Of a stretch of 64,000 nt of DNA, positions 1 to 64,000 are shown piece after piece (position 1 is the stretch's first letter; every line of letters begins with the position of its first letter). This stretch comes from Fulvivirga sp. M361 (GTDB lineage: Bacteria > Bacteroidota > Bacteroidia > Cytophagales > Cyclobacteriaceae). The stretch is taken from NCBI RefSeq assembly GCF_007097395.1, contig NZ_VKDC01000009.1, forward strand, positions 124,001 through 188,000. Reading direction: 5' to 3'. The notes under the pieces are model-generated. The model saw only the letters and a program-made list of their open reading frames with translations. It did not search any database and had not been told where the DNA came from. Position numbers and translations under genes: made by a program.

Positions 1-567
1 TCAGGTTGGTATAAAAGGAAAGCTCATCTTTTTCTTTTCATCATCGGCTTTCTCATTAGCATGGTGATGGATGCTGATACCTTTCAAATTGTGCATAAAC
101 TTAACAATGACCCGTTGGCCAGGGCTGAACTGGTTAAAATGGCAGAGCTCCAGTTGGCGCTACTTTCGGAAGACTCAGCTCAAACGGCTATAACTGACTA
201 CAGCCTGGATTCATTGTCAAATAATCAGAATAGGCAAAGAATAGGTCAATTAGAGCAACGTGTAGACAGCCTATTCACAAATCAAATTGCTCAATCACAA
301 AGCATACTTGGTTTGGGGTGGGACATTCCGCAAACTAAATCAGTATTGGTAGCTGGTGAAAAGATTCAGCACAAAACGTCACTTGGTGAAAAGATCGAAA
401 GCATCTGGTCACAAATTTCTTTTCAGGGAGTTTTTGGGTGGCTAATAACGGCGTTAGCCATTTCTTTAGGAGCCCCCTTCTGGTATGACCTTTTGAACAG
501 GGTCGCCAGCCTCAGAAGTACAGGTCAAAAGCCTGTGGACAAAGAAATGCCAAAAAGCTCAATATAA
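1..567 (+). CDS. membrane protein of unknown function, 5' end outside the window
   Basis: The reading frame is open from base 1, so the true start lies upstream and 188 C-terminal residues are visible. The first visible residues form a hydrophobic segment (FLFIIGFLISMVM), followed by about 110 polar residues rich in Q, S and D, then a second hydrophobic stretch (WLITALAISLGAPFWYDLL, roughly residues 142-160) and a short basic tail. It therefore looks like a membrane protein with two TM segments around a soluble loop. It ends 6 bp before the patatin-like gene, so the two are probably co-transcribed, possibly as a lipase plus membrane partner. I do not recognise the family. Confidence 0.7.
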   Translation, partial: SGWYKRKAHLFLFIIGFLISMVMDADTFQIVHKLNNDPLARAELVKMAELQLALLSEDSAQTAITDYSLDSLSNNQNRQRIGQLEQRVDSLFTNQIAQSQSILGLGWDIPQTKSVLVAGEKIQHKTSLGEKIESIWSQISFQGVFGWLITALAISLGAPFWYDLLNRVASLRSTGQKPVDKEMPKSSI

Positions 568-573
568 ATACGG

Positions 574-1811
574 ATGGAAAAATTCTTAAATGCACCTCAG
601 TTAAAATTATTCAGGGATAAAGCCCAGGAAATTAAGGCTTCCGGAAAACGATTTTCCGATGTTGAAGATGCTGCCGGACATCAGTTTGTAGACTTGGTGC
701 AAGAAGGTGGGGGCGTTTTAGGAATAGCATTAGCCGGATACACGTATATTCTGGAATCAACAGGTATACGTTTTTTAGCCTGGCAGGAACATCGGCAGGA
801 GCAATTAATACATTGATGATGGCAGCCTTAGGGAAAATTGAAGAGGCTAAATCTGAAAAAATTTTAGACATTCTGAGTAAGAAAGATCTGTTTGACATAG
901 TGGATGGGGATAAAGCCATTAAAAAACTTATACAGAAAGCTATTAAAAAGAAAAAAGGGCTTGGTTGGAGTGTATTCGTTAATGCTTTTAAGATCTATAA
1001 AACGCTAAAAAATAAACTTGGAATCAACCCGGGAACGGACTTTGAACGGTGGATCACCCGTGAACTTAACAAGCAAGGCATTGATACTATCGGGGACTTA
1101 ATGGAGTTAAGAATGCAAGCTCCTTCGGGCCTTAAAGATGTTACAACGGGAGCATTAATAGATGATCTATTTCCTGACTTGGCAATTGTAACCTCAGATA
1201 TTACCACGAATACCAAAGTGGAATTTCCCAGGATGGCCTCATTGTATTGGAATGATTTTAAAAGCGAGAGTCCCGCTAAACTGGTTCGTGCTTCTATGTC
1301 CATCCCTTTCTTCTTTGAACCGTTCAAAGTAACCAACATTCCTGATGCAGGAAAGGAAAAACACCCGCTTTGGAATGAGAATGCGAAATATTTCGGGCCG
1401 GTACCGGCCTCGGTCAGTTTTGTAGATGGTGGAATGCTCAGTAACTTTCCTATTGATGTATTTCATCGCCAGGATGGGGGTGTTCCCAGGATGCCCACTT
1501 TCGGAGTCCGGTTGAGTACCTACCGCGAAGAGTTTAATAGTACAGATAGCCTATTTGGCTTTAGTGGTGCAATGATCAGTACTATGAGGCAAATACACGA
1601 TTATGATTTTTTAATGAAAAATCCTGATTATCGCCAACTTATATGCCGTGTAAATGCTGATAAAGACTTCAATTGGCTTGATTTTCAGATGCCTGTTAAC
1701 GAGCAAGTAAGACTGTTTTTGAAAGGAGCCGAAGAGGCGGTCAAATTTCTCGATGAATTTGACTGGGAAAAGTACAAAGAAGTGAGACGTAACTTTCCCG
1801 GGTCTTACTGA
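574..1811 (+). pseudogene. patatin-like phospholipase, reading frame split at a TTTTTTA heptamer
   Basis: Two overlapping frames together make one patatin-family lipid acyl hydrolase of about 410 residues. Frame A (574-816) carries the oxyanion-hole motif GGGVLG. Frame B, continuous from about 777 to 1811, carries the nucleophile elbow GTSAG (783-797), the VRASMSIPFFFEPF segment and the DGG catalytic aspartate motif (about 1424-1432). The frames join at 771-777, TTTTTTA, read in frame A as cgT TTT TTA. A -1 slip there gives R-F-L-S-L-A-G-T-S-A-G, which restores the expected family sequence exactly. Without the slip, frame A ends after 80 residues and lacks the active site. This is either a real one-base deletion, a sequencing error in a T run, or recoding. 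Patatin phospholipases in bacteria are cytosolic or secreted effectors. Confidence 0.85.
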
Positions 1812-1988
1812 CCGGGCTGTGAGTTATGATAACCTTGGAACAATCCATAATCTAACGAATATATAATTGTGCCTAAACGCAGTTCTACCTGTAAATCTGG
1901 TAGTTCGCATAAGGATTTTACGGTTTATCTCTATGTTGTTAAATCTTTACTATTCCTTAATACATGAACTAATGCTGGTATGATCCGT
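1812..1988. other. intergenic stretch, no gene seen
   Basis: About 180 bases between the patatin-like gene and the promoter of the next small ORF. It is AT-rich with stops in all frames. A weak 5-bp hairpin (CTACC...GGTAG near 1888-1906) could be a remnant terminator but is not convincing. Confidence 0.4.
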
Positions 1989-1996
1989 TATTTTTG
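1989..1996 (+). promoter_or_regulatory. candidate -7 box (TATTTTTG)
   Basis: TATTTTTG matches the Bacteroidota sigma-ABfr -7 consensus TAnnTTTG and lies 18 bases upstream of the ATG at 2015. No clear -33 TTG was found at the usual spacing, so this is a moderate call. Confidence 0.4.
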
Positions 1997-2014
1997 GTAA
2001 CAACCACTACAATC

Positions 2015-2215
2015 ATGAACACTATCATTAAAAAACAAGCCATCGTTCAATCGTTGGATTCGATGAACGATGGAGACATGGAGAATGTACTGGGCTATAT
2101 TAAGGAGCTTTTGTACAATGAACAATTGGACATGACTTATCAAGACTTTAAGAAGCAGGCCATGATCCAGATCAATCAAGCGTTGGATGACAATAAGAAG
2201 CTGGTGACAGCTTAA
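2015..2215 (+). CDS. small antitoxin-like protein, 66 aa
   Basis: The ATG at 2015 is preferred over an in-frame TTG at 1994 because it sits directly downstream of a TAnnTTTG box. The product is short, acidic to neutral and predicted helical (IVQSLDSMNDGDMENVLGYI at its core). This resembles the N-terminal half of small Bacteroidota antitoxins that begin with a 'rule out, then one amphipathic helix' pattern, but no toxin gene lies beside it. The downstream neighbour is convergent. Function is not established. It could be a solitary antitoxin or an unrelated small regulator. Confidence 0.5.
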   Translation: MNTIIKKQAIVQSLDSMNDGDMENVLGYIKELLYNEQLDMTYQDFKKQAMIQINQALDDNKKLVTA

Positions 2216-2238
2216 TTTCCAATCTTGAATTGATGACA

Positions 2239-2279
2239 AATATACTTACTGTCGTCTGAAAGAGACCACTAAGTATATT
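2239..2279. terminator. hairpin between convergent genes
   Basis: Perfect 10-bp inverted repeat AATATACTTA (2239-2248) / TAAGTATATT (2270-2279) with a 21-base loop. It lies between the convergent small ORF and the pseudouridine synthase gene and overlaps the last codons of the latter. A bidirectional terminator is likely. Confidence 0.5.
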
Positions 2280-3294
2280 GCACATAATTTTCCCATTTTT
2301 CCAGGACTTCCCTCATATCCTCAGGAAGTTCTGAAGAGAACTGCATTCTCTTTTTTGTAACAGGGTGGATAAACCCTAACGACTTGGCATGTAACGCTTG
2401 TCTTGGAATGATTCTGAAGCAATTGTCCACAAAACTTTTGAATTTGGAAAACTGGGTGCCTTTCAAAATCCTGTCGCCACCGTAAGTGGCATCATTAAAA
2501 AGAGGATGTCCAAGATATTTCATATGTGCACGGATCTGATGCGTCCGCCCTGTTTCCAGGTTACATTTTACCAAAGCTACATATCGCAAGTCTTGAATGG
2601 TTTCATAGTGAGTTATGGCATGTCTGCCAATGGAATCATCTTCAAAGGCCATTGTTACTCGCCTGTCTTTCGGGCTGCGCCCTAAATTTATAGTTATAGT
2701 GCCCTTTTCAGGTTCAGGTATACCCCATACCAGAGCATAATAAGTTCTTTCAATAGAATGGTCAAAAAACTGTTTGGCCAGTCCCGTCATGGCAAGCTCA
2801 CTTTTGGCGATTACCAGCAGACCGGAAGTGTCTTTATCGATGCGATGGACCAGTCCCGGCCTCCCGTCATTTCCCTCCATTTCCGGTAAGTTTTGAAAAT
2901 GATAAGTGAGCGCATTTACCAGGGTGCCCGTCCAATTTTGGTAAGCCGGATGTACCACCATTCCGGCTTCTTTATTGACCACAAGCAAATGTTCATCCTC
3001 AAAAACAATGTTTAAGGGGATATTTTCAGGTACTACTTCTGTATCACGGGGTGGTTCAGGCAGGGCAATGATGATCCTATCGCCCGGATGGACCTTATAA
3101 TTTGGTTTTACCTCCTTATCATTCACTTGTACAAATCCATCTTTTATGCCTGACTGAATTTTGGTACGTGTAGTATTCGGCAGGCGGTCCATCAAAAACT
3201 TGTCAATACGGATCAAGGTCTGGTTGGGATCAGCGATAATCTGATGATGTTCATAAAGCGAATCATCTTCTTCTTCAAAGTCTTTTAATGACAT
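2269..3294 (-). CDS. rluD: RluA/RluD-family 23S rRNA pseudouridine synthase
   Basis: The 341-residue protein has an N-terminal S4 RNA-binding domain (about residues 28-90) and a PseudoU_synth_2 catalytic domain. The signature HRIDKDTSG is at residues 150-158, with the catalytic aspartate at 153. Near the C-terminus is the family block TGRTHQIRAHM. These enzymes isomerise uridines in 23S rRNA (RluD acts in helix 69 in E. coli), and the S4-plus-catalytic layout and length fit RluD best. The substrate positions cannot be read from sequence, so RluC-like specificity remains possible. The gene starts 46 bp downstream of the RDD gene on the same strand and may be co-transcribed with it. Confidence 0.9.
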   Translation of the reverse strand: MSLKDFEEEDDSLYEHHQIIADPNQTLIRIDKFLMDRLPNTTRTKIQSGIKDGFVQVNDKEVKPNYKVHPGDRIIIALPEPPRDTEVVPENIPLNIVFEDEHLLVVNKEAGMVVHPAYQNWTGTLVNALTYHFQNLPEMEGNDGRPGLVHRIDKDTSGLLVIAKSELAMTGLAKQFFDHSIERTYYALVWGIPEPEKGTITINLGRSPKDRRVTMAFEDDSIGRHAITHYETIQDLRYVALVKCNLETGRTHQIRAHMKYLGHPLFNDATYGGDRILKGTQFSKFKSFVDNCFRIIPRQALHAKSLGFIHPVTKKRMQFSSELPEDMREVLEKWENYVQYT

Positions 3295-3340
3295 GGATAG
3301 TATTTGTGCTCTTTAAATATTTATAAAAAATGGGGAACTG

Positions 3341-5113
3341 TCATTCATACAACCTGATAAACTCGGCTTCAAGATCCTGACCTTTGACTTCATACCGGTA
3401 AGAAGTACCCTCATTGTCTATTATACTTATCTCAAAATGATAAGGTTCTCCCTTTTGAGAGTTTTCAGCACTAAGCGAGATGCTTGGGTAACTGTCGTTT
3501 TCGGCGGTAGGCAACTCTAATGGGAATGTAGTGATCCATCGAATATCCTGCACTATATTTTTAATAGATGTAATTCTGCAGGGTCGCCCCTCATTGATTA
3601 TATTCATTTCAAATGAATTCCTACTTAAACGACCACCACCACTGGTCCGTAAAATAGGGCCGAAAGCCTCGTAGATATTTTCTACCTTATAGAATGAATT
3701 GTCATTCAGAAAAGCGAAACTCTCATCATTTTTAGAGCGCAGTTGATTATATTCATATATTGAGTTAGTCATAAGGTCAGTGCGACTGATTTCGACTTTA
3801 TTGAAGGCGTATTGATTTTGGAGGTAGTACTGCTCAATGTCGTACTTACTTGTAGAATATGATTTTTTGAAGGGTACAATACTACAATAGACATGGTTGC
3901 CATTTACATCTTCCACTTTTAAGTAATAAGTAGTATCCGAAGAATATGGTCTTTCGGTGTTTTTCAATTCAATCATCGTATTATGCGACAGATGTTCAAT
4001 AGTATTACGATTCCTCTCCATCTTTCGCTCATGGCGGGCTTTGGATTTCAAATACCATTGATGATCTTCCCAGGCCTCATTACCAAAATACAAGCCGACA
4101 ACAATGGCTATGGCGATAGGAAAGATCCAGAAGTAATGCCCACCTTTGACGCCGGTACGAATTTCCTTTACCACCGCCGTATTTGACCATTTGTCATGCC
4201 AACCACGGTCTCCTAAAAACGAAAAAGCATCAAACGGGACATAGCGCGATAATGTTCTTAGAAGTATTTTGGTGCTTTCAGGGCGTTTGAAATCAGTACT
4301 GACTACACGTGTTTCAGAAAGAAACTTGGCAGGTGTCATACCCAGCAACGTTTCGAAAAATAAATAATAAACGAGCCTGAAAGCTAAAATTATACCGTAA
4401 GCGGTATAACGTTCACCTAATGAATTTTCCAGCCCACCCATAAATTCAAAGTAGCTGATAAACGGTGATAAAATTAAAATACTCATGTACGTATCAAAAA
4501 CCAGATTGAAGATACGTTGCCAACGGGTGGCCTCCCCTCTGTTATATTTAATGACTTTTTCTTCTAAAGCTTCAGAGGCTAACTTTTCAGAATCCAGCTT
4601 ATCCTTGGCCAGCGTTTTTAACGACCAATAACTCAGATAAATAATAAGTACACCAACAAATTTAAAGAGCACATAAGCCGGCCATGAAAAATTGCTGTCC
4701 AAACTGCGAAAGTTCAGCAAGGGGTATATGGTGTATATGATAAGGCCGGCGGAATTCGAAAGTATTATTAAAGACAGAAAAAACCTCAGAAGCCTTTGTT
4801 CACGCTCGCTTGTGAAGTAATACAATGCTAATCCGATCAAACCAATAATGTAAACTACCAGGTTAAGCTGATTGATGTACATCCCGTTATCAAAAATGAT
4901 AACATACCTCTGAAAAAAAGTGAAAAAACCGAGGTTAAGATTAGATAAAAACCCTTTGATGTAAAACAAGAACCTGGCGTCTTCAAACGCTACATTTTGG
5001 AAAATAAAAGGAAGAAGCTCCGCCAGAATACCCCCGGCACTAAAGTAAAGTCCTATGATGGAAATTACCTTGATTTTAGATTGGGTACTAAGAAATTGGT
5101 CAATGGCATTCAT
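3341..5113 (-). CDS. RDD-family multi-pass membrane protein
   Basis: The start is taken at the ATG at 5113. A TTG 12 codons further up is in frame but poorly placed. The N-terminal third contains several hydrophobic helices. The RDD-type domain spans roughly residues 200-330 and includes ETLLGMTPAKFLSETRVV and the basic/aspartate positions that name the family. Another TM helix near residue 340 (FPIAIAIVVGLYFG) precedes a soluble C-terminal region of about 230 residues with no family I recognise. RDD proteins are poorly characterised inner-membrane proteins, with some linked to ion transport. The large soluble tail is unusual for the family, whose members are often 150-300 residues. Confidence 0.75.
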   Translation of the reverse strand: MNAIDQFLSTQSKIKVISIIGLYFSAGGILAELLPFIFQNVAFEDARFLFYIKGFLSNLNLGFFTFFQRYVIIFDNGMYINQLNLVVYIIGLIGLALYYFTSEREQRLLRFFLSLIILSNSAGLIIYTIYPLLNFRSLDSNFSWPAYVLFKFVGVLIIYLSYWSLKTLAKDKLDSEKLASEALEEKVIKYNRGEATRWQRIFNLVFDTYMSILILSPFISYFEFMGGLENSLGERYTAYGIILAFRLVYYLFFETLLGMTPAKFLSETRVVSTDFKRPESTKILLRTLSRYVPFDAFSFLGDRGWHDKWSNTAVVKEIRTGVKGGHYFWIFPIAIAIVVGLYFGNEAWEDHQWYLKSKARHERKMERNRNTIEHLSHNTMIELKNTERPYSSDTTYYLKVEDVNGNHVYCSIVPFKKSYSTSKYDIEQYYLQNQYAFNKVEISRTDLMTNSIYEYNQLRSKNDESFAFLNDNSFYKVENIYEAFGPILRTSGGGRLSRNSFEMNIINEGRPCRITSIKNIVQDIRWITTFPLELPTAENDSYPSISLSAENSQKGEPYHFEISIIDNEGTSYRYEVKGQDLEAEFIRLYE

Positions 5114-5505
5114 TTTTTCAGGTAGGATTTTCAATTTGAAAAAAAGCAAGGTAAGGAATTAATAATATAAATACTCCCTGAACCATACAGAGAGCACGTC
5201 AAAGGATGGCAATTTTAATGAAACAACCTTATTACTTTTATGACGGAGACAATAAGGCTGAAAGAAGACCCGAATAGAACCTTAATTAGTTTCAAAGAGT
5301 ACCTCACCACTTTTATTTTGTTGCAAATGGAAGAGAACGCAGCGTTAATTATTGGCCTGTGGTCCGATAATCCAAGATAATTTCTTTCCGCTAATGAAAA
5401 TAAAAAACACTGATATTCAATTTATTATCCGACAACAAACGTTTACAAATGTAACCTAAACGAATACAAACATTTACCATACGACTGTGGCCTGATCGCT
5501 CTTTT
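5114..5505. other. intergenic region upstream of ssb
   Basis: About 390 bases between the divergent RDD gene and the ssb promoter. It is AT-rich with stops in all frames and no recognisable RNA or repeat. It presumably carries the two divergent promoters. Confidence 0.4.
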
Positions 5506-5512
5506 TACTTTG
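5506..5512 (+). promoter_or_regulatory. candidate -7 box (TACTTTG) for ssb
   Basis: TACTTTG is one base short of the TAnnTTTG consensus and lies about 90 bp upstream of the ssb ATG. The same heptamer occurs just before another gene start in this window (45365-45371), which gives it slight support. Confidence 0.3.
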
Positions 5513-5601
5513 CATCGTTCCAATTTCAATACCTCTTTTACGAGTGACAGGAATAGAAGAACACATGATAAATCATTTTGTAATTTTAAAATTTAAGTCG
5601 T

Positions 5602-5943
5602 ATGAAAAGTTTAAGAAACACCGTTCAACTGATTGGAAGATTAGGTAAAGATCCTGAAGTAAAAACCTTGACATCCGGTAGGAATTTGGCCACATTCACC
5701 ATAGCTACTACAGACATGTATTATAATGCCGACGGAGAGAAAGTCGAAGATACACAATGGCACAATATCACTGCCTGGGGGAAAAGGGCTGATATAGCTT
5801 CTAAATATCTGGTGAAAGGACAGGAGATTGCATTGGAAGGCAGGTTGATCCACCGTTCTTACGAAAACGGCAATGGTGAAAAGAGATACGTTACCGAGGT
5901 GAGTATGAACGAACTCTTGATGATAGGAGGTAAAAAAGTTTAA
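5602..5943 (+). CDS. ssb: single-stranded DNA-binding protein, short form
   Basis: A 113-residue OB-fold protein with the SSB signature at the N-terminus (VQLIGRLGKDPEV, then TFTIATTDMY, then WHNITAWGKRADIASKYLVKG). It binds ssDNA, normally as a homotetramer, during replication and repair. It stops at IGGKKV and lacks the glycine-rich linker and acidic C-terminal tip (DDxPF type) that most bacterial SSBs use to recruit partners. It is therefore probably an accessory SSB rather than the essential replicative one. It sits 86 bp upstream of recQ on the same strand, so SSB and helicase are likely expressed together. Confidence 0.93.
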   Translation: MKSLRNTVQLIGRLGKDPEVKTLTSGRNLATFTIATTDMYYNADGEKVEDTQWHNITAWGKRADIASKYLVKGQEIALEGRLIHRSYENGNGEKRYVTEVSMNELLMIGGKKV

Positions 5944-6029
5944 ATGAACAGGAAGTATCGGCGGTAAAGGAAAAATGAGATACCCTTTGCCGCTCTTTTT
6001 CTTCCGAATTTTGACGAAATATATGAGCT

Positions 6030-8186
6030 ATGAATACTTTACTACCCACTGACCCACTCGCCATATTAAGAGGTACATTTGGTTATCATGATTTCCGGCG
6101 TTCACAACGTGAAATAATCGATAGTGTATTGGCGGGAAAAGATACATTGGTACTGATGCCAACAGGAGGAGGGAAATCGCTATGTTATCAAATTCCTGCT
6201 CTTGTCAAAAGAGGAACGGCCATCGTGGTTTCCCCTTTAATCGCTTTGATGAAAGACCAGGTAGATGCTTTACGTCTCCATGGTATTGCTGCCGCTTATT
6301 TAAATTCTACACAAACTACCGAGGAACAAAGCCACATTATGGACCTGTTGCGTACGGGAGAATTGAAGTTACTTTACATGGCTCCGGAAAGATTGCTTGG
6401 CCGCGAGCAACAGTTTATCAATTTCATTAAAGAATTAGCTATTTCATTGGTAGCGGTGGATGAAGCCCACTGCATTTCCTCATGGGGTCATGATTTCAGG
6501 CCGGAGTACCTGTTGCTTTCAAAGATCACCAAAGCGCTTGGAGACCGTGTCCCGGTGGTGGCATTGACCGCTACGGCCGACAATCTGACACAAACAGATA
6601 TTGCTGAAAAGCTGCAACTCCGACAGCCACGCATCTTTGTCACAGGCTTTAACCGGCCCAATATTCGGTATGTAGTGCAGCCTAAGAACAATACATACGT
6701 ACAACTGGTCGATTTTTTAAGTCAGCATAAAAGTGATGCAGGTATAATTTACACCCTAAGGCGCGCAGATACTGAGCAACTGGCAGAACGTTTATCCCTG
6801 GACGGCTTTTCTGCCAAACCCTATCATGCTGGTCTTGGAAGAGAAACAAAAAATAACCACCAGGAAGCTTTTTTAAAAGATGAAGTCAGCATTATAGTAG
6901 CGACTATTGCATTTGGTATGGGCATTGATAAATCCAATGTTCGCTTTGTTGTGCATATGGATCTGCCTAAAAATATAGAAGGATACTACCAGGAAACGGG
7001 TAGAGCCGGACGTGATGGATTGCCAAGCACGGCACTGATGTTTTACTCGTATGCGGATTTTTTTATGATGCAAAAGCTTACCACTATCACCGATAATGAG
7101 GAGCAATCCAAAGTAATGGAAAACAAGCTTCGGGAAATGGCCAATTTCGGTAGCCTGAGAACTTGCAGACGCAGATTTTTGCTACAATATTTTGGTGAAG
7201 AAGCCGCGGCCTATTGCGGTAATTGTGATAATTGCCTGACTGATTACGAGGAGATAGACGGAACATTGATAGCCCAGAAGGCACTATCAGCTGTGACGAG
7301 GTTGGGGCAATCCTTCGGTGTCAATTATGTTATTGATTTTCTTAGGGGTTCAAGCTCACAAAAGATCAGGGAAGTACATAGAAAGATCAAGACCTTTGGT
7401 GTAGGGGTTGAGTTGTCCAAAGATGAATGGAGACACTACCTGAATGAACTCATACAAATGGGATTCCTGAAGAGGTCTTCCGGTCAATATCCGGTATTAG
7501 AACTTACAACTAAAAGCAAGGAGGTACTAGCTCATGGGGCCAGCGTAAAACTTCCTAAACTGGTTGAGAAAGAAATACAAACGGAAGGATCTGAGGAGGT
7601 CGAATTACATGTCGATCTTGGCGTGATACTCAAAGAACTTAGAAAAATGATTGCTGATAGTGAGGGAGTGCCTGCTTATGTGGTTTTTTCCGATGCCAGC
7701 TTAAGAGAGCTACTTCTTTACTTACCCACCACTTTACAGCACCTGGAACAGATCAGTGGATTTGGAATGGTGAAAGTGCAGCGTTATGGTGATCCTATAA
7801 TAGAAAAGATAGCCGCTTACTGCAAGGAACACAATCTTGAATCAAAAGAACGGGCCGTACCTAAAGCCACTTCCAAACGGACGAAGTCAGCCGGGGGAAC
7901 TCACTTGAAAACACTGGAACTTTTCAAAAACGGTCGAAGTATCAGGGAAATCGCGAAGGAAAGGAACCTGAGGCATGGTACCATTGAATCGCACCTTGAT
8001 CTTCTTATTAAAGAAGGTAAGCTCCAAATCAGCGAAGCGCTGTCGGCAGAACGGGTCAATACAATATTAAGTGTGTTGTCTGATATACGTGAACCTGGCC
8101 TTAAGCCTGTCAAAGAGAAGTTGCCGGAAGACTTCAGCTATGGAGAGATTCGAATGGTCATGACCCACAAGAATTTGAATAAATAA
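6030..8186 (+). CDS. recQ: ATP-dependent DNA helicase RecQ
   Basis: The 718-residue protein has a Walker A motif (MPTGGGKSLCYQ, K49), DEAH box (144-147) and aromatic-rich loop HCISSWGHDFRPEY. Motif VI is QETGRAGRDG, and the zinc-binding cysteines are CRRRFLLQYFG...CGNCDNC. A winged-helix RQC region and an HRDC domain (about 530-610) follow. It unwinds duplex and structured DNA 3'-5' in recombination and stalled-fork repair. It is about 100 residues longer than E. coli RecQ. The extra C-terminus ends in a helix-turn-helix-like module (SIREIAKERNLRHGTIESHL) seen in other Bacteroidota RecQs. The start ATG at 6030 fits the family N-terminus. Confidence 0.95.
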   Translation: MNTLLPTDPLAILRGTFGYHDFRRSQREIIDSVLAGKDTLVLMPTGGGKSLCYQIPALVKRGTAIVVSPLIALMKDQVDALRLHGIAAAYLNSTQTTEEQSHIMDLLRTGELKLLYMAPERLLGREQQFINFIKELAISLVAVDEAHCISSWGHDFRPEYLLLSKITKALGDRVPVVALTATADNLTQTDIAEKLQLRQPRIFVTGFNRPNIRYVVQPKNNTYVQLVDFLSQHKSDAGIIYTLRRADTEQLAERLSLDGFSAKPYHAGLGRETKNNHQEAFLKDEVSIIVATIAFGMGIDKSNVRFVVHMDLPKNIEGYYQETGRAGRDGLPSTALMFYSYADFFMMQKLTTITDNEEQSKVMENKLREMANFGSLRTCRRRFLLQYFGEEAAAYCGNCDNCLTDYEEIDGTLIAQKALSAVTRLGQSFGVNYVIDFLRGSSSQKIREVHRKIKTFGVGVELSKDEWRHYLNELIQMGFLKRSSGQYPVLELTTKSKEVLAHGASVKLPKLVEKEIQTEGSEEVELHVDLGVILKELRKMIADSEGVPAYVVFSDASLRELLLYLPTTLQHLEQISGFGMVKVQRYGDPIIEKIAAYCKEHNLESKERAVPKATSKRTKSAGGTHLKTLELFKNGRSIREIAKERNLRHGTIESHLDLLIKEGKLQISEALSAERVNTILSVLSDIREPGLKPVKEKLPEDFSYGEIRMVMTHKNLNK

Positions 8187-8205
8187 AAAAGCTAAAAAAT
8201 ATAGT

Positions 8206-8228
8206 ATATACTAATTATATTAGTATAT
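8206..8228 (+). promoter_or_regulatory. inverted repeat covering the start codon of the radical SAM gene
   Basis: ATATACTAA (8206-8214) and TTAGTATAT (8220-8228) form a perfect 9-bp dyad with a 5-base loop. The right arm includes the first two bases of the ATG at 8227. It could act as an operator or, in RNA, hide the start codon. It could also serve as the recQ terminator, since recQ ends 20 bp upstream. Confidence 0.4.
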
Positions 8229-9282
8229 GCAAAAGAACTATCGAAAAGGGCGAGGAGCTCAAATTATTACGAAAAATCCGTTTTTGGCTCAGGAGTATGT
8301 TACTGATCATGAAGAAGGCCTGGATGAAGAGCTACTACCGGAAAACCTGCAAACCCGTATTTACTACGAAACACCAAAAACTGTGGTGAACAAAGTAGAA
8401 AGCCCTGATGTAGGTATGGAATATTCATTAAACCCTTATCAGGGTTGTGAACATGGTTGTGTTTATTGCTATGCGCGCAAGACCCATGAATTCTGGGGTT
8501 TTAATGCAGGGTTAGATTTTGAATCCAAAATTGTCGTTAAAAAGAATGCTCCTAATCTTTTGGAGCAGCTCTTTCTTAAGCCTTCCTGGAAACCTGAGAC
8601 CATCGTACTGTCTGGTAATACGGACTGCTATCAGCCGATTGAAAGGAAATTAAAGATTACACGGAGTTTATTGGAAGTATTTGCCCGGTTCCGCCATCCG
8701 GTAGGCATTATTTCCAAAAATACCTTAATGTTACGTGATTTAGATCTGCTTCAGGACTTAGCTAAGGACAATCTTGTGCTGGTTATCCTGTCTATAAATA
8801 CATTGAATGAAAAACTTCGTTCCGTGATGGAGCCTCGAACGGCCTCAGCGATTAAAAAACTTAAAGCGATCGAAAAAATGAGTAGTTTGGGCATTCCGGT
8901 TATGGTGATGAATGCTCCTGTTATTCCTGGACTTAACCACCATGAGATACCGCAGATCATTAAATCAGCTGCTGAGCACGGAGCATTGTCGGCCGGATAC
9001 ACCCTAGTGAGGCTTAATGGATTTATTGCGCAAGTATTTGAAAATTGGCTAAAACAAAATTTTGCTGACCGCTTTGATAAGGTTTGGAATCAGGTCCGGG
9101 AGGTTCATGGAGGACAAGTGAGCGACAGTGTCTTTGGCAGAAGGATGAGGGGAGAGGGAAATATAGCAGATGTTATAAATCAGCTATTTCATCAGGCCCG
9201 TAAAAAGTACATGCGAAACGACTCGTTACCTCCTTTGGATACCACTAAATTCAGACGAGGTGGTCATTATCAATTGTTCTGA
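8227..9282 (+). CDS. PA0069-family radical SAM protein (SplB-related)
   Basis: A 351-residue protein with the radical SAM cluster motif CEHGCVYCYA (CxxxCxxC, near residues 76-83) inside the block NPYQGCEHGC typical of the PA0069/SplB-like group. The [4Fe-4S] cluster would cleave S-adenosylmethionine to a 5'-deoxyadenosyl radical. The block LSGNTDCYQPIE and the conserved segment MVMNAPVIPGLN also fit the family. Its substrate is unknown. Although related to spore photoproduct lyase, it is found in non-sporulating bacteria, and a DNA-repair role is speculation prompted by the upstream recQ. The ATG at 8227 lies in an inverted repeat. Confidence 0.85.
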   Translation: MQKNYRKGRGAQIITKNPFLAQEYVTDHEEGLDEELLPENLQTRIYYETPKTVVNKVESPDVGMEYSLNPYQGCEHGCVYCYARKTHEFWGFNAGLDFESKIVVKKNAPNLLEQLFLKPSWKPETIVLSGNTDCYQPIERKLKITRSLLEVFARFRHPVGIISKNTLMLRDLDLLQDLAKDNLVLVILSINTLNEKLRSVMEPRTASAIKKLKAIEKMSSLGIPVMVMNAPVIPGLNHHEIPQIIKSAAEHGALSAGYTLVRLNGFIAQVFENWLKQNFADRFDKVWNQVREVHGGQVSDSVFGRRMRGEGNIADVINQLFHQARKKYMRNDSLPPLDTTKFRRGGHYQLF

Positions 9283-9390
9283 TTTCAGCATATGAACAAA
9301 GGGGTTGTTATGTCAATAATCAGGTAATTGTCTTGAAGCCGATAAACATATGCACGAGGAATAGCGTTGACTGCATTAAATAAAGATGTT

Positions 9391-10050
9391 ATGAACAAAT
9401 TAAGATTTTTACTCATCCCGGCTTTCTGTTTACTTTTTGCCAGCTGCTCAGGGGGCAATCAAAATACTGCACAAACAGTTGTTCCGATAAGCGCTGAACA
9501 CGCTGAGAAGCTGGATACGGCTTATTTTGCCAGTGGATGTTTCTGGTGTACGGAAGCGGTATTTGAGCGAGTTAAAGGAGTTTATGACGTAGTGTCGGGC
9601 TATAGCGGAGGGAAGGAAAAGAACCCGACCTATCGGCAAGTGAGTGCAGGCATTACCAGTCATGCGGAAGCCGTAAGAGTGTTATATGATCCGCAAGAGG
9701 TGTCCTACACTTCTTTAGTGGAAATCTTTTTTGGTTCGCACGATCCAACTACGCTGAACCGTCAGGGTCCGGATGTGGGTACCCAGTACAGGTCTGCTAT
9801 TTATTATTCGAACAGCCATGAAAAGCAGATTGCTGAAAAGATCAAAAGTGAATTAGACGATAAGGGAACGTTTTCCAACCCTATCGTTACCGAGATCACC
9901 GCGTTTAGTTCATTCTATGATGCAGAAGATTATCATCAGAATTATTATGAACTCAACCCTAATCAGCCGTACATTCTTTCAGTATCTAAACCCAAGGTAG
10001 AAAAATTCAAAAAAGCCTTTAAAAATCGACTGAAAGAGGCTTATAAATAG
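9391..10050 (+). CDS. msrA: peptide-methionine (S)-S-oxide reductase MsrA, exported lipoprotein form
   Basis: From the ATG at 9391 the protein has 219 residues. A TTG eight codons upstream is less likely because the lipoprotein signal peptide begins at this Met. Residues 1-19 form an SPII signal ending in the lipobox FASC. The catalytic motif GCFWC has its reactive cysteine at residue 50, and GSHDPTTLNRQGPDVGTQYRS is present in shorter, recognisable pieces. MsrA reduces methionine-S-sulfoxide in damaged proteins. The lipobox suggests action in the periplasm or outer membrane, as for exported Msr proteins in other Bacteroidota. No MsrB domain is fused. Confidence 0.93.
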   Translation: MNKLRFLLIPAFCLLFASCSGGNQNTAQTVVPISAEHAEKLDTAYFASGCFWCTEAVFERVKGVYDVVSGYSGGKEKNPTYRQVSAGITSHAEAVRVLYDPQEVSYTSLVEIFFGSHDPTTLNRQGPDVGTQYRSAIYYSNSHEKQIAEKIKSELDDKGTFSNPIVTEITAFSSFYDAEDYHQNYYELNPNQPYILSVSKPKVEKFKKAFKNRLKEAYK

Positions 10051-10095
10051 ACATAAACCGCTGGTTTTTTGTTAAATTAATAAAAAACATAGCGT

Positions 10096-11943
10096 GTGAC
10101 TTTAGAACTACAACCTCGACAAAATCATCTGAGACAACCCCGTTCATTACAAGGCGCTTATCTTGTAGAAACAGCTTGGGAAGTATGTAATCAGATGGGT
10201 GGTATATACACCGTAATCAGATCAAAAGTGCCAGCAATGACCGCTCAGTGGGGGGAGCGCTACTGTTTGTTGGGACCTATCGTTAATCAGGATGTGAGTG
10301 CTGAATTTGATCCTGTTGATGATCTTTCCGGACCTTATGGAAGTGCCGTAAAGAAGATGAGAAAAATGGGGTATCAGGTCGAGTTTGGAACCTGGCTCGT
10401 AACGGGCCGGCCACTTGCCGTACTATTGCATGTAAAAGACCTGGAACCCAAAGCGTATGAGATCAGGCAAAGGCTCTTTACAGATCACAAGATCAATCTC
10501 TACCATGATGACCTGCTTCAGAACCAGGTGGTGTGTTTTTCAGAGCTTTGCACCATTTTTTTCACCCTTTTGGCGAAAGAAATGAACGCGATTAATAAAC
10601 CTGTTATTGCTCATTTCCATGAGTGGATGGCATCTGTGCCAATACTTGATATAAAAAGCAGAAAACTGCCCATTAAAACGGTTTTCACAACACATGCCAC
10701 ATCGCTTGGCCGTTACATTGCGATGAATGACGAGCATTTTTATTCCTCCTTAAGTAAATACAACTGGAGTCAACAGGCTGAATATTTTCATATTCTTCCA
10801 TTGGCCGAAATAGAAAGATACAGTGCACAAAAATGTGATGTACTTACGACGGTCAGTGATGTCACAGCGAAAGAGTGTAAAGAATTTCTAGGGCATGAGC
10901 CCGATGTGATCACACCTAACGGCCTGAACATAGAACGATTTGTTGCTACCCATGAGGTACAGAACTTACATCAGCAATACAAGTCTGAAATACACGAATT
11001 TGTTATGGGTCACTTTTTTCACAGTTCTCCTTTTGACTTGGACAATACCTTGTACTTTTTCACCTCAGGGCGATATGAGTATAAAAACAAAGGATACGAT
11101 ATTACCCTGGAGGCCTTGACCATACTCAATACTATGTTGAAGAAGGCCAAAAGGAAGCAGACAGTGGTGATGTTTTTCATTACCAAGCGACCTGTGTGGT
11201 CCATTAACCCTGTAGTGCTACAATCGCGAGGTGTGATGGGTGAGATCCGTAATACCTGCGAAGATATTGAAAGCCAGATAGGAAAGCGTATGTTTTATGC
11301 GGCAGCCAGTGAACAACGTAATCTCAAACTTCCGGATCTTAACAATATGGTGGATGACCATTTGAGACTCAAATTTCGAAGAATACTGCAGTCATGGAAG
11401 TCGGATGCATGGCCTATTGTAGTAACCCATAACCTTAAAGACGACAATAACGATGAGATTCTCGGTTACCTGAGAAATGCTCCATTAGTCAATAACCCGC
11501 TGGATAAAGTAAAAGTGGTATACCACCCGGATTTTATAGATACTACTAACCCTCTTTTTGGTATAGACTATGGTGAATTCGTGCGAGGATGCCATCTGGG
11601 AATATTCCCCAGTTTTTATGAACCATGGGGCTATACACCGCTGGAATGTCTGGCCAGAGGTGTACCTGCTATTACATCTGATTACTCAGGTTTTGGAGAC
11701 TTTGTTGGAAGATATTATCCTGATCATGAACAGTATGGGGCTTATCTTCTGCATCGTCATGCCCGTAAGCCGTCAGCAGTGGCCAAAGACCTGGCCATCA
11801 AAATGTTTAACTTTGCAGATTTAACACGCCGTGAACGTATGCAACAAAGAAATAAAGCAGAAGATCTTGCGGAAAATTTTGACTGGACAAACCTGGTGGC
11901 GTATTATAACAATGCACATGAAAAAGCACTAATCAGCACATAG
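10096..11943 (+). CDS. glycogen synthase, GT3 (eukaryote-like) family
   Basis: The 615-residue protein has the GT3 N-terminal block LVETAWEVCNQMGGIYTVI with the UDP-glucose contact region. It also carries HFHEWMASVP, TTHATSLGRY and the C-terminal block GVPAITSDYSGFGDF that marks animal and fungal glycogen synthases rather than bacterial GlgA (GT5). It should elongate alpha-1,4-glucan from a nucleotide-sugar donor in the cytosol. The start is a GTG at 10096, which lies 46 bp after msrA. The GT3 type is known in Bacteroidota. No branching enzyme or glycogen phosphorylase is nearby. Confidence 0.9.
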   Translation: MTLELQPRQNHLRQPRSLQGAYLVETAWEVCNQMGGIYTVIRSKVPAMTAQWGERYCLLGPIVNQDVSAEFDPVDDLSGPYGSAVKKMRKMGYQVEFGTWLVTGRPLAVLLHVKDLEPKAYEIRQRLFTDHKINLYHDDLLQNQVVCFSELCTIFFTLLAKEMNAINKPVIAHFHEWMASVPILDIKSRKLPIKTVFTTHATSLGRYIAMNDEHFYSSLSKYNWSQQAEYFHILPLAEIERYSAQKCDVLTTVSDVTAKECKEFLGHEPDVITPNGLNIERFVATHEVQNLHQQYKSEIHEFVMGHFFHSSPFDLDNTLYFFTSGRYEYKNKGYDITLEALTILNTMLKKAKRKQTVVMFFITKRPVWSINPVVLQSRGVMGEIRNTCEDIESQIGKRMFYAAASEQRNLKLPDLNNMVDDHLRLKFRRILQSWKSDAWPIVVTHNLKDDNNDEILGYLRNAPLVNNPLDKVKVVYHPDFIDTTNPLFGIDYGEFVRGCHLGIFPSFYEPWGYTPLECLARGVPAITSDYSGFGDFVGRYYPDHEQYGAYLLHRHARKPSAVAKDLAIKMFNFADLTRRERMQQRNKAEDLAENFDWTNLVAYYNNAHEKALIST

Positions 11944-11969
11944 GTTTTACTGATGCTTAGCTCCAGAGG

Positions 11970-13325
11970 TTAGGGATCAACTTCTGCAGAAGAGGGACTG
12001 TTCTCATTAGACAGTAGCAGCCATTCAGAAGGTTTGAAGCGGTGCCATTCAGCTTTTGCCAGGTCATATTCAGGATCGATCAAGGGTTGATATGGTCTGC
12101 CGTTTAAGCTCACTTTACTTTGGGCATGAATGCTAATGTTATCATAGCCTCTGGAGTGAAAATCTTTTTTTAGAATTTGAACAAACTGCCATAGCATATC
12201 TGGCCGCGAAGAGATCACTCGGGCTTGTTTATCTGTTAAATAGTCTTTTGGCCTTACGTTCCAGTCATCCCCGGAATCGTTATCTACCACAATGAAGTTC
12301 ACATAGCCAGCCTTAACTCTTAACATCATATGCCAGGCAAGGCGGTGACCCTCTTCTGTCCAGTTTACATTTCCGGGATACAGCCAGTGCCGCAGTGGTA
12401 ATAAAGATTGAATGATGAGATAGCCACCTAAGACATACATGAGCAAAGGCCTTCTTGGGTACATGTATGGATCTATGGATTTGTCTTTCAGGCTGGATTT
12501 ATTCTTAAAAAACAGGCTTCTTATTACCTCCGGTTCAAAGAAAAATACACCAATGGCAATTCCGAGATAAGGAAAAATACCTACCTGGAAAACAGCAGAA
12601 TTGAATAAGTGGAATAAGACAGAGCCTATGAAAGCATACTTTCTGGTTTTCTTCCAGAGCAGCCCGGGACCTATAAGCAGATCGTACAATATTCCCCCCC
12701 AGGCTACAAAATGCTGGAACCATTCCTGGGCTAAGAGAGGTCCTATGAGCCAGTAATGTTGTTTTGCTCTGAACCATATGCCGATAGGTTTTGCTTCGAT
12801 CCAATCCGGGTACATCTTAGCCACTGAGGCATAAAAATAAACTATGGCCATATTGGCTACGAACAACCAAATACACCACTGCGGACAGGTAAGGCTTTTG
12901 ATTTGTGGATTACGCCTTGCGTCCAATGATGCATATTGATGTGCCGGTACCATCCACATGAGGAAGTTGAGTAACATGAGCAAATAATAGTGATTATTAT
13001 AATGCGTTTTCTGCATTAAATACACTCCTGCCCACATGATAGCATAGGCACCCATGGCCAGTCGGTAACGATAACCTAACATCACCATAATGCCTAATCC
13101 GCCCATTACAACATAATAGAAATACATACCAGAACCCGGTAATGGCTCTAACCATGAAAAATCAATGAACGGGAAGGTATGCTGAGGTTCTATAAACGCC
13201 TTCCTTACCCAGCCGGTTGCTATGGCTCCCCAGGCTTCCAGGCAAAGTAACAGGCCATAAATTATCCGAAAAAAAATAAGAGGACTATTGTCTACCGGTC
13301 GGAAGAGGCGTTCAATAAGGGTCAT
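11970..13325 (-). CDS. HTTM-domain membrane protein (vitamin K-dependent gamma-carboxylase-like)
   Basis: The 451-residue protein opens with the HTTM signature region (FFRIIYGLLLCLEAWGA) and continues with several TM helices to about residue 310. A soluble C-terminal region of about 130 residues follows. HTTM is the membrane domain shared with vertebrate gamma-glutamyl carboxylase. In bacteria it is common, and few members have a known reaction. Its start overlaps the stop of the nitrilase gene by 4 bp (ATGA type), so the two are translationally coupled and probably functionally linked. A role in modifying a small molecule or protein is possible but unproven. Confidence 0.75.
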   Translation of the reverse strand: MTLIERLFRPVDNSPLIFFRIIYGLLLCLEAWGAIATGWVRKAFIEPQHTFPFIDFSWLEPLPGSGMYFYYVVMGGLGIMVMLGYRYRLAMGAYAIMWAGVYLMQKTHYNNHYYLLMLLNFLMWMVPAHQYASLDARRNPQIKSLTCPQWCIWLFVANMAIVYFYASVAKMYPDWIEAKPIGIWFRAKQHYWLIGPLLAQEWFQHFVAWGGILYDLLIGPGLLWKKTRKYAFIGSVLFHLFNSAVFQVGIFPYLGIAIGVFFFEPEVIRSLFFKNKSSLKDKSIDPYMYPRRPLLMYVLGGYLIIQSLLPLRHWLYPGNVNWTEEGHRLAWHMMLRVKAGYVNFIVVDNDSGDDWNVRPKDYLTDKQARVISSRPDMLWQFVQILKKDFHSRGYDNISIHAQSKVSLNGRPYQPLIDPEYDLAKAEWHRFKPSEWLLLSNENSPSSAEVDP

Positions 13326-14251
13326 ATCAGTCTGTCTTTCTTGATTTCCAGGTTAAATACATCGGGTCGTTGGTAGTGTCCGCTGGTATCCAGTGTCATT
13401 TGCTCTTTAATACGCTGGTCCGGATCAATTTCTGCCATGATCAGACCCTCTTTGTTAAAAACGGGAGATACAATATATTCTCCCCTGGGATTAATAATAC
13501 AGCTTCCTCCTGTAAGTACCAGATGCTCTGGATCGTCACCATCTGATATACTTAACGAGGACGGGTAATCACCTGCTTTTAATAACTGACCGGCAGCCAA
13601 GACAAAACATCTCCCTTCAAAAGCATATTGAAGACTGGCAATTTGATGCCTCTCATGTACCGTAGGCCATACGGCTACATGTATATCTTCCGCTGTATCG
13701 TGTAAAACCTGTCGTGTCAGGGGCATCCAGTGTTCCCAACATACCAGTCCACCCACCCTTCCTATATTGGTTTCTACAGCTTGTAACCCATGTGCATCCC
13801 CATGTCCGTAGATCATTTTTTCCGTGTAAGTAGGAACGAGTTTTCTATGATGATTGACCAGGTCTCCCTGATCATTAAATGTTAGTAGAGCATTGAATAC
13901 TGTACCACTTCCTTTACCAGAAGTTATAATTTCATTGACGCCTATTACAATGTTCACAGCGGCCGCCTTGGCCAATTCACCTATTTTAGCAGTTTCAACA
14001 CCTGGTACCGTTATACTACTCTTACGAAGTGCCAGGTAAGCCTCTTTTGTGGGTTCGTGGTCCCATTTTGCTACCTCAGGGCAGTTATCTAACCAGGCAG
14101 GATAACCTGATAGCCACGTTTCCCCGAACACTAACAAATGTATCTTTTCGCCGGCTGCTTTACGTATGATCTCCTCCAGTTTCTTCATACTGGCGGGCAG
14201 GTCCAGATGCACGGATGAATACTGTGCAATAGCTACTTTAACTGTGTTCAT
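13322..14251 (-). CDS. nitrilase-superfamily carbon-nitrogen hydrolase
   Basis: The 309-residue protein has a complete nitrilase triad: Glu44 in VFGETWLSGYP, Lys137 in HHRKLVPTYTE, and Cys171 in GGLVCWEHWMPLTRQ. The WEHWMPL sequence after the cysteine is characteristic of true (branch 1) nitrilases, which convert nitriles to acids plus ammonia, rather than amidases or carbamoylputrescine hydrolases. The substrate cannot be deduced. It is the first gene of a two-gene unit with the HTTM protein and is divergent from the 89-aa gene at 14324. Confidence 0.87.
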   Translation of the reverse strand: MNTVKVAIAQYSSVHLDLPASMKKLEEIIRKAAGEKIHLLVFGETWLSGYPAWLDNCPEVAKWDHEPTKEAYLALRKSSITVPGVETAKIGELAKAAAVNIVIGVNEIITSGKGSGTVFNALLTFNDQGDLVNHHRKLVPTYTEKMIYGHGDAHGLQAVETNIGRVGGLVCWEHWMPLTRQVLHDTAEDIHVAVWPTVHERHQIASLQYAFEGRCFVLAAGQLLKAGDYPSSLSISDGDDPEHLVLTGGSCIINPRGEYIVSPVFNKEGLIMAEIDPDQRIKEQMTLDTSGHYQRPDVFNLEIKKDRLI

Positions 14252-14323
14252 AGCTTAAAAATCAACTTTTCCACCCGGATTTGTGTTAATTGATTACAGA
14301 TTTTTTAATTTTTTCAGTTAGCA

Positions 14324-14593
14324 ATGAACAAGATGGACAGGATACAAACTGTGGAAACAACATTCAAATTGACGTATACCCCTGAACAGTACGACAAAGC
14401 GGTGGCTTACATTGAAGATATGAAAAAACACCCTAAACGTATTTTTTGGTTAGGTAAGAAGGGGAAAACGGATGAGGAACTCATTTATTCACACATTGCA
14501 CATCGGATACTTTCTGGGTTTTACAATAATTATGACCCTACCTTTGCACGTCAGCAGATTATGGATATGACGAATAGAAAAGTATTGGATTAG
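14324..14593 (+). CDS. hypothetical protein, 89 aa
   Basis: A small basic protein without signal peptide or TM segment. It starts with an amphipathic strand (VETTFKLTYTPEQYDKAVAY) and has a lysine-rich centre. I do not recognise the family. It is divergent from the nitrilase gene (72 bp apart) and convergent with the barrel protein gene, with only 9 bp between stops. Confidence 0.55.
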   Translation: MNKMDRIQTVETTFKLTYTPEQYDKAVAYIEDMKKHPKRIFWLGKKGKTDEELIYSHIAHRILSGFYNNYDPTFARQQIMDMTNRKVLD

Positions 14594-14602
14594 TCAGGTG
14601 AA

Positions 14603-15250
14603 TCAAAACTTTACACCCAGATCAATGCCCACATAATCATTTTTTAGTGTGAGGTCTGTATCCAATGGAGCCTGGTCACTGACAACGTTTAGCAGACCGC
14701 GGTTGTAAGTAAACCCTCCAAAGATCGTTGTATTCACACCGAGCCGGTACTCCAACCCTATTCCTGCCAGTAAAGACGAATCGAAAAATTTGAAATTATC
14801 CACCAGGAAATTCGCCTTGTCTTTTGCCTCTTCTTCAATATTGAATTCCATGGTAGTCCCTAATTTGAAATAGATCTTTTTATCGATGCTGATCTCATTC
14901 GTAAATAACTTTAGCGCTAAGGGTACACGTAAGTATTGAAGCTTGTATGTTTCACGTATAGGTGTCCCTGCATCACCTGGTCGACTGGCTTCTATTCCTG
15001 CTCTTTTCGAGACAAAAAGCAACCCTGAACTGAAGTAGTAGTTCTCCTTTATCTGCACATCTATGATGGGCCCAAAAGCAAAGCGCAAACCGGTACCATT
15101 CGTTTCAATATTCAGCGTATCAGAGTCTGCTGTAATTCTGTTAGTGCTTAATATCGGCGTCATCTGTAAGCCTATCTTAAACTGAGCAAGCGAACCGCCA
15201 GCTAAGAATAAGAGCATACCCGTCAACAGCATATATTTTCTCATGAGCAT
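14603..15250 (-). CDS. outer-membrane beta-barrel protein (PorT/OmpW-like)
   Basis: A 215-residue protein with an N-terminal signal peptide (KYMLLTGMLLFLAGGSLAQ) and a C-terminus ending in VGIDLGVKF, an aromatic terminal residue typical for outer-membrane barrels inserted by BamA. Alternating hydrophobic strands and short Gly/Asn turns are visible throughout (GLEYRLGVNTTIFGGFTYN). This places it in the large outer-membrane beta-barrel group of Bacteroidota (PF13568-like). The start may be the ATG at 15250 or at 15244. It is divergent from gldB with about 60 bp between starts. Confidence 0.8.
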   Translation of the reverse strand: MLMRKYMLLTGMLLFLAGGSLAQFKIGLQMTPILSTNRITADSDTLNIETNGTGLRFAFGPIIDVQIKENYYFSSGLLFVSKRAGIEASRPGDAGTPIRETYKLQYLRVPLALKLFTNEISIDKKIYFKLGTTMEFNIEEEAKDKANFLVDNFKFFDSSLLAGIGLEYRLGVNTTIFGGFTYNRGLLNVVSDQAPLDTDLTLKNDYVGIDLGVKF

Positions 15251-15311
15251 TAAATTTATTTACCTTAGAGCAAAATTAAATTAGTCTGTTACAAATTAAG
15301 TGAATAGTTTG

Positions 15312-16328
15312 ATGACTCGAAAAGTACACTACTTTATACTTGCCGCTCTTATTGGCTTTCTCTCCTTTTGGTCATGTCAAACCTCTGACTATAACGAATG
15401 TGTTTATCAACCTGATATATCCGGTCACGAAATTCAGCTGGAAGTGGAGGAGCTTCATAAAAAGCTTTTGAACGTTGAAAGCAAAGATGAGCTACAGACA
15501 TTTCTAAAGACTTATCCTATTATTAGCGCTGTTTTCCTTCAGAGCCGTAATTATCCCAGTGAAGAGGTAATGGTAGACGAGCTGTTCAAAAGGTTCACCA
15601 ACCCGCAAATTGCTGTTTTGGATGGTGAGATAGACCGTGTTTTTGGAGATTTGTCAACCCTTAAGAGTGAACTGAACAGTGCTTTTAGCCATTTAAGGTA
15701 TTATTATCCTGATGTACCACTTCCCAAAGTGCAGACAGTGGCTACAGGATTGATGAATGACCTGTATGTTTCGGATTCCTTAATCATCATCGGCCTGGAC
15801 TATTATTTAGGCGAGGGTGCAAAATATCGACCCATCAATATGTTCAACTACATTCTGAGGCGTTATGCTTCCGAATATATTGTACCATCTATCATGCTGT
15901 TATATGGTATTTCACCCACTTTTAATGTGACGGATGTTTCTGACAACACTATTCTGGCAGAGATGGTATCCTATGGCAAATCATTTTACTTTGCAAAACA
16001 AATGATGCCTTGCACTCCTGACAGTATTATGATATGGTACACAGGGGAAGAAATGGCGGGAGTGCGTGAGAATGCTGCTATTATCTGGACACATTTTGTA
16101 GAAAATGAGCTGCTCTTTGAAACTAATCATGAAGTAAAACGAAAATATATTGAAGATAGACCGAAAACTTATGATATTGGTGATAAAGCGCCGGGACGAA
16201 TTGGGACGTGGTTAGGGTGGCAGATTGTACAGGCTTATATGAAAAAGCAAGAAAATATTTCATTACCTGAACTTATGGAAACGAAAGAACCCCAGGCGAT
16301 CTTTAATGCATCAAAATACAGACCTTGA
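15312..16328 (+). CDS. gldB: gliding motility-associated lipoprotein GldB
   Basis: The ATG at 15312 follows an upstream in-frame GTG at 15300. It begins an SPII signal peptide ending in the lipobox SFWSC. The 338-residue product has GldB features: the helical N-terminal region (DELFKRFTNPQI), LIIIGLDYYLGEGAKYRP, RRYASEYIVPSI and DKAPGRIGTWLGWQIVQAYM near the end. GldB is a cell-envelope lipoprotein required for gliding in Flavobacterium and is also present in non-gliding relatives. It is followed by coaX with 2 bp between, an arrangement that suggests one operon. The other gliding genes are not in this window. Confidence 0.87.
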   Translation: MTRKVHYFILAALIGFLSFWSCQTSDYNECVYQPDISGHEIQLEVEELHKKLLNVESKDELQTFLKTYPIISAVFLQSRNYPSEEVMVDELFKRFTNPQIAVLDGEIDRVFGDLSTLKSELNSAFSHLRYYYPDVPLPKVQTVATGLMNDLYVSDSLIIIGLDYYLGEGAKYRPINMFNYILRRYASEYIVPSIMLLYGISPTFNVTDVSDNTILAEMVSYGKSFYFAKQMMPCTPDSIMIWYTGEEMAGVRENAAIIWTHFVENELLFETNHEVKRKYIEDRPKTYDIGDKAPGRIGTWLGWQIVQAYMKKQENISLPELMETKEPQAIFNASKYRP

Positions 16329-16330
16329 TT

Positions 16331-17074
16331 ATGTTATTAGCTGTTGATATCGGTAATTCAAATGTTACTTTCGGTCTTTATGACGGAAAGTGGAAAGAAA
16401 CCTGGCGTACCAATTCGAAGTACCATGCCCAGGAACAACTTAACAACCTGTTAAATAATCACCTCCATGGATTGCCAGTGACGGATATCGTTATAAGTAG
16501 TGTGGTGCCAGTCTTCACAAAAGCGGTGGAAAAGCAACTTGCCTATAAATTTGAAGCTAGTCCGTACGTTGTAGGTCCTGACAGCTATTCAAAGTTACCA
16601 CTGAAAGTATTAGAGCCTTCACGTATTGGGAGTGACCTGGTAGCAGATGCCATGGCGGCACACCAACTATTTCAAAAAGACTGTATAGTCGTAGACTTCG
16701 GTACTGCACTTACCTTCACCATTATTTCAAAAAGCGAGATTTTGGGCGTGAACATAGCTCCAGGTCTTAAAGTGGCCATGACAGCGCTTGCCTCGAATAC
16801 GGCCAGGTTGAGTGAGATACCCTTGGAGTTACCGGAATCAGTTATAGGAAAAGATACCACCACCGCGATACAATCGGGTATTTTATGGGGTTACGTGGGT
16901 TTGGTAGAAGGGATGATCCAACGGATAGAAAAAGAATTAGGCGCTGAACTAAAGGTAGTGGCAACCGGAGGGCTTTCCGAAGTGCTTAATCCTTTACATG
17001 ATCGTTTTGATATGGTCGAGCCTAATCTAACGTTGGAAGGTATGAGGCAAATCTATAATTTCAACCAAAAGTAA
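16331..17074 (+). CDS. coaX: type III pantothenate kinase CoaX
   Basis: The ATG at 16331 gives a 247-residue protein with the ASKHA-fold phosphate motif DIGNSNVTFGL at residues 6-16. Other type III blocks are GSDLVADAMAAH, VVDFGTALTFT and GLKVAMTALASNTARLSEI. It phosphorylates pantothenate in the first step of coenzyme A synthesis, needs a monovalent cation and is not inhibited by CoA. It follows gldB with 2 bp between, so both are likely co-transcribed. Confidence 0.93.
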   Translation: MLLAVDIGNSNVTFGLYDGKWKETWRTNSKYHAQEQLNNLLNNHLHGLPVTDIVISSVVPVFTKAVEKQLAYKFEASPYVVGPDSYSKLPLKVLEPSRIGSDLVADAMAAHQLFQKDCIVVDFGTALTFTIISKSEILGVNIAPGLKVAMTALASNTARLSEIPLELPESVIGKDTTTAIQSGILWGYVGLVEGMIQRIEKELGAELKVVATGGLSEVLNPLHDRFDMVEPNLTLEGMRQIYNFNQK

Positions 17075-17124
17075 AGCCAGAAGGCCTTGGTCCAACCCTT
17101 ACACCCAATACTTAAGAAAGGCCA

Positions 17125-17136
17125 AAGTTTGTAACT
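17125..17136 (+). repeat. orphan copy of the AAGTTTGTAACT motif
   Basis: AAGTTTGTAACT is identical to the left end motif of the broken transposase element at 42480-42491 and matches the right end (43045-43056, opposite orientation) at 11 of 12 bases. Here no transposase is present. The surrounding bases can pair (GCCAGA near 17077 with TCTGGC near 17136), which would be compatible with a REP-like solitary repeat. Confidence 0.35.
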
Positions 17137-17498
17137 CTGGCAGTAAAAAAATATCACTCGATTGTTTATAAAAACACCTTATTGGACATGCTATATTTGT
17201 AATATTTTGCTATTATTCATTGTATTTTCCGCCCAAAATTAAAAAAATGTAACAACTTTGTAGTGGGAAACTGCTTGATCCTACAAATTTTACCTCTGAT
17301 ATATAGCATATTAATAAATTCAACAGATTGATAATAGAGCTAACCTTACCAGCGTATTTTTCAACTCTTATTTTCTTAAAACTTCGGATCACCTAAGCCT
17401 TAAATTTACAATACCCGACAATTGAATCTCTCTTTGCCAAAGAGGAGGTTGGATTGTATCAAATTGTTTATAGAGCCAACAAAAAGTTATCTATAGTG
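17137..17498. other. intergenic region ahead of the RHS operon
   Basis: About 360 AT-rich bases with no gene. A near-consensus -7 box (CAACTTTG, 17253-17260) lies about 240 bp upstream of the first gene of the long operon. The region is the best candidate for its promoter. Confidence 0.4.
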
Positions 17499-18617
17499 AT
17501 GAAGGCTACAAAACTACCCTCAGTGATCGTTGTAGGCTGTATAGTTTTACTGATCACTCATGAAAGCTACGGTCAGATATCATCCAAAGATGTAGACCTC
17601 AAATTTGACCCTCCAAAAGAGGTCAGAACCCATAAGGTATATGACAGCCTTAACACTCTTCAGCAAAAGGAAATAATACCATTACCTAAAGACAGTATTC
17701 AACACCTGATGACAGGTGGCCGGAGAATATATTCGGAAAAAACCTTAAAGCACTTTTATGATTCTTTGCTGCGCCTGGGTTTAATAACCCCTGATTTAAT
17801 GAACAAAAAAACAGAGGTCACGGAACAGCAGCTTGTCGATGAGATCAACAGGAGAGTTGTTGAGCGTGATGATTATAACAATTCAAGGGTAACCATAGAT
17901 AATGCCGGTCAGCTAGTTAAAACAAATGAACAACATTGGCTGGACCAAGGCTCAGAAATTGCTGATCTGTCCAATGTGCAACTGCCTACTCAGGAATTGT
18001 CAGGGTTAAAACCACTGGCAAGGCAAATGATCCGGACAGAGCACCTGCATGCTATTGACAGTCTTCGTAAAGTGAATCTTAAAAAGAAAGCAATTTCTTT
18101 GAAAGAAGAACAGGTCACCCAACGTTTGAAAGTATCGAAACTGGCAGAAAAGCCTGGTTTTTGGCAAAGAACATATATCGAGGCAATACTCGGTTTCTCC
18201 CATCAAAATGGGGAAGTCAATCTTTCACAAGTCTCTCCCACGCTGGGCTTCCACTTCTTAAAAGACTTGTCTCTGGGCCTAGGGCCAAATTTCCGGTTCG
18301 ATCCTTCTTCGGATCTGGATGACGTAACTACACTGGGATTAAGATCATTTGTCAAAGCCGAATTTCTTGATCAAAAAGGTTATCTCCAGTTTGAAAACGT
18401 AGTTGACAATGGTATTAAAAATACAGAAGATAATCATGGTGTTCGTCATAATCCAATGATCGGAGGTGGTTACCTGCTGGGTTTATCACGATCATGGGCA
18501 TTGAATTTTGCCTTGTTTTACCAATTAACACATGACCGTCCTGAGCCACGGGCCTCTTCACCATTTGTATTTCGTATTGGTATAAGCTCAATAAAACCTC
18601 AAAATCAGAAAAGATAG
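17499..18617 (+). CDS. exported protein with C-terminal barrel-like region, first gene of the RHS operon
   Basis: The ATG at 17499 begins a hydrophobic leader (VIVVGCIVLLITHESYGQ). The middle (about residues 30-220) is charged and helical. From about residue 225 the sequence becomes strand-like and rich in Gly and aromatics (AILGFSHQNGEVNLSQV; SLGLGPNFRF; LNFALFYQLTH), ending in VFRIGISSIKPQNQKR. This suggests a small outer-membrane barrel or barrel-associated domain tethered by a periplasmic helical part. No named family is recognised. The next gene starts 13 bp downstream. Its place at the head of the operon suggests an envelope role in displaying or exporting the giant proteins encoded downstream. 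Confidence 0.65.
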   Translation: MKATKLPSVIVVGCIVLLITHESYGQISSKDVDLKFDPPKEVRTHKVYDSLNTLQQKEIIPLPKDSIQHLMTGGRRIYSEKTLKHFYDSLLRLGLITPDLMNKKTEVTEQQLVDEINRRVVERDDYNNSRVTIDNAGQLVKTNEQHWLDQGSEIADLSNVQLPTQELSGLKPLARQMIRTEHLHAIDSLRKVNLKKKAISLKEEQVTQRLKVSKLAEKPGFWQRTYIEAILGFSHQNGEVNLSQVSPTLGFHFLKDLSLGLGPNFRFDPSSDLDDVTTLGLRSFVKAEFLDQKGYLQFENVVDNGIKNTEDNHGVRHNPMIGGGYLLGLSRSWALNFALFYQLTHDRPEPRASSPFVFRIGISSIKPQNQKR

Positions 18618-18630
18618 AATCAGCCAACCC

Positions 18631-19419
18631 ATGAATTATAACTATCTCCATATCGTAAATTTGGCTATACTCCTGCTCTTTTTCCCACCCCTGGATATAT
18701 ACGCTCAAAAGCAAAATGAGTCTCTCAAAAATGCATCTTACTACATAAGTCTGAATGCAGACACCCCTTCCAAAGTACATGATCTTCAGGAAGCCTCCCT
18801 GAGCATGGAATACCATGATCGTTACGGGCGAAAAAAAGAAATGACTTTCAGTATCTATGACCACAAGCGAACATTGATCACGGCGTTGGTCATGGATAAA
18901 AGCTTTGGTCTTAACCATTATACAATTGATCTGAGAGATATACAATACCAATGGAAAACAGAGCAAACTTATAGCGGAGAAATCGTTGACGATGTGGGTC
19001 GGCGTCACCAACTTTTATTCCGCCTCATCCCTGCTCCTGAGAAAGAAAAACCGGTAGTAAATATAGTGGTAAATCCACTCGATGTAGCGTGCAATGGTGT
19101 TGATGATAATGTGATAGAATACTATGGAAAGATTGAAGGAGGTAACGCTCCTTATCGCATTAGTTGGTTCGTTTTAAACGAACAAAGAACAGAACTTATT
19201 TATCAGCCGGATACGAAATTGATAAAAGATCCTACTCAAACAATGATGATCCAGGTAGATGAGCCACCGGGTTACAGTGTAGTGCTTCATGTAGTGGATG
19301 CCTGTGGTATGGAACAACAGCAGATGGCAAATGTGATATGTGAAAAAGGAAGAAAGAAGATCAATACGCTTTTTCTCGAAGAAGTTGAACCACCAGTTAA
19401 AAAGGGAGGTGGGTCATGA
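18631..19419 (+). CDS. exported protein of unknown function
   Basis: A 262-residue protein with a signal peptide (LAILLLFFPPLDIYAQ) and a mostly beta-strand body. A segment near residues 140-230 (VVNIVVNPLDVACNG ... GGNAPYRISWFVLN) has an Ig-like or SprB-repeat-like pattern with a single conserved Cys pair. It ends in ATGA overlap with the next gene, so translation is coupled. No catalytic motif is visible. It may be a periplasmic or surface adaptor. Confidence 0.6.
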   Translation: MNYNYLHIVNLAILLLFFPPLDIYAQKQNESLKNASYYISLNADTPSKVHDLQEASLSMEYHDRYGRKKEMTFSIYDHKRTLITALVMDKSFGLNHYTIDLRDIQYQWKTEQTYSGEIVDDVGRRHQLLFRLIPAPEKEKPVVNIVVNPLDVACNGVDDNVIEYYGKIEGGNAPYRISWFVLNEQRTELIYQPDTKLIKDPTQTMMIQVDEPPGYSVVLHVVDACGMEQQQMANVICEKGRKKINTLFLEEVEPPVKKGGGS

Positions 19420-19898
19420 GCTACAGAAAATGGATATTTCCTATTGTCAATCTGATAACCCTGGCTTTTGTGCTTTACATCTATGCAACAATTACACCAG
19501 CTAAAAGCGCCTATTTCCTCAATCAGGCGGTATTTGAAGCTTCTACCGCACGACAGGAGCTTGAGTTGAGGTTGGGGCATATGAAAACTGATCATCAAAA
19601 ACACCTCGACTCGTTGACGACCTTAATGCAAACGGTAGAAGATGGCTCCATGCTTGTAGAAGACTATCGGGAAGCTGTAAAAGAATATACACTTCAGCAA
19701 CAGAAATTAACGGAAACCTATACAGCGGAGCTTTGGCGACAGATCAATCAATATGTGAATGATTACGGCGAGGAACATGACTACGATTATATATTCGGTG
19801 CTACCGGTGACGGAAGTCTTATGTATGCTAACCTATCGAGGGATATTACAGATCAGATCATAACTTATATAAATAAACGCTATGAAGGGGAGAATTAA
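19416..19898 (+). CDS. membrane-anchored OmpH/Skp-like coiled-coil protein
   Basis: A 160-residue protein with one N-terminal TM helix (IVNLITLAFVLYIYATI). It is followed by a long helical hairpin rich in Q, E, K (about residues 38-120) and a C-terminal block DYDYIFGATGDGSLMYAN, which resembles the end of OmpH/Skp family chaperones. Skp chaperones hold unfolded outer-membrane proteins in the periplasm. Unlike Skp, this protein keeps an uncleaved anchor. In a locus with very large surface proteins it could serve as a dedicated periplasmic chaperone. It overlaps its neighbours on both sides. Confidence 0.65.
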   Translation: MSYRKWIFPIVNLITLAFVLYIYATITPAKSAYFLNQAVFEASTARQELELRLGHMKTDHQKHLDSLTTLMQTVEDGSMLVEDYREAVKEYTLQQQKLTETYTAELWRQINQYVNDYGEEHDYDYIFGATGDGSLMYANLSRDITDQIITYINKRYEGEN

Positions 19899-20484
19899 GT
19901 TTTTACTGCATGTCCTATGGACGGCGCTGCTCCTTCCGTTATCAGGTTGTGAAAAGGCGTTAAACACCAAAGATTACGCCAATTGGATAAAGGACACCGA
20001 TAATGGCCTGCGAGCAAAAAAGAAGGTCAATCATCATACTTTCGACCTTCAATACCTCCCGGCCGAATACGTCTGGTGGCAACGAAACAAAATGATGACG
20101 GATAAGGAAAAAATGCGGGAAGAAGTGCCTGCTATTGAAGAACTGCAATACTATACACTGACTTTGGGTATTGAAAATGACGTTGTGGATTTTGTCGATT
20201 ATGGTGTACAGGATCACACAGAGAAGCAACAGAAGCTATATTACTTCTCCTATGGTTTTCAGCAGGACCTTAAACTGGAAGTAAACGGCCGTTTACTTCC
20301 CTGTGCACTCTTTCACTTCGAACGCACTTTGGACCTGAAATCTACAAGGACTTTCGTATTGGGATTTGAAAATGACAGTAAGGACACAGAAGAGACCCGA
20401 CTTATCATTGAATCCGGCTGGCTCAGTGCAATTCCGGTGAAAATAAAAATATCCAAAAAGAACATCCCCAAACTAAGACTATGA
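19882..20484 (+). CDS. lipoprotein of unknown function
   Basis: A 200-residue protein with an SPII signal peptide (LWTALLLPLSGC; lipobox LSGC). The mature part has two cysteine-poor beta-rich halves and a WWQRN segment. It overlaps the previous gene by 17 bp and the next by 4 bp (ATGA), so it is translated with them. No family is recognised. An outer-membrane lipoprotein component of the export or display apparatus is an inference from position. Confidence 0.6.
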   Translation: MKGRIKFLLHVLWTALLLPLSGCEKALNTKDYANWIKDTDNGLRAKKKVNHHTFDLQYLPAEYVWWQRNKMMTDKEKMREEVPAIEELQYYTLTLGIENDVVDFVDYGVQDHTEKQQKLYYFSYGFQQDLKLEVNGRLLPCALFHFERTLDLKSTRTFVLGFENDSKDTEETRLIIESGWLSAIPVKIKISKKNIPKLRL

Positions 20485-23400
20485 TCAGCATTTTCCTACG
20501 TAAAAAAAGAACCATAGCATTGTTCCTCATCCTATTGATGTTTGTTCAGATTGTTCCTGTGCCTATGGCGTATGGACTTACTTCAGGACCAAGCCAACCG
20601 GAAGTACAGTCTTTTCAACCAGCAGGGGCCACCGAAATGGTCGACCTTTTTTCCGGTGATTTTAGTTATAACATCCCTCTTTTCGAGCTTCCGGGCCCCA
20701 ATGGCGGATACCCATTTAACCTTTCTTACCAATCCGGTATCACTATGGACCAGGAGGCAAGTTGGGTGGGGCTGGGCTTCAGCCTGAATCCGGGTGCTAT
20801 CAATCGCCAGATGCGCGGGCTGCCTGATGAATTCAAAGGGGATGATATCTATACAAAAATGTCAATACGTCCCAGTGTGACGGTTGGGCTCGGCGCCGGG
20901 GGTGGGTTAGAGATCTTTGGGGGAGCTGGTGAGTTAGGTTTAGGGCTCGGTATATCTCAAAATAATTACAAAGGTTTTGGCTATAGTATTGATGCTAATC
21001 TGGGTTATGGTAAAGCAGCCGGAGGCAGCCGTACCCGTCCGCTAAACCTTGGTATTAGCCTGGATCCAAAAGAGGGAATTGGTGTGAACCCCTCTGTGTC
21101 TCTTGACACCAAAATGGGGCAGTTAGGCGTAGGGGCTGCATACAATTCAAAAGCAGGCCTTATGAATGTTTCTATGACCCATAGATCCCCATTTACATTA
21201 AGCTACAAAAATAAGGCTGGTAAAGAAAAGTCTTTAAGTCAGGGCGCTTCTTCGGCTGCTCTTAGCCTTGCCCATTCGGGTTATACTCCACAGGTATCCA
21301 TGCCTATGCGTACGGTTAATATTGCCGCCCAGATCAAAGCCGGGGGGTCATGGTGGGGGGTCTTTTTGTATCCTTACATATCTGGTTTTTATAACGAGCA
21401 GTGGCTTAAAAACGATAAGAAGAGGATACGCGCTAACGCATACGGATACATGAACTATCAGCATGCCGCTGACCCTGAAGATATGCTAGACATCAATCGG
21501 GAGAAAGACGGAATGGTAAGCAGGGAGGTTCCGAATCTGGCAATCCCGTCACTCACCTACGACATTTATTCCGTTACCGGACAAGGTATCGGTGCTATGT
21601 ACAGGCCCATGAGAAATGATTATGGAGTTGTGCATGATCCCGAGGCTATCTCGAAATCGACGGGTGTCTCTTTTGGTGTTGACGCTGCTGCTACTTTAGC
21701 ACATGCCGGTGTTAATCTGAGTATCAATCATTCCAGATCAGTTTCAGGAAGGTGGGCTGAAGATAATGCCATGAATGATCATCACTTTACGGAAAAGTCT
21801 GTAGATGATCTTAATGAGCCGTGGTACTTCAAAGTACACGGGGAGCCCTCCGGTGAAAGGTTTTCCACCCTGGAAAACCTGGGAGGGGATGAAGCGGTAA
21901 GAGTAAAGCTGACAGGTAGCAACAGTGAGCCTCAGGCCTCTACCAGTCTGGAGAACGACAGCTGGACAGGTGTTGCTCCCAAAAATGCTCAAGACAATCA
22001 AGAGCGAAAATCACGTAGCCAGGTAATTCAGCCTATTACCAATGAACAATTACTCAATAGTTCCGGGAACGAACTAATATCACTGTTCAAAGTGAACTAT
22101 ATGGACCAAAACGGGAGTACACGTTCTTTCAATCGAACCTCACTCCCTGAGCATCATATAGCTGGTCTTACTGCTTTAACACAGGAAGGTATGCGCTACA
22201 ATTATGCCATACCTGCCTATAATCTCCATCAGGAAGAAGTGAGCTTCAGTGTCAGAAAACAATCCGGTCAGGTATCCCGGGTAAATGCCGGTAATGGGGG
22301 AAGTGGTGATCCTGACTACACGCACACAGGTACGGATAACTTTCTTAAAAGAGTGGAGATGCCCCCTTATGCACATTCTTACTTATTGACTTCCATAACC
22401 GGCCCCGATTATGTTGATGTTAGTGGTGACGGTTTAAGTCCGGATGATCTGGGTTACTGGGTCAAATTCACTTATCAAAAGACAACGACCAATACTGATC
22501 GTTATAAATGGAGGGACCCTTACTCTAAGGCCCATTTCCAGGAAGGCTGGGAGACTGACCCGAGGGATGATAAAGGAAGTTTTGTCTATGGCGAAAAGGA
22601 ATTATGGTACCTTACCCAGGCGGAGACCAAATCACACATTGCTACTTTCTCCTTACAGACAAGACAGGATGGGCGTGGAGTGGCAGCGAAACTACAGGAC
22701 GTTAATAACCAGGGAAAAACCGTACAGGCATTAAGCGAGATCAAACTCTTTACGCGGTCTGCGGGAAGCCAGTATCCTATTAAATCAGTGAAGTTCGATT
22801 ATGATTATTCGCTGTGTCCCGGCGTATTCAACAATGGTTCGGGTGGGGGAAAACTTACCCTTAAGAAATTGTGGTTTGAGTATGGTAGCAGTACACGTGG
22901 AAGCCTGAATCCGTATGAATTTACCTATCATAATAATAATCCGGCCTATGATCTGCTGGCCTATGACCGCTGGGGGAGCTACAAACCCTATCCGGCACAG
23001 GATTATGAATATAATCGTGACTTTCCCTACAGCGAACAGGACCCGGCAAAAAAAGATACAATCGATAGTCAGGCAGCCGTTTGGAGTCTCAAACAAATAC
23101 AACTACCCTCCGGTGGAAAAATAATGATTGACTATGAGACCGATGATTATGCCTATGTACAACACTTGCAGGCGATGCAAATGACCGCTATAGCGGACCC
23201 ATATACCGCAGTAAATCAGGCACAAACTTCCAATCGGTTTAACCTGAAGGACGAAGATCTTAAGATCCGGTTTAAACTTGAAAAACCTCTTCCCGGGGAT
23301 TTTAATGGAGATCAACGTAAGGAAGTGCTCAAGTATCTGGATGAAAAAAGAAAACAGGTCTTTTTTAAGACCAAAATTAACCTCAGAAGCACCGGGGAAA

Positions 23401-25325
23401 ACTTTCATGAGCACATCTCCGGGTATGCTGATATCGATTTCAACGCTTCTATGGGGTTGGAAAAAGAAACGGCCGGTGACTATATCTATGGATATTTTTA
23501 CCTCAAAGGAGAAGAAGGACGTCATCCCTTCTCCCTAAGGGCATGGCAGCATATCCGTACCAACCAACCTGACCTGGCCAATTCAGGGCGAAAGCTGCAA
23601 CAAACTAACAGTGCAACCAAGCGGGTTAAGCAGATGAAGAGCCTTGGCAGTGTAGCAGCACAACTCCGTCAGATGTTCGGTGGGTTCTATAGTTTCTGCC
23701 ACCAAAAGGGATGGGGCCGTGATGTTATAGTGGATAAGTCATGGATACGTATGAAGTCTCCGGATAAGATAAAATATGGTGGAGGTCTGCGCGTACGTCA
23801 GATCACCATGACGGACGCATGGCCCGAAGATGAAGAAGGTATCTACGGACAGGTTTATGAATATACAATAGAAGAGGAAGGAGCAGAGATCAGTAGTGGT
23901 GTGGCCGCGTATGAACCTTTTATAGGCGGGGAAGAAAATGCGCTGCGTCATGCCAAAAGATATACTAATTCTGTACCACTCCGGTCAGATAATAACTTGT
24001 TTTTTGAGTATCCCATCAATGAGACCTACTACCCGGGCCCGCAGGTGGGCTACCGTCAGGTGAAGGTTATGAGTTTGCCGGCAGCATATCATGTGGGTAA
24101 AGAGGTGAAGAATATTACCCTTTCTGATGGAAATCCCTTGTTTCCTTCGGGAGATGGTGTCAGCTATGGCACTTCCGGTATGACTGTACATGAGTTTTAT
24201 ACCGCTAAAGACTTTCCCGTACTCACTGACGAGACCGAAAAAGACGATAAACCCTATAAGCTTTCTGTGATCATCCCATTCCTGGGGAGTATTACCGTTT
24301 CCAAACTTTCCACCAGCCAGGGGTACAGCGTCATTACCAATGACATGCATGGTAAACTCAAGCAGGTGAGCAACTATCGTCAGGACCGCCTGGGGAATGT
24401 AGATGCCGATCCCATGTCATGGGTAAGATATAACTACAGGTCTGATGAGCGCTTTCAGGATAGAGAAAATGTCTTTGAGGTAACCAATATTTTCAAAGAT
24501 AACGGCGATGGGACCTTGAGCATTCCCGGGGAAAGTGATTCAAACGAAAGCGCCGTGCCTAAATATACTTTAGGGCAGGAAAGTGAATTTTTCATGGATA
24601 TGCGCCAGTTTGAGGACAGGTCATGGGGAGGAAGCGGGACTACTAATGTGGATATTGTCATGATACCCTTGATCTTTGTAGTAGTTCCTGTTCCTATTCC
24701 TACCGTCTGGCCAAACATCAGTAAAGACACCCGTCAGATGCGAACGGCGGTCACCAATAAAGTCATTTTCAGGTCTGGGATACTGGAAAGTGTAGAGGCC
24801 TATGATGGGGGGTCACTCATTACAACACAAAACCTCAAATGGGATAAATTAACAGGTACACCTGTACTGACATCGGTAAACAATAACTTTGATGATCCGG
24901 TATATACCTACACTATTCCCGCTTACACTGAGTATCAGGGTATGGGGGCTGCCTATAAAAATGTAGGATTGACCTTCTCTCTCACAGATGTACGTACTGC
25001 AGGCAGGCCTGAGGACAACTCGTATCGCTTCTCTACTCCGGTAATGGACGATGTACTCTTCCCCGGTGATGAAGTCATTATGTATCCGGTTAGTGAAGGG
25101 TCTGATCCTGTGGGCTTAGCCATTTATACGGGAAAAGAAGAAGGAGCCCACAGACTATTCAGCGTTACTCCCTTGCCGGACGCTGCCTACCAAGCACTGG
25201 TCGTGCGCTCCGGAAGGAGAAATCTACTGGCTGCTACGGCAGGAACCATAAGTGCGCTTGATGACCCCTCGGTTCCCGGCAGCAATGTTTCATACAGCAA
25301 GATCATAACCTTACCCAACGAGTAA
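20481..25325 (+). CDS. giant YD/RHS-shell-like secreted protein, 1614 aa
   Basis: The leader (residues 1-32) is a signal peptide (IALFLILLMFVQIVPVPMAYG). The next block, ATEMVDLFSGDFSYNIPLFE followed by GGYPFNLSYQSGI and SWVGLGFSLNPGAINR, is the standard opening of giant Bacteroidota RHS-associated proteins. The rest is tyrosine- and glycine-rich, strand-forming and dotted with YD-like pairs (YDYSLCPG, YDRWGSYKP, YETDDYAY). It has no toxin-like tail and no terminal YD core. The domain order recalls the B half of Tc toxin cocoons, with the RHS protein 7.6 kb downstream as a C-like half, but that is inference. It overlaps the lipoprotein gene by 4 bp. Confidence 0.75.
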   Translation: MISIFLRKKRTIALFLILLMFVQIVPVPMAYGLTSGPSQPEVQSFQPAGATEMVDLFSGDFSYNIPLFELPGPNGGYPFNLSYQSGITMDQEASWVGLGFSLNPGAINRQMRGLPDEFKGDDIYTKMSIRPSVTVGLGAGGGLEIFGGAGELGLGLGISQNNYKGFGYSIDANLGYGKAAGGSRTRPLNLGISLDPKEGIGVNPSVSLDTKMGQLGVGAAYNSKAGLMNVSMTHRSPFTLSYKNKAGKEKSLSQGASSAALSLAHSGYTPQVSMPMRTVNIAAQIKAGGSWWGVFLYPYISGFYNEQWLKNDKKRIRANAYGYMNYQHAADPEDMLDINREKDGMVSREVPNLAIPSLTYDIYSVTGQGIGAMYRPMRNDYGVVHDPEAISKSTGVSFGVDAAATLAHAGVNLSINHSRSVSGRWAEDNAMNDHHFTEKSVDDLNEPWYFKVHGEPSGERFSTLENLGGDEAVRVKLTGSNSEPQASTSLENDSWTGVAPKNAQDNQERKSRSQVIQPITNEQLLNSSGNELISLFKVNYMDQNGSTRSFNRTSLPEHHIAGLTALTQEGMRYNYAIPAYNLHQEEVSFSVRKQSGQVSRVNAGNGGSGDPDYTHTGTDNFLKRVEMPPYAHSYLLTSITGPDYVDVSGDGLSPDDLGYWVKFTYQKTTTNTDRYKWRDPYSKAHFQEGWETDPRDDKGSFVYGEKELWYLTQAETKSHIATFSLQTRQDGRGVAAKLQDVNNQGKTVQALSEIKLFTRSAGSQYPIKSVKFDYDYSLCPGVFNNGSGGGKLTLKKLWFEYGSSTRGSLNPYEFTYHNNNPAYDLLAYDRWGSYKPYPAQDYEYNRDFPYSEQDPAKKDTIDSQAAVWSLKQIQLPSGGKIMIDYETDDYAYVQHLQAMQMTAIADPYTAVNQAQTSNRFNLKDEDLKIRFKLEKPLPGDFNGDQRKEVLKYLDEKRKQVFFKTKINLRSTGENFHEHISGYADIDFNASMGLEKETAGDYIYGYFYLKGEEGRHPFSLRAWQHIRTNQPDLANSGRKLQQTNSATKRVKQMKSLGSVAAQLRQMFGGFYSFCHQKGWGRDVIVDKSWIRMKSPDKIKYGGGLRVRQITMTDAWPEDEEGIYGQVYEYTIEEEGAEISSGVAAYEPFIGGEENALRHAKRYTNSVPLRSDNNLFFEYPINETYYPGPQVGYRQVKVMSLPAAYHVGKEVKNITLSDGNPLFPSGDGVSYGTSGMTVHEFYTAKDFPVLTDETEKDDKPYKLSVIIPFLGSITVSKLSTSQGYSVITNDMHGKLKQVSNYRQDRLGNVDADPMSWVRYNYRSDERFQDRENVFEVTNIFKDNGDGTLSIPGESDSNESAVPKYTLGQESEFFMDMRQFEDRSWGGSGTTNVDIVMIPLIFVVVPVPIPTVWPNISKDTRQMRTAVTNKVIFRSGILESVEAYDGGSLITTQNLKWDKLTGTPVLTSVNNNFDDPVYTYTIPAYTEYQGMGAAYKNVGLTFSLTDVRTAGRPEDNSYRFSTPVMDDVLFPGDEVIMYPVSEGSDPVGLAIYTGKEEGAHRLFSVTPLPDAAYQALVVRSGRRNLLAATAGTISALDDPSVPGSNVSYSKIITLPNE

Positions 25326-25332
25326 AGATTTG

Positions 25333-28300
25333 ATGATGAATAGTAACCAACGACATACCCCATCTTTCCTGTTCAGCATATGCCTTGTGATATTCACCAC
25401 TGGATTCATCACAGCATCCGCGCAAAACCTGGTGCCGGACAACATAGAAAAAGCGGCATTGCTAGCACTCTACAACAGCACGGATGGTGAAAACTGGACG
25501 TCCAACCAATGGACTTTGGGACAGATCAATAGCTATCCCGATTCAGCACTTTTCGGAGTAGAGGTCTCTAATGGAGATATCACGTCCATTAACCTTACCT
25601 TTTCAGGTTTGTCCGGAACATTGCCGGCAGCGTTAAATGACCTGCAAGAGTTGGTGCATCTTTCCTTTCGGAATAATGCCTTATCAGGAGCCATCCCTGA
25701 CCTCAGCGCTTTGAAGAAGCTGGAAGTACTGGACTTTTATTTCAATGATTTCTCAGGCGCTATACCTGCTACGCTCGGTAGCCTTTCTGCCTTAAGGACA
25801 CTGAACCTTACCAGCCGGTCGAATACGGCAGTCAAACTGACCGGCCCCATACCTACTCAGTTTTCGGGGCTTACCAATTTAGAGTCTTTATACCTGAGCT
25901 ATAATGACCTGGGCCAACCTGAGGCCATCCCTGCCTCATTTTCCGGTTTGAACAGTCTTAGGGTGCTGGAACTTACCAATTGCGGCCTTGTACCATTATC
26001 CGTATCCACCGGACTCTCAGGCCTTGCAAGCCTCCTAAACCTTGGACTTGGACAGAACCCGTCTTTTGTGTTGCCGGATGGCACGCTGCCGGATGTCTTG
26101 GTCAATCTGCCGTCACTGCGCAACCTAACGCTCACACAAAATGGTTTTAACAAGTTACCCGCTTCTTTCGATCTTCTGCTCAATCTTGATTATCTCCATC
26201 TGGGCAGTACGAACTATGCTGATACAAGCAGATTAGCAAGTGTGGTAGACACGCTCCGGAACAGTCCTAAGTTAAAAACGCTCTTGCTCACCAATTGTAA
26301 CCTCTCCGGTCTGCCCTCTAACTTTCCGCAACTTACTAAGCTTGAGAACCTCTACATAGGAAACAATAACAATTTACAAACCGCTCAATGGGAAGTCATC
26401 GGACAGATGCCCGCCCTTACCAACCTGTATGCCAATTCCTGTAGTTTATCCGAATTACCCGCTACCTTGGCTGATCTCACTACGTTGAGGGGATTGTACT
26501 TGCAGCTGAATCAGTTAAATCCCGTTCCTGATGTTATTCGGGATATTCCTGCCCTGACGCACCTCAACCTTAGCTATAACGGTATTACCGGACTTCCCTC
26601 ATGGACAGGCACAGGCAATACCCCTTCCTGGCAGTTTCTTTATCTCAATAATAATCAGATCCCACTTCCCTTGCCTTCTAATTTTGCCGGGCTGACTAAC
26701 CTGAGATACCTGAATATGTCGCGCAACAATCTGGATGGCACGTTACCTTCCTATTTTTCCGGTTTCAGCAGTATTTATTACCTGGACCTTAGCCATAATC
26801 AGCTGGATTCTCCCCTGCCCGATTTAAGCGGGTGGAATGTACTGAGCTCTGTTTATCTCCAACACAACGAATTTACCGGTGACCTGCCCGGATACTTGTC
26901 GAATGTTTCCATCACCAAATCAGTCGTTGATATCAGTCACAATCATTTCGAAGGCTTTCCCGCCTATAACGCTTCTTCATCACTGAGCCTTTATTTGGAT
27001 AATAATAAGTTCAATTTCTCCGATATTGTCAGGCAAACACCAGCCCTGAGAGCATTTCGTTATGCGCCACAGGATTCCATAGATACTGAAAAGCAACTTA
27101 AAGCCTTTGACGGAGGTACGTTGACACTGACTGCCCATGTCGATACTGCTACAACACCCCAAAGTAGTTTTCAATGGTTCAAATATGTGGATGGTATAAA
27201 TGACATTTCCCTTACGAGTGCTGTACCTGGCGGATACCGGCATACGATCAATGTAACCTCTGCTGATGACGGTTCGATTTACTATTATAAGATCACTAAC
27301 ACTTCCTATCCTGTGTTGACCCTCCAAGGGCGAAGACAATACCTTACTGTATTGTGTGGCATCCTTCCGGACCAGTTGGATTTCAATGCCCAACGTTATC
27401 TATGTGCGATCAAGTTCACTCCATTGGTGTCCTATCCCGGCAGGTGTCGTACATTGTCGTGGTCATGGGATTTTGGAGACACAGGTACCTCTGCTTATGA
27501 GTCACCCTGGCATGTCTACGCGGCAGATGGCACGTATGATGTGTCCATGCGCATTCGATACACCTGTGGTTCGTGTATAGGAGATACCACTTTGGTAAAA
27601 CCGGTATCGTTCAGCCTGCCTCAAGAGTTGCTCATGGATTCCTTGTTAAGCGTTACTACCGATGTCCGGGAAAGGGTAGTAGCGGTTACTTCCACTACAT
27701 TTTCGGATGCATGGCCATTACAATTTGAAAACACAGGCCTTGACAACCTCAGCAGCTATCAGAATGGCACCAATGGGGTTTGGAGAAATGAAGGGGTGCA
27801 TGTATACGATGTGCCGCGGACACTTTCTTCATCTACCCGCATTGATAAGGACGGGGTCTTTACACTGGAACATTTCAATTGGCAAATGGCAGAAGCCGAT
27901 CTTATACCGGATTGGATAAAAGCCAACACGATGACCGAGTATAGCGCCTTTAGCTATGAATTGGAAAACAAAGATGTACTTGGCATAAATTCCGCAGCAC
28001 TCTATGACTATGGTGGCCATTTGCCGTCAGCTAATGGGGTCAACATGCGTAACAATGAAATGGCTTTCACAGGTTTCGAATTCCTGGACAATAAAGCTTC
28101 GGGTAATTGGCTTTTTGGGAACCAATCCGTGCCTGCCTATGATTTCTTTGCCATTAGGATGGGCTGGAACTATATGGCTGTGGTAGAGGCACGTATGTCA
28201 GAACTGGTAGAAGTAGAAAAAGGTGATGTCAGTGCCCGGCATCTGATGGGCTTCTTTAACAAACGCATGAACTATATTGGCAACAACGATATCATATGCA

Positions 28301-28977
28301 TGGAAGAACATCCCACAGACCCTGACCTTACCCTGGTGGTTTTCCGCAGAGCGCCTTTTGAAGGATTATGGACAGGCCGGCTTCGTGTGCGAAATAATGT
28401 AACCCCTGTTATCAGTCCGGATATTGATAATACCATGGCCCATACCGGTAGGAGTAGTCTGAGGGTCACCGGAGATAAATCATTTAAGCAAGAATTGCTT
28501 CAACTGGACTCAGGAAAGACTTATATGCTTAGTACCTGGGTTTCCATCAATGAAGCAAGCCTGACTCCCCTTGTTCCGGGAAGTGGGCCCGGCATCGACG
28601 TGATCTTCAAGGATAAAGATGATGTAGTGCTGTCTACGGCTTCACTCACGTCCATTGGCAGGTCAATAGAATCCTGGTATCAGCTGAAAGGTATTTTTGC
28701 TGTTCCCGCACGGAATGTGATAGTGGAGTTGAAATTTAAAACGGGCAATGCCACCACAGCCTGGTTTGATGATCTACGCTTACATCCCAACAAAGGCAAT
28801 ATGAAAAGCTATGTATATGACCTAGAGGATTACCGGCTTCAGGCAGTATTGGACGAAGAAAATTTTGCTTCCTTTTTCTACTATGATGTAGAAGGAAATC
28901 TTTACCTGACCAAAAAGGAAACGGAGGAGGGGATAAAGACCATATCCCAAAACGTAAGTTACATACGCGAAAGATGA
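25333..28977 (+). CDS. large LRR/Ig/PKD surface protein, ~1214 aa
   Basis: A signal peptide is followed by a long leucine-rich repeat array (about residues 33-575; units such as LNLTFSGLSGTLPAAL and LDLSHNQLDSPLPD). An Ig-like segment (about 590-675, FQWFKYVDG ... SIYYYKITN) and a PKD domain (677-760, WSWDFGDTGTS) come next. A galactose-binding-like jelly roll (about 1000-1150, SLRVTGDKSF ... WFDDLRLHP) precedes a short YD-like end (YVYDLEDYRLQ). LRR and PKD domains usually bind proteins or glycans outside the cell. The LRR-Ig block is paralogous to one inside the RHS protein of this operon. It starts 5-8 bp after the previous gene. Confidence 0.8.
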   Translation: MMNSNQRHTPSFLFSICLVIFTTGFITASAQNLVPDNIEKAALLALYNSTDGENWTSNQWTLGQINSYPDSALFGVEVSNGDITSINLTFSGLSGTLPAALNDLQELVHLSFRNNALSGAIPDLSALKKLEVLDFYFNDFSGAIPATLGSLSALRTLNLTSRSNTAVKLTGPIPTQFSGLTNLESLYLSYNDLGQPEAIPASFSGLNSLRVLELTNCGLVPLSVSTGLSGLASLLNLGLGQNPSFVLPDGTLPDVLVNLPSLRNLTLTQNGFNKLPASFDLLLNLDYLHLGSTNYADTSRLASVVDTLRNSPKLKTLLLTNCNLSGLPSNFPQLTKLENLYIGNNNNLQTAQWEVIGQMPALTNLYANSCSLSELPATLADLTTLRGLYLQLNQLNPVPDVIRDIPALTHLNLSYNGITGLPSWTGTGNTPSWQFLYLNNNQIPLPLPSNFAGLTNLRYLNMSRNNLDGTLPSYFSGFSSIYYLDLSHNQLDSPLPDLSGWNVLSSVYLQHNEFTGDLPGYLSNVSITKSVVDISHNHFEGFPAYNASSSLSLYLDNNKFNFSDIVRQTPALRAFRYAPQDSIDTEKQLKAFDGGTLTLTAHVDTATTPQSSFQWFKYVDGINDISLTSAVPGGYRHTINVTSADDGSIYYYKITNTSYPVLTLQGRRQYLTVLCGILPDQLDFNAQRYLCAIKFTPLVSYPGRCRTLSWSWDFGDTGTSAYESPWHVYAADGTYDVSMRIRYTCGSCIGDTTLVKPVSFSLPQELLMDSLLSVTTDVRERVVAVTSTTFSDAWPLQFENTGLDNLSSYQNGTNGVWRNEGVHVYDVPRTLSSSTRIDKDGVFTLEHFNWQMAEADLIPDWIKANTMTEYSAFSYELENKDVLGINSAALYDYGGHLPSANGVNMRNNEMAFTGFEFLDNKASGNWLFGNQSVPAYDFFAIRMGWNYMAVVEARMSELVEVEKGDVSARHLMGFFNKRMNYIGNNDIICMEEHPTDPDLTLVVFRRAPFEGLWTGRLRVRNNVTPVISPDIDNTMAHTGRSSLRVTGDKSFKQELLQLDSGKTYMLSTWVSINEASLTPLVPGSGPGIDVIFKDKDDVVLSTASLTSIGRSIESWYQLKGIFAVPARNVIVELKFKTGNATTAWFDDLRLHPNKGNMKSYVYDLEDYRLQAVLDEENFASFFYYDVEGNLYLTKKETEEGIKTISQNVSYIRER

Positions 28978-29660
28978 TGAAGATGACCATAAAATACGGC
29001 CTGTTATTGACCCTGATGTGGGGACTTCTGCCTTTATCAGCTCAGGATTTGATGAGTGCGCTCATGAACATGCGGAAAGAATACGAAGAGGCCTCTTCTT
29101 TACATGTGGTCATGCAGGTGAGCGTTTATGATGACACAGTGTCCCGGCAGCCTCACTTAAGCGCTAAAGGAGAGGTCAGAAAGGAAAACGATAACTATCG
29201 CTATGCCTTTGGAGGCATGGAAATGCTGATGAATGAACGCTACATACTGGTAGTAGACGCAGAATCACGAACCATTGCCTGTCAATACCGTCATCCACAG
29301 GCAGAATCTGATTTTCATAAAAGCCTGCCTTTTAGTATGGACAGTATTTTAAGTTTTTATGAAGAACCTGTATACCTGGGCAGGCAACAGGCAGTAGACC
29401 ATTACAGCGTTATCCAGAAATTAGGTCCTGTTGGTAAAATTGACCTATGGATAAACACCGAAGCCAACAAACTTCACAAAATGGCTTATCTGTACCAGGA
29501 AGGGCAATATGTGGAAATAGCCTTTAATGTGTTTGACAACGATCCAACATTTGGAGCCGGTACATTCGATGAAAAGAGCTATGTGATTAAAGATGATTCC
29601 GGTTTCAGGCCATCATCCGGTTTTAATGGATACCTGGTACTGGAACCGGAAATGGATTGA
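28974..29660 (+). CDS. LolA-like exported protein
   Basis: A 228-residue protein with a signal peptide (LLLTLMWGLLPLSAQ). The pattern GEVRKENDNYRYAFG ... DLWINTEANKLHKMAY resembles the LolA/LolB fold of outer-membrane lipoprotein carriers (an 11-stranded half barrel). Sequence support is moderate, and no lipoprotein-carrier residues can be confirmed by eye. It overlaps the LRR gene by 4 bp. A role in delivering lipids or lipoproteins for this locus is only a guess. Confidence 0.55.
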   Translation: MMKMTIKYGLLLTLMWGLLPLSAQDLMSALMNMRKEYEEASSLHVVMQVSVYDDTVSRQPHLSAKGEVRKENDNYRYAFGGMEMLMNERYILVVDAESRTIACQYRHPQAESDFHKSLPFSMDSILSFYEEPVYLGRQQAVDHYSVIQKLGPVGKIDLWINTEANKLHKMAYLYQEGQYVEIAFNVFDNDPTFGAGTFDEKSYVIKDDSGFRPSSGFNGYLVLEPEMD

Positions 29661-29734
29661 TGAAAACAAGAAGTGTATCGTATGATGGACGAATTGTATA
29701 AAGCTGATTGAAAAGTATAAAAAATACTACCGAC

Positions 29735-30958
29735 ATGACCTGGAAAAATTATTTAAGAATGGTATTGTTACTTATCCCCGCTCCACTATGTGCTCAAAGT
29801 GATTTGGTGGTGGGCACTAATTATAAGTTGAACATCCAGCGGCAGAATGCAGATGCAGATGCCTTCATTCTCCATAATGCCCGTACGGATCATACGAGAA
29901 AATACTTTTGGGAAACCACTCATCCAACTTTTGGCTTTCGGGGATTGCAAATGAGTTATATCAATGGGATCTATTTTTATGCGCAAAGAAATGGTACTAC
30001 CGCAAGTCAGGAATTCACCCCAGAGCCGAAAATGGTGATCCGCAATGAGGGTAACGTGGGGATTGGCACTAGTCTGCCTAATGGACTATTGGAGGTTAAA
30101 GGGCCCTACAGCGGGCAGTCCCAGCTTATTATAAACACCATTTCATCCAATGCAGAATTGAGGTTTAGCGCTAATGGAGTGAAAAAAGGGTTTGTTTGGT
30201 ATTCTCCTGTAGAAGATTATATAGCATTCGGTCGTGGCAATAGAGACAACAGTATGTTTGTGAACGTTTTGGGTGATGTAGGCATAGGTATTGTCTCTCC
30301 CGCCTATAAGTTGGATGTTGATGGACCGGTTAATGCTACAGAGCTGCGTGTCAACGGAGAGTTGCTAAATATTCCTACCCAATTTTGGAATCAGACGGGT
30401 ACTAATATTGATTACATGGCAGGCAATGTCGGCATAGGTACTGTTACTCCGGCCTATACACTTGATGTTAATGGTGCCATCAACGCCACCGAGATCCGCT
30501 TAAATGGTGAAAAATTCAATCCCACAGTATGGGAACAATCCGGCACCGATATCAACTATCTGCAGGGAACGGTTGGCATTGGCACTGCCGCTGTACCCAT
30601 AGGCTACCGGTTGGCAGTGGACGGTAATATAATGGCGGAAGAAATTCAGATCCAGCTATCAGATACGTGGCCGGATTATGTATTTGAAGAGGATTATGAC
30701 CTGAAACCTCTTTCTGAAGTGGAAGCGTTTGTGAAAACGCATAAACATCTTCCGGATGTACCTTCTGCCGAAGAAGTTGCCAGCGAAGGGCAGCGGTTAG
30801 GGGAGATGAATACGATCTTCCTTCAAAAGGTGGAAGAGTTGACACTTTACATCATAGAACAAGAACATACCATCAGCGAGCTAAAACAACAAAGTCATAA
30901 ACAGCACGAGTTGATCAAAGAACTTTACCGAAGGATCAGCAAAGATTATAAGAAATGA
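29735..30958 (+). CDS. tail-fibre-like repeat protein, ~407 aa
   Basis: The ATG at 29735 starts a signal peptide (MVLLLIPAPLCAQS); a TTG nine codons upstream is in frame. Modules of about 45-50 residues begin with GNVGIGT or VGIGT and continue YKLDVDGPVNATELRVNGE (starts near 30050, 30280, 30430, 30565). They resemble phage tail-fibre and adhesin stalks. The C-terminal 100 residues form a conserved block (IQIQLSDTWPDYVFEEDYDL, then coiled coil). That C-terminal block recurs in two more genes of the window. Likely a trimeric surface fibre. Confidence 0.75.
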   Translation: MTWKNYLRMVLLLIPAPLCAQSDLVVGTNYKLNIQRQNADADAFILHNARTDHTRKYFWETTHPTFGFRGLQMSYINGIYFYAQRNGTTASQEFTPEPKMVIRNEGNVGIGTSLPNGLLEVKGPYSGQSQLIINTISSNAELRFSANGVKKGFVWYSPVEDYIAFGRGNRDNSMFVNVLGDVGIGIVSPAYKLDVDGPVNATELRVNGELLNIPTQFWNQTGTNIDYMAGNVGIGTVTPAYTLDVNGAINATEIRLNGEKFNPTVWEQSGTDINYLQGTVGIGTAAVPIGYRLAVDGNIMAEEIQIQLSDTWPDYVFEEDYDLKPLSEVEAFVKTHKHLPDVPSAEEVASEGQRLGEMNTIFLQKVEELTLYIIEQEHTISELKQQSHKQHELIKELYRRISKDYKK

Positions 30959-32800
30959 GGAGAAAAACTGGATTTAAAGGCAGCAGCTACAGAAGCCTGA
31001 GTAGGAGACGGACCAGACAGGTGAATATAAATGAATTCAAAAATCATTCCACAACATAAAAATAAGGAATTAGCATGGAAACAACGATCATTCCAACGAA
31101 ACAAGTTTTTTTATGGGCTCTATCTCTTTTTATGGTCTATTCAGAAGTCCAAGCTCAGGGTGGAAATACAAGCTACGGAACAGGAGCCGGAACAGGAGGT
31201 GAAGAAAACTCTTTTTTTGGTGAGAATGCTGGCAGCCTAAATAGTGATGATAGTAACACATATATAGGTTACAATTCAGGTAGAAATAACACGGGTGGAT
31301 ATAATAACACTTTTATAGGTCACAGTTCAGGTAGAACTAATACGACTGGGTATAGTAATATTTTTATAGGAGCCTCATCAGGCTTTAGAAATACTACCGG
31401 TGATTTTAACGTCTTTCTAGGCACATCCACGGGTCGTGAAAATACTACAGCTCGCAACAATACTTATTTGGGCTACACAGCAGGTTACAATGCCACAGGA
31501 AATAGCAACGTTTTTATAGGCAGTCAGGCAGGTTACAATGAAACCGGATCCAATAAACTCTACATAGATAACTCAAATACTGCTACCCCTCTCATCTATG
31601 GTGATTTCAGTTCTAATCAGTTAGGGATCAATACTATACCTGGAACAGGTTTTACCTTAGACGTTGGAGGCAACCTGAGGGCCAATGGCAGCCTTACACT
31701 GAATGAAGCTGGTTACATCGACGATGATGTCACTTTTGGAGGTCAAAATGACGATTGGATACGACTACACGGGTACATAGAAATGAAATCCGCTACCGAT
31801 GACTATGGTATTGTGCTCAGAAACAAAGATGCCAATGATTATTTGGGAATCACTCAGGTGGATGGTTCAAGTTATCTTACCGAAAGTTCCTCCCATGGCA
31901 ACTACTTCATTAAAGGGACAAACCGTGATACTTATTTAGGTAACCATATCTACGGTAAGTCTGTAAATGAGGCTTATTCCAATCTGTATAAATTCGGAGG
32001 TCTGTTCCTCACCTGGGATAGTGATAACTATGGCACAAACGAACATCATTCGGTTAGATCCACCTATGGGGATACCTATGGGGATGACATTACCATCAAT
32101 TCGTATGATCACCTGAGATTTAACCTGGATGCTAACAACAACAATCCCAACTCCTACTTCGAAGTAGGTCAGCATACTACGGATGTAGAAAATGTGCTGT
32201 TCCGTATTGTAAGCCCATCCGGCAACGTCGGAATCGGCACGACTTCCCCCGACTACAAACTGGATGTCAACGGACCTGTTAATGCAACAGAACTTCGAGT
32301 CAATGGAGAGTTATTGAACATCCCCACTCAATTTTGGAACCAGACCGGCACTGACATCGACTACATCGCTGGCAAAGTAGGCATTGGCACGGCTACACCC
32401 GCGCATACTCTGGACGTAAATGGCGCCATTAACGCCACCGAGATCCGTTTGAACGGAGAAATATTCAATCCTACTGTGTGGACGCAATCAGGTACAGATA
32501 TCAACTACCTTCAGGGAACGGTCGGTATAGGTACGGCTACCGTACCTATGGGCTACCGGCTGGCAGTCGATGGCAATATCGTAGCGGAAGAAATTCAGAT
32601 CCAGTTGTCAGATACCTGGCCGGATTATGTATTTGAAGAGGATTACGATCTCAAACCCTTGTCGGAAGTGGAAGCGTTTGTAAAAGCCAATAAACATCTT
32701 CCTGATGTGCCTTCTGCCAGCGAAGTAGTTAGCGAAGGGCAGCGCCTGGGAGAAATGAATGCCATCTTGCTGAAAAAAGTAGAAGAATTGACGCTATACC
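30283..32800 (+). repeat. paralogous fibre C-terminal block, two copies
   Basis: The encoded segments 30283-30860 and 32218-32790 are nearly identical in protein sequence (VGIGT, LDVDGPVNATELRVNGELLN, SGTDINYLQGTVGIG, the LSDTWPDYVFEEDYD end block). Many synonymous DNA differences separate them. This indicates an older tandem duplication held under protein-level selection or gene conversion. Confidence 0.7.
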
Positions 32801-32883
32801 TGATCCGGCAGCAGGCAACGATCGAAGCTCAGGAAAACAAAATAAAAGAATTGTACGAAATGTTCCGGAAAGGAAATGAATGA
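31075..32883 (+). CDS. tail-fibre-like repeat protein, 602 aa
   Basis: A signal peptide (VFLWALSLFMVYSEVQAQ) is followed by a stretch of short repeats of about 16 residues, consensus NTTGYSNIFIGxxSG (DNA 31240-31560). A middle strand-rich region and the same VGIGT modules and conserved end block as in the previous gene complete it. The short repeats are like those of bacterial collagen-independent beta-helix or trimeric adhesin stalks. The gene is a partial paralogue of the 407-aa gene, with an extra distal part. Both presumably form surface fibres next to the RHS protein. Confidence 0.75.
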   Translation: METTIIPTKQVFLWALSLFMVYSEVQAQGGNTSYGTGAGTGGEENSFFGENAGSLNSDDSNTYIGYNSGRNNTGGYNNTFIGHSSGRTNTTGYSNIFIGASSGFRNTTGDFNVFLGTSTGRENTTARNNTYLGYTAGYNATGNSNVFIGSQAGYNETGSNKLYIDNSNTATPLIYGDFSSNQLGINTIPGTGFTLDVGGNLRANGSLTLNEAGYIDDDVTFGGQNDDWIRLHGYIEMKSATDDYGIVLRNKDANDYLGITQVDGSSYLTESSSHGNYFIKGTNRDTYLGNHIYGKSVNEAYSNLYKFGGLFLTWDSDNYGTNEHHSVRSTYGDTYGDDITINSYDHLRFNLDANNNNPNSYFEVGQHTTDVENVLFRIVSPSGNVGIGTTSPDYKLDVNGPVNATELRVNGELLNIPTQFWNQTGTDIDYIAGKVGIGTATPAHTLDVNGAINATEIRLNGEIFNPTVWTQSGTDINYLQGTVGIGTATVPMGYRLAVDGNIVAEEIQIQLSDTWPDYVFEEDYDLKPLSEVEAFVKANKHLPDVPSASEVVSEGQRLGEMNAILLKKVEELTLYLIRQQATIEAQENKIKELYEMFRKGNE

Positions 32884-32988
32884 AGTAACTGAAAAAACTG
32901 GGACAGCTGTTGAGGACAGTACTTTTACTGAACCAGGTGCGGACTGTTCTCAATACCGATAAAATAATTGTTTAAAACACCCACACCC

Positions 32989-35900
32989 ATGATCCAACGC
33001 TACTGCTCGAAACGGCTCATCCCCTTCATCTTAATGATGTCTGTGGCAGGTTTTGCTTATGGCGTTTCACCCCACCAGGTAGGAACGAATGCATTTCCGC
33101 CAGACACCGCGATACAGGTTCCGAAAGCCCTGATCATTACCCGTGAAGGCAAGCTGCCACCCTCTGCCATTGAGCGCTCTTTTCTACTCAGCGAGTTGGG
33201 AAAAGACAGCATAAAAAAAGTTTTCCAGGCGCCTCCCTGCCTGGAAGGAAACTATTATGTGGCTTTTCAGCTTCAGTATGATCTTGGAGACCGGAAAACC
33301 CTTGCCGGATGGCGTGCTGCATTGGACATTCGCTTGTTACACAACACCGACACCCTCTGGACGCAGCCAGTTGGGGTGAACATGACTGATCAGACCTTTA
33401 TCAGTACGGTGTTTCATGATACTCTTGTATCATGCGACGATAATTACCGGTTTCTGGTCCGGGACAAAGCCCTGCAGGGAGTGGTTCCGGAAGATAATGT
33501 CTATTTGAAGGTTCTACTGTACAAGGACGATTCGGACGTATTTGATCCTGCTGAATCATTATTGCTGAATTACAGCTATTTAAATGGAGAATGTACAGTG
33601 AGTTGGAGTCATTCTGGAAAGGCAGTCCGGACTTTTGATATGGAGTGGGTCCATATCGCGGACCATGAAAACTTTCCAGGCACCACCGCTACAGAAGCGT
33701 TTCAGTGGAAGGAACCGGCACGTGTATCCGTTTCGGGTCAGCTCTATCGCCTGCCCGCTTATTATCCTTCCGGCAGGCTCTGGTTCAGGGTCAGGGCCAT
33801 AGGGTATGATCGTAAATACCCCTCACACCGTATTTATGGCAATTGGTCCTATGGCCCTGGTACAGCTATAATGACAACCAATCACCAGACCGACATGACC
33901 TGGCAGGAACAAACGGTATTTACCGAAGAAGGGAAATACAAAAAAACGATGTACTATTTTGACGGAACGCTTCGACAGCGCCAGATGCTCACGAATCTAA
34001 GCACGGAGCAACGGACACTGGTGGGAGAGACAAAATATGATTATGAGGGTCGGGGTGTCGCAGAACTGCTCCCGGTACCTGTAGATAATCTGTCTCTTTC
34101 CTATAAAACCGACTTTAACGTCTTTGCAGCTTCCGATGCTCTGGTAACCGCCCACACCTCTGCCGTCAGGAAGAAATTCCATTATGACAATTACAAGCTT
34201 GAAAATAGTATCATATCTTCTGTCAGCGGGGCGGGAAAATACTATTCCCCCAATAACGACCTGTTCGCTGTTCACTGGGAAGATACACCGGATGCTGAAG
34301 GTTATGTCTATGCACAGACGGAATATACTCAAGATGGTACCGGCAGAGTAAGCAGGCAGTCCGGAGTAGGTAAAGCCTTTCGCATGGACAGTTCTCATGT
34401 CACCCGCTATTATTATGGTGAAGCTACTCCCACAGAGCTCGTACGTCTTTTTGGTAGTAATGTAGGGAGTGCACTACACTATAAAAAGAACCTGGTGGTA
34501 GATGCCAATGGTCAGGTAAGCGTCACTTATCAGGACCAGCAGGACCGTACTGTTGCCACTGCGCTTGCCGGCGATCCGCCTGCTAACCTGGATTCATTAC
34601 AGAGTTTTAAAGACCTCGACCTTACACCGGTAACCGTAAATATTACCGATAAAAATCGACGCACAGATGGCAAACATATTTTACAGCATAAGATATTAAA
34701 TGAAGCCCCTAATACCTTCTTTACATTTGAATACGACCTTACCGCGTTAGGGGCTGACATGCTCTCTTTTGGCTGCCAGACCTGTACCTACGATCTGGAG
34801 ATCAGGATCATCGGACCGGACGGTTTTACCGTTGACCTGTCTTCGGCATTGGGTAACCAGTCTGCTGACCCGAATGCCTATGAGGTGTTTAACATTTCAG
34901 CAGCAGATTGTACCGTACCGGCTGATCTCAATATTACTTTTGATGTGATACTCGCGGACATAGGCGACTACACGGTGATCAAGACCCTCACGCCTCGCGA
35001 TGTATCTTTTGAAGACATGTTGACCGTGATACAGCAGGACTCCACCATACAACAACTGATAGAGCAGGTAAGGGAAAGCTATCCGCTTGATTCGGCAGAT
35101 TGTGAAATATGTGTGGACACCTGTCCCGAAGCCGACGGATTGATCAATGAAGCTATACGGGAGATCGCCGATCTGGATTGCGAAAACATCTATTTACAGA
35201 TAGAACAGGATTTTCGGGACCTGTATGGCCAAACCGGGGATGTATTTTATGAAGTGCCATTGGACAGCATAATGTCGGACCCTCGTTACTGCCAGTATGA
35301 ATTATGCGTCAAAAACAAGGAGAGCGATGTCTTCGAAAAGCAGATCGCCCGTGCGCAGGATTGGAATGCCGCCTTAAGCGCCGGTTACGACAATCTTATT
35401 GATCTGGATCCCTTCTTTAATAACGCGGGCCTGAGCGGATACGATCATAAGCCAGCCATGCAGGGCCGGATCAACGACATCTTACTGGCATCCGTACCCT
35501 ATGACAATAATGGAGATGGGGTACAGGATGGAATTACCGATTTCCGGGGCGCCATCGGTGCAGTAACTGATCCGGATAATACTTCCTTTTACATTAATGA
35601 AAGCGGAGTGAATGATGCGAATGGCAGACATATCCTTTATCTTGACCTTATGGGGCGCCGGCCTCAGATGACCAACGAAGCATATCAGGCCGAACTCAGT
35701 TTACAACGCTGGATACTATACCGGAACTTTTACCTGGAAGCCAAACGACAGGTCCGTCAAGGTATCCCGGAGTATCAGAATTGCCCGAAAGCAATGGAGG
35801 AATTGGGTCGTATGGATGATATCCCACAGACCGAATCCGATGTTGCTGCATGGGGAGAGGCCAACGGTGTAGGTGACCCGGTGAGTGCTGAGGAGGTGGA

Positions 35901-38900
35901 AATGGCCGTGACAAATATCAGCTCCATCTGCGAGGCCACTTTTAGTCCGGCTGACAGCACGGCGATTGGCAACCATTTGGAAGCCTATTTCAACAAAGAT
36001 CCGCTCAACTTACTGAGACTTATTCTTACACAAGATGTAGGTACTGATCCTGATCTGATCGCCGTTCAAAACGTCTTGAATAATTACAACTGCGGACTCG
36101 ATTCCATCGCTTTGCAAGATATCAGGGTTTGTGGCCGGGATACTACTATTACTCTGGTAGATAATATTGCCGCATTTGCTCAACGGACAGTGGGTAACCA
36201 ACCTTCTGCTTTTTTAATGAATCGTCGGGATAGTTCTACATCTAATACGAGTAGAAATACGAAGTCCGGCTTAAGTCGTGAAAAGCAATTGGAAGCATAT
36301 CTGGCCCAAAGAAGAGCAGAAGAAGAAAAAATGTACACACAGTGGTTAGCATCCCAAAACATAGTACCGGGCTCTACTGGTTCTATGAAAAATAGCAATA
36401 CAGTGACATCCACCTTAAACAGCACCATGTTACCTACACAAGCTGAGTATGATGCCTTAATTGCCTTTTACAACGCAACCAATAATGGACGTGGATGGTT
36501 TACTACAACCGGATGGAGTACTGCAGACCCTGCTGTGGTAGAAGATGTGAGTAATTGGCATGGAGTAACTACGAATGCTTCAGGGAATGTGATCGCCCTG
36601 GAATTAGGCTTTAATCGTCTTATTGGAAGTATTCCAGCGGCAATTGGTGACTTAATTTACCTGGAAAGATTAGATCTGGGCAATGGGAATGCAGCAAGTA
36701 ATTTAAGTGGCCCTATACCAGCCTCTATAGGTAACTTAGTTAATTTGACTTATCTAAATCTACGTTCTCAAAAATTCAATAATCCTATCCCCAATACTAT
36801 AGGAAGTTTAGTCAATTTGAAGGAATTGATCATATCTGACAGCCGACTTACAGGAAGTATACCCTCAATGCTGAATAAGCTCTCAGGACTCGAGTATTTG
36901 GACCTGGGTTATAACAGTCTGACAGGGCCTATTCCTTCTGTGGATAGTCTGACTAGCCTTCAACAACTATATTTACCGGGTAATCAGTTAACCTCCATTC
37001 CCGCAAATTTGTGGACATTAACATCACTCACGAGGCTGAATCTGTCCTCAAATTTATTTAGCGGTGCTATACCGGTTGGATTTAATAATTTGACTAATCT
37101 TACGGTTGCCCAACTGTACGATAATGGGTTTACTTCATTGCCCGAAACATTGAACCAATTAACAAACCTTGAAGAATTAGACCTTAGCTACAATGACCTG
37201 ACTACAATACCTGCTCAATTATGGTCATTGAGTAAGTTAAGAAGACTATTCCTGGACAACAATCAGATTACAACTTTACCTCCGGGAATTGCAAGCGCCA
37301 CCGCATTGTTTGATTTGCACCTTAACAATAACCAATTATCAGTGCTGCCCACCGGAACTGAAAACTTGTTGAACCTTCGTGTACTCCGAATTGAAAATAA
37401 TCAGTTAAGCGGACCACTTCCGTTGGTGAACCCTGATTTAGGGATTTTATCTTTTTATAATAATCGTTATACTTTTGAAGATATATTACCTCTTTATCAG
37501 AGCAAAGGTTGGTCTACAGGATGGTGCGGAGGGGATGAAGGAGATGAAGAGTGCTTTTATTATAGCCCGCAAGACTCCGTAGACGTACAAAAGTCTTTTC
37601 AACTTGACTTAGGTGCATCACATACGCTCACTACCAATATTGATCGTATGACGACACCTGCGTCTACCTACCAGTGGTTCAAATATGTAGAAGGTGGTAC
37701 AGATATTCCACTGACCCCTGCACCTACTGAAACCGGGCACAGCTATACTTTTTCTTCTATTACAGCGGATGATGCCGGGTATTACTATTATCAGATCACG
37801 AATTCATATGCGTATGACCTGGTATTGACCAGCCGCTTGCAGCATATTCAGGTCAATGGTCCTGATACCCGTGATATTACCATTTGTCTGGCCTATGATA
37901 CTGATCCTGTTGCCAACCCGACATTAGCCACTTTTTCCTTTACAGTCGACTGGGACAGTGAAGTGCAGCGCTGCCTGGACAATGCAGCGAGGCAAGACAG
38001 TGTGCTGATGGACTACGCCATAGAGAAACTCCTGGAAGAGCAGATCTCCGATTATTATAATACTTACCGTACCCGCTGTCTGGACAAGGTATCCGATAGT
38101 CTTCAATATACCTTCCTGTCTAAGGAGTACCACTATACTCTTTATTATTATGATCAGGGAGGTAACCTGGCACAAACCGTACCCCCGGAAGGCGTGGAGC
38201 CCCTGACCCCTGTTCAGACCGAGGCTTTCCTTGCCGGTTCGCCCAGTGAACCTGCACATACCCTGATCACCCGCTACCAATATAATTCACTGGACCAACT
38301 GATCTGGCAGCAGACCCCTGATGCCGGTGTGTCCCGCTTCTGGTATGATGATAAAAGTCAACTGCGCTTATCTCAAAATGCCCGGCAGCAGATCGACAGC
38401 AGCTATAGCTACATGCGTTACGACGAACAGGGTCGCATCATAGAAGTTGGAGAGATGAATACTGCCAGCACATTACCTGTACTGATCGATTCGCTGGAAT
38501 CGTCGTTCTTCCCTCAAGCTAAGGACTATGCCTTGGCCGATATTACCAAAACACATTATGATTTTGCCCGTACTGACCTGGAAGGCTTTGTCCAGCAAAA
38601 CCTTCGCACCCGGGTGGCCTGGGTAGAAGTAATCGACCGGGACCTGCCCGATACCACGGCCACGTACTATAATTACGATATTCATGGGAATGTAAAAAGT
38701 CTCTTGCAGCAGTTACCGGGCATAGCAGCCAAGAGGACCGACTATGCCTATGACCTCATTAGCGGTAATGTCAACGTAGTCTTATATCAATATGGCAAAG
38801 CAGATCAGTTCGTTCACCGGTACAATTATGACCCGGATAACCGGCTACTGGACGTACATACTTCTACGGACGGATACCTTTGGAGCCGTGAGGCCAACTA

Positions 38901-41547
38901 CCAGTACTATGCTCATGGGCCCCTGGCCCGCACCGAGCTGGGTGAATACAGGGTACAAGGGCTGGACTACTACTATACCCTGCAAGGGTGGATGAAAGGA
39001 ATAAACAAACCACTGGAAGATGACGTGCCGTTGGACAATGTATATGACTACAGGGTGGGTAAAGATGTCTATGCGTTTGCGCTGGGCTACTATGACGGGG
39101 ATTACCGTCGTAATGGCTTTGGGACCCTGCCAGATACTCACTATCAGGTATGGCCACGTCATACCGAAGTCAACCGGCATAACGGCTTATACAATGGTAA
39201 TATCAGTTGGATGATCACTGACCTGGCGAAAGTAGGTGAAGAGAACAACGACCGGCTAAAAGGAATGCAAGCCATGCTTTACCGGTACGATCAGCTGAAC
39301 CGTATCACCGGCGCACGTAGCCTGACGGACTACACACCGGGCAGTGGGTTTATCATGCGTAGTGCAGGGCCTGAGGCTTATGATACGGATTACAGCTATG
39401 ACGCTAACGGCAACCTGCTCACCTTACAGCGTCACGGTGGCTCAGGAACCCTGACCCATGATTTTCGCTACCGTTACCATGCCGGTACCAACCGCCTGCG
39501 CGAGACCGGCCCCTTCACGGAAGACAAAGTGTTTGACGGAGGACCGGTAGTTTCCAATGCCAAGCTCTACCGGCGGATCACCGTACAAGGGGACAGTTAT
39601 ATCCCCGAAGGCGAACAAGTAGAGTTGAGAGCTACTGAAAGAATCTCTCTTACTCCACGTTTCCGTGCTTCCGCAGGCCGCAGGTTCCGCGGCCGGATCG
39701 TACAGGGGGAAGCCATGTACCAGTATGACGCCATCGGCAACCTGGTGCTGGACCAGTCCGAAGGGGTAAAAATAACCTGGACGCCCTACGGCAAGGTTCG
39801 CACTGTCAGCTCCCGGAACGATAGCCTGGTGACTACCTTCCGCTATGACGGCGCAGGCAACCGCATTGAAAAGCGTGTGGCCCGGCTGGATAGCACCTGG
39901 CTCACCACCACTACCCGGTATGTACGTGATGCCGGGGGGAATGTGATGGCCATCTATAAGGATAGCCTATTACATGAAGTACCTATCTATGGCAGCAGCC
40001 GGCTAGGTCAGTACCTGGGGGGTGTTGGCACAGCATGTCAAACCTTAGGCGCCCGCCGATATGAATTAAGCAACCACCTGGGGAATGTCCTCACCGTGGT
40101 GACTGATAACATTGGTATGGACATGGACAGTACCTGGGCAACGGTAGTGAGTGCTTCAGACTACTATCCTTTTGGACTTACTATGGAGGGTAGGAATTAC
40201 CAGGATTCATTGTATCGTTATGGCTTTAACGGGAAGGAAAAGGATGATCAGGGAGAGTGGGGAACCCAAGGAAGCACTGCTGAAGTAGAATGGACCAACC
40301 TGGTGAATGCTGCGGTAGAAGGTAATGGATTGACTAAAACGAATGTAGGTTCAGGTTGGAATACTTCAGGGGCTTCTTCAGTACAGCGCCTGGCGGCAGA
40401 TGAAGACGGTTGGGTTCGTTTTTCAGTGCCACAGACTGATGGTGATCTGATGGTAGGGTTCAGCGAGAATGATAATGATCAGAGTGTGGAGGAGATGGCT
40501 TACGGTATTGTGTTGGTAGCTAACGGAAAATGGCAGGTGTATGAATCAGGCGTGGGACAAATTCCTTTTGTGGACAGGCCATCCTATGTGGCTGGAGATG
40601 TATTTACCATTGAACGCCTGGGCGATGTTATCTACTACCGTCAGAATGGTCAAACTATGCATACTTCTACTAAACCCAGCAATAGCAGCCTTGTAGTAGA
40701 TGTTACGATCAATGATTTAGGTACCCGGGTAGAGAATGTGGTCATCTCTTTTGGAGGTGCTGGTGATGATAGGGCATTGGTACATTATGATTATGGGTTT
40801 AGGATTTATAACCCGGCCATAGGGAAGTTTTTGAGTGTGGATCCGTTAGCTAAATCCTATCCTTGGAACTCGCCCTATGCCTATGCAGAAAACGACGTGA
40901 TAAGAAGCATTGACCTAGATGGTTTAGAGAAAGTAATAATTATCGGGGGGGCTGATTTGTTTTCTGGTTTTGATGGACCTTCTTCTACTTCTCAAGAAAT
41001 GGAGAAAGCAGTACAAGCATACGCCGAAGAAAACAAATTGGATAAGACAAAAACCATGCTTACTCTGAAAGATTATTTTGATGTATTGGACGATCTGCAT
41101 ATCTCTATGGAGGCTGAGAAATTTCTTGAAGATAAAGGAGAAAATGAACCCGTAGTAATCTATGGGTATAGTAGAGGTGGGGTGGCTGCTTTGAAGGTTG
41201 CGGAATGGCTCGAAAAGAAAGGGGTTGATGTTGACTTACTAATTACAATTGATGTTGCAGATGGTCCGGCATCGTCAATAATTCCTCGAAAGGTATCAGA
41301 TAATGTGAAAGAAAACATCAACATATATCAGACGGACCCAAGTATTCCATTGCTGTCACACGGAGATGAGAACACTCGTAAAGACGGATCAAAGGAGGGA
41401 ATTACCAACATTGATCTCACAGGAACGACGTTCACAAATAAGGATGGTGAGATAGAAAATGTAAATCATGGAAATATAGATGAAGCTACTCAAATGGAGT
41501 CCATTAATCTAATAAACAAAGCTATTTCTAAAGAAAAAGAGAAATGA
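32989..41547 (+). CDS. giant RHS-repeat polymorphic toxin with alpha/beta-hydrolase C-terminus, ~2852 aa
   Basis: The ATG at 32989 (seven codons after an in-frame TTG) begins a signal peptide. Ahead of the YD core, a DUF6443-like region lies near residue 300. An LRR array (about 1146-1484) and Ig-like domain (1534-1620) sit in the middle. RHS/YD repeats run from about 1711 to 2417. The core motif YGFNGKEKDDQGEWG is separated from its usual partner HYDYGFRIYNP by about 175 inserted residues. The core ends SPYAYAENDVIRSIDLDGLE. The last 205 residues are a variable tip with nucleophile GYSRG (near 2728), aspartate in TIDVADG and histidine in NVNHGNIDE, a lipase-like triad. RHS proteins encapsulate and deliver such tips to competitors. 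Confidence 0.85.
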   Translation: MIQRYCSKRLIPFILMMSVAGFAYGVSPHQVGTNAFPPDTAIQVPKALIITREGKLPPSAIERSFLLSELGKDSIKKVFQAPPCLEGNYYVAFQLQYDLGDRKTLAGWRAALDIRLLHNTDTLWTQPVGVNMTDQTFISTVFHDTLVSCDDNYRFLVRDKALQGVVPEDNVYLKVLLYKDDSDVFDPAESLLLNYSYLNGECTVSWSHSGKAVRTFDMEWVHIADHENFPGTTATEAFQWKEPARVSVSGQLYRLPAYYPSGRLWFRVRAIGYDRKYPSHRIYGNWSYGPGTAIMTTNHQTDMTWQEQTVFTEEGKYKKTMYYFDGTLRQRQMLTNLSTEQRTLVGETKYDYEGRGVAELLPVPVDNLSLSYKTDFNVFAASDALVTAHTSAVRKKFHYDNYKLENSIISSVSGAGKYYSPNNDLFAVHWEDTPDAEGYVYAQTEYTQDGTGRVSRQSGVGKAFRMDSSHVTRYYYGEATPTELVRLFGSNVGSALHYKKNLVVDANGQVSVTYQDQQDRTVATALAGDPPANLDSLQSFKDLDLTPVTVNITDKNRRTDGKHILQHKILNEAPNTFFTFEYDLTALGADMLSFGCQTCTYDLEIRIIGPDGFTVDLSSALGNQSADPNAYEVFNISAADCTVPADLNITFDVILADIGDYTVIKTLTPRDVSFEDMLTVIQQDSTIQQLIEQVRESYPLDSADCEICVDTCPEADGLINEAIREIADLDCENIYLQIEQDFRDLYGQTGDVFYEVPLDSIMSDPRYCQYELCVKNKESDVFEKQIARAQDWNAALSAGYDNLIDLDPFFNNAGLSGYDHKPAMQGRINDILLASVPYDNNGDGVQDGITDFRGAIGAVTDPDNTSFYINESGVNDANGRHILYLDLMGRRPQMTNEAYQAELSLQRWILYRNFYLEAKRQVRQGIPEYQNCPKAMEELGRMDDIPQTESDVAAWGEANGVGDPVSAEEVEMAVTNISSICEATFSPADSTAIGNHLEAYFNKDPLNLLRLILTQDVGTDPDLIAVQNVLNNYNCGLDSIALQDIRVCGRDTTITLVDNIAAFAQRTVGNQPSAFLMNRRDSSTSNTSRNTKSGLSREKQLEAYLAQRRAEEEKMYTQWLASQNIVPGSTGSMKNSNTVTSTLNSTMLPTQAEYDALIAFYNATNNGRGWFTTTGWSTADPAVVEDVSNWHGVTTNASGNVIALELGFNRLIGSIPAAIGDLIYLERLDLGNGNAASNLSGPIPASIGNLVNLTYLNLRSQKFNNPIPNTIGSLVNLKELIISDSRLTGSIPSMLNKLSGLEYLDLGYNSLTGPIPSVDSLTSLQQLYLPGNQLTSIPANLWTLTSLTRLNLSSNLFSGAIPVGFNNLTNLTVAQLYDNGFTSLPETLNQLTNLEELDLSYNDLTTIPAQLWSLSKLRRLFLDNNQITTLPPGIASATALFDLHLNNNQLSVLPTGTENLLNLRVLRIENNQLSGPLPLVNPDLGILSFYNNRYTFEDILPLYQSKGWSTGWCGGDEGDEECFYYSPQDSVDVQKSFQLDLGASHTLTTNIDRMTTPASTYQWFKYVEGGTDIPLTPAPTETGHSYTFSSITADDAGYYYYQITNSYAYDLVLTSRLQHIQVNGPDTRDITICLAYDTDPVANPTLATFSFTVDWDSEVQRCLDNAARQDSVLMDYAIEKLLEEQISDYYNTYRTRCLDKVSDSLQYTFLSKEYHYTLYYYDQGGNLAQTVPPEGVEPLTPVQTEAFLAGSPSEPAHTLITRYQYNSLDQLIWQQTPDAGVSRFWYDDKSQLRLSQNARQQIDSSYSYMRYDEQGRIIEVGEMNTASTLPVLIDSLESSFFPQAKDYALADITKTHYDFARTDLEGFVQQNLRTRVAWVEVIDRDLPDTTATYYNYDIHGNVKSLLQQLPGIAAKRTDYAYDLISGNVNVVLYQYGKADQFVHRYNYDPDNRLLDVHTSTDGYLWSREANYQYYAHGPLARTELGEYRVQGLDYYYTLQGWMKGINKPLEDDVPLDNVYDYRVGKDVYAFALGYYDGDYRRNGFGTLPDTHYQVWPRHTEVNRHNGLYNGNISWMITDLAKVGEENNDRLKGMQAMLYRYDQLNRITGARSLTDYTPGSGFIMRSAGPEAYDTDYSYDANGNLLTLQRHGGSGTLTHDFRYRYHAGTNRLRETGPFTEDKVFDGGPVVSNAKLYRRITVQGDSYIPEGEQVELRATERISLTPRFRASAGRRFRGRIVQGEAMYQYDAIGNLVLDQSEGVKITWTPYGKVRTVSSRNDSLVTTFRYDGAGNRIEKRVARLDSTWLTTTTRYVRDAGGNVMAIYKDSLLHEVPIYGSSRLGQYLGGVGTACQTLGARRYELSNHLGNVLTVVTDNIGMDMDSTWATVVSASDYYPFGLTMEGRNYQDSLYRYGFNGKEKDDQGEWGTQGSTAEVEWTNLVNAAVEGNGLTKTNVGSGWNTSGASSVQRLAADEDGWVRFSVPQTDGDLMVGFSENDNDQSVEEMAYGIVLVANGKWQVYESGVGQIPFVDRPSYVAGDVFTIERLGDVIYYRQNGQTMHTSTKPSNSSLVVDVTINDLGTRVENVVISFGGAGDDRALVHYDYGFRIYNPAIGKFLSVDPLAKSYPWNSPYAYAENDVIRSIDLDGLEKVIIIGGADLFSGFDGPSSTSQEMEKAVQAYAEENKLDKTKTMLTLKDYFDVLDDLHISMEAEKFLEDKGENEPVVIYGYSRGGVAALKVAEWLEKKGVDVDLLITIDVADGPASSIIPRKVSDNVKENINIYQTDPSIPLLSHGDENTRKDGSKEGITNIDLTGTTFTNKDGEIENVNHGNIDEATQMESINLINKAISKEKEK

Positions 41548-41840
41548 GTAAAACAATATCAAGGAGTTTTATTGCTATAGTAGCAGTATGCGTGTTGGTT
41601 AATGATTTACTTTACCTTTTCAATAATCCTGTCAAGCTTAGTGGTGTAGGTGCTGAAGACGTGTTACGTATTGTGCTTAGCATATCAGCGATGATAGCTA
41701 TTCCTGGTTCTTTTTTTCTTCTGTATTACGCGTATCGAATGCAGAAGAAAAACAAAATACTAAGTGTAGTTTTATTTGTAGTGTCTGGTTTCTACATATT
41801 TTTATTATTGAGAAGTTGGATAGAAACGTACAATAATTAA
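41544..41840 (+). CDS. three-TM membrane protein, candidate immunity protein for the RHS tip
   Basis: A 98-residue protein with three hydrophobic segments (SFIAIVAVCVLVNDLLYLF; IVLSISAMIAIPGSFFLLYY; ILSVVLFVVSGFYIFLLL). The start overlaps the RHS stop by 4 bp (ATGA), the usual arrangement for toxin-immunity pairs. A membrane immunity protein would suit a hydrolase that attacks membrane lipids. No sequence family is recognised, and the assignment rests on position. Confidence 0.6.
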   Translation: MSKTISRSFIAIVAVCVLVNDLLYLFNNPVKLSGVGAEDVLRIVLSISAMIAIPGSFFLLYYAYRMQKKNKILSVVLFVVSGFYIFLLLRSWIETYNN

Positions 41841-41971
41841 ATATTGTCCCTCATTCCTTTAAGTTTAAGCGGCATAAGTTTATTGTTCCTAACATCAAGA
41901 TAATTTTTGGTTCTAGTGATGCTAAAACTTTCAAAGAATTTAAGCAAAAGGGATTAGATAAAATAGATTAA
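41837..41971 (+). pseudogene. orphan toxin C-terminal remnant
   Basis: An open frame without a start codon, directly after the membrane-protein gene. It encodes about 44 residues ending in VPNIKIIFGSSDAKTFKEFK and KGLDKID, stopping 1 base before the SMI1-family gene. It has the charge and strand-helix pattern of a toxin end and the usual place of a displaced C-terminal tip left by cassette exchange. It is not long enough to assign a fold. Confidence 0.45.
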
Positions 41972-41972
41972 T

Positions 41973-42416
41973 ATGATTCAAGATGTAGAATTGACGTCTT
42001 TAATAAGAGAATTTCAATCTCAATTTGAGGGTTGTAGTGAGGGCGAAATTCAGTTTATAGAATCGTTCTATAAAATCAAATTACCATTAGTTTTAAAGGA
42101 ATATCTTAGGATTATGGGGGAAAAATCGCGAGATGTTTTTTCAGGATTAGAAGTAGATTTCTCAGAGTTAGAATCAATTAACAATGAGTTTCAAGAAATT
42201 TTAAAGTATCATAATAGATTAGATGAAAATCCAGCTTTGGCTTTTATGATGAATCAAGGATATGCTTTTTACGCTATAAAGAATTTCGAATTAGATGATC
42301 CGGAAGTATATTCTTATATCGATGGCGATGATGGACTAGAGATTAGTGTGTCGGATAATAGTTTTTCAGTGTTTTTAAAAAGGATGTTGAAGATGAAAAA
42401 AAGACATTCTAACTGA
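41973..42416 (+). CDS. SMI1/KNR4-family immunity protein
   Basis: A 147-residue protein. SMI1/KNR4 features are the helical start (ELTSLIREFQSQF), IQFIESFYKIKLPLVLKEYLR and the acidic loop near DDPEVYSYIDGDDGLE, ending in a basic tail. SMI1/KNR4 proteins are common immunity proteins of bacterial nuclease and deaminase toxins. The preceding frame is a toxin remnant, so it is likely an orphan immunity gene retained after loss of its toxin core. A hairpin follows the stop. Confidence 0.72.
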   Translation: MIQDVELTSLIREFQSQFEGCSEGEIQFIESFYKIKLPLVLKEYLRIMGEKSRDVFSGLEVDFSELESINNEFQEILKYHNRLDENPALAFMMNQGYAFYAIKNFELDDPEVYSYIDGDDGLEISVSDNSFSVFLKRMLKMKKRHSN

Positions 42417-42417
42417 T

Positions 42418-42437
42418 AACCAGCCCCCCTTCTGGTT
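42418..42437 (+). terminator. hairpin just after the SMI1 gene
   Basis: AACCAG (42418-42423) and CTGGTT (42432-42437) form a perfect 6-bp stem with an 8-base C-rich loop, one base after the stop codon. Only a weak T run follows, so strength is uncertain. Confidence 0.4.
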
Positions 42438-42479
42438 TAAGTATAAGCGTCGCGTTTACTTATGCCTACAAATTGTTGC

Positions 42480-43056
42480 AAGTTTGTAACTTACTTTTCC
42501 AACCTGTAGAACAATGCCCTCAAAATATAAGATAAACGACCAGTGCGCTCCTCATTTCATACTTTTGCCGTAGTAGAATGGATAGGTGCTTTATAAAGAA
42601 CTGAATATAAAGACGTTGTCATAGAAAGTTTGAGTTTCTGCCAGGCCTCCAAAGGGGTTGCTTCTGTATGCTTAGGTGATCATGAATAATCATGTACATA
42701 TGATCGCTGCCGCACAAGAAAGTGATAACCTGTCCGACTAGTAAGACACTGTTAGAAAGGATTAAGGGGAATCCAAAAGAAAGTAGAAGAAAATGGATGC
42801 TATGGCTTTTTCAATTTGCCGGTAAACGTAATAGCAATAATACCCATTACCAGTTTTGGCAGCAGGATAATCGATCCATAGAATTGTCTAGCCAGACGAT
42901 GATGGATCAGCGGTTGGATTACATTCATGATAATCCGGTAAAAGCAGGCCTGGTTTATGCACTGGAGCATTATATTTATAGTAGTGCTTTGGATTATTGT
43001 GGGGGGAAAGAACTATTAAAGATTGAACTGTTGGGGTGATCGGCAGTTGCAAACTT
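42480..43056 (+). mobile_element. REP-type transposase element, degenerate, with end motifs
   Basis: The broken Y1 transposase gene is bounded by AAGTTTGTAACT (42480-42491) and its near-complement AGTTGCAAACTT (43045-43056), which is AAGTTTGCAACT on the other strand. The outward pair suggests the limits of one inserted REP-associated element of about 577 bp. Confidence 0.5.
42514..43039 (+). pseudogene. REP-associated tyrosine transposase (Y1_Tnp), multiply broken
   Basis: Pieces of a Y1 (IS200-type) transposase can be read in successive frames. The ATG at 42514 opens MPSKYKINDQCAPHF, then a shift gives HTFAVVEWIGAL with a stop, and RTEYKDVVIESLSFCQ follows. A shift to MNNHVHMIAAAQES (the HUH-like metal motif NHVHM) comes next. 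The rest, after another shift, is RRKWMLWLFQFAGKRN to DYIHDNPVKAGLVY. Such transposases move REP sequences through a single-strand intermediate with a catalytic tyrosine. At least two frameshifts and several stops make it nonfunctional. Confidence 0.75.
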
Positions 43057-43103
43057 CCTGATATTTATAGGGTTAGAGGAACAAATTAAATATATGATTA
43101 AAG

Positions 43104-43361
43104 ATGGGCTTAGATAAGGAATTTGAGAATATTAAGTCTAAAGAAGATTTTGTAATGTTTCTTCAACAACTGAGGTTGAATTTAGAGGCTAGGCCAGAAG
43201 AATGGGAAAATGTTACCCTGGCTGACTTTTTAGAATCGCTACAGGCTTATACTGAAGATATTGAAGGGTATTATAAAAATAGACATCTAACGTTTGATAA
43301 AGACAAACCTACTTGGAGAGTATTTGCCCAATTGCTTTTAGGGGCGAAGGTATACGAGTAG
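43104..43361 (+). CDS. DUF7660-like small protein, possible immunity
   Basis: An 85-residue acidic protein with motif WENVTLADFLESLQAYTED and ending WRVFAQLLLGAKVYE. The spacing of the WEN...FLE and WxxFAxLL...YE blocks fits the DUF7660 group of short proteins found near toxins. It follows the transposase remnant and precedes another broken gene, so it looks like an orphan of the cassette array. Function is not proven. Confidence 0.55.
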   Translation: MGLDKEFENIKSKEDFVMFLQQLRLNLEARPEEWENVTLADFLESLQAYTEDIEGYYKNRHLTFDKDKPTWRVFAQLLLGAKVYE

Positions 43362-43695
43362 ATAATGTTTTGGGTCTATTTTATTAAATATGTAATGTTA
43401 GGAAATCTCATGCCATCGTTTCTAATAGTCAAGTGTAACCCCTTGGTCTTGAGTTTAAACGAAGCGGTCCTATGATCTAAAACTGCACTGGGCATCCGCC
43501 CGGTTTGTATTAAGAAGCACAAACCTGCCTGTTTTAGTATAGGGGATATAGGTATGGATCAGACCAAAAAGTGTTTTCTTTTTCTTTGATTTGAGCAGTT
43601 CAATATTTTGCAGGTGTTGTGGCATTTTTATAGAAGAAAGCGTTTATACTTTCCTCTGCCAAATAGTTGAGAGTCTTCACCAGAATCTCCAAAAG
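43362..43695. other. degenerate stretch with short frames
   Basis: About 330 bases with stops in every frame. A minus-strand frame of 51 residues (43470-43625, starting MPQHLQNIELLKSKKKK) and an offset minus frame after 43530 (GRMPSAVLDHRTASFKLKTK) look like pieces of one gene with a frameshift. I could not recognise either. A hairpin GGGC/GCCC is near 43490. Confidence 0.3.
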
Positions 43696-44280
43696 ATGTT
43701 AGTAAAAAAAAATAACGTGAGTGAAGATATAACTGAGAAGTATAGGAAGTATATAATGGAAGTTATATACAGAAATAGATCTTTTTATACTTTATAGGGT
43801 GAAAATGAAAATGGTCAAAACAGTTTATTACTTAATGAAAGTAACGATGTTTTCTTCTTTGAACAATCAGCGCAGTTAATCCATTTCGTAAAAAATAATA
43901 CACCGGTATATGGTTATGGCCTGATAAGACTAAGAAAATGGGTTGATGAAGTAAATGGAAACATAAACATAACGCAGTTTAATTTTGACACAGTCTTATA
44001 TTGGATTGAAGGTAATGACTTCGCTCCAAATAAGAGACTTTTTGAACCTCTAAAGAATTTAATGAATAGTCTCAGTTTGGTCGATGACTATCTAGGTCAA
44101 ATCCACTACGAGAAGCTTAAGACATTATTAAAGTCTATAAAGCACCCGGAACTTAATGATGCTATAATGAACCTTTTGATATGGACGGCCAAAAATGAAG
44201 TAAAGAAAGAGTTGTGGTTATTTGTTAAAAACAAATTAAGCAGTGAAAATTTTCTGTCTAGTATCAAAACTGATATTTGA
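43696..44280 (+). pseudogene. stop-interrupted gene, immunity-like
   Basis: From the ATG at 43696 the frame runs for 33 codons, meets an in-frame TAG at 43795-43797 and then stays open to the TGA at 44280. This gives about 194 residues if the stop is read through. The visible region has VFFFEQSAQLIHFVKNN and a long helical C-terminus (YLGQIHYEKLKTLLKSIKHP). The layout resembles bacterial immunity proteins. The single nonsense codon suggests recent decay, or less likely suppression. No family is recognised. Confidence 0.5.
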
Positions 44281-44357
44281 TATATTCCTACAATTGAACG
44301 ATATTAAAGAAAGTACTTTATAATGTCATTATTATAAATTAGGTAGTCTACCCAACT

Positions 44358-44382
44358 GGTCTTAGCATCTCCCTCTAAGACC
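44358..44382 (+). terminator. hairpin before the orphan fibre gene
   Basis: GGTCTTAG (44358-44365) and CTAAGACC (44375-44382) form a perfect 8-bp stem with a 9-base loop, 62 bases before the next ATG. It may end upstream decayed transcripts or act in the leader. Confidence 0.4.
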
Positions 44383-44444
44383 AAAGGACAATAAACCCTC
44401 AATAGTGCACATATAAAAAAACCAACAATCTAAACACAAGAACA

Positions 44445-45236
44445 ATGAAACCAATCCTATTAACTTTCATGAGCTTTGCAGTAAGCCAGGCCATGGCTTA
44501 TGCCAATACAAGTGCTTCAACTATAGCAGCCCCTGCTATCCCCAGTTCATTGACGGCCCAGGTAAACCCAGACAATTCCATTACCCTCAACTGGTCGGAT
44601 AATTCTGTTGATGAACAGTTTTTCTTCATCGAATACAAAAGATCAACAGATACTGTGTTTTCTAACCTCTACTCAGTGGCAGAAAATACGACCAACTATC
44701 AAACTTCTCCACTGGAAGCAGGGACCTCCTACGAATTCGTAGTACGGTCAGGGCTATGGGACACTACCCTTCAGGAGGTGGTAAAATCTGCACCAAGCAA
44801 CGTTGCGATGGCCGCTACCTACCCTTCTCCCACGTCAGCCTGGCAAACCAGTGGTTATGATATTCACTACAGCCTGTCCGGTGGTCGTGTAGGTGTAGGT
44901 TTTTCGGATTTTTCAGGATTATCCAATGACTTTCTGCTGGCAGTGGATGGTAAAATGCTGGTAGAAGATGTGGCCGTGCAGCTTTCGGAGACCTGGCCTG
45001 ATTACGTATTCGATGAAAACTATGAACGGCCCGGCCTTTATGAGTTGGAAGCGTATCTGCGGAAAAACAGGCACCTGCCTCATATACCTTCCGCTGACGA
45101 GGTAGCGACCCAAGGGGTTGAGCTGGGTGTGATTAATGTGAAGCTTCTGGAGAAAATAGAAGAGTTGACCCTGTATATGATAGAGCTGAAGAAGGAAATA
45201 GACGAATTGAAGGAGCAGCTTGACAAGAAAAAGTGA
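44445..45236 (+). CDS. FN3-like exported protein with fibre-type C-terminus, 263 aa
   Basis: A signal peptide (LTFMSFAVSQAMAYA) precedes one fibronectin type III-like domain (about residues 30-125; SLTAQVNPDNSITLNWSDN, TSYEFVVRSG). The last 100 residues match the end block of the two fibre proteins (VQLSETWPDYVFDENYE, NRHLPHIPSADEVATQG, EKIEELTLYMIELKKEI), including the coiled coil. It appears to be a short relative that has kept the trimerising or docking tail. It may use the same export or assembly route. It lies after the decayed toxin array. Confidence 0.7.
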   Translation: MKPILLTFMSFAVSQAMAYANTSASTIAAPAIPSSLTAQVNPDNSITLNWSDNSVDEQFFFIEYKRSTDTVFSNLYSVAENTTNYQTSPLEAGTSYEFVVRSGLWDTTLQEVVKSAPSNVAMAATYPSPTSAWQTSGYDIHYSLSGGRVGVGFSDFSGLSNDFLLAVDGKMLVEDVAVQLSETWPDYVFDENYERPGLYELEAYLRKNRHLPHIPSADEVATQGVELGVINVKLLEKIEELTLYMIELKKEIDELKEQLDKKK

Positions 45237-45376
45237 GGAAATTGCAAGTAATCCTTTCGCTGCAAAATACGATTGGGCACCATTGAAAGATACCAATTTC
45301 GCCGGATGAGAAGACCCGGAAAAAGCTTAATGAGTATTCATCCTCCATTAAATGTATTCGTCGCTACTTTGTAAGT

Positions 45377-45592
45377 ATGAAAGCAGAATCCTTAAAACTT
45401 GACCTGATTGAGCGTTTGATGAAGCTGCAAAAGGGATCTTCACTACAAAAGGTCGAAAAATCTATTATCCGGGTAGAAATGGAAGCTCGTGCAGAAGAAT
45501 CTATGGAAGCCATCAAAAATGGAGACACACTATCTATGGATGAGTTTAAAAATGAAAACAGGCAATGGGCGAAGGAAAGGTATACGCTGTAA
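45377..45592 (+). CDS. antitoxin-like protein of a type II module
   Basis: A 71-residue protein with helix start LDLIERLMKLQKGSSLQKVE, then EARAEESMEAIKNGD and ending MDEFKNENRQWAKERYTL. It resembles antitoxins paired with RelE/ParE-type toxins in Bacteroidota. A TACTTTG -7-like box (45365-45371) lies only 5 bases upstream of the ATG, so the leader may be very short. The toxin frame that overlaps its end is broken, leaving this as a solitary antitoxin that could still bind its operator. Confidence 0.6.
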   Translation: MKAESLKLDLIERLMKLQKGSSLQKVEKSIIRVEMEARAEESMEAIKNGDTLSMDEFKNENRQWAKERYTL

Positions 45593-45712
45593 TTATTACC
45601 CGACCTGCTACTGAAAATCATCCATTACATCAGTGAGCGGAATGACACGGTTTATGTGACTGATTTTTTTCCTGCTAAGATGAGTCCTCAGCGTATCAAA
45701 GATAATCACTAA
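45565..45712 (+). pseudogene. RelE/ParE-type toxin, internally deleted
   Basis: The frame begins inside the antitoxin gene (ATG 45565, MGEGKVYAVIITRPATEN) and stops after 23 codons. In a second frame the end of a RelE/ParE toxin is readable (IHYISERNDTVYVTDFF, then KMSPQRIKDNH, stop 45710-45712). About 50 central residues, including most of the active-site region, are missing. The gene is dead but its two ends identify the family. Confidence 0.6.
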
Positions 45713-46101
45713 CGGATGGCCTCTCACTAGTGGCTCAGGTTTATTGCAGCGTAACCTGTGCTTAGGCAATTATACAGAATGAGGAAGGGAGAAGTTTTTA
45801 ACTTCGTTTTTGGTGCATACGCCTGAAAAGAAAAGTACATTCTTCCACATAGCTAGTGATGGCATTATGCATTCTGATGCAGGTATAAGATTATAATCCG
45901 AGCTTAACGGTATTGGAAAAACAGAGTAGATTTCAGGAGTATGGTCTTTTATTGGTATATAATAGGAAAGAAGACTCCGGACAACCGGGTGCTGCATAGT
46001 CTTATTTACATGTTCAACGGTTTGCTGTTCAGGGATGTAATGAAAAACTAAAACCATTCGAGAAATTCACCGTACAAAATAATGATTTGTATAAAAGGAG
46101 T
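45713..46101. other. decayed intergenic stretch
   Basis: About 390 bases with no supported gene. A minus-strand frame of 95 codons (45770-46057) exists, but its composition is not clearly protein-like, and the plus strand shows only short fragments. Both look like decayed coding DNA. Confidence 0.3.
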
Positions 46102-46377
46102 ATGGATTTAGTCAGAGGAATTGTCTTGATCATTTATCTTATATCGACTGTCGGTATGCTACTACATAAGGTTGGACAGACCAGCAGAGACATAGATATT
46201 GTTGCTTTAAACGTCGAAGTTGAAGAGAAATCTGAAAACAGCTCAGAAGAAGATGAATGTCATGATATTGATTTTGAAAATCATCATTTAGACGATACCG
46301 CTCTTTGGTATAACCACTTGATACTTTATTCGTCCGCTTATACCTATTCAATCGAAGTGCCTCCCGAGCATCTCTGA
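46102..46377 (+). CDS. small membrane-anchored protein, unknown
   Basis: The ATG at 46102 has a purine-rich AAAAGGAG directly upstream, the clearest Shine-Dalgarno-like site in this region and rare in Bacteroidota. It is preferred over a TTG at 46087. The 91-residue product has one TM segment (GIVLIIYLISTVGMLL), then a strongly acidic region with Cys and His (SSEEDECHDIDFENHHLDD). The acidic His/Cys run could bind a metal, but no family is recognised. Confidence 0.45.
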   Translation: MDLVRGIVLIIYLISTVGMLLHKVGQTSRDIDIVALNVEVEEKSENSSEEDECHDIDFENHHLDDTALWYNHLILYSSAYTYSIEVPPEHL

Positions 46378-46783
46378 GATCCCTGGCTTTTGATTTGCTA
46401 GGCGTTTTTCATGCCATCTATAGGTTATTAGTACAATCACTACTTAGAATTCTAGTGTGGAATTAATCAGTGCTTTTACCAGATAAATGCTTCCATAATA
46501 CATGATACGCCAAATGAAATCAGAGCCATATTGTCTATTTACCACTATTAAACGGTCCATCATTGGATTGTGACCGTCAGATTATAGCTGGATTTCGGTA
46601 TTAACGAATTAACTAAAAACCATTTACTCAGTACGTGGTCTAAACGGCATTGACTTATCCGGATGCATAAAAATGCTGCAAGGAATTGAGTTGCTACGTA
46701 TTCGACCCAAACAGTCGTGTGATGGAGATTCTCAATAAGCGAAGTTACAACGTTTATCATGTACTCTAAATAACTTCAATAAG
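46378..46783. other. intergenic stretch, nothing recognised
   Basis: About 400 AT-rich bases with stops in all frames. No repeat, RNA or promoter of clear quality was found. It probably contains the promoter of the barrel protein gene at 46784. Confidence 0.3.
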
Positions 46784-47395
46784 ATGAATATGAGCCAGTT
46801 AAAGATTGTTGCAGCATTTTTGATAAGTCACTTATGCCTTGAACTCAAAGCTCAGAGTTTTCAAGAAAATTGTCCTGCTGACCTGCAAGTAAAAAAAGGA
46901 GAAAAACCAAAGTTCATGGTGGCACCAGGCTACGGTTATACGCGAATGGATGGAATAAGCGTCTCATTAGCAAATATTCGTGCGGGCATGATCTTACAAG
47001 ACAAGTTCACGTTCGGAGGTTTTTATAGTTTCTCTTTAAATGAAATTGTACCTCAAAGTGAGACTTTGCCTGACACCCACATGGATTTTCGCTCGTATGG
47101 AGGTTTTGTGGAGTATACACTTAGTCCTACAGACCGAATACATTTCACTTTCCCCTTGTTTATAGGCCGTGGTGAGGTGGAAATGGATAATGATGAAGGA
47201 GGTGCCGGCTTGGGCGAAGAAGGTTTTTTTCTTTTGGAACCAGGCGCACTGTTGGAGATCAACCTATACAAAAATGTGCGCTTCAATTTAGGTGCTACGT
47301 ATCGTTTTATAGGCGATATGAACTATCGTAATATGAGTCAGCGTGATATTTCAGGTCTTACAGGTCAGGTAGGTTTAAAATTCTTAATCTTTTAA
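46784..47395 (+). CDS. exported barrel-like protein, 203 aa
   Basis: A signal peptide (IVAAFLISHLCLELKAQ) precedes a strand-rich body: GYGYTRMDGISVSLANI, FTFGGFYSFSLNEIV and HFTFPLFIGRGEVEM. It ends with GLTGQVGLKFLIF, the aromatic terminus expected for an outer-membrane barrel. An acidic glycine-rich loop (DNDEGGAGLGEEG) lies in the middle. The lipoprotein gene follows within 10 bp, so the two are one unit. Confidence 0.65.
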   Translation: MNMSQLKIVAAFLISHLCLELKAQSFQENCPADLQVKKGEKPKFMVAPGYGYTRMDGISVSLANIRAGMILQDKFTFGGFYSFSLNEIVPQSETLPDTHMDFRSYGGFVEYTLSPTDRIHFTFPLFIGRGEVEMDNDEGGAGLGEEGFFLLEPGALLEINLYKNVRFNLGATYRFIGDMNYRNMSQRDISGLTGQVGLKFLIF

Positions 47396-47404
47396 TGGAG
47401 TGCT

Positions 47405-47845
47405 ATGAATAATGCTAAAGTAAAATTTATGATAATGTTATGCTGCTCACTTGTATTGGGTGGCTGCGATGATGATAGTGATCCACAGCCTCAGAATAGC
47501 CTTCAGGTAGAAGAATCTGAGCTCTTAGGTTTGTGGCGTGTACAGCTTTACCAGGACGAACAAGAGAATGAAACAAGTTCTTTTAGTGGCATAACGTTTG
47601 AATTCGCTACTAATAATGAATTTATAATTTTCAGGAACAATTCGGAATTGCTTACAGGCACATGGACCTTACGAGACCAGGGTCGGGAACTTGATATTAC
47701 AGTACCATCTCTTGCCGATGAGAATGAGTCCTTTGGTGAGGACTTGTACGAAGTTTCAGATGACTGGGACATAACCTTTTTTTCTGAGACAGCACTTCAT
47801 CTTGTAGATGAAGGTGAACGCTTTGAGTTGTTAAGGGTTCCTTAA
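47405..47845 (+). CDS. lipocalin-like lipoprotein, 146 aa
   Basis: An SPII signal peptide (MIMLCCSLVLGGC, acylated Cys21) is followed by an acidic linker. A small strand-rich domain (LLGLWRVQLYQDE, TFEFATNNEFIIF, GTWTLRDQGRELDITV) has the GxW pattern of Bacteroidota lipocalin-like lipoproteins (DUF4488/DUF5004 type). It is probably a surface or periplasmic lipoprotein. It is co-transcribed with the barrel protein and followed by a strong hairpin. Confidence 0.65.
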   Translation: MNNAKVKFMIMLCCSLVLGGCDDDSDPQPQNSLQVEESELLGLWRVQLYQDEQENETSSFSGITFEFATNNEFIIFRNNSELLTGTWTLRDQGRELDITVPSLADENESFGEDLYEVSDDWDITFFSETALHLVDEGERFELLRVP

Positions 47846-47861
47846 TGGGTCACACTTGCTT

Positions 47862-47892
47862 TAAAGCCTGCCGGGTAGCGAGGCAGGCTTTA
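47862..47892 (+). terminator. strong hairpin after the lipocalin-like gene
   Basis: TAAAGCCTGCC (47862-47872) and GGCAGGCTTTA (47882-47892) form a perfect 11-bp, GC-rich stem with a 9-base loop, 17 bases past the stop codon. The A/T flanks make it work in either direction. Confidence 0.7.
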
Positions 47893-48556
47893 GAGTACCA
47901 TGTCAGGTAGCGTTTCTGTGATCATGGCCTGCGCTTGTACCATTATTGTCAGCGTTTTTGTCATTTTTCTATGCATTGAAACGATTTTTTTAGCTGAAAA
48001 TGATTTTGGGAAACCCCTTTGAATCTTGTGTAACCTGAGCGAAGTAATCCCGCTCAATGTTTCGCTTGTGTTTCTTGAGCCGGTCCTCAAATTCCTTGAT
48101 CAATTCCTGATCGTGACGAGTGATTTGTTTAGCATATCATTGTAGCTGATCCCATGAGATTTCATAGTACTTTTCAACGATTCTGTCCTTATCTCCATTG
48201 GGTAAGAACATACCCCATTGAAGCACCCTGCCCCTGTATCTCTTGGGTTCCAAAAGTCTATAGCTTCATCAAAAGATGCACAGCCCAGTTCATACTATGC
48301 TAAGGAATGAGAGTGAGAGTCAGGATTGAGAAAAAATGGCTGATTTAAAGATAGAGCACACATCAGTTTCTGTTATCCAAAACTATGAGCTGTAACTTTC
48401 AGGAGTAATATTTGCCTGGTTTTAGCAGTAAACAGGGCCAGCGCTTGACCTACATTTGCAGCTGTGAGCTCGATCATTGATGATGACAGCTTTCCCCAAA
48501 ACGGACCCTTGCGTAAGGGAAAATACGCAAAATCAACAAACCAAACTTTTTGAATA
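47893..48556. other. gene-poor stretch with decayed minus-strand coding DNA
   Basis: About 660 bases. The left half contains a remnant described separately. Further right the minus strand still reads VGQALALFTAKTRQILLLK and a few more residues (about 48380-48485). Stops elsewhere make it a gene graveyard. A small hairpin, CCCTT/AAGGG, is at 48506-48519. Confidence 0.35.
47990..48265 (-). pseudogene. remnant of a charged helical protein, minus strand
   Basis: Reading on the minus strand from about 48265: GRVLQWGMFLPNGDKDRIVE, then KYYEISWDQLQ, an in-frame TGA, then YAKQITRHDQELIKEFEDR, KHKRNIERDYFAQVTQ and DSKGFPKIIFS to TAA (47990-47992). The run over some 90 codons is too protein-like to be chance. 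It lacks a start and has one stop inside. Family unknown. Confidence 0.45.
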
Positions 48557-50110
48557 ATGCATGCCCTCGTTAAAAAAGTAAACTACCTGTTACCATTGGC
48601 CCTGGCCTTTGTTTTTACCATCTCAACAGACGCCCAGGACAAACGGAGCAAATTAAAGTTGGATGATGTAGAATATCCTATGGACATGATCCATCTTCAT
48701 GAAAAAGGATTTTTAATACTATCCCATTTTTCTATTGGTGGTAGAAAGAAGGACCGTCAACTTTTGCTTTTTGATGCTAAAGGTAATCAGCAGTGGGAAA
48801 AGGGCATTGAAAAACACTATGGCTCGAAAGAAGGAAGGATCATGATGGTGACCTCTCCCTCAGGGAAAATAAGTTATACGATTGAGATCAAAGAACAAGC
48901 ATCACCTAATAAACTACTTTTTAACAATAAAACCCATCATTTAACCCAAATAACTCAGGAGGGGAAGGCCCGGAAGATGGCTATCGAAGGACGGAAGGAA
49001 TTCGGTAAGAGCCTGCAAGCCATTTTTTGTGACGACGCTTACCTGTATTACCTGGCCTCAGAAAACGGATGGGAAATACATAAAAAGAAAAAAGCCGGGG
49101 AGCGGTTAGTCCTCAACCGTTTTGACCACAACGCCTTAAAATGGGAACGTTTTTACTTTAAGCTTCCGCCGCTTAAAGCATTGGAAAATGCTACATTTTG
49201 GCATTTCCTGGGGCAAACCGAAAATGAAAAATACCTGATAGCCAAAAGATTTGATAACGAAACCGGCGAAACGTATGCTGATATGCTAACATTTGGTGAT
49301 AGGGCAGAGATCATTGACCGGCAGCCCATTGAACTTTCCTTCGATAATAAGTTCATCCGACCTGCCAGGGCGCTTTCTGTTCCCCGCCAAAAGTGGAAAA
49401 ACATGATGGATATGACGTTCCAAAAAACCATTCCATGGCCACGGACCGCACATACTAATGAGATGCCTTTCCAAGAAACCATTGTTGTGTCTTCTAACCG
49501 AACGCCTTCATCGCGTTCAAATCTTCCTACTACCATTAATACCCCTACGAGCCCTGTGTTACCTGGCGCTTTTGGCCATTGGTACCTGGATGCTGAACAT
49601 AACTACTTATATGCCTATGGTCTTTTGGGCCCTAAACCATTTAAAAAGATAGGCCCGGTAAATGATGGTTTTTACGTCTATAAATATGACCTCAAGGGTA
49701 ACCTTATATGGAAAACAATACATTCGGATGTGCCTGAACTGCTGGATGAAAAACAATTTAGAGTACATAGTACACCCTATTTACGTAAGATCACCCTCAA
49801 GGTACTGGCTGATGAAACGCTTAATTTTTCGGTCCATGTTCCCAATACGCTGTTCTCTTATGAAATAACCTCTGAGGGCCAGGTAGTGGATGTTGTTATC
49901 CAGAAAAAAGCAGAACAGTATACCAACAGTATGGTGCACAATTCTTCCCGTCAATTGAGGTCGGAAGCATTTGTGAAAAAAAATCCAATCGAAAAAAAGG
50001 ACAAGCATTCTGTTGTATACAGTAATTTCTACTCCTCTGTAGGTGAAATACTGATGAGAATTGATAACAGGTCCGGCGAGGTGGATATTATGTATTTTGA
50101 GTCCAGGTGA
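48557..50110 (+). CDS. exported protein of unknown function, 517 aa
   Basis: A signal peptide (YLLPLALAFVFTISTDAQ) is followed by a strand-rich body with repeated blade-like units (FLILSHFSIGGRKKDRQL, LLFDAKGNQQWEKGIE, YKYDLKGNLIWKTIHSD). The spacing and the LLFDxKGNxxW pattern suggest a beta-propeller-like or PQQ-like fold, though I cannot confirm it. A low-complexity Ser/Pro/Thr segment (NRTPSSRSNLPTTINTPTSP) interrupts the middle. It is single and flanked by a decayed region and rhlE. Confidence 0.6.
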   Translation: MHALVKKVNYLLPLALAFVFTISTDAQDKRSKLKLDDVEYPMDMIHLHEKGFLILSHFSIGGRKKDRQLLLFDAKGNQQWEKGIEKHYGSKEGRIMMVTSPSGKISYTIEIKEQASPNKLLFNNKTHHLTQITQEGKARKMAIEGRKEFGKSLQAIFCDDAYLYYLASENGWEIHKKKKAGERLVLNRFDHNALKWERFYFKLPPLKALENATFWHFLGQTENEKYLIAKRFDNETGETYADMLTFGDRAEIIDRQPIELSFDNKFIRPARALSVPRQKWKNMMDMTFQKTIPWPRTAHTNEMPFQETIVVSSNRTPSSRSNLPTTINTPTSPVLPGAFGHWYLDAEHNYLYAYGLLGPKPFKKIGPVNDGFYVYKYDLKGNLIWKTIHSDVPELLDEKQFRVHSTPYLRKITLKVLADETLNFSVHVPNTLFSYEITSEGQVVDVVIQKKAEQYTNSMVHNSSRQLRSEAFVKKNPIEKKDKHSVVYSNFYSSVGEILMRIDNRSGEVDIMYFESR

Positions 50111-50260
50111 TAATATATCTTCAGGGTTTTCCCATCATAACATGTCAAAAGTGTAATCCCATGTTATCTCATTGAATTTTTTTACTTGTAGTACCCAGCC
50201 TGAAAATCCCGGCATTTACAGATTTGACCCCTTTTATAGAACACATGAAACAATTAGCAT

Positions 50261-50268
50261 TAACTTTG
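50261..50268 (+). promoter_or_regulatory. candidate -7 box (TAACTTTG) for rhlE
   Basis: TAACTTTG fits TAnnTTTG exactly and lies 57 bases upstream of the rhlE ATG. A clear -33 TTG at proper spacing was not found. Confidence 0.45.
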
Positions 50269-50325
50269 CAGCTTAAAAACAGAAATGGCACTTCACAATA
50301 AATTGTCATTCACAAAACAATTTAT

Positions 50326-51561
50326 ATGTCATTCAATTCACTTGGACTTTCTAAACAATTACTACTAGCGGTCCAAAAAAAGGGATACACAGATCCCTCT
50401 CCCATACAGCAAAAAGCCATACCTCTTATTCTTGAAAGAAGGGACGTGCTCGCTTCTGCTCAAACGGGGACCGGAAAAACAGCGGGATTCACTTTACCAA
50501 TCTTACATATTTTATCCGAACGCCCCGCTCAAAAAAGACGGCCGGTCAGAGCGTTGGTGCTGACTCCTACCAGGGAACTGGCAGCACAGATTTTGGATAA
50601 TGTGCAATCTTACGCAGCGTTTTTGGACACCAGGTCGGCAGCCATATTCGGTGGTGTGAATCAAAACCCTCAGATAAGAGCGCTGAAAAATGGGGTTGAT
50701 TTTTTGATTGCAACACCGGGTAGATTGTTGGACCTGCACCACCAGCGTGCATTGTCATTGGCCAGTGTTGATATTTTGGTGTTAGATGAGGCGGATCGGA
50801 TGTTGGATATGGGATTTTTAAGAGACATTCGTAAAATCCTTGATCTATTACCTCAAAAAAGACAGAACCTGTTGTTTTCAGCTACCTTTTCGAAAGAGAT
50901 CAAAAAACTGGCCCATAGTTTTTTGCACCGGCCTGTTCTGGTGGAAGCTACGCCCGAAAATACTACAGTAGAAAAGATCATTCAGAAGGCCTATCGTGTA
51001 GATAAGAAACGTAAAACAGATTTGATCATTGATTTAATTGCAGGTGGGCGTTGGCAACAAGTGTTAGTGTTTACCAGGACCAAACACGGTGCCAACAGGC
51101 TTTGTGAAAAAATGATCAAATGTGATGTTTCAGCGGCAGCTATTCATGGAAATAAAAGCCAGGGAGCAAGGACCAAGGCGCTTGCCGGGTTTAAAAGAGG
51201 AGAGGTGAGAGTGCTTGTAGCTACAGATATAGCAGCGCGTGGATTAGATATTCCCCTGCTGCCTCATGTTATTAATTTCGAATTACCCAATATTCCGGAA
51301 GATTATGTACACCGGATCGGGAGAACGGGCAGAGCAGGAGCGAAAGGTGAGGCCATATCACTGGTAAGCCTGGATGAGGTGGCATTTTTGAGAGATATTG
51401 AAAAGCTCATCGGGATGAAGCTTCCAACAGAAGTTGTGGAAGGCTTTGAGCTTACAGATAAGCCGGAAGATGTAAAACCCCAGGAGAAAAGGTCAGGCTT
51501 TAGAAAGGATAAGCCAAAAGGAAAAGGTAACAAAAAGAGCTATTGGAGACGAAAGCGATGA
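50326..51561 (+). CDS. rhlE: DEAD-box RNA helicase, RhlE type
   Basis: A 411-residue protein with all core motifs: Q motif ([11 protein letters not shown] ... [10 protein letters not shown]), Walker [19 protein letters not shown] in [16 protein letters not shown] (FSATFS), RGLDIP and [10 protein letters not shown]. The [11 protein letters not shown] block and a basic glycine/lysine-rich C-terminus ([18 protein letters not shown]-like) fit RhlE. It remodels RNA and ribosome assembly intermediates and often helps at low temperature. A TAnnTTTG box sits upstream. Confidence 0.92.
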
Positions 51562-51645
51562 TTTCAGGGAGCGGCGTCTTATACCATTTGGGTTGAAACT
51601 AAGGCACTGCCGGATACATTTAGAAACCTGGAGTTTACTTGATAA

Positions 51646-53490
51646 TCAAAACGACGAGATCAAGTCATACACTTCATCAGGACTCAGGCCTAATTTCTTT
51701 CTTAACCGATAACGGGATTTATTGACACTACTTCCGGAAATGCCCAGCATAGCCCCTATTTCTTTATTGGATAGTTGGAGCTTACCAAGTGCAAATAACC
51801 TTTGCTCTGTTTCGGTAAGGTCAGGGTAGTTAACTTTTAAATAAGCAAAAAAGCCAGGATGTACCTGAACAAATTTCTTTTTAAACTCGGTCCATTCCTG
51901 CTCTGTTAGTAAGGTAGATTGCATCAGTTGCTCAATGTTGTCCTCATAATTGGGACATGCGGTGCTTACAGTCATTTTTAGATTTGTCAGCTCCTCATTC
52001 AGCGTCTCTATCCGTAAATTCTTTTCGATCATTTTGTCGGTATAGTTTCGAAGCTCGATCTGAAATCTGCTGATTTTTTCTTCTGCAATTTGCTTTTCCT
52101 TCTCCCTCATTTGCTTGTTTTTAACTACACGGTACCTCAGCCAGAATATGAAGAACCCACCTATAATAACAGAAGAAATCAGGCTGATGAGATAGGCATT
52201 CCTGCGTATTTCAGCGTTTTGTTTTTCTAAACTGAGTGCCAGTATGAGTTGCTCTTTCTTCTCCGTTTCGTACTTGGTTTCTATTTCTGCGATCTGCTTA
52301 CTTTTTTCACTGTTGAAGAGGCTGTCTTTGTACAAGGTGTACTTTTGGTGAAATTCCAATGCCTGCCAGTAATAACCTTTTGCATTGTAAAGCAAATACA
52401 ACTGTTCCAAAGAATTGATGATCAATTCCATATGATCCATTTTTTTTGCTAAAGTGAGAGCTTCCGTTAAGGTAATTTCGGCCTCTTTCGTTTTTTCTAT
52501 TGCAGCCAGCGAAGAACCCAAATTGATTTTAGAAAGTGCCATATTGTATTCATCCCGAAATTTTGTTTCCAGTTTAAGTGCTTCCTGTGAGTAGAAAATA
52601 CTGGAATCGTACTGCTGTAACTTAAAATAGGTAGTACCCAGATTATTGTAGATCAGTGGCAGGTCACGATCTAATTTCATTTCATATTGCAAGGCAAGGT
52701 CTTTCAAATGATACACCAGCGCTTTCCTGTGGTCCTCTTTTTCGCCGTATAGCAGGGCCAGGTCGCCATAAGCAATAGATATTCTATCCATCTGGTTTGA
52801 TTGGTTGGCAATACGTAGAGCCATCATAAAAATATCTTCTGCTTTCTCCAATTCTTTCCTTAGAAGATAATTATATCCTAGTTCATGGTAAGTATCCATC
52901 AGGCTGGGAGCATGATTGATCTTTTCTGCCAGCCTTTGTGCATTGGTATGCATCTCAAGTGCCTTGGATATTTCTCCCAACTCTGAATGAACCCACCCCA
53001 TGTTATTATAAGCCATGGCCTCCAAGACCTCTTCTCCCAATTTTTCATATATGGGGATTGCCTTTTTGTAATATTCCAACGGAGTTTCATAATCGCCTAT
53101 GTTAGATAGTGCGTTACCCATATAATGATATCCGCGTGCAATCCCGAATTCATCCTTTATCTTTTCGTTTAGACGAATAGATTCCTTGTAAAATTCCATG
53201 CCCTCAGTCATTGCCCCCAGATAACAGGTAAACTTGCCTTTTATCAGGTAAGCATTGGCCATCCCTTTTTCATAGGTGATAGCTGACGCTTCTCTCAGTG
53301 CTTGATCAGCATAATACAAACTGGAATCAGACCTTTGCTCAAAGAATAGCTGGGCTATTTGGTTCTTAGCGTCTATTCGTTCTTTTCCCGGGGTCAGGTC
53401 CGCAGATACATTTTTTAAACTGTCTATCTTGGGGTTAGGGGTTGCCATCGAAACGATAAGAAATAACCCACCAATGATGTGTAAATGCAT
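51646..53490 (-). CDS. TPR protein with C-terminal LuxR-type helix-turn-helix
   Basis: A signal-like leader (MHLHIIGGLFLIVSM) and a long tetratricopeptide array (about residues 60-400; units such as GYHYMGNALSNIGDYETPLE) come first. A TM helix (YLISLISSVIIGGFFIFWL, about 440) and a coiled coil follow. The C-terminal domain holds the recognition block LSNKEIGAMLGISGSSVNKS. This transmembrane TPR-HTH layout is a known one-component regulator type in Bacteroidota. Its target is unknown. The same TPR-TM layout, with a kinase in place of the HTH, is found in the histidine kinase at 60218-62116. Confidence 0.82.
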   Translation of the reverse strand: MHLHIIGGLFLIVSMATPNPKIDSLKNVSADLTPGKERIDAKNQIAQLFFEQRSDSSLYYADQALREASAITYEKGMANAYLIKGKFTCYLGAMTEGMEFYKESIRLNEKIKDEFGIARGYHYMGNALSNIGDYETPLEYYKKAIPIYEKLGEEVLEAMAYNNMGWVHSELGEISKALEMHTNAQRLAEKINHAPSLMDTYHELGYNYLLRKELEKAEDIFMMALRIANQSNQMDRISIAYGDLALLYGEKEDHRKALVYHLKDLALQYEMKLDRDLPLIYNNLGTTYFKLQQYDSSIFYSQEALKLETKFRDEYNMALSKINLGSSLAAIEKTKEAEITLTEALTLAKKMDHMELIINSLEQLYLLYNAKGYYWQALEFHQKYTLYKDSLFNSEKSKQIAEIETKYETEKKEQLILALSLEKQNAEIRRNAYLISLISSVIIGGFFIFWLRYRVVKNKQMREKEKQIAEEKISRFQIELRNYTDKMIEKNLRIETLNEELTNLKMTVSTACPNYEDNIEQLMQSTLLTEQEWTEFKKKFVQVHPGFFAYLKVNYPDLTETEQRLFALGKLQLSNKEIGAMLGISGSSVNKSRYRLRKKLGLSPDEVYDLISSF

Positions 53491-54104
53491 GGTTTTGTTG
53501 GCTGTTATGCTTTACAGAATTTAACAATAAACCCTTCAGGTAAATGTAGGTCGCCAAATCCTTCGCACTAAAATAAAATAGGATGTGCCAAATTGTAACC
53601 CTAACTATATCGGACCTGTTTATTTTAGTTCGAACGGTATTTCTTTTCTATTAGTTGTATCTGACTGATAGTGTTTTCTGATGCTTTTCCCGTATAATTT
53701 GACCATTATAACCATTAAAATATCGTTCTGGTACCGTGAATCTCTTCATCTCCTGAAAGTGACAAAGTATCATTCATATGCAGTTTCAATTATGGGTGTA
53801 ATGCTTCTTTCCCAAAACCTCTCCTGTAAGGCCACTATCTTCTAAGGGAAGACCTTTATGATTGCATTTCGCTGGTTTCTATTGAGTTATGATCGGGTAG
53901 CATTGAGCCGTCCTGGTGTATTATCAAAAAGCCCTCTGGAGATATAAGAAAATCAAAACTAAAACCTTTGTTTCTTCAATAAAACGCTCTAACTTTTACT
54001 AAGAATCCATGCATATATCAGCTTATTTAGATGCCCCTATGGAATAAGTTGTATAATGCATTTTTGTTAAAATTCTAACCCCAACCTCTAGCCTTTATTG
54101 AGTA
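53491..54104. other. gene-poor intergenic region
   Basis: About 610 bases with stops in all frames. A short minus-strand frame (about 53860-53970; FDFLISPEGFLIIHQDGS) looks like the remnant of a gene. Nothing else recognisable was seen. It lies between the divergent TPR-HTH gene and the small membrane protein gene. Confidence 0.3.
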
Positions 54105-54470
54105 ATGAAAAGTTTATTTGGACATTTAGAACCGGATGAGTTAGTTGCAATGCTTGCCGGAATATGTTTTTTCTGGGTGATTGTATGGTCTATTGACAAA
54201 GACGAATACGATGAGTCAAATAGAAAGTTCAGCAATAAATCCTGGTTCAAAGATTGGTTCTTAAAAAAGTATGACAACATTATCACACATATTTTGACGA
54301 GCTTGTTCTTTTTGTACATCGGCGTGGAAAATTTACAATCCTATCTGGGTGATTTTGCAGAGACACTGCCAGCGGCTGCAAATAAAGTAGGATCAGCGAG
54401 CTTAATAGGTTTTGCAGGTTCCTATATGTCTGATGTACTTAAGAAAGGCCTGAAACTGACCCGAAAATGA
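54105..54470 (+). CDS. small membrane protein, holin-like topology
   Basis: A 121-residue protein with two to three hydrophobic helices (LVAMLAGICFFWVIVWSI; IITHILTSLFFLYIGVENL; ASLIGFAGSYMSDVLKKG) and basic ends. Size and topology are holin-like, but no phage genes surround it. It lies convergent to the OmpA lipoprotein gene. Family is unknown. Confidence 0.5.
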   Translation: MKSLFGHLEPDELVAMLAGICFFWVIVWSIDKDEYDESNRKFSNKSWFKDWFLKKYDNIITHILTSLFFLYIGVENLQSYLGDFAETLPAAANKVGSASLIGFAGSYMSDVLKKGLKLTRK

Positions 54471-54571
54471 TTTCATGATGGTGGCTGTTAACCAATACCG
54501 GGTGCGGATGTAATGTATTTTTGTCACTAACACTTGATGCTTAAGCATCTTAATTATGAAGGAGTGAAATA

Positions 54572-54617
54572 GGTTATTGGTTGCTTATCTGTAGTCTGAT
54601 CTTAACAACCAATAACC
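54572..54617. terminator. bidirectional hairpin between convergent genes
   Basis: Perfect 12-bp inverted repeat GGTTATTGGTTG (54572-54583) / CAACCAATAACC (54606-54617), 22-base loop, between the converging holin-like and OmpA-family genes. Confidence 0.55.
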
Positions 54618-54633
54618 GGATAGTTTACTGGTA

Positions 54634-55305
54634 TTACAACTGACCTTTTTTTGCCATTCTTTTCATTTTTTCATTGGCATAGATAGCTACTTCTACTCTT
54701 CGGTTGGCCTGTTTTCCGGCTTCAGTAGAGTTATCTTCCAGAGGCTGGTCTTCACCGTACCCTATGGAGGTCATTCTTCCGGCTACCACGCCATTCTTGA
54801 TCAAAATACGTTTGACCGATTCAGCCCTTTTTTCAGATAAGGTTTGATTGTAATCTTCAGACCCCGAACTATCCGTATGCCCTTCAATGAGTATTTCCGT
54901 GTCTTCATATTTAGAAAGTACTGTAGAAAGGTCTGTCAGGTTACCGGAACTGGAAGAACGTACGGAAGAGGAGTTAACGTCAAACCGAAGGCCTTCATTG
55001 AAGGTGATCAAAATGCCTTCACCCACGCGCTGGACCGTGGCCCCGTCAAGATCACGCTGTAACTCTTGCGCTTGCTTATCCATTTTTCTTCCAATCAAAG
55101 CGCCGGCCGTACCACCTACGGCGGCCCCAACTAATACGCCAACAGCAGTATTACCCGCTTTGTGACCAATAAGTCCGCCGAGAGCACCACCGGCAACCGC
55201 TCCAATGGCTCCACCTTTAGCGGTGTTGCTTACCTGGCAAGAAGATGTTAACATAGCGCCAACTAATGTCAAGACAACAAATTTTGCCCAAAAAATCCGT
55301 TTCAT
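54634..55305 (-). CDS. OmpA-family lipoprotein with glycine zipper
   Basis: A 223-residue protein. An SPII signal (LVGAMLTSSCQ) is followed by a glycine-zipper block (GGAIGAVAGGALGGLIGHKA, GVLVGAAVGGTAGALIG) at about 30-75. The C-terminal OmpA domain (about 105-215) holds IEGHTDSSGSEDYNQTLSEK and NRRVEVAI, the peptidoglycan-binding motif with Asp and Arg for diaminopimelate. This is the YiaD/YfiB type of envelope anchor. It tethers the outer membrane to peptidoglycan. Confidence 0.85.
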   Translation of the reverse strand: MKRIFWAKFVVLTLVGAMLTSSCQVSNTAKGGAIGAVAGGALGGLIGHKAGNTAVGVLVGAAVGGTAGALIGRKMDKQAQELQRDLDGATVQRVGEGILITFNEGLRFDVNSSSVRSSSSGNLTDLSTVLSKYEDTEILIEGHTDSSGSEDYNQTLSEKRAESVKRILIKNGVVAGRMTSIGYGEDQPLEDNSTEAGKQANRRVEVAIYANEKMKRMAKKGQL

Positions 55306-55365
55306 ATATTCATATTTTGTGAGCGTAAATTTAGGATATAGAAAGTGGATTTGGTCACCTTTTAA

Positions 55366-55887
55366 CTATTCTTCCTGCACTTCCACGATCATTTCTATTT
55401 CCACAGCAATATTGGAAGGAAGGGACACCATGCCCACGGCAGCACGTGCATGCTTGCCCTTTTCTCCGAACACCTTGACTAGCAGGTCAGAACACCCATT
55501 GATCACTTTCGGTTGATCATAAAAGTCTGCCGTACTGTTCACCATTCCGGTAACTTTCACAATGCGGATGACTTTGCTCAGGTCACCGATTTCTGCTTTT
55601 AATGACGATAGCATGGCAATGGCGGACACTCGGGCAGCTTCGTAACCTTGCTCAATCGTCAGGTCCTGCCCCAGCCTGCCGGTGATGTTAGTGCCATCCG
55701 CCTTTCCCGGCCCATGTCCGGCCAGGAAGACCAGGTTTCCGGTACGTACAGCCTTCACATAATTGGCCATGGGTTTAGCGGGTGTAAAAAGCTTGATGCC
55801 AAGAGTTTTAAGGTGCTCTTCCGGAGTCTGGGCCCATGTTAGCGTAACTGAAAACAAGAGAAAGGAGAGTAAGGTTGCTAATTTCAT
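55366..55887 (-). CDS. exported RidA-family protein
   Basis: A 173-residue protein with a signal peptide (LLSFLLFSVTLTWAQ), then a RidA/YjgF fold (FLAGHGPGKADGTNITGRLG; HARAAVGMVSLPSNIAVEIE). RidA proteins hydrolyse reactive enamine/imine intermediates. The canonical arginine that binds the carboxylate is at the R of KHARAAVG. An exported form is unusual and its substrate is unknown. The start at 55887 is divergent from tag (59 bases). Confidence 0.82.
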   Translation of the reverse strand: MKLATLLSFLLFSVTLTWAQTPEEHLKTLGIKLFTPAKPMANYVKAVRTGNLVFLAGHGPGKADGTNITGRLGQDLTIEQGYEAARVSAIAMLSSLKAEIGDLSKVIRIVKVTGMVNSTADFYDQPKVINGCSDLLVKVFGEKGKHARAAVGMVSLPSNIAVEIEMIVEVQEE

Positions 55888-55946
55888 AATGTATGTCTGG
55901 TTTAGGGTTTCAATTTCATAAATTTAGAAATCTAATTCAATCTATT

Positions 55947-56510
55947 ATGAAAAAGCGTTGCGGATGGGCCGAAGGCCAGTTTGACGAATACATCACCTAC
56001 CATGATAAAGAATGGGGTGTTCCGGTGCATGACGACAAAACTCATTTTGAGTTTCTTATTTTAGAAGGTGCACAGGCAGGACTCAGTTGGGCAACAGTAT
56101 TAAGAAAAAGGGCCGGCTATCGCAAAGCCTTTGCCAACTTTGATGCCGAGAAAGTAGCGCGGTATGACGAGAAGAAAATACAGGAGCTACTCACCTTTGA
56201 AGGGATTATCAGAAACCAGTTAAAAGTAAGAGCTACTGTTAATAACGCGCAACGTTTCCTGGAAATACAGGAAGAGTTTGACGGATTTGATAACTACATA
56301 TGGCAATTCGTAAATGGTGAGACCATCGTCAACCACTGGAAAGACCATACGGAGTGCCCGGCTACTACCGGTGAATCAGACGCATTAAGTAAAGACTTAA
56401 AGAAAAGAGGATTCAAGTTTGTAGGAAGTACGGTTATTTATGCCCATATGCAGGCATGTGGGTTGGTAAATGATCATACCATTGATTGTTTTAGGTTCAA
56501 TGAGGTATGA
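55947..56510 (+). CDS. tag: DNA-3-methyladenine glycosylase I
   Basis: The start at 55947 gives the canonical opening MKKRCGWAEG, whereas an upstream frame start at 55893 adds 18 residues not typical of the family. The 187-residue protein has zinc ligands Cys5, His19, His177 and Cys181, the catalytic Glu40 in ILEGAQAGLSWATVL, and the Trp and Tyr of the base pocket. It removes 3-methyladenine from alkylated DNA as the first step of base excision repair. The PLD-family gene follows after 27 bp. Confidence 0.92.
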   Translation: MKKRCGWAEGQFDEYITYHDKEWGVPVHDDKTHFEFLILEGAQAGLSWATVLRKRAGYRKAFANFDAEKVARYDEKKIQELLTFEGIIRNQLKVRATVNNAQRFLEIQEEFDGFDNYIWQFVNGETIVNHWKDHTECPATTGESDALSKDLKKRGFKFVGSTVIYAHMQACGLVNDHTIDCFRFNEV

Positions 56511-56537
56511 TATGAAAACCAAACATCGGTTTAAGCT

Positions 56538-57233
56538 GTGACGCACCCAACGGATATGCATGAGGTCATCGATTACCTGAATCAAAGTATTGAAGACGAT
56601 TACTTTTCCAGGTCAGAAAAAAGATCATTAAAAGCGTTGATATCTGACAAACATCTGGATGAACATCAACTCCAGGTATTGAGAAGCAAGGTTTTTGACA
56701 TCGCCCATGAAAAGGCCAATGCTAAAAACTTCGGTTTGGTCATACAGTGGGTGGAAAACACGATAAAGGCAATAACCGGATCGATAAAACATGATACCTC
56801 GGAGGCTTATTTCAGCCCGGGCAAAGCGTGCAGAAGTGCAATAATCCACCAGATCATACAGGCAGTCAAAAAGATAGACATTTGTGTCTTCACCATTAGT
56901 GATGATCTGATCGTCAATGCTATACTGTCTGCCCATAAAAAAGGGATTGACATAAAGGTCCTGACCGACGATGATAAAACGAAAGACCTGGGCTCGGATA
57001 TTGAACAATTGTCAAAAGAAGGAGTAGCGGTTAAAATAGATGATACCCCCAACCATATGCATCATAAATTTATGGTGGTAGATGACCAGACCCTGATCAC
57101 CGGCAGCTATAACTGGACCAGGAGCGCTGCCAAATATAATTATGAGAACATTCTTCTGACGAAAGACCCGGGAGCGATCAAAGCTTATTTAAATGAGTTT
57201 AATAAGCTTTGGAATAGTATGGTGGATTATTGA
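56538..57233 (+). CDS. phospholipase D-family nuclease-like protein with helical N-terminal domain
   Basis: The GTG at 56538 gives 231 residues; an ATG at 56556 is also possible. Residues 8-60 form a helical domain (FSRSEKRSLKALISDKHLDE) that I do not recognise; it looks TerB-like. The PLD-type domain (about 85-231) has one HKD motif, His175-x-Lys177-x4-Asp182, then GSYNWTRSAAKYNYEN. One HKD per chain means a dimer would form the active site, as in Nuc and ZUC-type nucleases. Partnered with tag it may process damaged DNA. It could also be a defence effector. Confidence 0.8.
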   Translation: MTHPTDMHEVIDYLNQSIEDDYFSRSEKRSLKALISDKHLDEHQLQVLRSKVFDIAHEKANAKNFGLVIQWVENTIKAITGSIKHDTSEAYFSPGKACRSAIIHQIIQAVKKIDICVFTISDDLIVNAILSAHKKGIDIKVLTDDDKTKDLGSDIEQLSKEGVAVKIDDTPNHMHHKFMVVDDQTLITGSYNWTRSAAKYNYENILLTKDPGAIKAYLNEFNKLWNSMVDY

Positions 57234-57299
57234 TGGGATGATGATCTCCGGATATAAATAAGCATTGCTTAATCGGGGGGTCATTGACGGAAGGCATAA

Positions 57300-57350
57300 T
57301 TTTTCCTGATCAATCATTGCCCCATTAAAGGGAGAGTTGATCAGGAAAAA
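57300..57350. terminator. strong bidirectional hairpin
   Basis: Perfect 14-bp inverted repeat TTTTTCCTGATCAA (57300-57313) / TTGATCAGGAAAAA (57337-57350) with a 23-base loop, between the converging PLD-family and exported-protein genes. The run of T on each strand after the stem gives it the form of an intrinsic terminator in both directions. Confidence 0.7.
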
Positions 57351-57430
57351 ATAAACAGGCAAAGTGAGGTATGCAGATATCAGTAAAAATAAAACACTAT
57401 CTGTAACTGTTTAAGCATTGACCAACATGA

Positions 57431-58207
57431 TCATTTTTCGATTAGATCCGTTATAATTTTTTCCAGATCATCTTTATTTCCTTTATACCACTCTAACCAT
57501 TTGTCCCAGTCCTTTTTACGGCTATTGACTTCCGTAACCTTTATTTTTATGTTTTCTACAGCTTCCATCTCAGGAATTATCTGAATATATTTACCTTTCA
57601 AGGTATAGGCCTGGCCCGGAGTCACGTTTTTAAGTTCTATAGGATTCAAACTAAATGAATGCATTTTTTTGTCCTTATCGTAATAATTCAAGGTGATTTC
57701 TATAATAACATTCGTTTTTTTGTGTTTGGCTTTTAGCTTTACCGGCGTTAAATTGAAAACGGCATTAGACAGCTCTATGGCCCTGCTGCCTTTGAGTACA
57801 GTATGCTCTATGTCGCTCAATTTGAAATCCAGCCGGGTAATGGTAGTGGCTCCCGACATTTTTTCATAAGTGATGGTTTTTATAGCATCGAATTTTTGGA
57901 TCTCGTAATTAGCTTTTGCAGTCTTCAAAAGACTCACATCAACACCGGATTCTTTCATATACTTTTTTGGATTGTAAAAAAGTTTTGGTGCCAGGTCAAT
58001 CAAATGGGGAAGCAATGTACCAATGATCAGGGAAGCCCCGAGGGCCTTTTTATCGGGTGAGAAATTTAGCGATTCTTCTATCCCTTTTAAAGTCTCTTTT
58101 TTTACATCGTTCCCTACGACTTTGTAAAAAGTGGAAGCTTCCTGCGGCCGGGCCTGATTAAAGGCCAGGAGGCAGCAAAAGAGTGATAGTATGAATTTGA
58201 TTTTCAT
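57431..58207 (-). CDS. exported protein of unknown function, last gene of the caspase operon
   Basis: A 258-residue protein with a signal peptide (FILSLFCCLLAFNQARPQ) and a mixed body. A hydrophobic helix (GASLIIGTLLPHLIDLAPKL) near residue 57 precedes a strand-rich, lysine-rich region (LKGKYIQIIPEMEAVENI). It ends in an amphipathic helix. No family is recognised. It follows the caspase gene by 27 bp on the same strand, so it may be a substrate, partner or inhibitor. Confidence 0.55.
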   Translation of the reverse strand: MKIKFILSLFCCLLAFNQARPQEASTFYKVVGNDVKKETLKGIEESLNFSPDKKALGASLIIGTLLPHLIDLAPKLFYNPKKYMKESGVDVSLLKTAKANYEIQKFDAIKTITYEKMSGATTITRLDFKLSDIEHTVLKGSRAIELSNAVFNLTPVKLKAKHKKTNVIIEITLNYYDKDKKMHSFSLNPIELKNVTPGQAYTLKGKYIQIIPEMEAVENIKIKVTEVNSRKKDWDKWLEWYKGNKDDLEKIITDLIEK

Positions 58208-58234
58208 GATGTTTAAGTATTTAAGAGTGAGTGT

Positions 58235-59029
58235 TTATGATATGGTAAAAGGTCTTTGTCGGGCAAAAGTCTGATCAGCTATCCCTCCTAATGAGATCTG
58301 AGGGTTACGGTCCGTTGTTTTTTGAGCGATTTTTTCTATGAAGGTTCCATAATCTCCGCTAAATTTTCCATTGTCCCAGACCTCCCGGATGTTTTGTGTG
58401 AATTCACTCAGAGGATAACCGGAAATGGCCTGGTCATGGTCTTCACAGGCAGAAAGAGTGATTACATTTGCTTTGCAGACAGGCCTTGGGTGTAGGTCCA
58501 GTTGTTGTAAGATGGTTTCATAGAATAGTTTGTTTTGATGAAACACTTCAAATGATTTTTCCTGTTCCAGGTTCTTTGTTAAAGATTCAGAAGGTGTGTT
58601 AAAGGATTTGTAGATGGTCCTGTTATGGCAGCTGTCTGTAATGATGAGGACTCTTACCCCTTCGTTAAAAGCACTGAGAAGCCGGTGTATTTCATCATCA
58701 ATAAGTTGTGCATCGTGGAGGCACCATGTTTCATCCCGGTTATCGTCTTCATCCTTATTATAATCGGGAATGAAAGAGCCATGCCCGGAATAAGTAATGA
58801 CTACGATGTCCCCTTTTACTGCTTTTGTGGCATAATGTGCAAAGTGCTTATACACATTTTTTCGAGTGGCGTTTTCACTGAGCAACAGTTTTGACTCATA
58901 CCCTAGTGCACCTAAAACGTCCAGCATATATCTGGCGTCATTTTCGCACGATGACAGCTTGCCATTGCCACCATAGTGCTGCGTGTCTAAAAAGTTAATA
59001 CCGATGTGTAATGAATATCCATGTGCCAT
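58235..59029 (-). CDS. caspase-family (metacaspase-like) protease
   Basis: The ATG at 59029 is chosen over a TTG two codons up. The 264-residue protein has the p20 fold: YSLHIGINFL, the histidine motif TYSGHGS (His83), and the cysteine motif ITDSCHN (Cys134). Acidic residues DEDDNRDETW precede the second subunit region. These are clan CD proteases, cleaving after Arg/Lys or Asp. In bacteria they act in cell suicide or defence, or in signalling. The site is SCHN where many relatives have SCHS. No signal peptide is present, so it works in the cytosol. It sits between a small membrane protein and an exported protein gene. Confidence 0.85.
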   Translation of the reverse strand: MAHGYSLHIGINFLDTQHYGGNGKLSSCENDARYMLDVLGALGYESKLLLSENATRKNVYKHFAHYATKAVKGDIVVITYSGHGSFIPDYNKDEDDNRDETWCLHDAQLIDDEIHRLLSAFNEGVRVLIITDSCHNRTIYKSFNTPSESLTKNLEQEKSFEVFHQNKLFYETILQQLDLHPRPVCKANVITLSACEDHDQAISGYPLSEFTQNIREVWDNGKFSGDYGTFIEKIAQKTTDRNPQISLGGIADQTFARQRPFTIS

Positions 59030-59031
59030 GA

Positions 59032-59370
59032 TCAAAAGATTTTAAAGTAGTTTTTAGTTTTAAATTGGTGGGTGAGTGACTTGGCCGGGGGCCCCGGGTT
59101 TATCCACTCTATTGAAATTTTAGCCAACTTTCGGATTACAGACGGAAACATAAATGCCACCACGATGTAGTGCCATTGTTCTTTACCATCAAAGCTGTCT
59201 ACCAGCACTGGGGTGGCCAGTGAAAATAAAACGATGGCCGCCAGTGTAATGATCCAATAGTCTACAGACCTGGTCAGCCTTACATTACCTCCTAATACTT
59301 GCTTCAGGTCTACCCAATGCAATACTTCCTGGATACACGCTCCCAATAGACATAATAAGTATTTCTCCAT
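59032..59370 (-). CDS. small membrane protein, first gene of the caspase operon
   Basis: A 112-residue protein with two main TM helices (YWIITLAAIVLFSLATPVLV; WHYIVVAFMFPSVIRKL) and a hydrophobic N-terminus. It ends 2 bp before the caspase ATG, so they are translated together. The pairing of a small membrane protein with a caspase-like protease recalls gasdermin-like or effector-sensor pairs. It shows no gasdermin motif, and its role as a membrane effector is inference. An 18-nt palindrome lies 54 bp upstream. Confidence 0.6.
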   Translation of the reverse strand: MEKYLLCLLGACIQEVLHWVDLKQVLGGNVRLTRSVDYWIITLAAIVLFSLATPVLVDSFDGKEQWHYIVVAFMFPSVIRKLAKISIEWINPGPPAKSLTHQFKTKNYFKIF

Positions 59371-59423
59371 TTTTCTGTTATTTGATCAGGAGCTAAAATT
59401 GGATGGAAATTCGCCCTCATAAC
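59371..59423 (-). promoter_or_regulatory. promoter region of the caspase operon
   Basis: On the minus strand the element GCGAATTT is 36 bases upstream of the start codon. The same octamer lies 33 bases upstream of the protease gene at 63638. It may be a shared promoter or operator part. Confidence 0.4.
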
Positions 59424-59441
59424 ATCACCATCAATGGTGAT
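59424..59441 (-). promoter_or_regulatory. 18-nt palindrome, operator candidate
   Basis: On the minus strand ATCACCATTGATGGTGAT has 8-bp arms with a 2-base centre. It is preceded by AGCAAA and followed by GTTATG. The palindrome at 63700-63717 has the same neighbours (AGCAAA and GTTTTG). It is a good site for a dimeric response regulator. Confidence 0.6.
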
Positions 59442-59600
59442 TTTGCTTGTTATGCACTTTTCAATATCTGATAAGGAGCGAGATCAGGGAATTTGTAAAT
59501 GAAGGGTCACGTTCGTAAAGTCTTGAAGAATGCTTGACTCTCGATAGATTAGTGCAGAGAATTTTGTTTGGTGACCGGACCGGATCAAAGCGATTCTTTG
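59442..59600. other. intergenic stretch between the two operons
   Basis: About 160 bases downstream of the response-regulator gene; no gene and no strong hairpin seen. Readthrough from the regulator operon into the caspase operon is possible. Confidence 0.3.
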
Positions 59601-60221
59601 TTAAGCATCAAAATGATATTTTTTGTCAATAGCATATCTCATCAGTTCTCCGCTTCCGCTTAATCCCAGTTTTCGGATCATGTTTTTTCGGTGGGTATCT
59701 ACGGTGTTTTTACCTATAAATAGCGTTTCGGCAATTTGATTGGAAGTTTTTCCATTCGCAATGAGTTGCAAGATCTCCTTTTCCCTGCGAGATAAGACAC
59801 TTTTAGAGCTGTTTTTATCAGACGGCGCAAGCGTTACTTTTTTGTCGAAATAAGTCTTTCCTTGTGCTACGGTCCGAATGGCGTCTAACACTATGTCCAG
59901 GGTAGAATCTTTCAGAATATAGCCGGAGGCGCCTGCTTCCAGCATCTGTTGTATTGCCTTAGGCTGATCGAACATGGTAAAGGCAATGACCCGGGTGGAG
60001 GGGTATTGACGTGTGATGATCCTGGTAGCTTCTATGCCATCCATAACAGGCATCCGGATGTCGCAAAGTACTACCGAAGGTAGCCGGGTCCTGACAAGGT
60101 GCAATAGTGCATCCCCGTTATTGGCGCTGCCTATGATCTTGATACCGCTTTCATATTTGGTATAAGACTTAATGCCATCGATCAGTGCCTGATGGTCTTC
60201 TGCTATTACTACTTTTATCAT
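59601..60221 (-). CDS. NarL/FixJ-family (LuxR-type) response regulator
   Basis: A 206-residue protein. The receiver domain (1-120) has the acidic pair near the start (VVIAEDH) and the phosphoacceptor Asp54 in VVLCDIRMPVMDG. The C-terminal HTH domain (about 143-200) has LSRREKEILQLIANGKTSNQ and KNTVDTHRKNMIRKLGL. It overlaps the kinase gene by 4 bp, so the pair is coupled. Such regulators bind inverted repeats as dimers when phosphorylated. The palindromes near 59424 and 63700 are likely targets. Confidence 0.92.
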   Translation of the reverse strand: MIKVVIAEDHQALIDGIKSYTKYESGIKIIGSANNGDALLHLVRTRLPSVVLCDIRMPVMDGIEATRIITRQYPSTRVIAFTMFDQPKAIQQMLEAGASGYILKDSTLDIVLDAIRTVAQGKTYFDKKVTLAPSDKNSSKSVLSRREKEILQLIANGKTSNQIAETLFIGKNTVDTHRKNMIRKLGLSGSGELMRYAIDKKYHFDA

Positions 60222-62116
60222 GAGGGTAAGTTTATAATAATAGAGGTTCCCTTACTTATAATACTTTCTACTGTTAAGTTTCCACTTAGGTAGCGGACTC
60301 TTTTTTGAATGTTCTGCAAGCCCATACCATCGGTGGTATTGTACGGCGTGGACGTATCAAACCCTCTGCCGTTGTCTTCAACGATCAGGTTTAGTGTGTT
60401 TTCATGTTGGGTAAATTGAATACTTGCCTGATCAGCCCCGGAGTGCTTGATAATGTTGGTTACCAGCTCTTGCGTGATCCTGAATAGCGTAAGTTCCAGG
60501 GAGCCTTCAATACGGTTATCCATACCATGATCGTTCACCTCGATCATCAATCCGTTGGATGAAGATATGTTTTCAGCCATTTTTCTTACCGCAGGCAGTA
60601 GTCCTTCTTGTGAAAAAACACCTACGTTCTTGGTATGTGAAATAGTGCGTATCTTTTCGTATACCTGGTCAAGGATTTTATCCGTGTTTTTAAAGGCAAG
60701 GTCATTTTTGTCTGTTGGGATATTATTCAAGTGTAGTTTAGCCGTGGCCATCAGGCTCCCAAGGTCATCGTGAAGCTCATTGGCTACACGCAGCCGTTCC
60801 TTTTCCTGACCCAGTATCATGGCATCCACATTTGCCAGTTCCTGCTCTTTGAGTAGTGTCATCACCTTTTGCTCCTCGATGTCCTTTTGCTGTTCTGCAA
60901 GCTTTTGTTTTTTAATAGTATTTTGCTGGATCAGTACGGCTATAGATCCGCCCAATACCAATACGGAGACTGTTACGATAAGTAAATTCCTCTGTTTCCG
61001 GTGCTCTCTGTCAATATCTGCTTTCAGCTTTAAATTCTCTTTCTCTCTTTTTTCCGTTTCATAGATCGTATTGATCTCCGCCACACTGAGGTCGATCTTA
61101 TTTTGGTATCGCCTGCGCCTTAACTTCATTTCCTTTACTTTATGGTGGTAGGCTGAATCAGGCTTATTCATTGACCTGAGATGTGCGGCCGTCCACTGAT
61201 GAAAAAGCACCATGTTTTGACCGGTGGTGTCCCTGATAAAGCTTTTTGCATAACAAAGATTGAAGGACGAAGCATCATGGTCTCCCAGAAAATTATAAAC
61301 AATGCCCTTATTGATCAATAAACCTATTTTCTTTTTCAATGCCCAGTGGGCAGGTTCATACTGTGCATAAAGTGCCAATGACCGATCGTAATAGTCAATG
61401 GACTTACGTAGCTTACTGATGTCAGGGTCCGGATGTCCGGCATAAACATCATATTTTACGCCGATCAGTTTGTAGTAATAGGCCAGTGTGATCTTGTTGT
61501 CGTGGGCTTTGGCCAGTTCTGCTCCCTGAAATAATTCTTCAATGTAAGGTTTTGAATCGATGAGTGAGCGGGCCCTTATCCTGGCGATCTTGGCACGGTC
61601 TTTTTCAAAGTGATCGAACGCAGCGGCGCTGTATTCTTGAATGAGCACTTCCAACAGCGGAAAGTTCTTTTCACGCCTATTGACATGGTCTATCATCCTT
61701 TTCAATGCTTCGCAAATGAGGAGAGAGTCACCTATTTTTACTGCAATATCTTTTGCTTTCAGGTGGTGAGTATAAGCGACGGACTCGTCTACATTGCTAG
61801 CCAGCAGGAAGTCGCCGTAATACAGGTGAAATATTGAGGACTGAAGCGTAGTGTCATTTTCAAAATGAAGAAGGCTGTCTTTTGGAAAGCCTTCTATTGT
61901 GCCGTTGGTGAGATTACTATACTTCCAATGTAATGCTTGTACGGCAGCTCTTTTCGTGGTTATATCATCTCCGTCTTCAAAAAATGTCATTAATCCATTT
62001 ACATCAAATAAACGAAGCTCATTAACACGGTGCTTGAGTATTTTGTCATCCATACTATTTTGTGAGAATGATATCCCAACAGTAGCGATCAATAGTATGG
62101 TGATTATTTTGTTCAA
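60218..62116 (-). CDS. TPR-containing sensor histidine kinase (HisKA_3 type)
   Basis: A signal peptide (IITILLIATVGISFSQ) precedes a periplasmic TPR-like helical region to about residue 370. A TM helix (LLIVTVSVLVLGGSIAVLI) and a coiled coil follow. The dimerisation domain has phosphoacceptor His near 448 in ANELHDDLGS. The ATPase domain has VEDNGRGFDT and MGLQNIQKRVRYLSG. It is a 632-residue member of the NarX/DesK-like group. A periplasmic TPR sensor implies it monitors a protein or envelope state. The response regulator overlaps it. Confidence 0.9.
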   Translation of the reverse strand: MNKIITILLIATVGISFSQNSMDDKILKHRVNELRLFDVNGLMTFFEDGDDITTKRAAVQALHWKYSNLTNGTIEGFPKDSLLHFENDTTLQSSIFHLYYGDFLLASNVDESVAYTHHLKAKDIAVKIGDSLLICEALKRMIDHVNRREKNFPLLEVLIQEYSAAAFDHFEKDRAKIARIRARSLIDSKPYIEELFQGAELAKAHDNKITLAYYYKLIGVKYDVYAGHPDPDISKLRKSIDYYDRSLALYAQYEPAHWALKKKIGLLINKGIVYNFLGDHDASSFNLCYAKSFIRDTTGQNMVLFHQWTAAHLRSMNKPDSAYHHKVKEMKLRRRRYQNKIDLSVAEINTIYETEKREKENLKLKADIDREHRKQRNLLIVTVSVLVLGGSIAVLIQQNTIKKQKLAEQQKDIEEQKVMTLLKEQELANVDAMILGQEKERLRVANELHDDLGSLMATAKLHLNNIPTDKNDLAFKNTDKILDQVYEKIRTISHTKNVGVFSQEGLLPAVRKMAENISSSNGLMIEVNDHGMDNRIEGSLELTLFRITQELVTNIIKHSGADQASIQFTQHENTLNLIVEDNGRGFDTSTPYNTTDGMGLQNIQKRVRYLSGNLTVESIISKGTSIIINLPS

Positions 62117-62122
62117 TTACAT

Positions 62123-62608
62123 TTAACTGGGAGTGAAGCGAATGTCACATGATCGGTCATTATTAACATCTTCCGTGTAGAAATTAACCATTCCTTCTTC
62201 ATAGTTTGTAATACAATCTTTAGTATAATCTATTTTAATCCTCAAGGTATGATTATTAATATCAAATGGCTGATCAAATGTCAAAGTTTTTGGGTTGGTA
62301 TGCTGATCCTGGTTTCTAAAGATATTTAGTTTAACACCCAGATAATGAAGGTTTCCCTCGCCTGAATCAAACTTAATCTTTTCATCGATACTGTCAAGGG
62401 CGAAGTTTATAATACCTCCCATAGTTTTGCTTGTAAAGTCTGCGGTTAATTCATTAACGAAACCGCTTGTCAGGTCATGCTTAAATTTTGCTCCTATGGC
62501 AAAGGTTGATCCAAGCAAATGGGCATAATAAATACCCTGGTACTTGTCATTATGCTGTTGGTTTAAGCTGAATGTCAGTACTATCTGTCTTCCAGTAGAT
62601 TTGATCAT
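62123..62608 (-). CDS. hypothetical protein, 161 aa
   Basis: A strand-rich protein without signal peptide (KSTGRQIVLTFSLNQQHND; LLGSTFAIGAKFKHDLT; FYTEDVNNDRSCDIRF). It is 13 bp after the protease gene and 6 bp before the kinase gene, so it is part of one operon. No family is recognised. It could be a substrate or regulator of the protease. Confidence 0.5.
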   Translation of the reverse strand: MIKSTGRQIVLTFSLNQQHNDKYQGIYYAHLLGSTFAIGAKFKHDLTSGFVNELTADFTSKTMGGIINFALDSIDEKIKFDSGEGNLHYLGVKLNIFRNQDQHTNPKTLTFDQPFDINNHTLRIKIDYTKDCITNYEEGMVNFYTEDVNNDRSCDIRFTPS

Positions 62609-62621
62609 GGTTTTTATTTGT

Positions 62622-63638
62622 TTAAATGAATTTTTGAAATTTGAAATTTACTTTATGCGTGTTGTAGTCCTTACGGATTCTTTTTTTGAATATGTCCAAA
62701 GACATAAAATAACTATGGACATTTCCTTTGTCCTTTATCAGCAGCCCTACAGGCTCATTTTTTAAATTGAATACTACTGATCCCGAGTCGCCGGGTGCTG
62801 CCATGTCAGAAGTCTGTATTAAATTTTTTAACAGAGGTGTTTGGCCCGGTGTTATTCTTTTGGTAGAACAGTCAGACTTTACAGTACCGGTTTTAATGGC
62901 TCCTCTATGCGTGTGCGGACTACATATTTTTACTTTATCTCCGGGTGCAGGAAGTGGGCCTATGTTTTTACCTATTTCACAACAGCATATGCTACCCTTA
63001 GATACTTTTTTCGCGTCATCAACTTCGATTAAGGCGATATCTGAGAATTCATCGTATTCGTGCCAGTAGAAATGCCCTAACTTATATTCAAGTCTGGTGG
63101 GGGAGTACACTGCTGCCCTTTCATTTGACCTTTCAACACCTTTTTTGATAACATGATAAGCCGTTATCACATACCTCGTATCGTCGTCCTCACCTATCAG
63201 TACAGCCCCAAACGATCCGTACTTAGTTCTGTCAATGCCGTCATATAGCTTGTGACCCATCATTCTTGGCGAGAATACGCTACAGTTTTCATCGGCTTCA
63301 TAGATGTGTGACTGATCATCTGAGCTCAATGTTTTTATTAAAACCTTTAAAAGCCTAAGATCATGTTCCAGGTTTTTTTTCGTACTACCTTGTAAGGGCA
63401 ATTTGTATGCAATGTAGTCTTCCATGACCTCCAGATCGTAGATCTGATCATTCAGCCCTTTTGGGTTTTCTTTTTCCTTATCAAGATCATAGACCCCGAC
63501 AGAAAGTGAATAATCGTCAGCGTCTTCCTCTCTGACTACCGAAGCATAATCCCAATTAAGATTTTCCATGAGCCGGTCACCTTCTCGGGTAAGAAAGGTT
63601 TTGGCGTCTTCTTTTGACACCGTATTTTGTGAAGCCAT
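62622..63638 (-). CDS. cytosolic trypsin-like serine protease
   Basis: A 338-residue protein. The first 140 residues are acidic and uncharacterised. A trypsin-fold domain follows with triad His162 in ITAYHVI, Asp200 in FSDIALIEV and Ser285 in APGDSGSVVF. No signal peptide or TM is visible, so it acts in the cytosol. It is the first gene of the operon that ends with the two-component pair. Cytosolic trypsin-like proteases with an extra N-terminal domain are known as effectors in bacterial conflict systems. That role here is inference. Confidence 0.82.
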   Translation of the reverse strand: MASQNTVSKEDAKTFLTREGDRLMENLNWDYASVVREEDADDYSLSVGVYDLDKEKENPKGLNDQIYDLEVMEDYIAYKLPLQGSTKKNLEHDLRLLKVLIKTLSSDDQSHIYEADENCSVFSPRMMGHKLYDGIDRTKYGSFGAVLIGEDDDTRYVITAYHVIKKGVERSNERAAVYSPTRLEYKLGHFYWHEYDEFSDIALIEVDDAKKVSKGSICCCEIGKNIGPLPAPGDKVKICSPHTHRGAIKTGTVKSDCSTKRITPGQTPLLKNLIQTSDMAAPGDSGSVVFNLKNEPVGLLIKDKGNVHSYFMSLDIFKKRIRKDYNTHKVNFKFQKFI

Positions 63639-63699
63639 GAGTTACTATAGAGTTAATGTCTTTATGACCTAAAATTCGCTGAGATCAGCATCACAAAAC
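63639..63699 (-). promoter_or_regulatory. promoter region of the protease/two-component operon
   Basis: On the minus strand GCGAATTT lies 33 bases upstream of the start codon, similar to the 36 bases in the caspase operon. The gap from the palindrome is 20 bases here against 9 there, a difference of 11, about one DNA turn. Confidence 0.4.
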
Positions 63700-63717
63700 A
63701 TACCCAATGGTGGGTAT
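63700..63717 (-). promoter_or_regulatory. 18-nt palindrome, operator candidate
   Basis: On the minus strand ATACCCACCATTGGGTAT has 7-bp arms with a 4-base centre, preceded by AGCAAA and followed by GTTTTG. It lies 62 bp upstream of the protease gene. Its partner site is at 59424-59441. Confidence 0.6.
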
Positions 63718-64000
63718 TTTGCTGTTAAAGCAGAGTAGGCATTATCAGTTTCATGAGGACAGTTTTGAAGAAGAATGAGCTTATAACGCTCAAAACAGAC
63801 TCATTATTCCACCCTTAACTTCGGCCTTTGTTGGGAGTCAGTAGGCACAGAATGTTTGAAAACGAAGTGATTTACACCGATTTGTTAGCTGAAAAATGAA
63901 AAAAGAGGAAGAGAAATTTAACAGATGGGACCAGGTCATTTGATGGTATACTGGCGGCCAAGGTATTAGACAACATTTCCAAAAAAGAATTGCCAAAAGT
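63718..64000. other. window-end intergenic stretch
   Basis: About 280 bases without a supported gene. On the plus strand a frame stays open from about 63899 to the end (DGTRSFDGILAAKVLDNISK), with no start codon seen. It may be part of a gene that continues outside the window or a remnant. Confidence 0.3.

Follow-up and report, generated by a model that had tools for sequence, protein, structure and literature searches.

The conserved core of the locus described here consists of a small gene, a sensor kinase gene and a regulator gene, in that order; the caspase and the small membrane protein encoded beside it in Fulvivirga sp. M361 lie outside this core. We consider it fairly probable that the whole is a two-component cassette, autoregulated and linked to the envelope, in which the sensor pair diversifies and the proteases can be swapped, and through which an envelope signal would be turned into a burst of protease and an exported protein. 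The locus combines a switch sequence that is conserved, a sensor region that changes fast and proteases that are exchangeable, and it therefore gives the impression of a genuine signalling system.

The window, a stretch of 64,000 nucleotides, had been the subject of an earlier note. The seven minus-strand open reading frames, their order, the catalytic residues and the two 18-nt palindromes are all where that note placed them (Table 1). Its interpretation survives in part: the shared operator, the two-component core and the neighbourhood kept across species stand, and the caspase and TM112 as conserved members do not. Neither of the two outcomes that the note named as refuting it, scattered homologues without a kept neighbourhood and palindromes missing from orthologous promoters, was observed.

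Table 1. Genes and candidate operator sites of the locus (positions in the window)
Feature	Positions	Strand	Basis or remark
TRYP, trypsin-like protease, no evident signal peptide	62622..63638	-	N-terminal domain of ~120 aa plus S1 domain, H162/D200/S285
P161, small protein directly 5' of kinase, conserved slot	62123..62608	-	Position and homology
HK, sensor histidine kinase	60218..62116	-	TM near residue 376, HisKA_3-like plus HATPase_c
RR, NarL/LuxR-type response regulator	59601..60221	-	Pfam; 4-nt overlap with HK
TM112, small membrane protein	59032..59370	-	Hydropathy
CASP, C14 caspase-like protease, GSU0716 (PDB 3bij) type	58235..59029	-	H83/C134, Pfam, PDB homology
SP258, signal-peptide protein (judged by eye)	57431..58207	-	Homologue after caspase in L038
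Candidate operator B, ATACCCACCATTGGGTAT	63700..63717	-	61 nt upstream of TRYP start
Candidate operator A, ATCACCATTGATGGTGAT	59424..59441	-	53 nt upstream of TM112 start

Close relatives of the regulator cluster with a sensor kinase in related genomes, as had been expected of a conserved neighbourhood, at 39 loci in one other family, that of Kordia. (Kordia itself is represented by L172, which is the same place as L043 and is counted once.) A small gene lies directly 5' of the kinase gene at 35 of these 39 loci, and its position is missing or cut off in four of 41. It is recognisably P161-like at 12/18 and 4/12 loci outside the training sets, the remainder being equivalent by position alone. 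L161 and L189 run into contig ends, L126 and L127 were entered by hand into the small-gene set, and E-values from local HMMER searches refer to small local sets. Across the phylum the regulator is sparse, with relatives in 6 of 395 genomes, where scoring was limited to 7 candidates in each genome.

Upstream of the small gene is a slot that is occupied at 15 loci, and at 12 of them the occupant is a protease from one of four unrelated families: trypsin in the window; subtilisin, caspase and papain-like proteases elsewhere. The exceptions are L126, with a ZIP-like flanking gene, and L186 and L198, each with a small membrane protein; overlapping short reading frames (75 aa in L164, 63 aa in L174) were left out of the slot counts. 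The downstream slot also sometimes holds a protease, of the caspase, metzincin, M48-like or V8-like kind. Altogether 15 of the 39 loci found through the regulator have a protease inside the cassette and 24 have none. A caspase on the coding strand occurs in just two of the 39, upstream in L168 and downstream in L172, and besides these in the window and in L038, a locus found through the caspase; hence the caspase does not belong to the conserved core. The first downstream gene has a signal-peptide-like start at 23 of 34 loci, compared with 107 of 331 background reading frames (Fisher 1e-4), by a home-made heuristic that does not tell such starts from N-terminal TM segments like that of TM112. 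The commoner output is thus a protein with such a predicted start.

By fold and H-D-S triad TRYP is an S1 trypsin-like peptidase (Trypsin_2, 36.2 bits, Pfam cut-off 27.6), with H162 in AYHV (from 160), D200 in DIAL (from 200) and S285 in GDSGS (from 283). Trypsin-like proteins fill the same slot in L124, L127, L167, L043/L172, L173, L188 and L195; in the alignment H and S are invariant (8/8), and D is kept in 7/8, with E in L195. TRYP itself was found in one genome of 98, its own, in none of 14 congeners, and without relatives among plasmids. Two candidate identities were set aside. The N-terminal domain resembles SNaCT14 (PF22720) at chance level: only L195/G759 reaches 18.6-19.2 bits, the cut-off being 27, and no match in 12 genomes passes it. 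PADLOC returned only domain-level matches on the locus, and its LmuA match is restricted to the trypsin domain (2.9e-7). Lamassu requires LmuA with an SMC-type LmuB alongside, and none of the seven proteins is of that kind.

CASP matches Peptidase_C14 with 62.4 bits (Pfam cut-off 21.4) and is homologous over its full length, with the H/C dyad, to GSU0716 (PDB 3bij; E 1.4e-51), which makes it a C14 protease of that type. The molecule name of 3bij is "uncharacterized protein", which gives no functional information. Counting from TTG, SGHG and DSCH begin at 83 and 134; the dyad is H83/C134 when numbered from ATG, because ATG lies two codons after TTG. Caspases of this kind turn up widely and sporadically, in 18 plasmid records and with 445 relatives. 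CASP is not an EACC1-associated caspase, as NCBIfam NF047832 gives 15.6 bits where 140 are needed. TM112 has one clear TM segment by a strict Kyte-Doolittle rule and no relative among 193 other genomes. A reading of it as a YLATT three-TM protein, suggested by the Rhizobium plasmid locus L036, was rejected (no match to PF20303 at E<=1; hhalign probability 0.6% against one YLATT protein). So was a small TM protein as a general caspase partner, which under the strict rule occurs at one of the 67 loci, out of 80, where the script located the caspase. An SP258 homologue comes after the caspase in L038, which belongs to a different order from the window, and a weak match (5e-4, small local set) comes after the V8-like protease in L170; a profile search of the PDB with the SP258 alignment gave nothing significant. 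In the comparison with Pfam profiles none of the seven proteins has a gasdermin-type match.

The candidate operator is the second element that recurs. ATCACCATTGATGGTGAT and ATACCCACCATTGGGTAT share the flanks GCAAA/GTT, and A scores only 10/14 against B (shuffle p 0.03). A search of the 8.13-Mb genome with GCAAAATNNCCANNNNTGGNNATGTT, a pattern built on the pair, gives two exact matches, and both lie at this locus. With up to three mismatches the pattern has 35 in that genome and a reversed control has 7, a figure in which palindromic places count twice and another palindrome family makes up part of the excess; the sites centred on AAGGTT/AACCTT seem to form a set of their own, which we do not claim as regulator targets. 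The flanks alone are not above chance within the window (12 places at up to two mismatches, 12.7 expected), where they match exactly three times, both operator sites included. In other species a similar palindrome precedes the core operon and the downstream genes at most of the loci tested, which bears out the idea of one operator common to both operons. Scores of at least 11/14 are reached by 37 of 48 cassette regions and by 8 of 140 intergenic regions elsewhere in these loci (Fisher 1e-21), leaving 11 of 48 below 11; in held-out loci the counts are 19 of 25 and 7 of 85 (Fisher 8e-11), with 6 of 25 below. Regions shorter than 30 nt were set aside, two in the first test and two (L189, L193) in the held-out one. 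Genome-wide, in the family of Kordia, a palindrome pattern built on the first set of loci is present in 27 of 37 regulator-positive and 61 of 360 other genomes, and in 6 of 14 positive genomes outside its derivation (Fisher 0.02); the fit is imperfect, since those 61 genomes have the pattern without a close regulator and 10 of the 37 have the regulator without the pattern. The palindromes are unlikely to be terminators, because they lie 53 and 61 nt ahead of start codons and are met again in front of genes in other species. We infer that they are candidate binding sites of the regulator.

The regulator combines Response_reg (88.2 bits, cut-off 30.2) with GerE (68.8, cut-off 23.5), and next to it the kinase has HATPase_c (47.4, cut-off 26.4) and HisKA_3 at 19.7, below its cut-off of 24, which is passed in all six kinase relatives scanned. 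The kinase had been called a TPR histidine kinase. TPR is matched in four of six relatives, above a cut-off in two, and Pfam gives none in the window kinase itself, so that its N-terminal part is TPR-like by its relatives; it is predicted to be periplasmic. Median identities across loci are 67% for the regulator, 58% for the kinase core, 18% for the kinase sensor half and 17% for P161. The distances of P161 and the sensor covary (partial Mantel given the regulator, r=0.59, p=0.001), and, in a repeat that left out L164 because L162 and L164 are near-identical congeners, less strongly by rank (0.30) and for distant pairs (0.27). The P161 family has no significant Pfam or PDB relative, also in a PDB profile search with its alignment, and an AlphaFold2 model from two sequences was unusable (mean pLDDT 33). 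Divergence shared by neighbouring genes could stem from block recombination.

If the favoured reading of an autoregulated two-component cassette is correct, an envelope signal would act on the kinase and lead to phospho-regulator. Phosphotransfer and operator binding are both putative, as predicted from domains and sites. The regulator would bind the palindrome ahead of the core operon and the downstream genes; activation would therefore raise the cassette itself, as positive feedback, together with its outputs. P161 and the N-terminal half of the kinase may form a single diversifying sensor pair, and the protease encoded 5' of P161 could act on P161, on the kinase or on a cellular target. The downstream slot would supply an exported protein, SP258 in the window, there alongside the caspase and the membrane protein. 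A burst of intracellular protease and exported protein might then bring about envelope change or cell death. A defence or suicide role is possible. The more specific proposal of a two-component immune or self-destruct system, with P161 and the kinase sensor as a rapidly diversifying receptor pair, the protease as exchangeable effector and phosphorelay transcription replacing a STAND/nucleotide switch, seems to us rather unlikely.

Other explanations can be suggested. Tentatively, the locus might be an anti-phage or conflict system whose sensor pair detects infection and whose proteases bring about abortive infection or arrest growth, transcriptional induction taking the place of the STAND/nucleotide switch. 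The sparse distribution of regulator and TRYP, the fast divergence of sensor half and P161 and the interchangeable proteases would suit it, as would genes for restriction-modification in the vicinity of the cassettes L124, L162, L174 and L176, TIR and nSTAND1 genes behind L038, and the Trypco2 domain of L162, which owes its name to conflict systems, according to the relevant passages of PMC7159879. However, the defence-type neighbours were confirmed among ten hand-picked ones, without a background rate, PADLOC matches are domain-level only, the output is often just a protein with a signal-peptide-like start, and in our judgement induction through transcription looks slow for an abortive-infection system. 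Perhaps, instead, the system serves envelope stress or remodelling with no part in conflict: the kinase would sense periplasmic protein or surface signals and induce exported proteins, and the proteases would be quality control. We hold this as tentatively as the first alternative. The signal-peptide-like starts downstream point to it, as do the presumed periplasmic sensor and small genes with a signal peptide or lipobox, judged by eye, in L157, L158, L166, L190, L191 and L196, but it leaves unexplained why four protease families without signal peptides share one slot, and why presence is patchy and divergence fast. Finally, that the locus is an ordinary two-component pair with protease genes as mere chance neighbours is very improbable and already disfavoured: sporadic, widespread caspases and 24 protease-free loci would allow it, but order and operator recur in other species, the slot is rich in proteases and the operator held up in held-out loci.

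We know other systems with some of these features. The VMAP/iSTAND ternary, NucA-trypsin and EACC1 conflict systems, as presented in the relevant parts of Kaur et al. 2020 (PMC7159879), likewise have interchangeable trypsin and caspase, small co-occurring proteins (Trypco1/2) and modular effectors; unlike them, the window locus has no MoxR, vWA, VMAP or NucA among its seven proteins. The passages concerned mention receiver domains and no kinase-regulator protease cassette. In the nuclease-protease pairs and caspase-nuclease (canu) systems, according to the pertinent sections of Tuck et al. 2025 (PMC12799240), unrelated sensor modules have likewise recurrently acquired trypsin-like or caspase proteases; the window locus differs in that its sensor is a histidine kinase and in the absence of an MBL nuclease among the seven proteins, which excludes it as a canu or MBL nuclease-protease pair. 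We found no prior description of the cassette in the open-access literature, a scope that leaves aside preprints and most subscription papers. What it offers is a link from bacterial caspase-like and trypsin-like proteases to one particular kinase, regulator and candidate operator, and therefore what switches such proteases on becomes directly testable; it also offers, in P161, a fast-evolving family whose divergence covaries with that of the kinase sensor domain. Two-component systems of the NarL/LuxR type whose sensor kinases contain TPR are common in Bacteroidota. The window cassette has the same domain make-up of kinase and regulator and palindromic sites ahead of its genes, and to these it adds the P161 gene, the protease slot and a fast-diverging sensor half.

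The seven genes of the window locus run in the order TRYP (a trypsin-like protease), P161 (a small protein), HK (a sensor histidine kinase), RR (a NarL/LuxR-type response regulator), TM112 (a small membrane protein), CASP (a C14 caspase-like protease) and SP258 (258 aa, with a signal peptide by eye). They are tightly spaced: 13 nt lie between TRYP and P161 and 6 nt between P161 and HK, HK and RR overlap by 4 nt, and TM112 and CASP are 2 nt apart, counted from the CASP ATG. The catalytic residues that the earlier note gave for both proteases are correct on the window sequence, and the two 18-nt palindromes with common flanks that it described are indeed present, one ahead of each operon. A pattern written from both palindromes has two exact matches in the whole genome. 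At 0.407 against 0.424 for the window, the GC content of the locus is no outlier.

Positions of the window locus and of features noticed at the loci compared
Locus	Positions	Strand	Content
Window	57431-63638	minus	seven-gene locus
L038	10608-18794		contiguous genes behind the cassette, after SP258: small TM protein, second caspase, another TM protein, TIR protein, DUF4062-nSTAND1 protein with LRR-like matches
L159	3585-7071	other strand, beside cassette	subtilisin-family protein adjoining an apparent MBL-fold protein (MBL by eye)
L168	10814-14536	other strand, close behind cassette	protein with eCIS core domain
L036, Rhizobium leguminosarum plasmid	1706-6837		consecutive genes for a trypsin, a hypothetical protein, a YLATT membrane protein and a GDSL-caspase fusion
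L030, past window end	14542-14811 and 15700-16023		small ORFs, repeated, near-identical

The locus looks accessory within its own lineage, because relatives were found neither of TRYP (E<=1e-10 in 97 other relatives, among them 14 congeners; 1e-6 among 394 other phylum genomes), nor of TM112 (0.001 among 193 other genomes), nor of CASP (1e-15 among 57 other genomes). Similar arrangements do occur elsewhere. A caspase-based scan of named genomes gave 445 relatives and 80 loci were kept; the best, L038 of Hyunsoonleella pacifica (55% identity), reads P161-like, HK, RR, CASP, SP258, and L043 of Kordia periserrulae holds RR, a trypsin-like protein, a small gene, HK and CASP. With RR as query (E<=1e-70, at most seven candidates scored per genome) at least 6 of 395 phylum genomes are positive, the window's own included. 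The RR of genome G489 (E<=1e-75) detects 37 of 397 genomes in family f26, which holds Kordia. All 39 RR-derived loci that were read come from this family, 25 first and 14 held out later. Together with the window and L038, and with Kordia counted once, they make 41 distinct loci (27 + 14).

HK is present in all 41 clusters; two Kordia-genus loci have RR at the front and HK at the end. A small gene stands immediately ahead of HK in 25 of the 27 first loci and 12 of the 14 held out, being missing in L125, L187 and L194, while in L161 the contig breaks off at this position. Outside the training sets, the P161 profile recognises it in 12 of 18 first loci and 4 of 12 held-out ones; the remaining small genes are equivalents by position only.

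Over 25 loci median identity is 67% for RR, 58% for the kinase core, 18% for the sensor half and 17% for the P161 slot, counting positional equivalents; alignments of sequences this divergent are noisy. The two Kordia-genus loci have RRs 93% identical, sensor halves 61% and small genes 21%. Once RR distance is removed, P161 distances correlate with those of the sensor (r=0.59, p=0.001; 0.30 by ranks with a near-duplicate out; 0.27, p=0.003, for the 262 of 276 pairs with sensor identity below 30%) and show no clear correlation with those of the kinase core (0.16, p=0.063). This fits a co-evolving sensor pair, in which P161 may contact the kinase sensor. Alternatively, neighbouring genes may have recombined as a block.

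The candidate operator ahead of TRYP, ATACCCANNNNTGGGTAT, served as a fixed query with 14 scored positions. Scores of at least 11 occur in 37 of 48 cassette promoter regions, the window's own two included, compared with 8 of the 140 remaining intergenic regions at those loci; by dinucleotide shuffling 39 of the 48 reach p<=0.05 and 32 reach 0.01. The window's second site, ahead of TM112, scores 10 (p 0.03). Of the 37 sites, 22 end within 80 nt of a start codon, and the unscored centre has a preference of its own; the consensus is ATMCCYATNAATGGGKAT, its scored columns biased by choosing sites on score. In the 14 held-out loci the identical query matches 19 of 25 cassette regions and 7 of 85 controls. 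Six of these seven controls lie behind the cassette, where further regulon members may start, and one lies ahead of the small gene of L193. Genome-wide, a pattern from the first loci has an exact match anywhere in 88 of 397 genomes: by our own count 27 of 37 RR-positive genomes and 61 of 360 others, a partly circular comparison given the source of the pattern. Among RR-positive genomes outside its derivation, 6 of 14 hold it (Fisher 0.02). The 61 without a close RR possibly have related regulators below the E-value cut. RR would bind the palindromic operator, and the cassette would regulate itself.

A second palindrome family, ATGACCAAGGTTGGTCAT and ATACCCAAGGTTGGGTAT, occurs between genes of the window's genome (C59, C64, C69, C70, C74 and C87; L023-L029, L181). 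It has a fixed AAGGTT/AACCTT centre, and several copies precede genes for exported or lipoprotein-like products; it is perhaps another regulon.

The slot before the small gene, counted as filled when a same-strand gene of at least 85 aa lies no more than 90 nt away, is occupied in 15 of 41 loci. In 12 of the 15 its product is protease-like: a trypsin-like protein in the window, L124, L127, L167, L043, L173, L188 and L195, an S8 subtilisin in L160 and L171, a C14 caspase in L168 and a C39/C70 papain-like protein in L163. Pfam scores clear a peptidase cut-off for the trypsin-like proteins of the window, L173 and L195 and fall short of it for those of L124, L043 and L188; for L127 and L167, with absent or marginal Pfam scores, the call rests on family profile, alignment and GDSG. 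By eye, none of the slot proteases has a signal peptide. The other three slots hold small membrane proteins (L186, 12 nt; L198, 79 nt) and, in L126, a ZIP-like flanking gene, found by eye also upstream of the trypsin in the congener L127. These congeners share their flanks, and the slot trypsin-like gene is in one and not the other, a natural presence/absence pair.

Same-strand genes follow the cassette in 34 of 41 loci, the window among them. In 23 of these 34 loci the first gene begins with a segment resembling a signal peptide, and in 27 at least one of the first three does, against 107 of 331 background ORFs (Fisher 1e-4 for the first gene). The rule behind these counts picks up N-terminal TM segments as well, and TM112 and the 156-aa protein of L160 count towards the 23; it likewise marks the second kinases found in L126 and L127. 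Proteases recur here: caspases in the window, L038 and Kordia, HExxHxxGxxH lipoprotein-like products in L124, L157 and L158 (weak metalloprotease Pfam matches for L124 and L158, motif alone for L157), an M48-like protease in L166, and, in L170, a V8-like trypsin with a weak SP258 match behind it. L162 has a Trypco2 protein. Since 15 of 39 RR-derived loci hold any protease in the cassette (own count), proteases are common and not obligatory.

What might the cassette do? Its gene content and order, operator enrichment and slot contents are matters of observation, and this description is firmer than either suggestion on function. A role in conflict is a possibility that we raise tentatively: distribution is patchy, the sensor diverges rapidly, proteases are swapped, and a scan of ten hand-picked neighbours met restriction-modification genes near L124, L162, L174 and L176 and TIR/nSTAND1 genes behind L038. 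An envelope response is conceivable to the same degree, somewhat short of probable; the outputs have signal-peptide-like starts and the sensor part is presumably periplasmic. SP258 would be exported, and the protease would act on some target.

We found no published account of the cassette in the open-access literature searched. Modular protease conflict systems are described in Kaur 2020 (PMC7159879) and Kaur 2021 (PMC8195603), and the parts seen of these papers contain no kinase-regulator protease cassette. The subtilisin and apparent MBL-fold pair of L159 recalls nuclease-protease pairs. According to the portions seen, unrelated immune systems repeatedly acquire trypsin-like and caspase proteases (Tuck 2025, PMC12799240), and Trypco1/2 are placed in such protease immune systems (PNAS 2024, PMC10907252).
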